From Conchocele bisecta (Eukaryota > Mollusca > Bivalvia > Lucinida > Thyasiridae): DNA of 64,000 nt. The translations under genes were made by a program, and so were the position numbers. Positions within the stretch are counted from its first letter, which is position 1. Every line of letters begins with the position of its first letter. Below the pieces are notes generated by a model. It was not told where the DNA came from and ran no database searches. It saw only the letters and a list, made by a program, of their open reading frames with translations. The DNA is taken from assembly GCA_029237695.1 (NCBI GenBank), contig CM055267.1, forward strand, positions 12,675,043 to 12,739,042, read 5' to 3'. Below are positions 1-64,000 of this stretch, in pieces.

Positions 1-3000
1 TCATTATACAGCAACGGAAATAAAATTATCATCGGTATAAAGGCATGTGGGTAAAATACCATCTTTATACAGCACAGATAAATACAATGTTTATACAGCA
101 CAGGTAAAATACCATCGTTATACATCACAGAGGAAAAAATACCATCCTTATACAGCACGGGAAATACTAACAGCACTAAATACAAGCACCAGGTAAATAC
201 CATCGTTATACAGCATGGATAAATACCATCGTTATACAGCACGGATAAATACCATCGTTATACAGCACAGGTAAATACCATTGTTATACAGCACGGATAA
301 ATACCATCGTTATACAGCACAGGTAAATACCATCATTATACAGCACAGGTAAATACCATCGTTATACAGCACGGGTAAATACAATCGTTATACAGCACGG
401 ATAAATACCATCGTTATACAGCACGGGTAAATACAATCGTTATACAGCACGGATAAATACCATCGTTATAATGCTACGGGTAAATACAATAGTTATCAGC
501 TGACGGATAATTACATCGTTATACAGCACGGGTAAATAATTCGTTTTACAGCAAGGAATTGGATTCACCTTCGTTATACTGCAAGGGTAAATTCCATCGT
601 TATTTCAGCACGGGTAAATACCATCGTTGGTACAGCCACGGATAAATACATCGTTACTACAGCGGGTAAATTTACAATCGGTTTAAATTACTTTGGCACG
701 ATAAATACCATCGTTTTATACAGCAGTAATACACAATACGTTATACAAGCACGGAAATTAAATCCATCGTTATACAGCACGGGTAAAATTACCTTCCGTT
801 AAATACAGCACGGGTAAATACCATCGTTTATACAGCACGGATAAATTTCCATCGTTATAAACAGCCATGGATAAAATACATCGTTATACAGCAGGATAAT
901 ATACATCGCTTATACAAAGACAGGTTAAATAACCAAACGTTATTCAGACAGATTAAAGGATCATCGTTTTTACACGGATATCCATCGGTGGTAGGACACC
1001 ACGATAAATTTCCATCGTATCACACGGATAAAAATACCCATCGTTATACAGGCACGGAATATATTATCGGTTATACAACGATATACATCGTTATACAGCA
1101 CCGGAAATACCATCGTTATACAGCACAGATAAATACTAATCGTTATACAGCACAGGAAATAAATCCATCGGATTTATACCAGACAAGGATAAAAATACAT
1201 CGGTACAGCACAGGTAAATACCATCGTTTTAAAAATACCCACAGATTAAAATACCATCGTTATACAGCTCGTAAATACCATCGTTATCACACGGATAAAT
1301 ACCATCGTTATTACACCACGGATACAAATACCATCGTTTATACTGCAAAAAAAAAATCACAGGGATAAATACATCGGTATACCAGCACAGGATAAATACC
1401 TTCGATTATACAGCACGTGGTAAAATACATCGATAAATCCAGCACGAATTATACATCATTTATACAGCAGGTAAATACCATCGGTATACTGAACGGATAA
1501 ATACATCGTTATCAGGCATTGGATAAATACCATCGTTTACTGGACAGTTTACATATCATTACAGGTATCCACACAAACGGTAAATACATCGTTAACACCA
1601 CGGATAAATACCATCGTTATAGGCTCGGAAATATTTACGGGCATCGGTAAATTTACACCACGGTAAATACATTTCGTTAAATACCTGCCTAGAAATATTA
1701 TACCATCGTTATACAGCACAGATATATACCATCGTTATTTTTACAGCACAGATAAATACCATCGTTAATTTTACAGCACGGATAAATACCAATTGTTGGT
1801 TATACGCACAAGGGTATACCATCGTTTAAACCCACGGATTAAATACCATTTCGTTATACAGGCACGATATAAACCATCGTTATGACTCACGGATAAATAC
1901 CATCGTTTATACACCACGGATAAATACATCGTTATACAGCTACAGATATAATTACCATCGTTATACTGCAGATAAATACATCGTTAAATACTGGCCTCCA
2001 GGTTATTACACATCCGTTATACACACGGGTAAGATACTTCCGTTCTACAGCAGGATAAATCCACGGTTATACCAGCAGGATAAATACCATCGTTAGACAC
2101 CTCGATAAATCATTCGGTAAGCACGGATAAATACAATGTTATACACCACGGATAAATACCATCGTTATACAGCAACAAGGATAAAATACCATCGTTTATA
2201 CAGGACCACACAGGTTAAATACATCGTCTAAATACAGCACCAGGATATATAAACATCGTTATACAGGCTCGGATAAATACAATCGTTATACAGCCTCTTT
2301 TGGTAAATTCATCGTTAATACCACCATCGGATAAATACCATCGTTATACAGCACCAGGATAAATACCATCGTTATACAGCACAGATAATTACATCGTTAT
2401 ACTGCACCAGTTATACCAAAAATCCGTTTTACCACTACGATAGGACCTTCGGTTACCAGGGCAAGGAAATAAATACCATCGGTTATAACAAGCCACGGAT
2501 TAAAATACAATGTTAAATTCCACACGGATAAATACCATCGTTATACAGCATGGATATATAACCATCGTTATACAGCAGATAAATACATCGCAAATACAGC
2601 ACAGGTAAATACCCATCGTTATACAGCCCACGGATAAATATCATCGTATACACACGGTATAAAATACCTCATCGTAAAATACACCACGAAACATATCATC
2701 GGGAAATTAAATCCAACACGGATAAATACCATCGTTATACAGCACAGGTAAATACCATCGTTATACAGCACGGATAAATACCATCGTTATACAGCACAGA
2801 TAAATACCATCGTTATACAGCAAACAGATAAATACAATCTATATCAGCACAGGTAAATACCATCGTTATACAGCACGGAATAAATACAATCGTATACAGC
2901 ACCCAGGAAAAATAACCCATCGTTATACAGCCACAGATAAATACCATCGTTATACAGCCACGAAAAATATTCCATCGTTATACACCACGGATAAATACCA

Positions 3001-6000
3001 TCGTTATACAGCACAGATAAATACCATCGTTTATACAGCACAGATAAATACCATCGTTTAAAATACAAACACAGATAAATACATCGAAATACAGCACGTG
3101 GTAAATAAAACCATCGTTATATCAGCACGGATAAATAACCATCCAATTAAATACAGCACAGGTAAATACCATCGTTATACAGCACGGATTAAATACACAA
3201 TCGTTATACAGCATGATAAAATACCCATCGTTATACAGCACAGATAAATATCATCGTTATACAGCACGGATAAATACCATCGTTATACACCACGGATAAA
3301 TACCATCGTTATACAGCACGGATAAATACATCGTTATACACCACGGATAAATACCATCGTTATACAGCACAGATAAATACCATCGTTATACAGCACAGAT
3401 AAATACCATCGTTATACAGCACAGATAAATACCATCGTTATACAGCACGGATAAATACAATTGTTTATACAGGCCAACATGTAAAATAACCATCGTTACG
3501 CACGATAAATACCATCGTTATACAGCACGGATAAATACAATCGTTATACAGCACAGGTAAATACCATCGTTATACACCACGGATAAATACCATCGTTATA
3601 CAGCACAGGATAAATACCATCGTTATACAGCACAGGATAAATACAATCGTTATACAGCACAGATAAATACCATCGTTATACACCACGGATAAATACCATC
3701 GTTATACAGCACGGATAAATACCATCGTTATACAGCACGATAAAAATACCAATCGTTTTATAACACATCAGGATAAATACCATCGTTTATACAGCACGAT
3801 AAATACCAATTCGTTATACACCACGGAATAAATTACCATCAGAATTATACAGCACAGATAAATATCATCGGTATACACACCACGGATAAATACCATCGTT
3901 ATACAGCACAGATATATACCATCGTTATACAGGCACGATAAAACAAAGCGGTACCATCGCACAGGTAAATACCATCGTTATACAGCACGGATAAATACCA
4001 TCGTTATACAGCACAGGATAAATACCATCGTTATACAGCACAGGATAAATACCATCGTTATACAGCACGGATAAATACCATCGTTATACAGCACAGATAA
4101 ATACCATCGTTATACAGCACAGATAAATACCATCGTTATACAGCACGGATAAATACAATCGTTATACACCACGGATAAATACCATCGTTATACAGCATGG
4201 ATAAATACCATCGTTATACAGCATGGATAAATACCATCGTTATACACCACGGATAAATACCATCGTTATACAGCATGGATAAATACCATCGTTATACACC
4301 ACGGATAAATACCATCGTTATACAGCACAGGTAAATACCATCGTTATACAGCAGGGCACGGTTAAAAATATCATCGTTATACACCACGGATAAATACCAT
4401 CGTTATACAGCATGGATAAATACCATCGTTATACAGCACAGGAAAATACCATCGTTATACAGCACAGGTAAATACCATCGTTATACAGCACGGATAAATA
4501 CCATCGTTATACACCACGGATAAATACCATCAGTTATAACAGCAGGCAATGGATAAAATACCCATCGTAATTAATACACCACACGGATAAATACCATCGT
4601 TTTTATTTAAATACAGCACAGGATAAATACCATCGTTATACAGCACGGATAAATATCCATCGTTAAATACACACAGGATAAATACCATCGTTATACAGCA
4701 TCGATAAAATACCATCGTAAATACACCACGGATAAATACCATCGTTATACAGCACAGATAAATACCATCGTTATACAGCACAGGATAAATACCATCGTTA
4801 TACACCACGGATAAATACCATCGTTATACAGCACAGATAAATACCACGTTAATACAGCACAGATAAATACAATCGATATACAGCACAGGGTACATACCAT
4901 CGTTATACAGGCACAATGATAAATACCATCGTTATACAGCACGGATAAATACATCGGTTAAATACCACACGGATAAATACCATCGTTATACAAATCCATC
5001 GGATAAATACCATCGTTATACAGCATGGATAAATACAATCGTATACACCACGGTATAAAAGTACCATACGTTATACAGCATGAAAATAAATACCATCGTT
5101 ATACACCACGGATAAATACCATCGTTAAACAGCACAGGATAAATACATCGTTTATACCACTGCACGATAAATATTCATCGTTATACACCACGGATAAAAT
5201 AGCCATCTTTATACATGGCATGATTAAATACCACCGATCGGTTATATCCAGCCACAGGTAAATACCATCGTTATACAGCACAGGTAAATACCATCGTATT
5301 ATACAGCACAGGATAAATACCATCGTTATACTCAGCACAGGATAAATATACCATCGTTTATACAGCATGGCCAAAAACGGAATAAATACCATCGTATACA
5401 GCACAGGTAAATACCATCGTTAATACACACAGGATAAATACCACGTTATACAGCATGGAAAAATACCATCGTACAGCATGGTAAATACCATCGTTTACAC
5501 CACGGATAAATACAGGTTAAGCAGGAATAAATACCATCGTACACCACGGAAATACATCGTACGCACCAGTATCCACGTACGCCACGATAAATACATCGTA
5601 CACCACGGATAAATACCATCGTTATACAGCATGGATACCATCGTTATCAGACAGGTAAATACCATGTTATACAGGAAACCATCGTTATACAGCAGGTAAA
5701 TACCATCGTTATACACACGGGTAAATACCTCGTTATAGCACGGATAAACACCATCGTTATACAGCACAGGTAAATATCGTTATACACGATAAAACCATCG
5801 TATACAGCAGGATAATACCACGTATACACGGTAAATACCAATCGTACACCACGGATAAATACCATCGTTAGTGATACAGCATCCATGTTAAATACCATCG
5901 TATAACAGCACGGTAAATACCATCGTTATACACACGGTAAACACATATATACAGCACAGGTAAATACCATCGTTATACACCACGGATAAATACACAAGTA

Positions 6001-6396
6001 TACATGCACAGGATAAATACACCATCGGTATACAGCACGGATAAATATCATCGTTATACAGCCATGGATAAATACCATCGTTATACAGCATGGATAAATA
6101 CCATCGTTATACTCACGGATAAATACATCGGTTATACAGCATGATAAATACACGTACACCACGATAAATACCATCGGTACAGCACGTAAATCCATCGTTA
6201 TAACAGGCACGATAAATCCATCGTTATACAAACCACGGATAAATACCATCGTTATACAGCATGGATAAATACCATCGTTATACAGCACAGGTAAATACCA
6301 TCGTTATACAGCACAGGTAAATACCATCGGTTATACAGACAGTAAATACATCGTTATACAGCACGGGTAAATACCATCGTTATACAGCACGGGTAA
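1..6396. repeat. 26-bp satellite array
   Basis: Tandem unit cgttatacagcacggataaa + taccat (26 bp), about 240 copies, running from the window edge to a clean stop at 6396 (gggtaa|tcacttcc). Common variants replace cagcacgg by cagcacagg, caccacgg or cagcatgg. Clean copies dominate 180-480, 2700-4500 and 6230-6396. Stretches 480-2700 and 5400-6240 carry many single-base insertions or deletions. Many short frames cross the array because it lacks stops in some phases; I regard none as a gene. In transcript orientation it lies downstream of the last EXOC7 exon found, so it is probably intronic. Confidence 0.97.
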
Positions 6397-6709
6397 TCAC
6401 TTCCTTTGTTTATGTGTTGTTAACTGAGGAATTTAACTCAAAGTACCAGGAACAGGTTATATGGAATAAGTATCTGGGTGGAACAAATGTCCCTTTCAAG
6501 TAAAAGAGCAAAAAACATCTGACACCAGGTGAAAGAACTTGTTAAGCCCCTGGCACTATAACCATGCCATATTAGTGTTAAATAAAACACCAATGTGAAA
6601 TGTAATAGTACATTTGCAGAGAGCTGCCTCTATGGCTATAACGTTTAAACACGAGGCAGAACAAGGGTAAGACATTTACCACATGCTACATGTTGTGCTC
6701 AATGTATTT
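6397..6709. other. Intronic sequence without recognisable features
   Basis: Non-repetitive AT-rich sequence between the 26-bp array and the next fold-back element. I see no exon-like segment on either strand. Confidence 0.6.
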
Positions 6710-6923
6710 TTAACTCTTTAAAAGGCGGGAACTGAAAATGTTGTCTGCTGTTGTTTCATATTTTGTATTCTTTATCAGTAAAAACATGGCTTGACAGTAC
6801 TTTAGAATCATTTCCATTGGAAATAATTCTAAAGTACTGTCAATGCATGTTTTTCATGAGTATAATGGCAAATAAAACCTAAACAACAGACAACAAAATC
6901 TAATTCAGCATTGTAAGGGTTAA
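6710..6923. mobile_element. TTAA-flanked MITE, piggyBac-like, degenerate copy
   Basis: Bounded by TTAA at both ends, with subterminal ttgtctgctgttg and caacagacaaca as inverted repeats. A strong central hairpin (about 6786-6849) is built from gacagtactttagaat and its complement. Related copies lie at 19006-19228, 32354-32564 and 32753-32997. TTAA target duplications with CCC-starting ends are characteristic of piggyBac. The left terminus here is diverged. Confidence 0.6.
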
Positions 6924-7221
6924 AAGCCTGTGTCATTTAACCCTGCCATACAGGGAGCAATGACGGATTGACTGCTGAAAAGCATGTGTTAAAAATATTA
7001 AAAACATACATGTAGGAATTAGAAGAAAACTAAGGTTTAATATGTTTTGTTTATGGACAGACTGATGAATACAATGATAGATAACCTCCAATATATGTTG
7101 GTGGGATGATGGGGGTATTATTATAAGCAGGAACACGTTTCACATCAACTGTTGATTGCATAAAAGATTCTTAGAAGAGGAATAATACTAATTTCCAAAT
7201 GACCTGGATAGACCGTGATAC

Positions 7222-7317
7222 CTTTGTGAGTAGAGGCGCTTCTGTTCATGTATCTGGTCGCCGTAGTATTTCTCCACATCCTTGTTCCAGTGGTGGATCA
7301 ACTCGAGCACGCCCGAC
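7222..7317 (-). CDS. EXOC7: EXOC7 exon, helix after NNYNYLLKS
   Basis: A 96-nt exon (phase 2 to 2) encoding SGVLELIHHWNKDVEKYYGD, then QIHEQKRLYSQ. It matches the vertebrate SELIQLV...ERSYREHIEQQIQTYQRSW region in position and helical character. The acceptor is CTGTGTTGCAG and the donor AAAG|GTATCA, the latter moderate. This is the last exon found. The remaining C-terminal part should lie beyond position 1, across an intron that contains the 26-bp array. Confidence 0.85.
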
Positions 7318-10300
7318 CTGCAACACAGTACCCAGGGCCATACTACCTCACTAGACACGACAATCACTCTCCATGTGAACAATGATGAATATATACAGTC
7401 TCATCCGGCTGCTGGCGGCTGCACTCCTGTCTGTTCCACGTTTTGGTGCCGACGTTGTATTTAAAGCATCAAATACAAGAAAATTGGGGATGGTGACTTT
7501 TTTGTTATTTATGAAAAAGTACGTACAATTCAATTTGTTTTTAGATTTAATGCATTTAATAGCCAAAAGTTTGTCGTCATTTGTAGTAATGTTGGAATCA
7601 GTATTAGTGATATGTGGTTGTGACTGGAAAACAATTTTTTTTTGTAATTTGTGACAAGTGTAGCTCCTGATCAAACAGTACACTCCTTTATTGCTTGTTA
7701 GAAGCATTTTATATTTATGGAATGGCGAACAGTGCAGATCCTGACAGACTGTGCCGTAGAACAAGCCGATCTGGATCTACACTGGCTGTAAAACTCATAC
7801 GCCCCATTTCTTCAGTCACAGCCACAAATATAGAGATATGATAAGGCACAGAGTCCCATACACTGGCTGTATGTGTGGACAGGTACATACCTCCTCATGG
7901 ACTGAATGTGTGGACAGGTACATACCTTCTCATGGATGTATGTGTGGACAGGTACATTCCTTCTCATGGAACTGTAAGTGTGGACAGGTACATACTTCTC
8001 ATGGATGTATGTGTGGACAGGTACATACCTTCTCATCGACTGTATGTGTGGACAGGTACATACCTCCTCATGGACTGTATGTGTGGACAGGTACATACCT
8101 TCTCATGGACTGTATGTGTGGACAGGTACATACCTTCTCATGGACCGTATGTGTGGACAGGTACATACCTTCTCATGGACTGTATGTGTGGACAGGTACA
8201 TACCTCCTCATGGACTGTATGTGTGGACAGGTACATACCTCCTCATGGACTGAATGTGTGGACAGGTACATACCTTCTCATGGACTGAATGTGTGGACAG
8301 GTACATACCTTCTCATGGACTTGAGCAGGTAGTTGTAGTTGTTCAGCATGAACAGCGGTTTCAGGTACTGGTCCGCGTACGTCTCTGACTTGTTGCTCAA
8401 GTTCAAGCCAAGGGCAGATAACACTTTGGCTGCAACACAGGTGAGATAGTACACTCCTGCAGTCTTCATATGATCTATTATAATTTCCTGTTTAATAAGA
8501 ATGGTTCACTGACAAAATGGCAAACTATAGTTGCTGCAGTAGATATTGTAATATCTAAAGTGCATAGCTAAATTTCAGTTTACATACTGCAGTCATCAAA
8601 TGTTTACTTACTGCAGTAATCAACAAACTGCATTTACTTACTACAGTAATCAACAAACGTGCATTAACTTACTGCAGTAATCAACAAACTTGCATCAACT
8701 TACTGCAGTAATCAACAAACGTGCATTAACTTACTGCAGTAATCAACAAACTTGCATCAACTTACTGCAGTAATCAACAAACTTGCATGTATTTACTGCA
8801 GTAATCAACAAACTTGCATTTACTTACTGCAGTAATCAACAAACTGCATTTACTTACTGCAGTAATCCACAAACTGCATTTACTTACTGCAGTAATCAAC
8901 AAACTGCATTAACTTACTGCAGTACTCAACAAACTGCATCTACGTACTGCAGTAATCAACAAACTTGCATAACTTACTGCAGTAATCAACAAACTTGCAT
9001 TTATGTACTGCAGTAATCAACAAACTTGCATTTACTTACTGAAGTAATTATTAGCCAACATTGCTTACTGCAATAATCAGCCAACTTGATTGTGCTTACT
9101 GCAATAATTATTAGCAGTAATATCAGCCAGCATAACTTACTACATTAATTTGTGGACATTACATATTGCAGTCACCAGACAGCATAACTTACTGCAATAT
9201 TCAGTCAATGTCACTTACAGCATTAATCAGCCAGCATTACTTACTGCAGTAATCTGGCTAGCCAATATTACTTACTGCAGTAATCAGCCAACTTCAGCCT
9301 ACTCTTCCTGTCATCAACGGCCTCGCTGGCAGCTGCCTGTTCTCCTGCAACATGTCAGCAGTCACGGTCATATGGTGTACAAATAGCAAGTAGAGATGTT
9401 CACAAAATGGCCTGCTAGAAACTGTATTACACTGCAAATACAATATGAAATTCAACTAGTACATATATAATTGCTTGGGTGTAGGCTCAAAAACTGAAGT
9501 GTCTTAGCATGCACACCGATTACTATTTCCATCTATTAAAGTTAATAGTACACAGTTTTTTATGTCCATACGAATAGCAAATTTTCTAGAGAATAATCGT
9601 TTTTCTGTAATGAAGTAAACATACAAGGAAAAGAGATTTAATTCCAGTATTTGATGAACTTACCAAATATCAACACTGAAAAGATGGTCGCAAACAAAGT
9701 ATTGAAAATGACACAAATTATAAACAGTGATTAAACCGAAATAAATACATCCAAATCTGATACACATTGAGCTGATGAAAACAAGAACAAGAGGCCCAAA
9801 TAGGCCTGTATCGCTCATATGAAATTATAATCCCCATTATAAAGTAAATCTGAAACGGAACAGACTGTCGATTATAAATAACAAGTTCCATCAAAATTTG
9901 TCTGCAAGTTCATAACAAGAGCTGTAGGAGAACAGCATAGCTCGACTATGAGGGTTGTCGATGTACACATAGCTTGACAAAAAAGGTGGCCGCGGCCTGC
10001 ATAAAAACCTTAACCAAGGTTGACTAAAAACCTTAACCAAGGGAAATTAAGTAAGTAATTCAAGGTTAAATGTAGGTCAATGTGGCCGTGGCCTGCATAA
10101 AAACCTTAACCAAGGTTGACTAAAAACCTTAACCAAGGGAAATTAAGTAAGCAATTCAAGGTTAAATGTAGGTCAATGTCAGATATAGGTCAGGGGTTAT
10201 TGATGTACATCACTTGGAGATGAAGTTTTCCAAGTATGGTTGCTGTAGGCCCAGGAATATTCCATATACAAGCTTCACTAAAAACCTTAACCAAGGGGAA

Positions 10301-13266
10301 ATAAGAAAGTAATCCAAGGATAAAAGTAGGTGAAGGTCAAATATAGGTCAAGGATTATTGATGTACATCACTAGGAGATGAAGTTGTCCAAGTATGGTTG
10401 GTGTAGGGCCAGGAGTATTGCATCTACAAGCTTGACTAAAAAACTTAACCAAGGAGAATTAAGTAAGTAATTCAAGAGGAAATGTAGGTCAAGGTCAAAT
10501 ATAGATCAGGGGTTATTGATGTACATCGCTATGAGAAAAGGTTGTCCAAGTATGGTGTTAGTATGCACAATAGTATTCCATGTACAAGCTTGACTAAAAA
10601 CCTTAACCAAGGGGAATTAACTAAGTAATTCAAAGTTAAATGTAGGTCAAGGTCAAATATAGGTCAGTGGTTGTTGATGTACATCACTAGGAGATGAAGT
10701 TGTCCAAGTATGGTGGGTGTAGGGCCAGGAATATTCCATATACAAGCTAGACTAAAAACCTTAAACAAGGGGAATTAACTAAGTAATTGAAGAGGAAATG
10801 TAGGTCAATGTCAAATATAGATCAGGGTTTATTGATGTACATCCCTATGAGAAAAGGTTGTCCAAGTATGGTGTCTGTATGCACAATAGTATTCCATGTA
10901 CAAGCTTGACTAAAAACCTTAACCAAGGTTGACTACACTAGTATTCCATGTACAAGCTTGACTAAAAACCTTAACCAAGGTTGACTAAAAACCTTAACCA
11001 AGGGGAATTAACTAAGTAATTCAAGGTTAAATGTAGGTCAAGGTCAAATATAGGTCAGGGGTTGTTGATGTATATCACTAGGAGATGAAGTTGTTCAAGT
11101 ATGGTGGGTGTAGGGCCAGGAGTATTCCATATACAAGCTTGACTAAAAACCTTAACCAAGGGGAATTAACCAATTAATTCAAGAGGAAATGTAGGTCAAG
11201 GTCAAATATAGATCAGGGGTTATTGATGTACATCCCTATGAGAAAAGGTTGTCCAAGTATGGTGTCTGTATGCACAATAGTATTCCATGTACAAGCTTGA
11301 CTAAAAACCTTAACCAATGTTGACTAAGAACCTTAACCAAGGGGAATTAACTATGTAATTCAAGGTTAAATGTAGGTCAAGGTCAAATATAGGTCAGGGG
11401 CTGTTGATGTATATCACTAGGAGATGAAGTTGTTCAAGTATGGTGGGTGTAGGGCCAGGAGTATTCCATATACAAGCTTGACTAAAAACCTTAACCAATG
11501 GGAATTAACCAAGTAATTCAAGAGGAAATGTAGGTCAAGGTCAAATATAGATCAGGGGTTATTGATGTACATCCCTATGAGAAAAGGTTGTCCAAGTATG
11601 GTGTCTGTATGCACAATAGTATTCCATGTACAAGCTTGACTAAAAACCTTAACCAAGGTTGACTAAAACCCTTAACCAAGGGGAATTAAGTAAGTAATTC
11701 AAGAGGAAATGTAGGTCAAGGTCAAATATAGATCAGGGGTTATTGATGTACATCGCTATGAGAAAAGGTTGTCCAAGTATGGTGTCTGTATGCACAATAG
11801 TATTCCATGTACAAGCTTGACTAAAAACCTTAACCAAGGGGAATTAACTAAGTAATTCAAGAGGAAATGTAGGTCAAGGTCAAATATAGATCAGGGGTTA
11901 TTGATGTACATCGCTATGAGAAAAGGTTGTCCAAGTATGGTGTCTGTATGCACAATAGTATTCCATGTACAAGCTTGACTAAAAACCTTAAACAAGGGGA
12001 ATTAACTAAGTAATTCAAGAGGAAATGTAGGTCAAGGTCAAATATAGATCAGGGGTTATTGATGTACATCCCTATGAGAAAAGGTTGTCCAAGTATGGTG
12101 TCTGTATGCACAATAGTATTCCATGTACAAGCTTAACTAAAAACCTGAACCAAGGTTGACTAAAAACCTTAACCAAGGGGAATTAAGTAAGTAATTCAAG
12201 AGGAAATATAGATCAGGGGTTATTGATGTACATCACTAGGAGATGAAGCTGTGCAAGTATGGTGGGTGTAGAGCCAGTAGTATTCCATATACAAGGTTGA
12301 CTAAAAACCTTAACCAAGGCGTGACGGTGACGCCGACGGTGACGCCGACGCCGACGCCGGGGTGACAACATCAGCTCTACTTATTCTTCGAATAGTCGAG
12401 CTAAAAAGTAATTTGAATATTTGTTCAGGTGGTCTCAAAATAAGTACAGTCCATTGGGGGTAAACGGATCACCGGTAAAAACGGGTCAGTTTTGCATTTC
12501 AAGCCCAGAAATGGAAAACATAAGCAATTTATAAAAACATATAATACCATAAAAGATCTACCACCTCTGAAGGCAACTGACCGAACATTTTTAAATTAAG
12601 CATCTTACTAAAGTGATTTTTATGGACCTTTCGATGATGTAATCAACCAATGTCAACAAAACAAATGCTCCAGAGTGAACATTGCCTAGATACCTTTGAT
12701 TTGATATATAACATGACCATATTTGGTCAAATGTGAAATTTGACCCCAACTCGATCCCCTGGGCCCCGCCCATTTTTGATCCCGGGGTTATCATTTTAAC
12801 AAATCTGAAAGAGCATTGACTATCGATCATTCCTGCTAAGTTTCGTCAAAATCGGTTTGGCAGATCGTGAGAATTTATTTTCTTAAAACTTTACCTAATT
12901 TTCTACGGCAGCCATCTTGGGTAGTGCGATGATCTCCATTTTAACAAATATATAAAGGCTTCACCCACAGACAATAACTAGGAAGTTTGACCAGCAAGGA
13001 TGATCTTTCGGCGGCCATCTTGGATGACATAATCATTAGATTACGACTAATATGCTCTAGAGTGATTGTCTCCTCGATACCTGAGAAATGAGAAATTTGA
13101 CCCCTACTTGAACCCCGGACCCCACCCATTATTGATCATATTAACGCATAGATCATCTCCGTGAAGTTTGGTCAATATCGGAAGATATCTTCAATTCAGA
13201 AGAAGATGTTGGAAAAGTGTTGACGGGTGACGGATGGACGATGGACGAATAGCAGTAACAATAGCC

Positions 13267-13297
<31 letters not shown>

Positions 13298-16200
13298 TTC
13301 AAATTGATATACCGGTACATTGTCATTTGAACATTGAATCTGAACTTTCCTAAATTTACTGACATTTACTGGACTCCTTCAATAACCTATTCTTCCTCCG
13401 GTACTATCATTCCAGAACTGACACTATAAATTAATATCTACCTTTACCACACCATACCTATCTTCAGCATATGTACCAATTTGTTCTATCAAATTCTAAG
13501 GAAGTTGTGTTTTATCCACTGTATACCATCATGGACTGAACAAACAGGAAACGGGGGAAATAATTTGATAATGAATTTTCGTTATCTGTACCAGGTATCA
13601 CAATTTGCGAAACATATTTTAGTTGCGACAAAATGATACTATACCACATATACAAACACGGGGTTCATCCTTACCGGAATCCCGACTGGAGACCTGGTTT
13701 GGCCCTCACATACGTCTTTGGCATTTTGTATGCGACAGTTGAATCTGGTTATACCCCTTATGTGAGTATTACTATATTCGAAACACTATTTTAGGGGAAG
13801 GGGCCAAGTGACTTGGTGTGGTATGGACCTGGCACCAGGTCAGGTTATTCTAATTTCAGGGCTGAATATATTTGTTCTCGATGAAAATATTCAGTTCAGA
13901 TTTTGGGATTTTCCCCCCCCAATGCAGCAGGTTAAAATGGGATCGAACCCATTTGCCCGGCCTTACATGACCTTAGCTGTTGATAGGCCGTTAAACACTA
14001 ATAAACAAACATATACAAACAGGCTTCCATTCCAGACAATAGTTACAAATAATATTAAATTAGTAACCAACAAATGCACACAAACTATCGTTCACAGCCA
14101 TAGTTACTTTTTATTACAATTTGGTTCATAAATATAACACAAATCTACCATTCAATATTTGTTTATGAATCTTTTTATTTTCACTTTGCACACCTATCCG
14201 AGAACCATTGAATTAAAAAAGAAGTTTTTTTTTGCATTGAGCTCAAAATTGTGAGCAATAGCATTAACCCTTTCAACACTACAGCCCTCTATATGCTATA
14301 GCAGTGTTTGCAAACAGTGTAGATCAAGTGAGCCGCCTCGTGACAATCCGTCTCATAAAGGATCTGTTTGTGAAGATTGGATTGGTTAGAAAATTATAAT
14401 ATCAAAGTCCATTCCAGTTATTTTGGGGTGAACGGTCGAAGGGTCATACGATCCTTGCTAGCAATTCAGCGTGTGGTGGTGGTAGGCTTGTAGATTGTCC
14501 TGAAGACAAAATACAGATGCAGAGAGAATTATTATTACACATATGAGGGAAAATCAAGAAGTTTTGAGACCGAAGTTATAAAATGGAGCAAGAATAAGAT
14601 TTCTGCATACAAGTTTCCATGTAGCTAGCAAAACCGCATGATGACAGGATACATAATTTACACCTAATGTCACATTATTCGCAACAGTATTGTTAGGTAC
14701 TGGTAAACCACAACTCAAAATTTCCAGACGAGTATTCAAGTGTTTCATATATGATTGCTATGCCATAATGTTATGTTTTTCACATGTTTTGTGAGAAAAT
14801 TATTACAGATTAATAGAAGTAAATAAACTATGTGAAACATTTTTTAATGCACACACAAGTTTTGTTGTGTGGCAGGTTGGTGAATGTGATGTGACTCCCG
14901 ACAGGCTATCTAGCAGAGTCGTCATAAATGCTTATCCAGATGTTGGCTGTCTTATAAAAGTAAATACATCCTACTATATTGTATAGGAATTATAAAAAAG
15001 TCTCATAATTTTTTATCATATATCAGGCCCGTAGCTGTGAATAAAATAATGCCACAGCTACTGAGCGGTGGGTGTGGGGGCCCCAAAAAAATCAACCTAG
15101 ACCCTCAATATGTTGTTTCCTGCGTTCTAGAGTCAAAATAGTGCCACGGCAAGGTGACTGCCGTGGTGGTGTCTACGGCCGTGTATATAGAATATATAGA
15201 ACAGACAGAACATGTGTACAGTATATATAATTGTGATGGTCAAAGAGTAGGTGAAGTAATCAGAACAATATTAAACAATGGTTGCAAGTGAAATAAAAAT
15301 AGTGTAAGTACACAATGTGTGTTCACAGTCTGTGAGGTATATGAGTAGTTAATGCACGATGCGGCAGTAGGTGTTACCATCTAGCCCGGACTCAAACATC
15401 GCTGTAAACTGAAACACAAGGGTCTGTAAACCCTGGCCGTCACTTCCTGTAACAAACATGGGTTTCATACAATACAACATACCGTTAGTAGTAAAATGCA
15501 ATTGAAGCGGTCAGTGGAAAATAGGGGTTAAGTTCATAAGGACAAAATATAGAGTCCCAATATACAGTATAGTATCGGTGAGACAACATATAGATGCTGT
15601 CGAAGGCTGGCACGTGATGGATAAATAGACAGACAACATATAGATGCTGTCGAGGCTGGCACATTGATGGATAAATAGACAGAGCATGGAATTTCCAACT
15701 AAATTTGTCAGAAAATGTAGGCTTACCAAATATCCAACACTGTGGGCCCTGGCCCCAAATATTCAAAGGCTGGTGGGACCTTCACATAGGGATAGTATAA
15801 GTGGGGGGTGAGGCATAGAGTTGTTACAGCATGAACAAAGACCTCTAGATTAAGCCACGTGTCAACTATTAAGAAGTTCCATGAAAGAAACATTACGAGA
15901 AATTTGCCTCTACTTGTGAACACAATAAGCCTGTCACCTTGACCTTGGGAGCTGTTGGAGGGAAGGGTGGTCATGGGTCTGTATGAAATAAACAGAAATT
16001 ATTAAAAATATACCCCGAAAGTAAAGATTTGCGACAGACAATCTGATTCCAGTTTTCCCACCCCACAACTGTTTTTTGGGAGGAGGGTGGGGTGGGCTGT
16101 GTTGTGGTACATGAATCAATATTCACTGGCTAACACTAAACTCAAACAAACAAGAAATGTGTCTGTCGAACGCGGATGCCACCTGCAGCATATTTGAGTG

Positions 16201-19200
16201 TGACAAAATGGTTAACCGAAAAGTGTGACGGACGGACGGACGGACTTACATTTCGGACCTTAGGGGGTACTTGCTATATAAAAGATCAAAGGAAATAACC
16301 CGTAAGACACAATAGGCTTACGGGGTACGGAATAAGTTCCATTGTCTTCTATTGTCTTAGGCCACGCCCCCTACCCCATAAGTACCCTAATGTGTGCCCG
16401 GACAGATGGATGGACGGACAGACGGTCCAAACACTATATGCCACCCGTTTCTTCGAAACCCGGTGGCATAAAAAATCAAACTACTTTAAATTATGTAATG
16501 TGTGCGTATACACAGAATGAATATGGAATATACATAAACAAAGGACAGTGTAAATGTAGGATGGGAAATGTGATTTTGACTGTATATATCTGCGGGAGTG
16601 GTACAAATATGAGGCAACATGAAAGTATATAACAGGTCGAAGATGGGAGAGTTTAATACAGTAGAACATCTCTAAACCAGACACCCTGGGCCCCAGGGTG
16701 TCTGGTTTAGAAATGTTCCACTGTAATTCAGATTGTTGAGCACTCCAAAGCCTGTCTGCGTGCTGTGCAGTCAAATACAATAAGAAAATATTTAGGGAAA
16801 CCACTAAAATGCATGTCCTTTCTAGAGAGCTTTGACTCCAATGTACTAGTATATAAAACAGGTAATGGCATTGTCACATGAAACATATTATCTTGTCTAG
16901 TACACCAGGTAAGTGTCCAATTGACCTTGACCTTGGGTGTAGGACCTGCTGTCCTCTTACACACAGCCATACTTTGCTGCTGAACATTATTGAAATCTGA
17001 CAGGCAGTTCACAACTGAACAGGTAAATATAACAGAGTCAGTGCAGAGAAAATGGAGGCAACCACATTTGCTAAACAAACAATTTGAACATTTTCAATTA
17101 TGTGACCTTGACCTGGAGCACTGACATGTGTTGTATATTCAATTGCATAACATATTGTTACCAATTGCATGTATAACAGTAACAATTTATTGAATTGTGT
17201 CCAACAGTTCAAAAGGAACTGCACATAATATGGATTTAAACACATTTACTAAACACCGTGAACATAACAACCTAGGCCTTTCGCACTGGGTGCACAAATC
17301 ATAAAAACAAATTTCTGCCAAATAATACAGAAATCTGTAAACATGATAAAAAGTCAGAAAACAACCATGTTTTATCATAAATCCTATTAGAATTCCTCAG
17401 GGACTAGCAGAAGATAGATTTGTTTCAGGACACAGCTTTATGTATATTGTAGATAGCAGGGAGACGTTTCACTAAACTTTGTACGACTAAAATGTTCGTA
17501 AGTGCAAATTTTAGGATCGTCTGGAAATTTCAATTCATGGATTTACATTTATGCCTATGTTCAATAGATGTAAATCCAATAATTGTTTACAAGAAAACAT
17601 TGTTAATGTTAAATTTACCGACTATCATAATTTTTCACTTTCAAACATTTTAGTCATATGAAGTTTAGTGAAACGGCCCCCTGATTAGTGAAGCTGGGGT
17701 GGGAAATTGTACGCGGTTGCGATGCCAGAGTGTATCTAGGGTTGGGATGATAGTCACTGTGGGTGTATGTAGGTCGGGCAGGACATGGGAGGGCCGGGTG
17801 GGGGCACAAGCTGGGTCACTGGTCAACACTTACCCAGGTCCTTGCCAATCAACCCTGGGGTGGGCAAACAAACATTGGGCACGTCTAATAGTGTCACTGT
17901 GACTGGTAAAATGGACCTTATAATACAGCATTTGTGGCCAGTGTAACCCCTGATCTGACCTGCTAGTATTCTCCAGCAGCCTAATGATGATTCATACTGT
18001 ATGTTAGAAGCATGACAGGTGGTACACTGAATGATGAACAGTGCAGTAGCCGATTTCATCAAAATTGCAAAGTATACTTATCTAGCAAAGTATACTTTGA
18101 GGGAGTAATCATTTATTTTTCCCAAAATGCATTATTTCATATAGAACTAACCGTTGCATATATTTGATGATTAAAAGTATGCAGAATTATTATACTGAAT
18201 TTATTAAATTATCACAGCCAAATTGGCTGTGATAATGTAATAAATTCAGTATAATAAAAAATAATATATTTATCCTAAAATTGAAAATTTCTCCCTCAAA
18301 GTATACTTTGCTAGATAAGTATACTTTGCAATGTTGATGAAATCGGCTACAGACTGTGTGGATGTGCAGCCTGATTGGGTGTATACAGGTTGCAAAGGCC
18401 ATAAGCCACATTCTCCGTCACAGTGCTATGTAGCATCATACTAACTATTACAATTGTTAGAAATCATCACGTTCACAATGCATTGGAATCATTTTAGCTA
18501 AAACCTTTTTATATTTTACCATCACCAACAAAGGACAACAACAAACTGCTCTGGAATTAACTTATAATAGACAGAGCTCCAGATAATTATTTTAGCTGAA
18601 TATCAAAAGTGGGAGTACAAAATACGCACAGCAATGTGAAAATACGCATTGATTTTCAAATTGAGTAGTGAAAATACTGTCATAAAGTTGAAAATTCACT
18701 TAGTTGAGCTACAGTGTTTGCTTTTTGCAGCTCAAATAAGTGAATGTTTAAATTTGTTATATTTTTTTTATCACTTGTTCCCTATTTAGTAATGAAGAAA
18801 ATCAATAATTAATTTGTAAAAGTAAAACACGCAATGATTTTGAAATCAGGGGGTATAGTACACTTTAGACACAAAGCTTATCTGGAGCTCTGAATATAAT
18901 GGTACACACTAAAACAAGAAAGGTGTTACGTTACGCACTACATATTACACAACATGCCTTGTTATGTGAGGTGAAGACTTGTCTGAATGTACTAGGAGTA
19001 AATCATTAACCCTTAGACCGCTACACACAACAATCGTCGTCTGCTGTTGCTTGTATATCTTGCCTGATTTCTCAATAAAAACATGATTTGATAGCACTTT
19101 AGAATCATTTCCAATGATTCTGAAGTGCTATCAAAGCATGTTGTAAATTATTCTAAAGTGCTGTCAAAATGGAAAATAGAAAATAAACAGCAGACGACAA

Positions 19201-22200
19201 AAAATGAAGATAGCGGTGTAAGGGTTAAGTGTTTTAGAATGTATGTATTACTAAGTGTCTGTGACTGGAGAAATGGAGCTGATGGAATATGTGACCAGTG
19301 TAGCTCCTGATCAAATGGCACACTCTTATACTGGTATTTCATTGATGGACTGGCGAATAGTGCAGATCCTGATCAGACTGTGCGGATGCACAGTCTGATC
19401 TGGATCTACACTAGTCGCCAAATCCATAAGCCCCATTTCTCCATTCAGAGCCACATATTATGAGATACGTATACATGTAAGAAGTGTGCAGGTTTACAGT
19501 GATGTTCGTTCCATAATACTGGTACAGGTAGTTTCACTTATTATTAGCAACACCTTCAAATGCAAATATTATACAAAGAAAAAGAAAAACTGGTGCTAGA
19601 TACCTGATTATCAATCAATAAATGAAATAAATATCGAAAATTTATCGAAAATCTAGAAATGCGACTATGGAACACGGATGCCCCCACTGGCAGCATATAT
19701 CGATGAAAGCTGTACAATTGGTGGGACATAAGAAGACACACCCGCCTGTGTTAATCTTGCCAAGATTTCACCGTTTCTGAACATCTATTGGCAATATCAA
19801 CTAGCAATCAAGCAGTTTGATGGGCTGAGCCTGAGTTGCGATACAGCTCAGCAATCAAGCTGTTTGATTGCAAGTACAATATTTAAGTATTTTGAAATAA
19901 AACTAGACATAATGTTTGTAAAACATGGATATGCCCCCATGGCATACTGGACTCTAACTAGAGATTGTGTGGACAAAAATCAAATACAAATTTGAAAGTC
20001 ATTTGAGAAAGTCTTACAAACTTTTTGACGTAAGAAAATGGCTAAATGTTTCAGCACCATTTTGAAGGTCACAAAGGTCAAAGTCATGTCATTGGTGGTG
20101 TGATTGCATCACACATGTTCAGGTGAGTGAAGTGTCCAAATATTAAAGTAGTCCTTTAAGAAATATTGAAGATATTACATGATGGAAAAACTCATACAAC
20201 CTTTTCATCGTAACAAAATACAAAATGGCTAAGTGATTCAGCACCATTTCGAAGGTCACAAAGGTCAAGGTCATGTGATTAGTGGTGCGAGTGTGTCACA
20301 CATGTTCAGGTGAATGAACTGTCCAAACATTAAAGCAATCCTTCAAGTATTATTGAAGATATTACATGATGGAGAAACTCTTACAAACTATTCGACTTTT
20401 CAACGTAAATGTACGTGGATGGACGTATGGACGTATGGACGTACGGATGTATGGACGAACGTACGGAACCTCAAGAGCAACGCAATATGACACCTTGCTA
20501 TCACACAGGGGGCATAATAATTCACAAATATTGGCAAGATTAGCGCATGTGGTGGTGAGTAGACAGGTAGGTCTGTTGAAGGACCTAAGCCAACAAGGTG
20601 AACAATCAGTCAAAGAGAGAGGACTCAAAATAAACAAGATCCAGAGTCGCCTTTCTTGCACATGACACGCCTTTAGGTCATGATGCACACATGTATGAAG
20701 TTTCATAAAAATACAACTTAGGGTAAAGACAAAGAGTTAAAGGAACACGGTAAACATTGTATTAAAGTGAGATGACTCCAAATATACAAAATCTAGTTGA
20801 GCAATAAATGATGTGTGTGTAAAGCAACAACTGATTGGTTTGTGTGAGCATGATTGATGGTGGGTAAAACAGTAGCTAGAGGACAATATTCACCGACTCC
20901 CCAGGCACACAGCAACAAAAGGACCTAGGCATGGATACACACAGCTCATACTGGATCACAATACAAAATGTGGCGATATACATACGCATAATACACGGTC
21001 TTACCCTTTCGACACTAGAGACCCTTATAATAATGTTAATCATCCCAGGGTGTCCGGTTTGGAGGGGTTCCAATGTGTCTGCTTTTGTACATCATCACGA
21101 CAACCATGACTTAATGTGGGCGTGGGTGGCTTGGTGTGCGAACATATTTTTTTTTCTCGAACTGCCGCAGTGGAATTTTTTTTTTCTCTATTTTTGTTTT
21201 ATAATAACGAACTAAAATAGCTGTCTTTCCTTTTTTTGTTAAAATTGTTTAATGCATGTATATTTACATATTTTCATCTATAATACATCTACCGGGTATC
21301 GCGGGAAGCAGAAACTATGAGCATAAAGCAAGAATAAAATCTCAATTTTATGCTAATGGCAGTACTAATTATGTTTGTTATGTCCTGGTTCTTGCAGCCT
21401 GTGATACCAAGTTACACGTCAGGGAGAGGATTTATATAAGCTTGCTTTCAATCCAATCCCATTTGTATAATTCTGTATTTACTATGATTGATGCATTACT
21501 TGTAAATAATATACAAATAAAATATGTTTAAACTAATAATGTTTGAGCCGTCTCGTCAGGATCTGCACTATTTGCGGATATTTTTCCAATTTCTAAAAAC
21601 AATACTTGTTTCTGATAAATGTGATAGTCTGAAAAATAACATGGGAGTGTCCATTCCAGTTACATAGGGATGAAGGGTTAACACACTATGTTGCATCGTC
21701 TGATATCAGGGAACTGGTTCTAACAGGCTATGAAAAACTTTTTTTCCACCAAGAAAACAAGAACAGATATTTACTGATATCCCCAGCCGTATTTTATATA
21801 CTGGACCATTGAAGTGAAATTATTATTATAACTAAACTAATTTAATTATTATATTAAAAATTGTTTCTCAAATTTTTCATTTAATCATTTGAGTTAATAC
21901 CTGCCTGAATATATGAGAAATGCTATGGGATTTTGTACCTAAGAACATGTGTGATTTTTCATGAAATATACTTACAGAACTGTGATATTTCTGTAAATGA
22001 TGTCGAAAGATGACGAAAGATGACAACATTTTCATAGCAAATTCCACAATGTTTTGTCGACTTTTGACGTCATTTACAGAAAATATTCTAAATTCTGTAA
22101 ATATTTTTCACGAGACATCGCACATATTCTTACGGGCGGTACAAAATCACATTGTGTGCCTCATATGTACCGTACCCACAGTTCACCAAATTAGAGCCAG

Positions 22201-25200
22201 TGAGCAGGGGCTCACTCACGGACACCCTCAGCCGCCGCCTGCACACAGAAACAACAACTCAACAGTAAGTTTGCAAACTTTAAGTCATTTTATACTGATC
22301 TCGTGCATGCAGGCCACTTAGGTGGTCTATAGTAGAGATTTATTGATTAAATAGCATTTAATGTCCATTCAACAGCAAGGTCATATACATAATGCACCTG
22401 TATTGGGGGAGCACTGTATATTCACAACAAAAAATACAAACAAATCACTCAGCACTGAAAGGCAGTGTCCAGGTGCCCGTTTCACTAAACTTCGTATGAC
22501 TAAAATGTTCGTAAGTGCAAATTTAGGATCGTCTGGAAATTTCAATTCATGGATTTACATTTATTCAGCATAAATGTAAATCGAAAAATTGTTTACAAGA
22601 AAACATTGTTAATGTGCAATTAACAGACTATCCTAATTTTGCACTTACGAACATTTTAGTCGTACAAAGTTTAGTGAAATGGCCCCCTGATCCAGTGCCA
22701 TGTACCCTTACTACGGGGACTGAAACCCAGTAAGATTCTGTGTGAAGATGTCATTGTAAGGATACAAATACCCTCCTATATGTGGGCTATAGAATGAACA
22801 TATGGATGATGACTGACAAGCACATGAAGTAATGCAAATGTTATGGACAGAAAGTCAGGGAGACAATTGAAGGAAAGGCGAAAACTATATACCCAGGTAC
22901 ATGTATGTCAGCGGTATAATTATTAGAGAGTGTGAAAATGAACACAACAGATTGTAGCTAGGTAGATATAACATTTCTTGCTCCCAAACACATTTATTTT
23001 CATTTTTCATGCTAGTGCACAATCAGAACAAACTACATGAACCGATATGTGGCTGTGATTGGAGAAATGGGGCTTATGTGCCCATTCCATCAATGAAACA
23101 CCCATCATGCATCTAACAAGCCATATACAGATTGTTATCAGTCTACACAAGTGTGCTATTTGATCAGAAGGTACATTGGTCACATATTTCATAAATCCTA
23201 TAAGCCCCATTTCTCCAGTCACAGCCACATATAGAGAATCAACTGACTGCCGGTATCCTGTGTGAGCTGTGTGTATACAGTCTGGCTCCAAGCTGTGTTG
23301 GGGCCGACAACTTACCGTGCATGAGGAGCATGGCACCGGCTGTCTCCACGTAGTCCTGCAGCTGCTCCAGGAACAGGACCACCTGTAACACAACCGGGGT
23401 ACATTGTCTACTGTAACACAATCGTTTATATGGTCTACTGTAACACAACTGGGGTACATGGTCTACTGTAACACAACCCGGGTACATTGTCTACTGTAAC
23501 ACAACCGTTTATATGGTCTACTCTAACACAACTGGGGTACATGGTATACAATGGTTACATGTAACACAACATGGGGTACTTGGTCTAACCACACTCGTAC
23601 ATGGTCTACTGTAACACAACCGTGGTACATGGTCTACTACACAACGGGGTACATGTCTACTGTAACACAATACATGGTTTCACTGTAACACAAAGGGTAC
23701 ATGGTCTACTGGTAACACAACTGCGGTACATGGTCTACTGTACACAACCGTGGTACATGGGGTACAGTAAACACAAATGGGGTACATTGGTTCTACTGTT
23801 AACCAACAAACCGCGGTACATGGTCTACTTGTAAACACAACCGTTTACATGGTATACTGTAACACAACCACGGTACATGGTCTACTGTAACACAAATGGG
23901 GTACATGGTCTACTGTAACACAACCACGGTACATGGTCTACTGTAGCACAACCAGGGTACATGGTCTACTGTAACACAACCGTTTACATGGTCTACTGTA
24001 ACACAACTGGGGTACATGGTCTACTGTAACACAACCGTGGTTCATGGTCTACTGTAACACAACTGGGATGCATGGTCTACTGAAACACAACTAGGGTACA
24101 TGGTCTACTGTAATACAACCGGGGTACATGGTCTACTGTAACACAACCGGGGTACATGGTCTACTGTAACACAACCGTTTACATGGTCTACTGTAACACA
24201 ACCGTGGTGCATGGTCTACTGTAACACAACCGGGATACATGGTCTACTGAAACACAACTAGGGTACATGGTCTACTGTAATACAACTGGGGTACATGGTC
24301 TACTGTAACACAACCGGGTTACATGGTCTACTGTAAAACAACCAGGGTACATGGTCTACTGTAACACAACTGTGGTACATACTCTATTATCACACAATTG
24401 GGTACATGGTGTACTATAACACAACCAGGGTACACGGTCTACTGTAACACAACCGGGGTACATGGTCTACTGTAACACAACCGGGGTACATGGTCTACTA
24501 TAACACAACTGTGGAACATGGTCTACTATAACACAACCGGGTTACATGGTCTAGTGTAACACAACCGGGGTACATGGTCTACTGTAACACAACTGTGGTA
24601 CATGCTCTACTGTCACACAACTGTGGTACATGCTCTACTGTCACACAATTGTGTACATGGTCTATTATAACACAACCGGGGTACATGATCTACTGTAAAA
24701 CAACCGGGGTACATGGTCTACTGTAAAACAACCAGGGTACATGGTCTACTGCAACACAATTGTGGTACATACTCTACTATCACACAATTGGGTACATGGT
24801 GTATTATAACACAACCGGGGTACACGGTCTACTGGAACACAACCGGGGTACATGGTCTACTATAACACAACCGGGTTACATGGTCTACTGTAACACAACC
24901 AGGGTACATGGTCTACTGTAACACAACTGTGGTACATGCTCTACTGTCACACAATTGTGTACATGGTCTATTATAACACAACCAGGGTACATGGTCTACT
25001 GAAAAACAACTGGGGTACATGGTCTACTGTAAAACAACCAGGGTACATGGTCTACTGTAACACAACTGTGGTACATACTCTACTATCACACAATTGGGTA
25101 CATGGTGTCTATACACAAACCGGGGTACACAGTCTACTGGACAACGGGGTACATGGTCTACTGTAACACAATGTGGTACATACTTACTATCACACAATTG

Positions 25201-28200
25201 GGTACATGGTGTACTATAAACACGGGGGTGGGGTACACAGGTCTTACTGGAACACAACCGGGGTACATGGTCTACTGTAACACAACTGTGGTACATACTC
25301 TACTATCACACAATTGGGTACATGGTGTACTATAACACAACCGGGGTACACAGTCTACTGGAACACAACCGGGGTACATGGTCTACTGTAACACAACTGG
25401 GGTACATGGTCTACTATAACACAACTGTGGAACATGGTCTACTGTAACACAATTGGGGTACATGATCCAGGCTATGTGTTCTATTACAGTCATGGTCTAC
25501 AGTCTACATGGGGTTCAGTGGTACCTGGTCTACTCCAGTCAGTGGTAAATGGTTTACTCCAGTCAGTTCTATTACAGCCAGTGGTACACTGTCTACAAGT
25601 CAGTGTTACATGGTCTACTCCAGTCAGTGGTAAATGGTCTACTACAGTCAGTGGTACATGGTCTACTAGTCAGTGGTACATGGTCTACTACAGTCAGTGG
25701 TACATGCTCTACGATATAGTCAGTGGTACAAGGTATATTCCAGTCTGTGGTACATGGTCTACTACAATCAGTGGTACATGGTCTACTACAGTCAGTTTGT
25801 TTGTTTGTTTATTAGTGTTTAACGGCCTATCAACAGCTAAGGTCATGTAAGGCCGGGCAAACGGGTTCAATCCTATTTTAACCTGCTGCATTGGGGGGAA
25901 AATCCCAAAATCAGAACGGAATATTTACATCGAGAACAAATATATTCAGCCCTGAAATTAGAATAACCTGACCTGGTGCCAGGTCCATACCACACCAAAG
26001 CCACTTGGCCCCTTCCCCTAAAATAGGATTACGAATATCGTAATACTGACATAAGGGGTATAACCAGATTCAACGGTCACATACAAAATGCCAAAGACGT
26101 ATGTGAGGGCCAAACCAGGTCTCCAGTCGGGATTCCGGTAAGGATGAACCCCGATCGTTAAATTACCCATCGCGTGCTCCCACCTGCCACCCACTCTACA
26201 GTCAGTGGTACATGGTTGTGATACATGTTCTCAATCTGTCAGTGGTACATGGTCTACTACAGTCAGTGGTACATGGTGTACTAGTCAGTGGGACATGGTC
26301 TACTACAGTCAGTGGTACATGGTCTACTACAGTCATTGGTACATGGTCTACTAAACCGCCAGTGTCACATAACCAGAGGTAAATGCCAGACGAGGCGAAC
26401 CAAGTCCCGATATGGGGGTCAGGGATCATTCTTCCCGCTACCACCCTGGGGATTAGTTTAATTCTTAGCATAAAAAAATCGGCAAAATGACAGACAAGGC
26501 AACCACCTGGTCTGCCTCATCCTGGTTACGGTACTGATGGTCTACTACACAGTCGGTGGTCATGGTCCATAGCACGTTCAGTGGTACATGATCCATTAAC
26601 GCACACAGTGGTACATGGTCCACTAACATAAGCAGCAATACATGGACCACACACAAACACAGTCAGTGGTACATGATCCACCAACAGTCAACAGTACATG
26701 GTTAAACAACATAGCTAATGGTACATGATTCACCGACACAGCCAGTGGTACATGGCCCACCAATATGGCCAGTGGTACATGGCATATCAACATAGCTAAT
26801 GGTACATGGTTCACCGACACAGCCAGTGGTACATGGCCCACCAATGTGGCCAGTGGTACATGGCATATCAACATAGCTAATGGTACATGGTTCATCGACA
26901 CAGCCAGTGGTACATGGCCCACCAATATGGCCAGTCGTACATGGCATATCAACATAGCTAATGGGACATGGTTCATCGACACAGCCAGTGGTACATGGCC
27001 CACCAATATGGCCAGTCGTACATGGCCTATCAACACAGATAGTGGTACATGGCCTACCAACACAGCAATGGGTATATGGTCCACTAATATGTTTATTTTG
27101 GCTGAGCCAGAGTGTTGGTGCTACACAGGCATGATATGCTATTTGCAGAGCTCCAGATAAGGTGCGTATTGGCATATTTACGCACTTATTTTAGCAGAAT
27201 ATGCATTGATTATCAAAGTCGGAGTACAAAATACTCACAGCAATGTGAAAATACGCATTGATTTTCAAATTGAGTAGTGAAAATACTCAAGGTGCATGAT
27301 CACGTGGTTACAACAACAACAACAATGGCTGAAAGTGTTGAAAGCATGCCCACTCCAAAGTAGGTATTGTTTGATATTTTCCTTAATAGGCAACGGATTT
27401 TGATGAAATATGGCGCAGCAAACGCGTCTTCGTGAGCTACATTTGGTGGTCCCGGGAGTTCGGCACATACTTATCTCATTTTTACGAAGAATCGATTTCC
27501 GTGTCAGTAGACACGGAAATCGATTCTTCGCAAAAACGACAGAAGTTTGGGCCAAAGTACCGAGACCACCAAATGCAGCTTACCAAAACGCGTTTGATGC
27601 GCCATATTTCATCAAAATCTGTTACATAATAAGGACATAATAGTAGAATACGTACCTTGAATCGGAGGGCTTCTCGAAGTTTCAGTACTTGTTGTTGTTG
27701 TTTTAACCACGTGATCATACACCTTGATACTGTACTAAAGATGAAAATTTACTTAGTTGAGCTGCATTGCAGCTCAAATAAGTGAATTTTTAAATTTGTT
27801 ATATTTTTTATCATTTGTTCCCTATTTAATAAGGAAGAAAATCAATAATACATTTGTAAAAGTAAAATATGCATTGAATTTGAAATATGGGGGTATAATA
27901 CTCTTTAGATACAAAACTTATCTGCAGCTCTGTAGTTGACAAGTGACTTACATTGTTGGTGAGTTCATGAACGGTGCCGTCGCGTGGCATGTTGGACGCC
28001 TTGTCAGGATCATTCTTGATGTTACCAATGAATTCTTCCAGCGCCTTTGCCCCCTAAACTCAGAATAAATGAATGTAGGAATAATAGTTTATTGCTTAAC
28101 CATTTCACCCCAAAAGTACTGGAATGGATTTTGATACGTTAATTTTCCGACAAATCAAGCCATGACAGATTGATTTTCAGACTAGTCCATTTATGAAAAG

Positions 28201-31200
28201 GCTTTGTTTTTTCTAAAAAAGATATGAAAACTACTTGTTACGAGATGGCCGTAGCCCACAGGTCACGCCTGCCGAGGCCTTGATAGTACATGTATACCGA
28301 AAAACTTGTTAACCAAAAACTTTAACTTTCATGACTAATCGGCTCATCAGGATCTGCATTTTTTGTCGCACCCGCTTGCGGACAGCACGATATAGTCGGC
28401 ACATTGGTGTACGTACATGCGTATGGCTGATCTGGATCTACACTGTTTGCAAACGCCGCTATAGAGGTCTGTAGTGTTGAAAGGGTTAACCATACTGGCT
28501 CTTGAGCACAATATTAACTAGATTGGTCAGTAAGCGAGGCTTACGGAATACCACCTCCCCCCCCCACGTGGGCCCAGGTACCGCTAAATATGTAAAAAAA
28601 AATTCCAAGTGTGTGGGCTTGTGACCTTGACTCTGTGCGCGAACGTGAATTTGTCATATGTTGGTAGAGGTCCATTGGATATGTATGTGACATGTGACAT
28701 TGACCTCGAGATCAGCGGGGATTTGTCACAGCATGATAGTAGAGCCTTAGAGGAATGCATGCATGAAATATTAAGAATTTTCGATGAAAGAAATAGCAGT
28801 TATAACTTATTTCTCTGATGTTGAGTCTTGTAAAGAGACTAAGTATTTGACCTTGACCTTGGGATCAGCGGGGGTTGGACGGTCATGGATTTGGCACAGC
28901 ACGGTAGTAGAGACTTATAGGAATGCATGTGCGAAATATTAACCATTTTAGATGAAGGAAACAGAAGTTATAACAATATTTCTCTGATGTTAAGTTTTGT
29001 AAAGAGACCAAGTATTTGACCTTGACCTTGGGATCAGCGGGGGTTGGACGGTCGTGGATTTGGCACGACATGGTAGTAGAGCCTTACAGGAATGCATGTG
29101 TGAAATATTAAGCATTTTAGATGAAGGAAATAGAAGTCATAACAATATTTCTCTGATGTTAAGTTTAGTGACGGACGGACGGAATAAATCAAAGGATTCT
29201 TTTGTGTTAGGCTCCGCCCCCTGGCCCCTTACTCTCGAATACCTGCTCGGACGGATGGACGGACGGACGGACAACCTGACTCCAGTATACCCCCCCACAA
29301 CTCGTTGTGGGGGGTATAACAACAAACATACAAGCAATATGATAATACAAGCAAGATGACAGACAGTGGACTTAAAAGTGGTATTATGTTTACACTAAAT
29401 AGCAGTTTGTAGGTACATAGTTACAATGCTATGTGAAGAGAGAGAGTGTAAAAATGGAACACACTTCATGCAAAAAAGCGGGTATAGTGAAATGATGTAA
29501 GAAAATTGTCACTACTGATCATACATACGCACAGAATACGAGTGAATATATCTATCAATATGTTACACATTTCAGTTGACATACGTTATAGATGTGACAA
29601 TTTTTTATCTTTTTCCTTTTAGATGCCTTAACAATAAATGTTCTTATATATGGTGAACAAAACCAAACAGGGCTAAAACTGAACTACATACATAGTACAT
29701 TTTTCGCAATATGCTATTAATATATAAATGTATACATTTAATAACTATGTACACTGAGCACTTTCACTTACAGATCCAAGATCCAAAAACAATTAACACA
29801 GTCACAATGACCAAACAAGAATTCCGCCACGGAAGCGGTATCGTGCCTGCCAAGGCATTTGAATGTGAACATTAAAAGTAAATAAATGACCTTGACCTTG
29901 AGAATTTGAATGTGGGGGTGTGCGTAATGAAGCATCATCCCTAGACAAACATTGATGTGAAATATTATCAAAGTCTGGCAAGGGGTTAAACAAGAACTTT
30001 AACGCATTTGCCTTACAAAAAAAGCGGATGACGCGGACAGCGCGGACGACGCGGACTATGACGGAAAAAGCGCCAACTATAGTCGCGCCTCTGCAATTAC
30101 ATCTGTAATATTCTGATCTGGTGCCCGCTACCTTGGATCAAACCAGAAAAGGCCGACACCATTTTAGGCAACTACTATTGTTAATAGAAGTGAAAGGTAG
30201 TTCAGTAGATGGTCAGTCAATCTCCATGTAATACAAGTAACATGCCCATATATTAACTCTTTGCATGCTGGGAAACTTGTGGGCTATAAATGGTTAAAAA
30301 ATAGCAGACGATAATTTGTTATGTTAATTTTATCTTATATTTCTCTCTGTAAATATTATAAATGTTTTGGAATTTTATTAGAATCGAGTCCAGAGGACGT
30401 GATTCTAATGAAATTGAAAGGCATATTTACAGAAAAATATTAAAAACACTCCTAATCTGTTGGCTCTTATTTTCACTGCAAGCATACAAAGAGTTAATGT
30501 TTTTCAGCATAAAACAATCTTGCAACACTGTGTCAACATATTTACATATAGACCTAGCCACACATCTTGTATTTTGTATACGCAACCGTAACTACAGTTG
30601 CTCTATCTAGACTATGGTGTGGTTTATACAGGAAGTGTGCAGGCCACATGGTACCCACCGTGCTCCCTAACGTCGACAACAAGGACGCCAACTTGGCTCT
30701 CGTTGGTGCCTGGCAACCCTGCAAATGGAGAAATTACACTGTGTACACCAAACACCAACTAAAATAACCCGACAACAGCAGTAATGGCATTATTTAACCA
30801 TTACAATGATAAATTAAATTTTATCGTCTCCTGTTTATTGTTATTTTCCATTTTTCTCATTATCACATGACAAAACTTTAGAATCATTTCAAATGGAAAT
30901 GATTCTAAAGTGCTGTCAAAGTATGTTTTTATTGTCAATGAAGACAAACTACACAACAACAGCAGACAACAATTTAAACTGCCAAATCTACCGCAGATGA
31001 TGCTCTGGAAGTAGTTGTATGGGAAGTTAGTCCTGATTTTCCAAGTTCAGTATTTTTTTTTATAAAACTGGTCTATCACCACAGGCCCAGACTGTAGCCT
31101 ATTTCATCAACATTGCAAAGTATACTTTACTAGCAAAGTATACTTTGAGGGAGTAATCATTTATTTTTCCTGAAATGCATTATTTCATATAGAACTAACA

Positions 31201-31549
31201 AATGCATATATTTCATGATTAAAAGTATGCAGAATTATTATACTGAATTTATTACATTATCACAGCCAAATTGGCTGTGATAATGTAATAAATTCAGTAT
31301 AATAAAAATTAATAAATTTATCATAAAATTGAAAATTTCTCCCTCAAAGTATACTTTGCTACTAAAGTATACTTTGCAATGTTGATGAAATAGGCTACTG
31401 GAATCATGTCAGTGGCGATGGAAACTTACCTCTAATGTCCTGTCGAAGTCTGGCTTGATGGAGCGCAGGTGCTTCACGACGGGAAATATGGACAACACGG
31501 CACTGAACTCATGCCGACCAATATTCTTTCTGGCAAAGGCAGCCAGTGT
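7222..31549 (-). CDS. EXOC7: EXOC7 (Exo70), exocyst complex subunit; partial, nine exons
   Basis: Gene-level entry. Coding segments in transcript order are 31549-31430, 30718-30659, 28053-27952, 23382-23316, 17884-17834, 15446-15378, 9344-9276, 8429-8309 and 7317-7222, all minus strand. All have AG acceptors and GT donors, and the phases join without a frameshift (0,0,0,1,1,1,1,2,2 at the exon ends). From memory of vertebrate EXOC7, the matching landmarks are FP(I/V)(L/V)(R/K)HL..(T/I)KP(E/D)FD, GAKALE(D/E)F, NIKNDPDK, DGTVHELT.N, LFL.QL.D..ETAGAML, KVL..L.LNL and NNYNY(I/L)LKS. Exo70 is a rod-like helical protein that tethers secretory vesicles at the plasma membrane, where its C-terminal domain binds PI(4,5)P2. 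The N-terminal half and last ~120 residues were not found here. Every intron is packed with repeats. Confidence 0.9.
7611..7833. mobile_element. Fold-back element, 'tatgtggctgtgactgg' family
   Basis: Starts tatgtggttgtgactgg and ends with the inverted form cagtcacagccacaaata. The inside includes gtgtagctcctgatcaa and a gcagatcctgacagactgtg / agccgatctggatctac inverted pair. Other copies are at 19257-19455, 23045-23232 and, split by another MITE, about 17930-18430. It is non-coding and family-wide in this window. Confidence 0.65.
7868..8320. repeat. 35-bp minisatellite containing a duplicated exon end and splice donor
   Basis: Thirteen tandem copies of tgtggacaggtacatacc + ttctcatggactgtatg (35 bp, mostly exact). 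On the minus strand each unit reads GTCCATGAGAAG|GTATGTAC..., which is the last 12 bases of the EXOC7 exon ending at 8309 followed by its 5' splice site. The exon-proximal copy is the real junction; twelve more lie downstream in the intron. Long frames across it on both strands follow from the near-absence of stops and do not look like genes. Confidence 0.95.
8309..8429 (-). CDS. EXOC7: EXOC7 exon with the NNYNYLLKS motif, at the head of a donor-type minisatellite
   Basis: A 121-nt exon (phase 1 to 2) encoding KVLSALGLNLSNKSETYA, then a segment ending LFMLNNYNYLLKSM and RR across the junction. Vertebrate EXOC7 has KVLG.LQLNLLSKSK and HNNYNYILKSLEKS here. The acceptor is ACCTGTGTTGCAG. The donor is CATGAGAAG|GTATGT. 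The last 12 exon bases and first 23 intron bases form the exact 35-bp unit tandemly repeated through 7868-8320, so this exon's 3' end overlaps the first repeat copy. Confidence 0.93.
8575..9290. repeat. 30/31-bp minisatellite containing a duplicated exon end and splice donor
   Basis: About 23 copies of ttactgcagtaatcaacaaa + cttgcattta. Minus-strand units read TTGATTACTGCA|GTAAGTAAATGC. The 9276-9344 exon ends TTGGCTGATTACTGCA|GTAAGTAA, so each unit carries the exon tail and its donor. Units at 8600-9040 are homogeneous (TTTGTTGATTA). Those at 9040-9290, near the exon, are diverged but keep the exon-like TTGGCTGATTA form. Confidence 0.92.
9276..9344 (-). CDS. EXOC7: EXOC7 exon at the head of a donor-type minisatellite
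   Basis: A 69-nt, phase 1 to 1 exon encoding EQAAASEAVDDRKSRLKLA then DYC. It corresponds to the vertebrate Ser-rich linker and RLLSTYIC segment just before KVLG.L.LNL. The acceptor is GACATGTTGCAG|GAGAAC and the donor TACTGCA|GTAAGTAA. The last ~19 exon bases plus the donor are repeated downstream as the 30/31-bp array at 8575-9290. The match to vertebrates is only moderate; the phase and the clear next exon support it. Confidence 0.82.
9345..9784. other. Intronic sequence
   Basis: AT-rich, apparently unique sequence between the 9276-9344 exon and the next mobile element. No exon or RNA gene was recognised. Confidence 0.55.
9916..12406. mobile_element. Non-autonomous element with internal 158-bp tandem repeats (Pearl/Helitron-like)
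   Basis: The left side contains AGCTCGACTAT (9939-9949) and the right side its inverse ATAGTCGAGCT (12392-12402), followed by aaaaa. Between them are about 13-14 tandem copies of a 158-bp core (gtacaagcttgactaaaaac ... attccat), then the short run gacggtgacgccgacg. Bivalve Pearl elements, later placed near Helitrons, are described as short flanks around arrays of ~160-bp cores, which fits. No protein is encoded. It is inserted within the element spanning 9785-13297. Confidence 0.7.
9975..12320. repeat. 158-bp tandem repeat with a 22-bp sub-repeat
   Basis: The caagcttgac landmark recurs at 11631, 11812, 11970 and 12128. Spacing is 158 bp, or longer by about 23 bp where ggttgactaaaaaccttaac is doubled. 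Two alternating subtypes exist: one with ggagatgaagttgtccaagt and one with gagaaaaggttgtccaagt. The alternation indicates dimer expansion in part of the array. Confidence 0.85.
13298..13658. other. Intronic sequence
   Basis: AT-rich stretch between two mobile elements with no recognisable exon, RNA gene or repeat. Confidence 0.5.
13659..14012 (+). mobile_element. SINE-like dispersed repeat, copy 1
   Basis: Runs from ggggttcatccttaccgg to ggccgttaaacactaataaa and caaac. A second copy lies in opposite orientation at 25795-26152 with only scattered differences. On the complementary strand the sequence starts gtttaacggcctatcaacag and contains GGTTCRATCC-like bases resembling a Pol III B box, so a tRNA-related SINE is possible and the sense strand is uncertain. 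The 107-codon frame through it looks like a shadow. Confidence 0.6.
14264..14453. mobile_element. TTAA-type MITE, 'ttaaccctttcaacactaca' family
   Basis: Begins TTAACCCTTTCAACACTACA and ends gaagggtca, an imperfect inverse. The inside contains gtttgcaaacagtgtagatc and ccattccagttattttgggg. The longer relative at 28096-28489 has TTAA at both ends in the opposite orientation, and a split relative spans about 21000-21682. Confidence 0.55.
14454..15348. other. Intronic sequence
   Basis: No exon with supported splice sites recognised. It includes an imperfect inverted patch around gtagctgtgaataaaataat / gccacagct near 15030-15060. Confidence 0.45.
15378..15446 (-). CDS. EXOC7: Probable EXOC7 cassette exon
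   Basis: A 69-nt, phase 1 to 1 segment encoding SDGQGLQTLVFQFTAMFES then GLDG. The acceptor is CATGTTTGTTACAG|GA and the donor GATG|GTAACA. It joins the 17834 exon (CTG G|GA) and the 9344 exon (G|GA GAA) in frame. If the donor is not used, translation continues nine codons to a TAA at 15349-15351, so an alternative terminal exon is possible. It falls where EXOC7 proteins vary most, so similarity gives little help. Confidence 0.65.
15581..15681. repeat. 50-bp tandem duplication
   Basis: Two adjacent copies of agacaacatatagatgctgt followed by cga(a)ggctggcac..tgatggataaatag, differing at a few positions. A simple local duplication in the intron. Confidence 0.85.
16140..16475. mobile_element. 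Bivalve 'gacggacggacgg' dispersed element
   Basis: Starts near caaacaagaaatgtgtctgt, contains two 'gacgga' runs (about 16228-16246 and 16404-16425) and ends cgtttcttcgaaacccggtg gcata. I recognise this as a common bivalve repeat. It is non-coding here. Confidence 0.55.
16658..16724. mobile_element. Short palindromic element
   Basis: A near-perfect inverted repeat: acagtagaacatctctaaac cagacaccctggg is followed directly by ccccagggtgtctggtttag aaatgttccactgt. The size (67 bp) suggests a minimal MITE or solo fold-back end. A related fragment, cccagggtgtccggtttgga, occurs near 21045. Confidence 0.7.
17463..17680. mobile_element. MITE, 'gtttcactaaac' family, copy 1
   Basis: Terminal inverted repeats gtttcactaaactttgtacg... 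and ...cata tgaagtttagtgaaac, roughly 30 bp each. The internal segment ggatcgtctggaaatttcaa is shared with the copy at 22474-22688. No coding capacity. Confidence 0.75.
17834..17884 (-). CDS. EXOC7: Probable EXOC7 cassette exon (51 nt, or a 21-nt microexon)
   Basis: Minus strand: a possible acceptor CACTATTAG at 17885 and a strong donor CTGG|GTAAGT at 17833. The exon is phase 1 to 1 and would encode DVPNVCLPTPGLIGKDLG, joining both neighbours in frame. A second acceptor with a better pyrimidine tract (TTTGTTTGCCCACCCCAG) would start the exon at 17854, giving a 21-nt microexon GLIGKDLG in the same phase. Vertebrate EXOC7 has a variable, less conserved stretch here (between ETAGAML and KVLG.L), so homology neither proves nor excludes it. 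The claim rests on phase, splice sites and raised GC. Confidence 0.6.
18047..18349. mobile_element. 303-bp fold-back MITE, copy 1, 3-bp target duplication CAG
   Basis: TIRs of about 59 bp begin TAGCCGATTTCATCAAAATT and end with its inverse, ...GATGAAATCGGCTA. A second nested palindrome sits in the middle (ttatcacagcca / tggctgtgataa). It is flanked by CAG on both sides (18044-18046, 18350-18352). It interrupts a copy of the 'tatgtggctgtgactgg' element. The copy at 31095-31397 is also 303 bp and is flanked by CTG on both sides. Confidence 0.88.
18572..18892. mobile_element. MITE with 15-bp perfect TIR CAGAGCTCCAGATAA, copy 1
   Basis: Starts CAGAGCTCCAGATAA at 18572 and ends with the exact inverse at 18892. 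Internal ttagttgagctac...gcagctcaaataagtga is a second inverted pair. The copy at 27146-27932 is the same element with another MITE inserted. Confidence 0.8.
19006..19228. mobile_element. piggyBac-like MITE, TTAA target site, TIR CCCTTAGACCGCTA
   Basis: TTAA|CCCTTAGACCGCTACACA at the left; ATAGCGGTGTAAGGG|TTAA at the right. Subterminal gtcgtctgctgttg / cagcagacgac inverted repeats and a central duplicated hairpin gcactttagaatcatttcc. No transposase. Confidence 0.82.
19257..19455. mobile_element. Fold-back element, 'tatgtggctgtgactgg' family
   Basis: Begins gtgtctgtgactggagaaat and ends ccccatttctccattcagag ccacatatta. The inside has the gcagatcctgatcagactgt / cagtctgatctggatctac inverted pair. 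Diverged ends; non-coding. Confidence 0.65.
19650..20510. mobile_element. Bivalve dispersed element with 'gaccaaaggtcaaggtcatg'-type internal repeats
   Basis: Contains two imperfect ~180-bp tandem units (aaatggctaaatgtttcagc... and aaaatggctaagtgattcag...), each with gaaggtcacaaaggtcaa and a following cacacatgttcaggtga. These end in a ggacgtatggacgtatggac tract and cacacagggggcataataat. The left boundary is approximate. I treat the frames across it as shadows. Confidence 0.5.
22474..22688. mobile_element. MITE, 'gtttcactaaac' family, copy 2
   Basis: Starts gcccgtttcactaaacttcg and ends with the inverse ...aagtttagtgaaatggccc. Internally near-identical to the copy at 17463-17680, including gaaaacattgttaatgt. 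Confidence 0.75.
23045..23232. mobile_element. Fold-back element, 'tatgtggctgtgactgg' family, best-preserved ends
   Basis: Left end tatgtggctgtgattggaga aatggggcttat; right end ataagccccatttctccagt cacagccacata, about 32-bp inverted repeats with one mismatch. Lies in the intron about 80 bp from the donor of the 23316-23382 exon. Confidence 0.8.
23316..23382 (-). CDS. EXOC7: EXOC7 exon whose 3' splice site is the end of a minisatellite
   Basis: This 67-nt exon (phase 0 to 1) encodes VVLFLEQLQDYVETAGAMLL then MH, matching the vertebrate LFLQQL.D.QETAGAML helix. The acceptor reads CCGGTTGTGTTACAG|GTGGTCC. The 15 intron bases CCGGTTGTGTTACAG are exactly the 3' part of the adjacent 28-bp repeat unit, so the functional acceptor is the last copy in the array. 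The donor is CACG|GTAAGT. A fold-back element (23045-23232) begins about 80 bp downstream in the intron. Confidence 0.93.
23383..25480. repeat. 28-bp minisatellite carrying a splice-acceptor sequence
   Basis: About 74 copies of ctgtaacacaaccggggtac + atggtcta. On the minus strand each unit ends ...CCGGTTGTGTTACAG. The unit bordering 23383 supplies the actual acceptor of the EXOC7 exon 23316-23382. Variants alternate ccgggg, ctgtgg, caggg and cgttta in the middle. Frames seen in the array are not genes. Confidence 0.95.
25481..25794. repeat. Diverged extension of the minisatellite, ~24-bp unit
   Basis: Unit cagtcagtggtacatggtct acta. It keeps the ggtacatggtctact core of the 28-bp unit but replaces the acceptor part. 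It continues beyond the SINE-like insertion at 26190-26350, so the insertion split the array. Confidence 0.85.
25795..26152 (-). mobile_element. SINE-like dispersed repeat, copy 2, inserted in the minisatellite
   Basis: Inverse copy of 13659-14012, starting gtttgtttgtttattagtgt and ending ggatgaacccc. It is bordered on both sides by array sequence ctacagtcag, so it jumped into the existing minisatellite. The target duplication cannot be separated from the array period. Confidence 0.65.
26190..26352. repeat. Minisatellite, segment after the SINE-like insertion
   Basis: Continuation of the ~24-bp units (cagtcagtggtacatggtct acta), six or so copies, then about 170 bp of non-repeat sequence up to the 27-bp block. 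Confidence 0.8.
26526..27075. repeat. 27-bp minisatellite with an 81-bp higher-order period
   Basis: Units of 27 bp share ggtacatgg and alternate in threes: agctaatggtacatggttca.., agccagtggtacatggccca.. and ggccagtggtacatggcata... Because 27 is a multiple of three, frames of 130-157 codons stay open on both strands as 9-residue repeats. I do not annotate them as genes: they start and stop with the array. Confidence 0.88.
27146..27932. mobile_element. MITE with TIR CAGAGCTCCAGATAA, copy 2, interrupted
   Basis: Left end cagagctccagataaggtgc at 27146; right end cttatctgcagctctg at 27932. The flanks match the copy at 18572-18892 throughout. The interior is interrupted at the sequence aatact by the 439-bp element 27288-27726. 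Confidence 0.8.
27288..27726. mobile_element. 439-bp palindromic element, 5-bp target duplication ATACT
   Basis: TIR CAAGGTGCATGATCACGTGG / inverse ccacgtgatcatacaccttg, followed by (ca)acaacaacaacaa. ATACT lies on both sides (27283-27287, 27727-27731); the empty-site relative at 18572-18892 has it once. The two arms match again near the centre, where acgaagaatcgatttccgtgtc meets its inverse. Both arms, read outward to inward, give similar peptides (IWWSREFG / IWWSRYFG and EESISVS), so the palindrome may have formed from two copies of a coding fragment. Confidence 0.75.
27952..28053 (-). CDS. EXOC7: EXOC7 exon with the NIKNDPDK / DGTVHELT signature
   Basis: This 102-nt exon encodes 34 residues: GAKALEEFIGNIKNDPDK, then ASNMPRDGTVHELTNN. 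This is the most diagnostic stretch in the window, nearly identical to vertebrate EXOC7. The acceptor is GAGTTTAG|GGG and the donor AAT|GTAAGT. The exon lies 19 bp from the outer fold-back element ending at 27932. The following intron contains the 28-bp acceptor-type minisatellite. Confidence 0.95.
28096..28489. mobile_element. TTAA-type MITE, long copy
   Basis: TTAACCATTTCACCCC at the left and tgtagtgttgaaaggg|TTAA at the right. It contains cggctcatcaggatctgcat and gatctggatctacactgttt as an internal inverted pair. Starts 42 bp from the 27952-28053 exon. Confidence 0.65.
28517..29325. mobile_element. Bivalve dispersed element with three ~170-bp internal repeats
   Basis: Starts cagtaagcgaggcttacgga and ends with the hairpin atacccccccacaactcgtt gtggggggtat. 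Internal units share gaccttgaccttgggatcag cgggggttgg; the landmark recurs at 28861 and 29030 with a diverged first unit near 28705. Two gacggacggac tracts follow. The ORFs inside are short and follow the repeat. Confidence 0.65.
29326..30252. other. Intronic sequence with repeat fragments
   Basis: Contains fragments of a repeat related to others here (gaccttgaccttgagaattt near 29888) and a short gcggatgacgcggacagcgc tract at 30023. No exon recognised. Confidence 0.45.
30253..30497. mobile_element. TTAA-flanked MITE, diverged
   Basis: TTAACTCTTTGCATGC at the left and gcatacaaagagTTAA at the right. The inside has an imperfect central hairpin (ttagaatcgag / gtgattctaa) and a tagcagacgata motif reminiscent of the CCCTTAGACC family. 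Confidence 0.55.
30659..30718 (-). CDS. EXOC7: EXOC7 small exon
   Basis: This 60-nt exon (20 codons, phase 0 to 0) ends in AKLASLLSTLGST, where vertebrate EXOC7 has the KNKLPGLITSMETI helix directly before GAKALE. The acceptor is CCATTTGCAG. The donor ACG|GTGGGT is weaker than its neighbours. Exon length and phase fit exactly between the 31430 and 28053 exons. The sequence is less conserved than its neighbours, but GC content rises sharply over just these bases. Confidence 0.82.
30793..30985. mobile_element. piggyBac-like MITE, degenerate copy
   Basis: Retains tatcgtctcctgtttattgt on the left, cagcagacaacaa on the right, and the centre gaatcatttcaaatggaaat gattcta. The termini are eroded. 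It ends about 105 bp before the next MITE. Confidence 0.5.
31095..31397. mobile_element. 303-bp fold-back MITE, copy 2, 3-bp target duplication CTG
   Basis: Same length and structure as 18047-18349: TAGCCTATTTCATCAACATT ... inverse ...GATGAAATAGGCTA, with the same central ttatcacagccaaattggct gtgataa palindrome. CTG occurs on both sides (31092-31094, 31398-31400). Lies 32 bp inside the intron after the 31430-31549 exon. Confidence 0.88.
31430..31549 (-). CDS. EXOC7: EXOC7 exon, central helical region
   Basis: This 120-nt, phase 0 to 0 exon encodes 40 residues, including ARKNIGRHEFSAVLSIFP and VVKHLRSIKPDFDRTLE. These align with the vertebrate EXOC7 segment that reads ARKAIVRHDFSTVL..FPILRHL..TKPEFD (from memory). 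The acceptor is TTTTTTCCAG and the donor is GAG|GTAAGT, both strong. A 303-bp MITE (31095-31397) sits 32 bp into the following intron. No earlier exon was found between here and the right end, so the upstream intron would be over 32 kb and would contain the 131-bp satellite. Confidence 0.92.
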
Positions 31550-31648
31550 CTGGAAAAAACATTGTTGCTCAATAGAACACCTATTGCAGTATTCGAGCAT
31601 AAATCTGACATGAAATCAAATGGATATTATTTGAGGAGTAATAATATA

Positions 31649-31879
31649 GGAATGAATGGCCTTTTTGTGGAATTTATCGGGGTATAAACTTGGAAAAGTC
31701 GCGGGAATACTGGATGAAGGCCGGAAGGCCTCGTCCAGTATTCCCGCGACTTTTCCAAGTTTATACCCCGATAAATTCCACGGGAATACTGGATGAAGGC
31801 CGGAAGGCCTCGTCCAGTATTCCCGCGACTTTTCCAAGTTTATATCCCCGATAAATTCCACAAAAAGGCCATTCATTCC
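31649..31879. mobile_element. Fold-back element with a duplicated arm
   Basis: Left arm ggaatgaatggcctttttgt..., right arm the exact inverse. The inner part 31703-31781 (79 bp) is repeated directly at 31782-31861 with one extra base, so a single left arm faces two right arms. Every arm pairs almost perfectly, including gcgggaatactggatgaagg. Non-coding. It lies 100 bp upstream of the 31430-31549 exon. Confidence 0.85.
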
Positions 31880-32353
31880 TTATAATTCCAGCATTTGAAA
31901 TAAATTCATCAAGAAAATGTGTTTATTTTCCGTTTTCTTAATAATTATTTTAACTGCGCCTGACGGTTACGGAAAGTAGTTCGGCATGGAGTTTACTGGG
32001 ATATAAATTCTGGACAGAGACTTGCTACGGACCAATCAAATGTTAGGGAATTGTGTAAATATTTTTGTGCTGGAATTATTAGGTAATAGGTTTCATTTTC
32101 TTAATGAGACCCATGTATCGCGAGCATAAGAACATAACACATTTGCTAACACAAGGTAAACATAACAACTGAGTGACCTTGGGCATTCAGACATGATGGC
32201 ATGCACAACAAACCAGTATGTCTAGATACACAGTGTTGATAATATTATCATCATCAGTAAAAGGATTTATAATTCACCCATCTTTCTAAGCCAATCGCTG
32301 GCCAGTATTACACTCCACTTATTTCACATATTACAAGAGTTAACCCCAATAAG
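31880..32353. other. Intronic sequence
   Basis: Contains an inverted pair taattccagca (31880s) / tgctggaattatta (32070s), which may be the outer shell around the fold-back element before it. No exon recognised. Confidence 0.45.
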
Positions 32354-32564
32354 TTAACCCTTAGACCGCTACGCACAACAATTGTCGTCTGCTGTTGCTT
32401 TTATATCTTCTCAATAAAAACATGGTTCAATGGAAATGATTCTGAAGTGCTGTCAAAGCATGTTGTAAATTATTCTAAAGTGCTGTCAAAGCATGTTTTT
32501 GATGATAAAAATGTAAAATAAACAGCAGACGACAAAAACATTAAGATAGCGGTCTAAGGGTTAA
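32354..32564. mobile_element. piggyBac-like MITE, TIR CCCTTAGACCGCTA
   Basis: TTAA|CCCTTAGACCGCTACGCA ... ATAGCGGTCTAAGGG|TTAA; ends are perfect inverses for at least 15 bp. The centre contains two related half-palindromes (gattctgaagtgctgtcaaa, tattctaaagtgctgtcaaa). Confidence 0.87.
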
Positions 32565-32752
32565 TTATTACCAGATGTAATGACTATCTGTTTGATAGGA
32601 AATGGAAAATAAATACTTGCATGGGGATTGCATTATAAAGCGGGCTAATTATAAGTATGTTATTGTTCACATATACTAAAAAGTTATTGTGAAAATAAAC
32701 AAACTTTGTGTGCTTGGAATATAGTCAGCATACAGTGGGTGTTTGAAATATG

Positions 32753-32997
32753 TTAACCCTTAGACTGCTACACACAACAATTATCGTCTGCTGTTGCTTT
32801 TATATCCTGCCTTAATATTTCTCAATAAAAACATGGTTTGACAGCACTTCAGAATCATTTCCAATGGAAATGATTCTAAAGTGCTGTCAAACCATGTTGT
32901 AAATTATTCTAAAGTGCTGTCAAAGCATGTTTTTGATGATAAAAATGGAAAATAAACAGCAGATGACAAAACATTAAGATAGCGGTGTAAGGGTTAA
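32753..32997. mobile_element. piggyBac-like MITE, second copy 190 bp away
   Basis: TTAA|CCCTTAGACTGCTACACA ... ATAGCGGTGTAAGGG|TTAA, with the full central hairpin (gaatcatttccaatggaaat gattcta) that the previous copy has partly lost. Confidence 0.87.
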
Positions 32998-33169
32998 TGG
33001 TAATTTCATCCGGAAGAGGTAATAACCGGTTCTTTGCCATTTCTGACTAAATGGAAGTTTGTATCTGTTCAAAAGCATGGTCATATATTTGATCAGAGCT
33101 ACATTGGTCGCAAATCCCATAAGATCCATTGTATGACCACTGTAGCTCCTGACCAAATAGCACACATCT

Positions 33170-33256
33170 GTAGCCTGTTAGAATGTATTCTAAAGTGCTG
33201 CCAAACAATGTTTTCTTCTGAGAATAATTAAAAAACAAAAGCATTGTAAGGGTTAA
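33170..33256. mobile_element. Right half of a piggyBac-like MITE
   Basis: Carries tattctaaagtgctgccaaa, aagcattgtaaggg and a right TTAA. No left end is visible, so this is a solo half-copy. A fragment of the 'gtgtagctcctgatcaa' element precedes it. Confidence 0.5.
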
Positions 33257-34630
33257 CACATTTATTAAACATAACAACTGGTAGCATTGACCATGACCAT
33301 TTAGATGTGGGCACATGCACAAACAAAGGAACATGTATAGGCAAACATTGCTGCCAAAATTCAATGGATTAAGCAGGTCCAGACACACACACGCTTGTTA
33401 TCAAATATTGTCAAATTCAATAAAAGAATTAGCAGTTATTACAAAAATAAAAAAACAACTTTTAACCCATTCCATACGGAATACAGATACACAGGTATCA
33501 AACTGTTCAACCAATTCTCATCTGTTTCTTTTATTTCTTCATGAAAGTATGTTCTTACCATTCATTTCAACCATCTCTTTCAGATGTTTTAAATGAGTGG
33601 TGACTACGCATACTTTAGAGCAGAAACCATGTTTTTATTTAGAGAAAAGACGAAATAAGAAACAACAGCAGACACCAATTTTTAGTTCCGCATTCTAGGG
33701 GTCAACAGTTTCGCTAAATGCAAGGTGAACATGACACGTGATTGACCTGGAGAGTGGACATACAGGAACATGTAAATAAAGCAGCATGCTCAGACACACA
33801 TTGTAGACAAACATTATCAAAATCTGTCAAGGGATTAGGAAGTTATTGCAATAAAAAAAGTGTTGCTAATGTAAGATGGACTAATGCTATATCTCCTGCT
33901 GCCTATCAGAGAAGGGATAATGTTTTTTTTAATCTTATATTTAAGGGTAGGAATTGGCTCGAGGACCTTCCAAACCCAGGCATTTGAGCCCAAAAAGTGT
34001 CAGGGGATAATGTCTACATTGGTTTGTATAGGGTTCACTAGCAGGCATATAATCAGAATCTGATTCAACCATATTGTGGTGATTAAAATTCCATATCATC
34101 ACACAATTCTGAGTCAAAGGTGTGATAAATGATGTGGTCAGTGCAGACAATTAATGTTTGCAATTAATTACCTTCTGTGTAACTGTATTCACTCAAGAGT
34201 GACAATTCATTCTTATTACACCTGCCTTGAATAACTCAGTAACAGAAGTGAGAGTTTGCAATTACAGTGACTACTGGCTTGGGTGGCCATATGGACACAA
34301 ACAGTGGCAGATATCACTGCACTGCCAGTGGGTGCACGTATATACAGAGACCGGTCACGTCACTCATTGCTGGGATTCTCAGGACAGAGGTAAGTGTTCA
34401 CTAGCTTGACTTTCGGTGTATCCAAGTAATGTAATGACTTTGAGCCAATTCCCACCCTTTTAATATCAGCCGAACGATCGAATGTAATGAGTCACATATA
34501 ATAAAACAGAATAATTTGTGTGTAAAAATGATTTGATTGTTTAAAATAATAATAAATATTTTTCATTTCTGAAAGAAAGTATTTTAAACGTGCCAAAACA
34601 TTGATTTCAATAAAAATACATAAACATTGT
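33257..34630. other. Intronic or intergenic sequence with degraded repeats
   Basis: Holds fragments of fold-back elements (cattccatacggaatac near 33470; ttccgcattctaggggtc near 33690). It includes one splice-bounded plus-strand open segment (34273-34389) discussed as a finding. No EXOC7 exon was recognised on the minus strand. Confidence 0.45.
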
Positions 34631-34993
34631 GAATTCATCAACAATGTGACAAATCCCTGAGTCTTGGTACATGTCTAGTGCTTAGTGTATAATGTCAACT
34701 AGCACTAGACTGTGCTTCGACTGAGGGACTACAATCAACACTACAGGAGGTATGAACGAATGGAATTAATCAACAATGTGACAAATCCCTGAGTCTTGGT
34801 ACATGTCTACTGCTTAGTGTATAATGTCAACTAGCACTAGTCTGTGCTTAGACTGAGGGACTACAATCAACACTACAGGAGGTATGAAGGAATGGAATTC
34901 ATCAACAATGTGACAAATCCCTGATTCTTGGTACACGTCTGGTGCTTAGTGTATAATGTCAACTAGCACTAGCCTGTGCTTAGATTGGGGGAC
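34631..34993. repeat. 131-bp satellite, first copies
   Basis: Nearly three copies of the unit gaattcatcaacaatgtgac ... ctacaggaggtatgaacgaatg, then a break. Confidence 0.93.
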
Positions 34994-35831
34994 TTTGATC
35001 AGGGTCTACCCGGTTCCCCATTTTGTGCATAACCATCTGTTGAGGCTATACCTGTAGGGGAAATATGCATTCACAATCTAATCAGGATCTATACAGTTTC
35101 CCATATTGTACATAATCGACTATATATAACGAGCTACCCCACTAAACTACACTGTGTTCTGGTCAATACAATATTGGGCTTTGTCTACATAGAGGTATGA
35201 AAAACATTCAAGCTATTTGACAAGATATACAAACCATACACAAATTTAAAAATATATATAGTGCATGCATATTAAGTTTCATTTTCATCAATGTTCTTAA
35301 TACAAGATCGTTTATTATTGTTATTGTAGAGGAATATTAAGAATATTTATATATATATATATAGCCTTCCTGTGTGAGTTTTGAAATATATCTCCGTAAA
35401 TTAAATTGCAATAACTAAACTATATATGTCTAGAAGTCATTTGTGCTAATAAAAACATTAATTCAATGCATTATACTTTGTTTTTAACTATTTCAAAAAG
35501 ACATATAATTACTCGGCGAAATAAATATTGCAATACTATGGAGGTGACCGGTTAGACAGTTGGACTAGTATATATGTGCCATATGAAATCATGATCGATG
35601 GCAACTTAAAGTTAGACAATTGAGACATAATTAATGAGTCTTTATCACGTAGTCTCCCTTTATAATAATGCTACATGTATATTAATCACGCTTTCCCGTG
35701 GAAATATGTGCATTATTCTTCCCTTTTTCGGTAAAAATGTGCTTATTCTATGATATACTAATGATATATTGTTGAAAACGTATATAATCATAAATGTTAT
35801 TTAGGTAAGATTTGGGTAAATCGTGCTGCCG
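34994..35831. other. Spacer interrupting the satellite
   Basis: About 840 bp of AT-rich non-satellite sequence with a short TA run (tatatatatatatata at about 35347-35362). It starts inside a unit (gggggact|ttgatcaggg) and returns inside one (gctgccg|tccctgagtcttgg). No terminal inverted repeats or coding frame seen. Confidence 0.6.
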
Positions 35832-38800
35832 TCCCTGAGTCTTGGTACATGCCTGGTGCTTAGTGTATAATGTCAACTAGCACTAGCCTGTGCTTAGATT
35901 GGGGGACTACAATCGACACTACAGGAGGTATGAAGAAATGGAATTCATCAACAATGTGACAAATCCCTGAGTCTTGGTACATGCCTGGTGCTTAGTGTAT
36001 AATGTCAACTAGCACTAGCCTGTGCTTAGATTGGGGGACTACAATCGACACTACAGGAGGTATGAAGATGAATGGAATTCATCAACAATGTGACAAATCC
36101 CTGAGTCTGGTACATGCCTGGTGCTTAGTGTATAATGTCAACTAGCACTAGCCTGTGCTTAGATTGGGGGACTACAATCGACACTACAGGAGGTATGAAG
36201 AAATGGAATTCATCAACAATGTGACAAATCCCTGAGTCTTGGTACATGCCTGGTGCTTAGTGTATAATGTCAACTAGCACTAGCCTGTGCTTAGATTGAG
36301 GGACTACAATCAACACTACAGGAGGTATGAACTATGGAATTCACCAACAATGAGACACATCCCTGTTTCTTGGTACATGTCTCGTGCTTACTGTATACTG
36401 TCAACTAGCACTAGCCTGTGATTAGATTGAGGGACTACAATCAACACTACAGGAGGTATGAACAAATGGAATTCATCAACAATGCGACAAATCCCGGAGT
36501 CTTGATACATGTCTAGTGCTTAGTGTATAATATCAACTAGCACTAGTCTGTGGGGGACTACAATCAACACTACATGAGATGAACAGGGCAATCACAATGT
36601 GGACATCTGAAGTCTTGGTACTATGTCACTACTTATGTATATGGTTAAAACTTACACCCTAGCCTGACTAGATGAGCTACAAATCAACACTAACAGGTAC
36701 AATGAATGACATCAAACAAGTGACAAATCTGATCTTGGTACATGTCTAGTGCTTAGTGTATAATGTCAGCTAGCACTAGCCTGTGCTTAGACTGAGGGAC
36801 TACAATCAACACTACAGGAGGTACGAATGAATGGTAATTCATCAACAATGTGACAAATCCCTGATTCTTGGTACAAGTCTAGTGCTTAGTGTATAATGTC
36901 AGCTAGCACAAGCCTGTGCTTAGTGTTGGGGACTACAATCAACACTACCAGGAGGTATAAAGAAATGGAATACATCAACAATGTGACCCAATCCCTGAGT
37001 CTTGTACATGTAATAAAATACTGCTTAGTGTATAATGTCAACTATCACTAGCCAAGTGCTTAGACTGATGGGACTTACAATCAACACGTACAGGAGCTAT
37101 AAGGAATGGGTAATTTCATAAACATATGACAAATCCCAAAGAGTCTTGGTACATCCTGGTGCTTAGTGTATAATGTCAAACTAGCACTAGCCTGTGCTTA
37201 GACTGAGGGACTATAATCAACACAACAGGAGCTAAAAAGGAATGAATTCATCAACAATGTGACAAATCCCTGAGTCTTGGTACATACCTGGTGCTTAGTG
37301 TATAATGTCAACTAGCACTAGCCTGTGCTTAGACTGAGGACAACAATCAACACTACAGGAGGTATGAACTATGAATTCATCAACACTGTGACAAATCCTT
37401 GAGTCTTGGTACACGCCTGGGTGCTTAGTGTATAAATGTCAACTAGCACTAGCCTGTGCTTAGACTGAGGGACAACAATCAACACTACAGGATGTATGAA
37501 CTATGGAATTCATCAACACTGTGAAAAATCCTTGAGTCTTGGTACATGCCTGGTGCTTAGTGTATAATATCAACTAGCACTAGCCTGTGCTTAGACTGAG
37601 GGACAAAAATCAACACTACAGGAGGTAGGAACGAATGGAATTCATCAACAATGTGACAAATCCCTGATTCTTGGTACAAGTCTAGTGCTTAGTATATAAT
37701 GTTAGCTAGCACTAGCCTGTGCTTAGAATGACGGACTACAATTAACTCTACATGAGGTATGAACTATGAAATTCATCAACAATGTGATAAATCCCGGAGT
37801 CTTGGTACATGTCTAGTGCTTAGTGTATAATATCAACTAGCACTAGTCTGTGGGGGACTACAATCAACACTACATGAGGTATGAACTATGAAATTCATCA
37901 ACAATGTGACAAATCCCGGAGTCTTGGTACATGTCTAGTGCTTAGTGTATAATGTCAGCTAGCACTAGCCTGTGCTTATACTGAGGGACTACAATCAACA
38001 CTACAGGAGGTACGAATGAATGGAATTCATCAACAATGTGACAAATCCCTGGTTCTTGGTACAAGTCTAGTGCTTAGTGTATAATGTCAGCTAGCACTAG
38101 CCTGTGCTTAGATTGAGGGACTACAATCAACACTACAGGAGGTATAAACGAATGCAATTCATCAACAATGTGACAAATCCCGGAGTCTTGGTACATGTCT
38201 AGTGCTTAGTGTATAATATCAACTAGCACTAGCCTGTGCTTAGGTTGGGGGACTACAATCAACACTACAGGAGGTATGAAGAAATGGAATACATCAACAA
38301 TGTGACAAATCCCTGAGTCTTGGTACATGTCTACTGCTTAGTGTATAATGTCAACTAGCACTAGCCTGTGCTTAGACTGAGGGACTACAATCAACACTAC
38401 ATGAGCTATGAAGGAATGGAATTCATAAACAATATGACAAATCCCTGAGTCTTGGTACATGCCTGGTGCTTAGTGTATAATGTCAACTAGCACTAGCCTG
38501 TGCTTAGACTGAGGGACTACAATCAACACTACAGGAGCTATAAAGGAATGGAATTCATCAACAATGTGACAAATCCCTGAGTCTTGGTACATGCCTGGTG
38601 CTTAGTGTATAATGTCAACTAGCACTAGCCTGTGCTTAGACTGAGGGACAACAATCAACACTACAGGAGGTATGAACTATGGAATTCATCAACACTGTGA
38701 CAAATCCTTGAGTCTTGGTACACGCCTGGTGCTTAGTGTATAATGTCAACTAGCACTAGCCTGTGCTTAGACTGAGGGACAACAATCAACACTACAGGAT

Positions 38801-41800
38801 GTATGAACTGGAATTGGAATTCATCAACACTGTGACAAATCCTTGAGTCTTGGTACATGCCTGGTGCTTAGTGTATAATGTCAACTAGCACTAGCCTGTG
38901 CTTAGACTGAGGGACAAAAATCAACACTACAGGAGGTAGGAACGAATGGAATTCATCAACAATGTGACAAATCCCTGATTCTTGGTACAAGTCTAGTGCT
39001 TAGTATATAATGTTAGCTAGCACTAGCCTGTGCTTAGAATGACGGACTACAATTAACTCTACATGAGGTATGAACTATGAAATTCATCAACAATGTGATA
39101 AATCCCGGAGTCTTGGTACATGTCTAGTGCTTAGTGTATAATATCAACTAGCACTAGTCTGTGGGGGACTACAATCAACACTACATGAGGTATGAACTAT
39201 GAAATTCATCAACAATGTGACAAATCCCGGAGTCTTGGTACATGTCTAGTGCTTAGTGTATAATGTCAGCTAGCACTAGCCTGTGCTTATACTGAGGGAC
39301 TACAATCAACACTACAGGAGGTACGAATGAATGGAATTCATCAACAATGTGACAAATCCCTGGTTCTTGGTACAAGTCTAGTGCTTAGTGTATAATGTCA
39401 GCTAGCACTAGCCTGTGCTTAGATTGAGGGACTACAATCAACACTACAGGAGGTATAAACGAATGCAATTCATCAACAATGTGACAAATCCCGGAGTCTT
39501 AGTACATGTCTAGTGCTTAGTGTATAATATCAACTAGCACTAGCCTGTGCTTAGGTTGGGGGACTACAATCAACACTACAGGAGGTATGAAGAAATGGAA
39601 TACATCAACAATGTGACAAATCCCTGAGTCTTGGTACATGTCTACTGCTTAGTGTATAATGTCAACTAGCACTAGCCTGTGCTTAGACTGAGGGACTACA
39701 ATCAACACTACATGAGCTATGAAGGAATGGAATTCATAAACAATATGACAAATCCCTGAGTCTTGGTACATGCCTGGTGCTTAGTGTATAATGTCAACTA
39801 GCACTAGCCTGTGCTTAGACTGAGGGACTACAATCAACACTACAGGAGCTATAAAGGAATGGAATTCATCAACAATGTGACAAATCCCTGAGTCTTGGTA
39901 CATGCCTGGTGCTTAGTGTATAATGTCAACTAGCACTAGCCTGTGCTTAGACTGAGGGACAACATCAACACTACAGGAGTATGAATATGGAATTCATCAA
40001 CACTGTGACAAATCCTTGAGTCTTGGTACACGCCTGGTGCTTAGTGTATAATGTCAACTAGCACTAGCCTGTGCTTAGACTGAGGGACAACAATCAACAC
40101 TACAGGATATATGAACTATGGAATTCATCAACACTGTGACAAATCCTTGAGTCTTGGTACATGCCTGGTGCTTAGTGTATAATGTCAACTAGCACTAGCC
40201 TGTGCTTAGACTGAGGGACAAAAATCAACACTACAGGAGGTAGGAACGAATGGAATTCATCAACAATGTGACAAATCCCTGATTCTTGGTACAAGTCTAG
40301 TGCTTAGTATATAATGTTAGCTAGCACTAGCCTGTGCTTAGAATGACGGACTACAATTAACTCTACATGAGGTATGAACTATGAAATTCATCAACAATGT
40401 GATAAATCCCGGAGTCTTGGTACATGTCTAGTGCTTAGTGTAAAATGTCAGCTAGCACTAGCCTGTGCTTAGACTGACAGACTACAATTAACACTACATG
40501 AGGTATGAACTATGAAATTCATCAACAATGTGACAAATCCCGGAGTCTTGGTACATGTCTAGTGCTTAGTGTATAATGTCAACTAGCACTAGCCTGTGCT
40601 TAGACTGAGGGACAAAAATCAACACTACAGGAGATAGGAACAAATGGAATTCATCAACAATGTGACAAATCCCTGATTCTTGGTACAAGTCTAGTGCTTT
40701 GTGTATAATGTTAGCTAGCACTAGCCTGTGCTTAGAATGACGGACTATAATTAACACTACATGAGGTATGAACTATGAAATTCATCAACAATGTGACAAA
40801 TCCCGGAGTCTTGGTACATGTCTAGTGCTTAGTGTATAATGTCAGCTAGCACTAGCCTGTGCTTACACTGACGGACTACAATTAACACTACATGAGGTAT
40901 GAACTATGAAATTCATCATCAACATGACAAATCCCTGAGTCTTGGTACATGTCTAGTGCTTAGTGTATAATGTCAGCTAGCACTAGCCTGTGCTTAGACT
41001 GAGGGACTACAATCAACACTACAGGAGGTACGAATGAATGGAATTCATCAACAATGTGACAAATCCCTGATTCTTGGTACAAGTCTAGTGCTTAGTGTAT
41101 AATGTCAGCTAGCACTAGCCTGTGCTTAGATTGAGGGACTACAATCAACACTACAGGAGGTATAAACGAATGCAATTCATCAACAATGTGACAAATCCCG
41201 GAGTCTTGGTACATGTCTAGTTCTTAGTGTATAATATCAACTAGCACTAGCCTGTGCTTAGGTTGGGGGACTACAATCAACACTACAGGAGGTATGAAGA
41301 AATGGAATACATCAATAATGTAACAAATCCCGGAGACTTGGTACATGTCTACTGCTTAGTGTATAATGTTAACTAGCACTAGCCTGTGCATAGACTGAGG
41401 GACTACAATCAACACTACAGGAGCTATGAAGGAATGGAATTCATAAACAATATGACAAATCCCTGAGTCTTGGTACATGCCTGGTGCTTAGTGTATAATG
41501 TCAACTAGCACTAGCCTGTGCTTAGACTGAGGGACTACAATCAACACTACGGGAGCTATAAAGGAATGGAATTCATCAACAATGTGACAAATCCCTGATT
41601 CTTGGTACAAGTCTAGTGCTTAGTGTATAATGTCAGCTAGCACTAGCCTGTGCTTAGATTGAGGGACTACACTCAACACTACAGGAGGTATAAACGAATG
41701 CAATTCATCAACAATGTGACAAATCCCGGAGTCTTGGTACATGTCTAGTGATTAGTGTATACTATCAACTAGCACTAGCCTGTGCTTAGGTTGGGGGACT

Positions 41801-44800
41801 ACAATCAACACTACAGGAGGTATGAAGAAATGGAATACATCAACAATGTGACAAATCCCTGAGTCTTGGTACATGTCTACTGCTTAGTGTATAATGTCAA
41901 CTAGCACTAGCCTGTGCTTAGACTGAGGACTACAATCAACACTACAGGAGCTATGAAGGAATGGAAATTCATAAACAATATGACAAATCCTGAGTCTTGG
42001 TACATGCCTGGTGCTTAGTGTATAATGTCAACTAGCACTAGCCTGTGCTTAGACTGAGGGACTACAATCAACACTACAGGAGCTATAAAGGAATGGAATT
42101 CATCAACAATGTGACAAATCCCTGAGTCTTGGTACATACCTGGTGCTTAGTGTATAATGTCAACAAGCACTAGCCTGTGCTTAGACTGAGGGACAACAAT
42201 CAACACTACAGGAGGTATGAACTATGGAATTCATCAACACTGTGACAAATCCTTGAGTCTTGGTACACGCCTGGTGCTTAGTGTATAATGTCAACTAGCA
42301 CTAGCCTGTGCTTAGACTGAGGGACAACAATCAACACTACAGGATGTATGAACTATGGAATTCATCAACACTGTGACAAATCCTTGAGTCTTGGTACATG
42401 CCTGGTGCTTAGTGTATAATGTCAACTAGCACTAGCCTGTGCTTAGACTGAGGGACAAAAATCAACACTACAGGAGGTAGGAACGAATGGAATTCATCAA
42501 CAATGTGATAAATCCCGGAGTCTTGGTACATGTCTAGTGCTTAGTGTATAATATCAACTAGCACTAGTCTGTGGGGGACTACAATCAACACTACATGAGG
42601 TATGAACTATGAAATTCATCAACAATGTGACAAATCCCGGAGTCTTGGTACATGTCTAGTGCTTAGTGTATAATGTCAGCTAGCACTAGCCTGTGCTTAG
42701 ACTGAGGGACTACAATCAACACTACAGGAGGTACGAATGAATGGAATTCATCAACAATGTGAGAAATCCCTGGTTCTTGGTACAAGTCTAAGTGCTTAGT
42801 GTATAATGTCAGCTAGCCACTAGCCTGGTCTTAGATTGTTGAGGGACTAACAATCAAAACACTACAGGACGGTTTATTATAAATCGAAATGCAATTCATC
42901 AAACATAATTGTGACAAATCCCGGTTAATCTTGGTACATGTCTTAGTGCTTAGTTGTATTTAATATCAACTAGCACTAGCCTGGTGCACTTAGGTTGGGG
43001 GGACTACAATTTCAACACTACAAGGAAGGTATTTGAAGAAATGGAAATACAAATCAACAATGTGACAAAAATCCCTGAGTCTTGGTACTATTGTCTACTG
43101 CTTAGTGTTATAATGTCAAACTTAGCCCACTTAGCCTGAGACTTAGACTGATGGGTAACTAAAATCAATTCAACTAAACAGGAGCTATGAACGGAATGGA
43201 ACTTCATAAATCAATATGACAAATCCTGAGTATTTGGTACATGCCTGGTGCTTAGTGGTTTAGAATGTCAAACTAGCACTAGCCTGAGCTTTAGAGCTGA
43301 GGGACTACAATCAAACACTACAGGAGCTATAATTAAAGGAATGGAATTCATCAAATCCAATGTGACAAAATCCTGAGTCTTGAGGTACATGCCTGGTGCT
43401 TAGTGTATAATTGTCAACTTAGCACTAGCCTTGTGCTTTAGGATCTGAGGGACAAACAATCAACACTACAGGAGGAGGTATGAAACTATGGAATTCAATC
43501 AAACCACTGTGGATCAAATCCTTGAGTCTTGGCTTACACGGCCTGGTGATTAGTGTATAATGTCAACTAGCACTAGACCTGTCTGCTTAGTAACTAGACG
43601 GGACAACAAATCAATCACTACAGGATTTATTTGAACTATGGAATTCATCAAATCACTGTGACAAATACCTTGAGTCTTTGGTACATGCCTGGTGCTTAGG
43701 TGTATAATGTCAACTTAGCACTAGGCCTTTGTGCTTTAGGAACTGAGGGACAAAAATAAACAAACTACAAGGAGGTAGGAACGAATTGGAATTCGCATTC
43801 AACAATGTGGACAAATACCCTCGGATTCTTGGGTTTACAAGTCTAGTGGCTTAGTATATTAATGTTAGCTTAGCACTAGCATGTGACCTTAGGAATGACG
43901 GGACTACAATTAACTCTACATTGAGGTATATGAACTATGATAAATTTCATCAAACAATTGTAGATAAATCCCGGAAGTCTTGGTACATGGTCTAGTGCTT
44001 TAGTGTATAAGATCAATCTAGGTGGCACTTAGTCTGTGGGGGGGACTACAATCAACACTACATGAGGTTTATGAACTATGAAATTCATCAAACAATGTTG
44101 GACAAAATTACCCGGAGTCTTTGGTAACAGTCTAGTGCCTTAGTGTATAATGTCATGCTAGCACTAGCACCTGCTGCTTATACTGAGGGACTACAATTCA
44201 ACCAAACTACAGGAGGTTACGAATGAAATGGAATTTCCATTCAACAATTGTGACCCAAATACCCATCGGTTGCTTGGGTACATAAGTCTAGCTGCTTAGT
44301 GTAGAATGGTCAGCTAAGCACTAGCCTGTGCTTAGATTGGAGGGACTACAATCAACACATACAGGAGTTATAAACGAATAGGCATTTCATCAAACCAATG
44401 TGACAAATCCCGGAGTTCTTAGTAACATGTCTAGTGATTAGTTGTATAATATACAACTAGCATCTAGCCTGGTGCTTTTAGGCGTGTGGGGGACTACAAA
44501 TCAACACTAACAGGGGTATGAAGAAATGGAGGAATACATCAACAATGTTTGACAAATCCCTGAGTCTTGGTACACTGATATGTCTACTGCTTAGTGGTAT
44601 AATTGTCAACTAGCACTAGCCTGTGTTAGACTGAAGGGACTACAATTCTAACACTAACATAGAGCTATGAAGGAATGGAAATTCATTAAACAATATGACA
44701 AATTACCTGAGTCTTTGGTACATTGCCTGGTTGCGTTAGTGTATAATGTTCAACTAGGCACTAGCCTGTGCTTAGACTTGAGGGATCTACAATCATCAAC

Positions 44801-47800
44801 ACTACAGGAGCTATAAAGGATTGGAATTTCATCTTAACAATTGTCGACAAAATTCCCTGAGTCTTGGTACATTGATGGTGCTTAGTGTATAATGTCAACT
44901 AGCACTAGCCTTTGTTGCTTAGACTGAGGGACAACAATCAACACTTACAGGAGGGGTATGAACTATGGAAAGTTCATCAACAACTGTGACAAAGCCTTGA
45001 GGTTTCTTGGTACACGCATGGGGGGGGTGGTCTGAGGGTGGGGGTCTTTTTTGCTTAGTCTATTAATGTCTAAACTAGCACTAGCCCGGTGGGCTTTAGA
45101 CTGAGGGACAAACAATAACATCCTACAGGATATAATGAACTTATGGAATTCATCAAACACGGTGACAAAATCCATTGAGTCTTGGTACATGCCTGGTGCT
45201 TTAGTGTATTAATGTCATAACTTACGCACTAGCCTGTGCTTAGTTATGAGGGACACAAAAATCAACACTACAAGGAAGGTTGGAGGAACGAATGGAATTC
45301 ATCTAACTAATGTGACAGAAATCCCTGATTTTATTGGTACAAGTTCGAGTGCTTTGTTAGTATTAAAATGTTAGCTATTAGCACTAGCCTTGTGTGCTTA
45401 GAAATGACGGACTACAAATTAACTCTACATGGAGGCGGTCTATGAACATATGAAATTCATAAACAAAATGTGATAAATCCCGGAGGAGTTCTTGGTTACA
45501 TTGTCTAGTGCTTAGTGTTTAAAATGTCAGCTAGTCACTAGCCTGTGCCATTAGACTGACAGACTACAAATTAAAACACTTACATGAGGTATGAACTATG
45601 AATAAATTCATCAACAATGTGGACCAAAATTCACCCGGAGGATCTTTGGTACATGTCTATGTGCTTAGTGTTATTATGTCAACTAGCACTAGCCTTGTGG
45701 CTTAGACATGAGGGACAAAAAATCAAACACTACAGGAGATAGGAAACAAATGGAATTCATCAACAATGTGGACTAAATTCCCCTGAATTCTTGGTACAAG
45801 TCTAGTGCTTTGTTTTGTATTAATGTTAGCATTAGCCAATCTAGCCTGTTGCTTAGAATTGACGGAAAAACTATAATTTAACACTACCATGAGGTATGAA
45901 CTATGAAATTCATCAACAATGTGACAAAATCCCGGAGTCTTGGTACATGTCTAGTGCTTTGTGTATAATTGTCAGCTAGCACAGCGCCTGTTGCTTGACT
46001 ATGACGGACTAACTGAATTAACTAATACAATGAGGTCAATGAATAACTATGAAATTCATTCTCATCCAACATTGGGACAAATCCCTGACGTCCTTGGTAC
46101 ATGTCTTAGTGCTTAGTGTATAATGTTCAGCGAGCACTAGCCTGTGCTTAGGACTGAGGGGGAACTTACAATCAACCACTACAGGAGGTACGGATCATGA
46201 ATTGGAATTTCATCTAAACAATGTGACAAATCCCTGATTCTTTTGGTACAAGTCTAGTGCTTCAGTGTTATAATGTCAGCTTAGCACTAGCCTGTGCTTT
46301 AGATTGAGGGACTACTAATCAACACTTACAGGAGGTTATAAACGAATGCAATTTCATCAACCAATGTGGGACAAAATCCCGGGAGTCTTGGTACATGTCT
46401 AGTTCTTAGTGTAATAATATCAACTAGCACTAGCCATGTGCTTAGGTTGGGGGACTAACAATCAACACTTACAAAGGCAGGTATGAAGAATGGAATACAT
46501 CAATTAATGTAACAAATCACCCGAGGAGACTTGGTAACTTGTCTACTGCTTAGTTTGTATTAATGTTAAACTAGCACTAGCCTGTGCATAGGACTGAGGG
46601 ACTACAATTCAACACTACAGGAGCTATGAAGGAAATGGAATTCATGAAAACAATATGACAAAAATCCCTGAGTCTTGGTACATGCCTGGTGCTTAGTGTT
46701 TATAATTGGTCAAACTAGCACTAGCCTGTGCTTAGAATCTGAGGGGACTACAATCAACACTAACGGGAGCTATAAAATGGAAATAATTGGGAAAAGTTCA
46801 TTCAACAATGTGACAAATTCCCTGATTTATTGGTACAAAGGTCTAGTATGCCTTAGTGTATTTAAATGTCAGACTAGCACTAGCCTGTGCTTAGATTTGA
46901 GGGTACTACACTTCAACCACTACCAGGTAGGTATAAAACGAACTGCAATTCATCAACAATGTGACAAATCCCGGAGTCTTGGTACATGTCTAGTGATTAG
47001 TGTTCTTTACTATCAAACTAAGCACTAGCCAGTTCTTACGGTTGGGGGAACCTACAATCAAACACTAACAGGAGGTATGAAGAAATGGGGTGGTATACAT
47101 CAACAATGTAGACCAATCCCTGAGTCTTTGGTACATGGTCTACTGGCTTAGGTATTTAATGTCCAACTAGCACTAGGCCTGTGCTTAGGAACAGAGGGAC
47201 TACAATTCAACAACTACAGGAGCTGATGAAGGAATGTGGAATTCAATCAATCAATATGACAAATCCCTGAGGTCTTGGTACATGCTGGTGTCTTAGTGTT
47301 ATAATGTCAACTAGCACTTAGGCCCTTGTGGCTTGATGACTGGAGGGACTACAATCAAACACTAACAGGAGCTTATAAAGGAATGGAATTCATCAAACTA
47401 ATTGTGGACAAGAAATCTCCCTGAGTCTTGGTTACTATTACCTGGGTGCTTAGTGTATAATGTCAAACAAGCACTTAGCTTGTGGCTTAGAATGAGGGGT
47501 ACAAACAATCAACACTTACAAGGAGGTTATGAACGTATGGAATTCATCAACAACTGTGACATAATCCTTGAGTCTTGGTTACACGCTGGTGCTTAGTGTA
47601 TTAATTGTCAACTAGCACTAGCCTGTGCTTTAGGACTGAGGGACAACAATCAAACTAACTACAGGATGTTTTTATGGAACTATGGAAATTCATTCAACAC
47701 TGTGACTAAATTCCTTGAGTTCTTGGTTACATGCCTGGTTGCTTAGGTGTATAATGTCAACTAAGCACTTAGCCTGTGCCTTAGAACTGAGGGACAAAAA

Positions 47801-50800
47801 TCAACACTACTGGAGGGTAGGGAACGAATGGAATTCATCAACAATATGATTTAAAATCCCGGAGTCTTGGTTACATTGTCTAGTGCTTTAGTGGTATAAC
47901 TATCAACTAGCACTAGTTCTGTGGGGGACTACAATCAACACATACATGAGGTATGAACTATGAAATGAAATTCCATCAACAATGGTGACAAAATCCCGGG
48001 AGGTCTTTCGGGTTACATGTCTAGTGCTTAGTGAATACAATGTCCAGCTAGCACTAGCATAGTTGCTTAGACTGAGGGACTACCACTCAATCACATTACA
48101 GGAGGTGGGTACGTAATGAATTGGAAATTCATCAACAATGTGAGAAATCCCTGGTTCTTGGTACAAGTCTAGTGCTTAGTGTATAATGTCAGCTAGCACT
48201 AGCCTGTGCTTAGATTGAGGGACTACAATCAACACTACAGGAGGGTGGATAAACGAATGCAATTCATCAACAATGTGACAAATCCCGGAGTCTTGGTACA
48301 TGTCTAGTGCTTAGTGTATAATATCAACTAGCACTAGCCTGTGCTTAGGTTGGGGGACTACAATCAACACTACAGGAGGTATGAAGAAATGGAATACATC
48401 AACAATGTGACAAATCCCTGAGTCTTGGTACATGTCTACTGCTTAGTGTATAATGTCAACTAGCACTAGCCTGTGCTTAGACTGAGGGACTACAATCAAC
48501 ACTACAGGAGCTATGAAGGAATGGAATTCATAAACAATATGACAAATCCCTGAGTCTTGGTACATGCCTGGTGCTTAGTGTATAATGTCAACTAGCACTA
48601 GCCTGTGCTTAGACTGAGGGACTACAATCAACACTACAGGAGCTATAAAGGAATGGAATTCATCAACAATGTGACAAATCCCTGAGTCTTGGTACATGCC
48701 TGGTGCTTAGTGTATAATGTCAACTAGCACTAGCCTGTGCTTAGACTGAGGGACAACAATCAACACTACAGGAGGTATGAACTATGGAATTCATCAACAC
48801 TGTGACAAATCCTTGAGTCTTGGTACACGCCTGGTGCTTAGTGTATAATGTCAACTAGCACTAGCCTGTGCTTAGACTGAGGGACAACAATCAACACTAC
48901 AGGATGTATGAACTATGGAATTCATCAACACTGTGACAAATCCTTGAGTCTTGGTACATGCCTGGTGCTTAGTGTATAATGTCAACTAGCACTAGCCTGT
49001 GCTTAGACTGAGGGACAAAAATCAACACTACAGGAGGTAGGAACGAATGGAATTCATCAACAATGTGACAAATCCCTGATTCTTGGTACAAGTCTAGTGC
49101 TTAGTATATAATGTTAGCTAGCACTAGCCTGTGCTTAGAATGACGGACTATAATTAACACTACATGAGGTATGAACTATGAAATTCATCAACAATGTGAC
49201 AAATCCCGGAGTCTTGGTACATGTCTAGTGCTTAGTGTATAATGTCAACTAGCACTAGCCTGTGCTTAGACTGAGGGACAAAAATCAACACTACAGGAGG
49301 TAGGAACAAATGGAATTCATCAACAATGTGACAAATCCCTGATTCTTGGTACAAGTCTAGTGCTTTGTGTATAATGTTAGCTAGCACTAGCCTGTGCTTA
49401 GAATGACGGACTATAATTAACACTACATGAGGTATGAACTATGAAATTCATCAACAATGTGACAAATCCCGGAGTCTTGGTACATGTCTAGTGCTTAGTG
49501 TATAATGTCAGCTAGCACTAGCCTGTGCTTACACTGACGGACTACAATTAACACTACATGAGGTATGAACTATGAAATTCATCATCAATGTGACAAATCC
49601 CGGAGTCTCGGTACATGTCTAGTGCTTAGTGTATAATGTCAACTAGCACTAGCCTGTGCTTAGACTGAGGGACTACAATCAACACTACAGGAGGTACGAA
49701 CGAATGGAATTCATCATCAACATGACAAATCCCTGAGTCTTGGTACATGTCTAGTGCTTAGTGTATAATGTCAGCTAGCACATAGCCAAAAGTGCTTAGG
49801 ACTGTGGGATCTACAATCAACACTACAGGAGGTACGAATGAATGGAATTCATCAACAATGTGACAAATCCCTGATTCTTGGTACAAGTCTAGTGCTTAGT
49901 GTATAATGTCAGCTAGCACTAGCCTGTGCTTAGATTGAGGGACTACAATCAACACTACAGGAGGTATGAAGAAATGGAATTCATCAACAATGTGACAAAT
50001 CCCTGAGTCTTGGTACATGTCTACTGCTTAGTGTATAATGTCAACTAGCACTAGCCTGTGCTTAGACTGAGGGACTACAATCAACACTACAGGAGGTACG
50101 AACGAATGGAATTCATCATCAAAGTGACAAATATGTGAGTCTTGGTACATGTTTAGTTTAGTGTATAATGTCAACTAGCACTAGCCTGTGCTTAGACTGA
50201 GGGACTACAATCAACACTACAGGAGCTATAAAATAATGGAATTCATCAACAATGTGACAAAATCCCTGAGTCTTGGTACATGCCTGGTGCTTAGTGTATA
50301 ATGTCAACTAGCACTAGCCTGTGCTTAGACTGAGGGACAATCAATCAACATACAGGAGGTATGAACTATGGAATTCATCAACACTGTGACAATCCTTGAG
50401 TCTTGGTACCGCTGGTGCTTAGTGTTATAATGTCAACTAGCACTAGCATGTCTTAGACTGAGGGACTACATCACTAAAGAGGTGGAAACGAAATGGAATT
50501 CATCACAATGTGACTGACATCCCTGGACGGTACAATAGGACTAGTTAATGGTTAGCTAGCACCCCTAAAGGCCTGTGCTTAGAATGACGGACTGACAATA
50601 ACATGAGGTGATGAACTATGAAAATTCATCAACAATGTGACTTATCCGGTGCTTGGTAAATGTCTTAGTGCTTATAATGTAAAATGTCTAGCTAGCTAGC
50701 CTGTGCTTAGAACTGACAGGACTACAATTAACATACATGAGGTATGAAACTATGAAAACTATGAAATCATCTACAATGTGACACTCTGATTCTTGGTACC

Positions 50801-53800
50801 AGTACATGTTTAGTGCTATAATGCTCAGCTAGCATCTAGTCTGTGCTTAGATGACGGACTACAATAACACTACATGAGGTTATGAACTATCCCTGAGGTC
50901 CTCAACAAATGTGACAAATCCCGGAGGTCGAAAAGTCTTGGTAGTCAATGTCTCCGTGCTTAGTATATAATGTCAACTAGCACTAGCTGTGCTTAGACTA
51001 GGACTACAATCACACTTACAGGAAGTAGTCGAACGAATGGAATCAATCATACATGTGACAAATCCCTGGAGTCTTGGTGCATTGGCTGATGCTTAGTGTA
51101 TAATGTCAACTAGCACTAGCCTGTGCTTAGACTGAGGGACTACAATCAACACTACAGGAGGTATGAAGAAGGAATTCATAAACAATGGTGACAAATCCCT
51201 GAAGTCTTGGTGCATGCTGAATGCTTGTGTATATCAAAAAAAAAAACTGCACTAGCAATGTGCTGACGAGACTAATGATCAACAAGGAGGTAAATGAACT
51301 ATGGAATTCATTCGACAATGTGACATCCCTGATTCTTGGTACATGCCTGGTTCTGTATAATGTCAACTAGCACTAGCCTGTGCTTAGACTGAGGGACAAC
51401 AATCAACTACAGGGAGGTATGACTAGGAATTCTCAACACTGTGGCAAATCCTGATTCGTACAAGTCTATTGTTTATGTATAATGTCAGTGACTAAGCCTG
51501 TGCTTGACTGAGGATACAAATCTAATGAGGTTTTTATGAACTATTGGAAATTCATCACAATGTGACAAATCCCTGATTCTTGGTACAAGTTGTTAGTGTA
51601 TAATGTCAGCTAGACTAGTCTGTGCTTGACTGACGATAATTAACATACATGGGGTATGAACTGATTAAACTCAACAATGTGACAAATCCGGAGTGGATGT
51701 GTGTTCGTATAAGGTTCACTGCACTAGCTGTGCTTAGACTGAGGGATACAACATCACACAGGTAGGTACGTAACGATGAATTATAACAATGTGCAAATCC
51801 CGAAAGTTGGTTGCATGCTGATGCTTAGTGTATAATGTCAATAGCACTAGCCAGTGCTAGATGAGGGACTGATTCAACACTTTAGGAGGTATGACTATGG
51901 AATTAATCGTCAATGTGACTTTATCTGATTCTTGTCATGCCAATGGTCTTAGTGTATATGTCAACTAGACTAGCCTGTGCTAGACTGAGGGACCAACACT
52001 CAGGAGGTGAATAGGAATTCTCATGACTATGAACAAATCCCTGATTCTTGGTATTCAAGCTTTGTTTAGTGATATGTCAGGCTAGCACTAGCCTGTGCTA
52101 GATGACGGACTACATTAACACTACATGATGAACTATGATTCATCAACAATGTGACAAATCCCTGATTCTTTGGTACATGTCTATTGTTTAGTGTATTAAA
52201 TTAGTCAGCGCACTAGCCTAAGTGTAGAGACGAACTCATTAACTATGAGTATGACTATGAAAACATCAACCAGTGACAAATCCGGAGTCTTGGTTCATGA
52301 GTGCTTAGTATATATGTCAACTGCACTAGAACCTGTGCTTAGACTGAGGGACTACAATCAACACTCAGGAGGTATGAACTATGGAATTCATCAAAAATGT
52401 GACAAATCCCGGAGTCTTGATACATGTCTAGTGCTTAGTGTATAATATCAACTAGCACTAGTCTGTGGGGGACTACAATCAACACTACAGGAGGTATGAA
52501 CAAATGGAATTCATCAACAATGTGACAAATCCCTGAGTCTTGGTACATGTCTACTGCTTAGTGTATAATGTCAACTAGCACTAGCCTGTGCTTAGACTGA
52601 GGGACTACAATCAACACTACAGGAGGTACGAACGAATGGAATTCATCATCAACGTGACAAATATGTGAGTCTTGGTACATGTTTAGTGTTTAGTGTATAA
52701 TGTCAACTAGCACTAGCCTGTGCTTAGACTGAGGGACTACAATCAACACTACAGGAGCTATAAAAGAATGGAATTCATCAACAATGTGACAAATCACTGA
52801 GTCTTGGTACATGCCTGGTGTTTAGTGTATAATGTCAACTAGCACTAGCCTGTGCTTAGACTGAGGGACAACAATCAACACTACAGGAGGTATGAACTAT
52901 GGAATTCATCAACACTGTGACAAATCCTTGAGTCTTGGTACACGCCTGGTGCTTAGTGTATAATGTCAACTAGCACTAGCATGTGCTTAGACTGAGGGAC
53001 TACAATCAACACTACAGGAGGTAGGAACTATGGAATTCATCGACAATGTGACAAATCCCTGAGTCTTGGTGCATGCCTGATGCTTAGTGTATAATGTCAA
53101 CTAGCACTAGCCTGTGCTTAGACTGAGGGACTACAATCAACACTACAGGAGGTATGAACTATGGAATTCATCGACAATGTGACAAATCCCTGATTCTTGG
53201 TACATGCCTGGTTCTTAGTGTATAATGTCAACTAGCACTAGCCTGTGCTTAGACTGAGGGACAACAATCAACACTACAGGAGGTATGAACTATGGAATTC
53301 ATCAACACTGTGACAAATCCCTGATTCTTGGTACAAGTCTATTGTTTAGTGTATAATGTCAGCTAGCACTAGCCTGTGCTTAGACTGACGGACTACAATT
53401 AACACTACATGAGGTATGAATATGAAACATGAAATTCATCACAAATGTGACATCCCTGATTCTTGGTACAAGTCTATTGTTTTAGTGTATAATGTCAGCT
53501 AGCACTAGTCTGTGCTTAGACTGACGGACTACAATTAACACTACATGAGGTATGAACTATGAAATTCATCAACAATGTGACAAATCCCGGAGTCTTGGTA
53601 CATGTCTAGTGCTTAGTATATAATGTCAACTAGCACTAGCCTGTGCTTAGACTGAGGGACTACAATCAACACTACAGGAGGTACGAACGAATGGAATTCA
53701 TCATCAACATGACAAATCCCTGAGTCTTGGTACATGTTTAGTGCTTAGTGTATAATGTCAACTAGCACTAGCCTGTGCTTAGACTGAGGGACTACAATCA

Positions 53801-56800
53801 ACACTACAGGAGGTATGAAGAAATGGAATTCATAAACAATGTGACAAATCCCTGAGTCTTGGTGCATGCCTGATGCTTAGTGTATAATGTCAACTAGCAC
53901 TAGCCTGTGCTTAGACTGAGGGACTACAATCAACACTACAGGAGGTATGAACTATGGAATTCATCGACAATGTGACAAATCCCTGATTCTTGGTACATGC
54001 CTGGTTCTTAGTGTATAATGTCAACTAGCACTAGCCTGTGCTTAGACTGAGGGACAACAATCAACACTACAGGAGGTATGAACTATGGAATTCATCAACA
54101 CTGTGACAAATCCCTGATTCTTGGTACAAGTCTATTGTTTAGTGTATAATGTCAGCTAGCACTAGCCTGTGCTTAGACTGACGGACTACAATTAACACTA
54201 CATGAGGTATGAACTATGAAATTCATCAACAATGTGACAAATCCCTGATTCTTGGTACAAGTCTATTGTTTAGTGTATAATGTCAGCTAGCACTAGTCTG
54301 TGCTTAGACTGACGGACTACAATTAACACTACATGAGGTATGAACTATGAAATTCATCAACAATGTGACAAATCCCGGAGTCTTGGTACATGTCTAGTGC
54401 TTAGTATATAATGTCAACTAGCACTAGCCTGTGCTTAGACTGAGGGACTACAATCAACACTACAGGAGGTACGAACGAATGGAATTCATAAACAATGTGA
54501 CAAATCCCTGAGTCTTGGTGCATGCCTGATGCTTAGTGTATAATGTCAACTAGCACTAGCCTGTGCTTAGACTGAGGGACTACAATCAACACTACAGGAG
54601 GTATGAACTATGGAATTCATCGACAATGTGACAAATCCCTGATTCTTGGTACATGCCTGGTTCTTAGTGTATAATGTCAACTAGCACTAGCCTGTGCTTA
54701 GACTGAGGGACAACAATCAACACTACAGGAGGTATGAACTATGGAATTCATCAAGACTATGACAAATCCCTGATTCTTGGTACAAGTCTATTGTTTAGTG
54801 TATAATGTCAGCTAGCACTAGCCTGTGCTTAGACTGACGGACTACAATTAACACTACATGAGGTATGAACTATGAAATTCATCAACAATGTGACAAATCC
54901 CTGATTCTTTGTACAAGTCTATTGTTTAGTGTATAATGTCAGCTAGCACTAGCCTGTGCTTAGACTGACGAACTACAATTAACACTACATGAGGTATGAA
55001 CTATGAAATTCATCAACAATGTGACAAATCCCGGAGTCTTGGTACATGTCTAGTGCTTAGTATATAATGTCAACTAGCACTAGCCTGTGCTTAGACTGAG
55101 GGACTACAATCAACACTACAGGAGGTATGAACTATGGAATTCATCAAAAATGTGACAAATCCCGGAGTCTTGATACATGTCTAGTGCTTAGTGTATAATA
55201 TCAACTAGCACTAGTCTGTGGGGGACTACAATCAACACTACAGGAGGTATGAACAAATGGAATTCATCAACAATGTGACAAATCCCTGAGTCTTGGTACA
55301 TGTCTACTGCTTAGTGTATAATGTCAACTAGCACTAGCCTGTGCTTAGACTGAGGGACTACAATCAACACTACAGGAGGTACGAACGAATGGAATTCATC
55401 ATCAACGTGACAAATATGTGAGTCTTGGTACATGTTTAGTGTTTAGTGTATAATGTCAACTAGCACTCCACCCCTGCTTAGACTGAGGGACTACAATCAA
55501 CACTACAGGAGCTATAAAAGAATGGAATTCATCAACAATGTGACAAATCACTGAGTCTTGGTACATGCCTGGTGTTTAGTGTATAATGTCAACTAGCACT
55601 AGCCTGTGCTTAGACTGAGGGACAACAATCAACACTACAGGAGGTATGAACTATGGAATTCATCAACACTGTGACAAATCCTTGAGTCTTGGTACACGCC
55701 TGGTGCTTAGTGTATAATGTCAACTAGCACTAGCATGTGCTTAGACTGAGGGACTACAATCAACACTACAGGAGGTAGGAACGAATGGAATTCATCAACA
55801 ATGTGACAAATCCCTGATTCTTGGTACAAGTCTAGTGCTTAGTGTATAATGTTAGCTAGCACTAGCCTGTGCTTAGAATGACGGACTACAATTAACACTA
55901 CATGAGGTATGAACTATGAAATTCATCAACAATGTGACAAATCCCGGAGTCTTGGTAAATGTCTAGTGCTTAGTGTAAAATGTCAGCTAGCACTAGCCTG
56001 TGCTTAGACTGACAGACTACAATTAACACTACATGAGGTATGAACTATGAAATTCATCAACAATGTGACAAATCCCGGAGTCTTGGTAAATGTCTAGTGC
56101 TTAGTGTAAAATGTCAGCTAGCACTTGCTTGTGCTTAGACTGACAGACTACAATTAACACTACATGAGGTATGAACTATGAAATTCATCAACAATGTGAC
56201 AAATCCCTGAGTCTTGGTACAAGCCCGGTGCTTAGTGTATAATGTCAACTAGCACTAGCCTGTGCTTAGACTGAGAGACTACAATCAACACTACAGGAGG
56301 TATGAACTATGAATTCATAAACAATGTGACAAATCCTTGAGTCTTGGTAAACGCCTGGTTCTTAGTGTATAATGTCAACTAGCACTAGCCTGTGCTTAGA
56401 CTGAGGGACTACAATCAAGACTAGGTGAGGTACGAACAAATGGAATTCATCAACAATGTGACAAATCCTTGATTCTTGGTACAAGTCTAGTGCTTAGTGT
56501 ATAATGTCAGCTAGCACTAGCCTGTGCTTAGACTGAGGGACTACAATCAACACTACAGGAGGTATCAACTATGAAATTCATCAACAATGTGACAAATCAC
56601 GCAGTCTTGGTACATGTCTAGTGCTTAGTGTATAATATCAACTAGCACTAGCCTGTGCTTATGTTGGGGGACTACAATCAACACTACAGGAGGTATGAAG
56701 AAATGGAATCCACCAACAATGTGATAAATCCCTGAGTCTTGGTACATGTCTACTGCTTAGTGTATAATGTCAACTAGCACTAGCCTGTGTTTAGATTGAG

Positions 56801-57949
56801 GGACTACAATCAACACTACCGGAGGTATTAACTATGGAATTCATCGACAATGTGACAAATCCATGATTCTTGGTACCAGCCTGGTGCTTAGTGTATAATG
56901 TCAGCTAGGACTAGCCTGTGCTTAGACTGAGGGACTACAATCAACACTACAGGAGGTACGAACGAAAGGAATTCATCATCAACATGACAAATCCCTGAGT
57001 CTTGGTACACGTTTAGTGCTTAGTGTATAATGTCAACTAGCACTAGCCTGTGCTTAGACTGAGGGACTACAATCAACACTACAGGAGCTATGAAGGAATG
57101 GAATTCATAAACAATGTGACAAATCCCTGAGTCTTGGTACATGCCTGGTTCTTAGTGTATAATGTCAACTAGCACTAGCCTGTGCTTAGGTTGAGGGACT
57201 ACAATCAACACTACATGAGCTATCAAGGAATGGAATTCATAAACAATCTGACCAACCCTGAGTCTTGGTACAAGCCTGGTGCTTAGTGTATAATGTCAAC
57301 TAGCACTAGCCTGTGCTTAGACTGAGGGACTACAATGAACACTACATGAGGTATGAACTATGAATTCATCAACAATGTGACAAATCCCCCGAGTCTTGGT
57401 ACACGTCTGGTGCTTAGTGTATAATGTCAACTAGCACTAGCCTGTGCTTAGACTGACGGACTACAATCAACACTACAGGAGGTACGAACGAATGATATTC
57501 ATTAACAATGTGACAAATCCCTGATTCTTGGTACATGTCTAGTGCTTAGTGTATAATGTCAACTAGCACTAGCCTGTGCTTAGATTGGGGGACTACAATC
57601 AACACTACAGGAGGTACGAAAGAATGGAATTAAACAAAAATGTGACAAATTCCTGATTCTTGGTACACGTCTGGTGCTTAGTGTATAATGTCAACTAGCA
57701 CTAGCCTGTGCTTCGATTGAGGGATTACAATGAACACTACAGGAGGTACGAATGAATGGAATTCATCAACATCATGACAAATCACTGATTCTTGGTACAT
57801 GTCTAGTGCTTAGTGTATAATGTCAACTAGCACTAGCCTGTGCTTCGATTGAGGGACTACAATGAACACTACAGGAGGTATGAAGGAATGGAATTCATCA
57901 ACAATGTGACAAATCCCTGAGGCTTGGTACAAGCCTGGTGCTTACTGTC
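35832..57949. repeat. 131-132-bp satellite array, main block
   Basis: About 168 copies. Unit landmarks: gaattcatcaacaatgtgac, aaatccctgagtcttggtac, atgtctagtgcttagtgtat, aatgtcaactagcactagcc, tgtgcttagactgagggact, acaatcaacactacaggagg. Several unit subtypes recur in fixed order as higher-order repeats (about 1.31 kb, 4.7 kb and 2.75 kb). Within each unit CTAGTGCT and AGCACTAG can pair as an 8-bp stem. The 60-80-codon frames here repeat at higher-order spacing and show no gene structure. Parts of the block are heavily corrupted. Confidence 0.97.
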
Positions 57950-58995
57950 TGTTTCACGTTAACCTGCCCAACTTTTACACCTATTTAAACACCCTAAAAG
58001 TCTTATTTTGCATAAAATAATTTTTCAGCAAAATTTAGCGATGAGCCATCTTTTTATTTTTTGAAATTCGGTCCTATAATGAAGTAATAGCCCTAAATCA
58101 AGAATTGAATGCAGGGTTGTAATGTTAAAATGTCACATGCGATCAGATTTTCAACATTTTTCTAACATCGAACTGCTTGCTGGATTTCATCATAAAAAAA
58201 AAGAAACTAACCTTGTATTTATGAGAGCAAATCTTGCCAGGTTGAAAAATAAAGGAATCGAGCCTCCATTTCTCGGTGTTCGTACAAGAATTCCAGAAGA
58301 AAATGCTGAGAATTTGGTCAAAATACAACATGATGTCATCATCATCTGCTACAGCTTTTGTATCTATTGACAACGCCAGGCGTGAGGTTGGCACGTTGTT
58401 CCTACCACGAAAAATTAATTGCACATATCCTCACACATCTACACCGGTGTAAATCTACATTCTCTAATGGTATGACTTGGGAACACCATATAAAGTGTGA
58501 GCCAGTTTCTTTGCCGGAGGAATATCCAGCGGACAACTTGGTTTACTAAACACTGATTAGTTGGTGGAGGTCATCACATCAAGTTCGTTAGCATTCACAA
58601 TTTACAATACCTTAGGACGTATTAGCAGCAGTATCAGATCGACTTGGAACCTTATGGATGAATGATATTCGCTAAATATATGAATATTAAATGATTAATT
58701 TATATATTTTAATGCAAACTGTTTAAGTTATATGCCATAAAATGCTGTTAATACACACATTTCTTAAGAATTAGTGTTCAGTTCGCAATACTAGTTGTTG
58801 TTGTTTACCGGAAGTGTTTATTGCAAAAGTAGTTTCTTGTTTTATTGTCAACAACTAAAATTCGGTGAAATGAATTTATAAGTCAAACTCCCATCCATGA
58901 CTGTTTATTCGAAATAACTTTGCTATTAGACAGATTTTCATGAAATAAAAAGTAGGTTCATTTATAAAAAATAGTTGGGCAGCATTTCGTGGAAC
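57950..58995. mobile_element. ~1.05-kb insert with imperfect terminal inverted repeats
   Basis: Left end gtttcacgttaacctgccca actttt; the right end inverts to gttccacgaaatgctgccca actattttt, about 19 of 27 matching. Flanking satellite bases cttactgtct and tttagtgtat may be a diverged 8-9-bp target duplication. Inside is an 82-codon plus-strand frame (58122-58370) with NLARLKNKGIEPPFLGVRTR, plus the opposite-strand frame. I cannot match either to a known transposase. A second copy begins at 63616. Confidence 0.6.
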
Positions 58996-61900
58996 AAACT
59001 TTAGTGTATAATCCCTGAGTCTTGGTACATGTCTAGTGCTTAGTGTATAATGTCAACTAGCACTAGCCTGTGCTTAGACTGAGGGACTACAATCAACACT
59101 ACAGGAGGTAAGAACGAAAGGAATTGATCATCAACATGACAAATCCCTGAGTCTTGGTACATGTTTAGTGCTTAGTGTATAATATCAACTAGCACTAGCC
59201 TGTGCTTAGACTGAGGGACTACAATCAACACTACAGGAGGTACGAATGAATGGAATTCATCAACAATGTGACAAATCCCTGATTCTTGGTACATGTCTAG
59301 TGCTTAGTGTATAATGACAAATAGCACTAGCCTGTGCTGAGATTGGGGGACTACAATCAACACTACAGGAGGTATGAACGAATGGGATTAATCAACAATG
59401 TGACAAATTCCTGATTCTTGGTACATGTCTAGTGCTTAGTGTATAATGTCAACTAGCACTAGCCTGTGCTTAGATTGGGGGACTACAACCAACACTACAG
59501 GATGTATGAACAAATGGAATTCATCAACATCATGACAAATCACTGATTCTTGGTACATGTCTAGTGCTTAGTGTATAATGTCAACTAGCACTAGCCTGTG
59601 CTTAGATTGAGGGACCACAATCAACACTACAGGAGCTATGAACAATGGAATTCATAAACAATGTGACCAACCCTGAGTCTTGGTACAAGCCTGGTGCTTA
59701 GTGTATAATGTCAACTAGCACTAGCCTGTGCTTAGACTGAGGGACTACAATGAACACTACATGAGGTATGAACTATGAATTCATCAACAATGTGACAAAT
59801 CCCCCGAGTCTTGGTACACGTCTGGTGCTTAGTGTATAATGTCAACTAGCACTAGCCTGTGCTTAGACTGAGGGACTACAATCAACACTACAGGAGGTAC
59901 GAACGAATGATATTCATTAACAATGTGACAAATCCCTGATTCTTGGTACATGTCTAGTGCTTAGTGTATAATGTCAACTAGCTGTGCTTAGATTGGGGGA
60001 CTACAATCAACACTACAGGAGGTACGAAAGAATGGAATTAAACAAAAATGTGACAAATTCCTGATTCTTGGTACACGTCTGGTGCTTAGTGTATAATGTC
60101 AACTAGCACTAGCCTGTGCTTCGATTGAGGGATTACAATGAACACTACAGGAGGTACGAATGAATGGAATTCATCAACATCATGACAAATCACTGATTCT
60201 TGGTACATGTCTAGTGCTTAGTGTATAATGTCAACTAGCACTAGCCTGTGCTTCGATTGAGGGACTACAATGAACACTACAGGAGGTACGAATGAATGGA
60301 ATTCATCAACATCATGACAAATCACTGATTCTTGGTACATGTCTAGTGCTTAGTGTATAATGTCAACTAGCACTAGCCTGTGCTTTGACTGAGGGACCAC
60401 AATCAACACTACAGGAGCTATGAACTATGGAATTCATAAACAATGTGACAAATCCCTGAGTCTTGGTACATGCTGGTGCTTAGTGTATAATGTCAACTAG
60501 CACTAGCCTGTGCTTAGATTGAGAGACTACAATCAACACTACAGGAGGTATGAACTATGGAATTCATCAACAATGTGACAAATCCCAGATTCTTGGTATA
60601 TATATAGTGCTTAGTGTATAATGTCAACTAGCACTAGCCTGTGCTTAGATTGCGGACCTGCAATCAACACAACAGGAGGTATCAATAAATGGAATTCATC
60701 AACAATGTAACTAATCCCTGAGTCTTGGTACAAGCCTGGTGCTAAGTGTATATGTCAACTAGCACTAGCCTCTGCTTAGATGAGGGACTACAATCAACAC
60801 TACAGGAGGTACGAATGGATGGAATTCATCATCAACATGACAAATCCCTGAGTCTTGGTACATGTTTAGTGATTAGTGTATAATGTCAACTAGCACTAGC
60901 CTGTGCTTAGACTGAGGGACTACAATCAACACTACATGAGCTATGAAGGAATGGAATTCATCAACAATGTGACAAATCCCTGATTCACACGTCTAGTGCT
61001 GAGTGTACAATGTCAACTAGCACTAGCCTGTGCTTAGGTTGAGGGACAATCAACACTATAGGAGCTATGAAGGAATGGAATTCATCAACAATGTGACAAA
61101 TCCCTGAGTCTTAGTACACGTCTGGTGCTTAGTGTATAATGTCAACTAGCACTAGCCTGTCCTTAGGTTGAGGGACTACAATCAACACTACATGAGCTAT
61201 CAAGGAATGGAATTCATCAACAATGTGACAAAATCCCTGATTCTTGGTACACGTCTGTTGCTTAGTGTATAATGTCAACAAGCACTAGCCTGTGCTTAGA
61301 TTGAGGGACTACAATCAACACTACAGGAGGTACGAACGAATGGAATTCATCAACAATGTTACAAATCCCGGAGTCTTGGTACATGTCTAGTGCTTAGTGT
61401 ATAATGTCAACTAGCACTAGCCTGTGCTTAGATTGGGGGACTACAACCAACACTACAGGATGTATGAACAAATGGAATTCATCAACATCATGACAAATCA
61501 CTGATTCTTGGTACATGTCTAGTGCTTAGTGTATAATGTCAACTAGCACTAGCCTGTGCTTAGATTGAGGGACCACAATCAACACTACAGGAGCTATGAA
61601 CAATGGAATTCATAAACAATGTGACCAACCCTGAGTCTTGGTACAAGCCTGGTGCTTAGTGTATAATGTCAACTAGCACTAGCCTGTGCTTAGACTGAGG
61701 GACTACAATGAACACTACATGAGGTATGAACTATGAATTCATCAACAATGTGACAAATCCCCCGAGTCTTGGTACACGTCTGGTGCTTAGTGTATAATGT
61801 CAACTAGCACTAGCCTGTGCTTAGACTGAGGGACCACAATCAACACTACAGGAGGTACGAACGAATGATATTCATTAACAATGTGACAAATCCCTGATTC

Positions 61901-63615
61901 TTGGTACATGTCTAGTGCTTAGTGTATAATGTCAACTAGCACTAGCCTGTGCTTAGATTGGGGGACTACAATCAACACTACAGGAGGTACGAAAGAATGG
62001 AATTAAACAAAAATGTGACAAATTCCTGATTCTTGGTACACGTCTGGTGCTTAGTGTATAATGTCAACTAGCACTAGCCTGTGCTTCGATTGAGGGATTA
62101 CAATGAACACTACAGGAGGTACGAATGAAATGGAATTCAAACAACATCATGACAAATCACTGATTCTTGGTACATGTCTAGTGTTTAGTGTATAATGTCA
62201 ACTAGCACTAGCCTGTGCTTCGATTGAGGGACTACAATGAACACTACAGGAGGTACGAATGAATGGAATTCATCAACATCATGACAAATCACTGATTCTT
62301 GGTACATGTCTAGTGCTTAGTGTATAATGTCAACTAGCACTAGCCTGTGCTTTGACTGAGGGACCACAATCACACTACAGGACTATGAACTATGGAATTC
62401 ATAAACAATGTGACAAATCCCTGAGTCTTGGTACATGCCTGGTGCTTAGTGTATAATGTCAACTAGCACTAGCCTGTGCTTAGATTGAGAGACTACAATC
62501 AACACTACAGGAGGTATGAACTATGGAATTCATCAACAATGTGACAAATCCCAGATTCTTGGTATATATATAGTGCTTAGTGTATAATGTCAACTAGCAC
62601 TAGCCTGTGCTTAGATTGCGGGACTGCAATCAACACAACAGGAGGTATCAATAAATGGAATTCATCAACAATGTAACTAATCCCTGAGTCTTGGTACAAG
62701 CCTGGTGCTAAGTGTATATGTCAACTAGCACTAGCCTCTGCTTAGATGAGGGACTACAATCAACACTACAGGAGGTACGAATGGATGGAATTCATCATCA
62801 ACATGACAAATCCCTGAGTCTTGGTACATGTTTAGTGCTTAGTGTATAATGTCAACTAGCACTAGCCTGTGCTTAGACTGAGGGACTACAATCAACACTA
62901 CATGAGCTATGAAGGAATGGAATTCATCAACAATGTGACAAATCCCTGATTCTTAGTACATGTCTGGTGCTTAGTGTGTAATGTCAACTAGCACTAGCCT
63001 GTGCTTATATTGGGGCACTACAATCAACATTACAGGAGGTATGAACTATGGAATTCATCAACATCATAACACATCACACGTCTAGTGCTGAGTGTACAAT
63101 GTCAACTAGCACTAGCCTGTGCTTAGGTTGAGGGACAATCAACACTATAGGAGCTATGAAGGAATGGAATTCATCAACAATGTGACAAATCCCTGAGTCT
63201 TAGTACACGTCTGGTGCTTAGTGTATAATGTCAACTAGCACTAGCCTGTGCTTAGGTTGAGGGACTACAATCAACACTACATGAGCTATCAAGGAATGGA
63301 ATTCATCAACAATGTGAAAAATCCCTGATTCTTGGTACACGTCTGTTGCTTAGTGTATAATGTCAACAAGCACTAGCCTGTGCTTAGATTGAGGGACTAC
63401 AATCAACACTACAGGAGGTACGAACGAATGGAATTCATCAACAATGTTACAAATCCCGGAGTCTTGGTACATGTCTAGTGCTTAGTGTATAATGTCAACT
63501 AGCACTAGCCTGTGCTTCGATTGAGGGACTACAATGAACACTACAGGAGGTATGAAGGAATGGAATTCATCAACAATGTGACAAATCCCTGAGGCTTGGT
63601 ACAAGCCTGGTGCTT
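58996..63615. repeat. 131-bp satellite array, block between the two inserts
   Basis: About 35 copies of the same unit. A 15-unit higher-order repeat of 1,958 bp is visible: gactacaaccaacactacag occurs at 59481 and 61439, and neighbouring subtypes follow in the same order. One unit near 59980 has lost cactagcct. Confidence 0.96.
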
Positions 63616-64000
63616 ACTGTCTGTTTCACGTTAACCTGCCCAACTTTTACACCTATTTAAACACCCTAAAAGTCTTATTTTGCATAAAATAATTTTTCAG
63701 CAAAATTTAGCGATGAGCCATCTTTTTATTTTTTGAAATTCGGTCCTATAATGAAGTAATAGCCCTAAATCAAGAATTGAATGCAGGGTTGTAATGTTAA
63801 AATGTCACATGCGATCAGATTTTCAACATTTTTCTAACATCGAACTGCTTGCTGGATTTCATCATAAAAAAAAAGAAACTAACCTTGTATTTATGAGAGC
63901 AAATCTTGCCAGGTTGAAAAATAAAGGAATCGAGCCTCCATTTCTCGGTGTTCGTACAAGAATTCCAGAAGAAAATGCTGAGAATTTGGTCAAAATACAA
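63616..64000. mobile_element. Second copy of the TIR insert, truncated by the window edge
   Basis: Identical to the insert starting at 57950 over its 385 visible bases, at an offset of 5,672 bp. The satellite bases before it (ggcttggtacaagcctggtg cttactgt) are also identical, so it was duplicated with its surroundings rather than inserted twice. Confidence 0.85.

Follow-up and report, generated by a model that had tools for sequence, protein, structure and literature searches.

Two minisatellites in the EXOC7 (Exo70) gene of Conchocele bisecta, A1 and A2, are tandem copies of short segments that straddle a splice donor, and a third, A3, ends exactly at a splice acceptor. We put the probability at about 0.75 that the arrays arose when a junction was duplicated locally, grew by slippage or unequal exchange, and were then tolerated. 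The window, i.e. the whole stretch of 64,000 nucleotides analysed, lies in this 91-kb gene, which is on the minus strand in a genome of 1.89 Gb. The features relevant here are as follows.

-4096 to 6396 (49..6396 in the window), minus strand: A4, a 26-bp minisatellite of 10.5 kb that runs out of the window
7222..7317, minus strand: EXOC7 exon (VLELIHHWNKDVEKYYGDQIHEQKRLYSQ), donor AAAG/GTATCA; joined to the following exon in agreement with the orthologous proteins
7867..8321, minus strand: A1, a minisatellite of 35 bp x 13.1, covering the last 13 bases of the exon 8429-8309 and the GTATGT donor
8309..8429, minus strand: EXOC7 exon (KVLSALGLNLSNKSETYADQYLKPLFMLNNYNYLLKSMR), the donor of which is the outermost A1 copy
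8578..9292, minus strand: A2, a minisatellite of 26-31 bp with about 23 full units, covering the last 17 bases of the exon 9344-9276
9276..9344, minus strand: EXOC7 exon (EQAAASEAVDDRKSRLKLADYC), the donor of which is the outermost A2 copy
23316..23382, minus strand: EXOC7 exon (VVLFLEQLQDYVETAGAMLLMH), with an acceptor AG formed by the final two bases of A3
23383..25464, minus strand: A3, a minisatellite of 28 bp x about 75, flush with the acceptor AG of the exon 23382-23316
25515..27091, minus strand: degenerate 24- and 27-bp arrays, continuing A3 with other sequence interspersed
27952..28053, minus strand: EXOC7 exon without a junction array
30659..30718, minus strand: EXOC7 exon without a junction array
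31430..31549, minus strand: EXOC7 exon without a junction array

Arrays at the EXOC7 junctions

The initial annotation had described three arrays at splice junctions, two including a donor with exon bases and one at an acceptor, and all of them were recovered in their places. The A1 unit consists of 11 exon bases, the GTATGT donor, and 18 further intron bases, and the A2 unit of the exon end TTGATTACTGCA, a GTAAGT donor, and intron sequence. Each A3 unit finishes in an acceptor-like GTTGTGTTACAG, the AG being kept in 68 of 75; besides its own array, A3 has one weak match (68%) in the genome. By eye, the degenerate 24- and 27-bp arrays have GTACATGGTCTAC-like stretches in common with the A3 units. 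In the strict sense of the amphioxus "mirages" discussed below, the boundary is spanned by A1 (13 exon bases) and A2 (17), and not by A3 (flush, 0 exon bases) or by A4, an array that the initial annotation had missed and that leaves a gap of 17 bp upstream of an acceptor beyond the window (exon start at -4114). As A3 and A4 are without exon bases, their origin from a junction is less sure. The real EXOC7 splice sites adjoin from about a dozen to more than 100 look-alikes, which the cell would probably need to ignore.

The arrays had been proposed to have separate origins, which agrees with the lack of relation among their units in the shuffled-unit comparison and with the finding that A1 occurs at a single place in the whole genome. 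Out of 500 trials, shuffled units had a local score at least as high as the observed one in 390 (A1-A2), 29 (A1-A3), and 271 (A2-A3). A unit sequence common to the arrays was rejected: among 10 unit pairs only A1-A4 stood out, its score being reached by 4 of 500 shuffles, and A1-A3 was the next closest.

Four of the five minisatellites in the gene touch a junction, if the near edge of such an array is required to lie between 60 bp inside the exon and 20 bp outside. When the arrays were shuffled 200,000 times over the 17 placed exons, the mean number at a junction was 0.138; three were reached in 41 runs and four in none. This test is post hoc for EXOC7, and the independent one is the sample from other genes.

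Junctions in other genes

The sample comprised 120 exons (240 junctions) of myosin, kinesin, and dynein genes from the same genome, in 104 paralogue clusters. Junction-spanning arrays were found at seven of the 240 junctions (L012, L057, L061, L080, L095, L099, and L100), in seven of the clusters, against 1.66 expected from pseudo-junctions in the flanking introns (control rate, 0.69%), an approximately fourfold excess (P = 0.0016). The seven arrays hold 3 to 43 exon bases, and five of them lie in kinesins. Including those of EXOC7, A1, A2, L012, L080, and L099 are on the donor side and L057, L061, L095, and L100 on the acceptor side, with A3 flush. Counting all arrays gave a ratio of 4.0, and counting strict arrays alone one of 5.9 (P = 0.0006; strict background, 17); with a 66-bp window the P value of the excess was 0.024. 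A TRF row 259 bp upstream at L057 was part of its junction array and was removed from the background, which changed from 26 to 25. The junctions of L012, L061, and L095 were placed by eye, as the script had missed the first two and given a wrong acceptor for the third; the automatically called junctions alone gave 4 of 220 (P = 0.067-0.092).

Several rows were left out of the count: L088 and L087, each with a 13-bp array that falls short of the acceptor, by 6 bp and by about 14 bp, respectively; L035, with 70 bp x 1.9 beside a donor and a unit similar, on visual inspection, to a sequence found repeatedly in the window; L047, with 125 bp x 2, under the copy threshold; L094; and the 4-bp repeats in L015, L031, L077, L089, and L099.

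A genome-wide motif count, in which three AGGTRAGT spaced 18-48 bp were compared with the backwards pattern, gave no enrichment (1379 matches and 1508 for the control). Within the first 144.4 Mb of contig C1, the matches listed, grouped by hand, fell into 12 places, and those of the control into 20. The backwards pattern hits an apparently dispersed repeat (TGAGTGGAACCTCTCTAAAC...). Since the control has such matches and AGGTRAGT is present in only 6 of 116 predicted donors, so that the count has low power, it is weak rather than decisive evidence against an excess.

These counts bear first on chance. In a repeat-rich genome, minisatellites could be born anywhere, those covering a junction could be tolerated through an intact outer copy, and EXOC7 could have been noticed for having several. 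The introns, with 0.16 array edges per kb, would accommodate this, as would the P values of the automatic calls alone and the motif count; however, the EXOC7 shuffles, though post hoc, and the sampled excess at either ratio speak against it, and we consider chance an unlikely explanation. The suggestion that the placement goes beyond that of random minisatellites is in this respect supported, with modest statistics in the other genes, and from EXOC7 and the 120 exons it looks like a general tendency of this genome, one of the possible causes that the initial annotation had offered.

A different possibility is that exon ends are protected from deletion and overwriting and that arrays there simply outlast those deep in introns. 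Some arrays do outlast gene duplication, as the dynein paralogues L087 and L088 have a 13-bp array in common near the same acceptor. However, longer survival would also raise the array density in the intron near exons, whereas among 60 long loci no array edge was observed at 0-100 bp on the intron side (small numbers, about 2 being expected) and the density was flat from 100 to 1400 bp; longer survival is accordingly quite improbable.

We return to local junction duplication, which would begin from segments such as the units display, containing exon-end bases and the donor or finishing at the acceptor. Copying appears to have run from the exon into the array, because the exon portion belongs to conserved coding sequence, and because in L086, a dynein paralogue of L080, the exon is present but the array is not. 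A two-copy duplication may have come first, as in one such case (L047), with subsequent growth into the intron. In the sample, with its modest statistics, junctions carry such arrays about four times as often as points within introns do. As the source of the preference, we lean towards a mutational bias by which exon ends undergo tandem duplication, and away from selection for additional splice sites. More tentatively, and at somewhat less than even odds, splice junctions may be birthplaces of minisatellites throughout the genome: about 1 in 30 junctions would carry an array seeded by junction duplication, amounting to thousands of arrays, many with tens of full-strength decoys that the spliceosome ignores for the exon-adjacent copy.

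Splice signals within the arrays

At the A1, A2, and A3 junctions, comparison at the protein level with orthologues supports the exon joins and shows no insertion there, and the proteins are consistent with use of the outermost copy. Most internal copies retain signals that match the real site in strength: 12 donor-like sites in A1 score above 3, and the AG of L057 is kept in 30 of 31 units. Purging of internal signals was ruled out for A1, A3, L012, and L057, with L061, where just 3 of 47 units have kept the AG, as the exception.

In an in silico read-through of A1, all 11 internal donors led to a stop at codon 50, and coding isoforms of the IFI6 type from internal donors were not predicted for this array. 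As every internal A1 donor brings a premature stop, the outermost copy would have to be the productive one. The orthologous proteins and the read-through suggest that only the exon-proximal site leads to productive mRNA and that the other copies are decoys; tolerance of the arrays would follow from continued splicing at the outermost copy, through which an intact exon is still joined.

The strength retained by the internal sites could also mean that selection keeps the arrays, with repeated donors or acceptors regulating splicing or making it robust, and human IFI6 does use internal repeat units as donors (PMC4526556). Column conservation was higher for the exon and donor than for the intron part in A2 (0.90 and 0.91 vs 0.76) and in L080 (0.97 and 0.97 vs 0.86), which is more than pure neutrality would require. 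However, in A1, A3, and L012 conservation of the splice core hardly differs from that of the remaining unit, and selection is further opposed by the loss of most AGs in L061, by the predicted A1 stops, and by unit lengths that are mostly not multiples of 3, so that we hold it to be very improbable. An assembly artefact, i.e. reads collapsed or duplicated at exon ends in the one assembly from which the arrays are known, can be dismissed almost entirely, as the copies differ by substitutions and indels and the same form recurs at seven more loci.

Relation to known systems

The initial annotation was aware of no described class of such minisatellites in molluscs; the class as such is not new, being known in amphioxus as "mirages" (PMC3087553, PMC3902484). 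They are described in the globins BflGb6 and BflGb9 (PMC3087553), in PGBD5 and, as cited there, troponin C (PMC3902484), and in Adh3, for which Canestro et al. 2002 is cited. The units are 10-72 bp in Adh3 and 150-160 bp in the globins, AG/GT is kept in many but not all units, and normal mRNA is expected (PMC3087553, PMC3902484); RT-PCR by the authors of one study points to regular splicing (PMC3087553). As in our case, mirages are tandem repeats that cross the boundary of exon and intron on its 5' or 3' side, with splice signals retained in many units, and the unit lengths overlap. Length instability between haplotypes counts among the traits of mirages, and the corresponding variation observed here is the presence of an array in L080 and its absence from the paralogue L086. 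The present arrays differ in belonging to a bivalve instead of a cephalochordate, in numbering three or four in one gene with copies to 75 and more, and in having a sampled rate and an excess over the intron background, and they are known from the genomic sequence of one haplotype. Our literature search found no report of a mollusc case. Compared with mirages and IFI6, the evidence adds a bivalve, several arrays in one gene, a first rate, and support for a junction excess.

The human IFI6 (G1P3, 6-16) minisatellite, reportedly described by Turri et al. in 1995, is said to provide multiple splice donors. Its resemblance to the present arrays lies in units carrying donors at an exon end. In IFI6, splicing from downstream units produces isoforms (PMC4526556), whereas internal A1 donors would, in silico, bring a stop.

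If the sampled rate holds, the arrays form a natural experiment in splice-site choice among near-identical sites of which the outermost alone gives an intact protein, and a rule that the site nearest the exon wins becomes directly testable. The mirages of amphioxus, from a few genes in one lineage, would then exemplify a wider route of intron growth, and of intron change as the globin authors proposed (PMC3087553), and exon ends would stand out as sites at which tandem duplications begin or persist.

Earthworm metallothionein minisatellites were considered and set aside, as the account consulted places them inside introns and does not state that they span junctions (PMC12783039). Duplication that copies splice-like signals is also familiar from intron gain through tandem genomic duplication of AGGT stretches (e.g. 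PMC4974935). In that process a duplication inside an exon creates a new intron, whereas here an existing junction is likely to have been copied, with joins that agree with the orthologous proteins.

Minisatellites in the EXOC7 gene

The gene on the minus strand of the window (G000:C3:12675043-12739042 in the 1.89-Gb assembly of 1196 contigs) was identified as EXOC7/Exo70. Seven window exons, when joined, matched mouse Exo70 (PDB 2pft; query residues 3-210, E 7e-59), and the top named protein by identity was EXOC7 of Ruditapes philippinarum (89% over 36% of the query), with Mytilus, Saccostrea, and Mya among the further high-ranking matches; the genome is hence likely that of a bivalve. Profile search with Pfam (E up to 0.001) gave two PF03081 exon matches genome-wide, both within this gene. 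When the region was extended by 20 kb below the window and 40 kb above it, the matched exons spanned about 91 kb (window coordinates 84087 to -6738); 17 exons were placed, part of them roughly, and more may exist. The gene contains the following minisatellites, A1 and A2 at donors, A3 at an acceptor, and A4 near one.

7867-8321, minus strand: A1, 35 bp, starts within exon 8429-8309; unit TCCATGAGAAG/GTATGTACCTGTCCACACATACAG
8578-9292, minus strand: A2, 26-31 bp, starts within exon 9344-9276; unit TTGATTACTGCA/GTAAGTAAATGCAAGTTTG
23383-25464, minus strand: A3, 28 bp, end flush with the AG preceding exon 23382-23316; unit TAGACCATGTACCCCGGTTGTGTTACAG
-4096 to 6396, minus strand: A4, 26 bp, stops upstream of an acceptor (exon starting at -4114), leaving a gap of 17 bp
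78653-79285: fifth minisatellite, 28 bp, away from any junction

Joining the exons across A1, A2, and A3 reproduced the orthologous proteins without gaps. The initial annotation had reported three splice-junction minisatellites; the acceptor of A4 lies outside the window and was thus beyond its view. When the five minisatellites were placed at random within the gene 200,000 times, the mean number of junction arrays was 0.138, and three were reached in 41 runs and four in none. The arrays are real, and their placement within the gene is non-random, as had been proposed; the test is a post hoc one, the feature itself having led to the choice of this gene.

Tandem repeats across exon-intron boundaries are known in amphioxus as mirages, described for Adh3, globins, and PGBD5, with troponin C as a further cited case, in two reports (PMC3087553, PMC3902484), which give six and three units of BflGb6 in two haplotypes. 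The EXOC7 arrays are of this kind, A1 and A2 strictly, A3 lying flush with the junction and A4 nearby. The suggestion that no such class had been described, made with regard to molluscs, fails in general and holds for molluscs as far as the searched literature goes; that literature, with most subscription journals outside its coverage, contained no mollusc report of junction-spanning minisatellites.

An intron of the gene also holds about 32 kb of a 132-bp satellite (35832-63620, continuing to 67864 outside the window), which contacts no junction; about 248 bp separate its end from the next upstream exon (68112). By eye, a palindromic element around CTTTAGAATCATTTCCAATGGAAATGATTCTAAAG, resembling a miniature inverted-repeat transposon, recurs at 6800-6860, 19090-19170, 30880-30930, 32434-32497, and 32868-32931. 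The annotated Ruditapes isoform X2 (P0077) stops just past the counterpart of exon 23316-23382 (LMHGKFYNLRVFFIL), as if the following intron were read into.

Splice signals within the arrays

Splice sites were scored with hand-set weights. In A1, the score exceeded 3 at 12 donor-like sites, and six of the internal sites tied with the genuine donor at 9.9; many internal donors of A2 tied with the genuine one at 6.6. In A3, 116 acceptor-like AGs exceeded 3, the best (8.7) surpassing the genuine acceptor (6.9). The internal copies are not worn out. Compared with the rest of the unit, conservation of the splice-core columns was about equal in A1, A3, and the myosin array L012, higher in A2 and the dynein array L080, and lower in the kinesin array L061.

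In silico, splicing at each of the 11 internal donors of A1 brought a stop into the exon pair at codon 50; therefore, a productive mRNA would have to use the outermost copy, and we infer that the cell splices there. In amphioxus, undisturbed splicing is said to be suggested by Adh3 data and globin RT-PCR (PMC3087553 and PMC3902484), and internal repeat donors of human IFI6 are in use according to PMC4526556.

Junction arrays in other genes

An independent sample of the same genome was drawn from exons matched by three Pfam profiles, namely myosin head (30 exons used out of 71 matches), kinesin (70 out of 124), and dynein DHC_N2 (20 out of 97), leaving aside adaptin (36 matches) and SNF2 (61 matches). 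Flanks were 1.5 kb for sixty exons (long loci) and 130-150 bp for the other sixty (short loci).

Table. Sampled junctions with a spanning array; copy numbers in short loci are lower bounds.
L012: myosin donor; 68-bp unit, 10.8 copies; 43 exon bases
L057: kinesin acceptor; 50-bp unit, 31 copies; 14 exon bases
L061: kinesin acceptor; 30-bp unit, 47 copies; 12 exon bases
L080: dynein donor; 30-bp unit, 4.8 copies; 17 exon bases
L095: kinesin acceptor; 26-bp unit, 4.6 copies; 14 exon bases
L099: kinesin donor; 42-bp unit, 3.5 copies; 3 exon bases
L100: kinesin acceptor; 35-bp unit, 4.1 copies; 8 exon bases

At two junctions per exon, 7 of 240 (2.9%, interval 1.2-5.9%) carried a spanning array including exon bases, and each of these seven loci belonged to a different cluster when the 120 exons were grouped at 80% identity (104 clusters). 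The long loci contributed 156 kb of intron lying 100 to 1400 bp from the exon; exon-facing array edges there numbered 25 (after removal of one L057 row) and were spread evenly, and none lay closer than 100 bp. The junction rate exceeded the intron rate by a ratio of 4.0 (P 0.004), or 2.8 with a wider window (P 0.024) and 5.9 with strict arrays (P 0.0006). Pseudo-junctions slid along 117 flanks had such an array in 0.69% of cases, giving 1.66 expected against the seven observed (P 0.0016; 0.0026 with background uncertainty included); the two batches separately gave P 0.066 and 0.015.

Splice sites were called automatically at 220 of the 240 junctions. The script-called junctions alone gave 4/220 (P 0.067, or 0.092 by rate), and with L095 added 5/220 (P 0.019, or 0.031 by rate); the excess therefore depends partly on junctions called by eye. 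A genome-wide count of closely spaced donor motifs, a test of low power, showed no excess. Taken together, junction arrays are probably a genome-wide tendency. Our first guess for the excess is a mutational bias at exon ends, and chance combined with tolerance comes second.

Origin of the arrays

A1 occurs at one place only in the genome, and A3, besides its own array, has one 68% match, on contig C5. Because the exon part of the unit is coding sequence, copying would most simply have proceeded from exon to array. The exon of L080 is also present in a dynein paralogue, L086, there without the array. Across a kinesin acceptor (L047, 1356-1601) lies a 125-bp duplication in two copies, the upstream exon copy having decayed; such a duplication would be a plausible first step.

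Donor arrays of the GAG/GTGAGT type with a 30-31 bp unit were observed at G000:C1:89084005-89087341 (minus strand) and C1:89607056-89607156 (plus strand), both less than 50 kb from paralogous dynein genes; they have the unit in common and very different numbers of listed matches. This donor array probably predates the dynein gene duplication.

Two myosin exons (G000:C3:20662973-20664058 and 20770131-20772545, minus strand) lie in single open frames of 1249 and 815 residues that continue through intron sequence. SNF2 helicase domains on a small contig (G000:C895:1872148-1872969 and 1996408-1996887) lie in unbroken frames of more than 1000 residues and perhaps represent a bacterial contaminant or symbiont.
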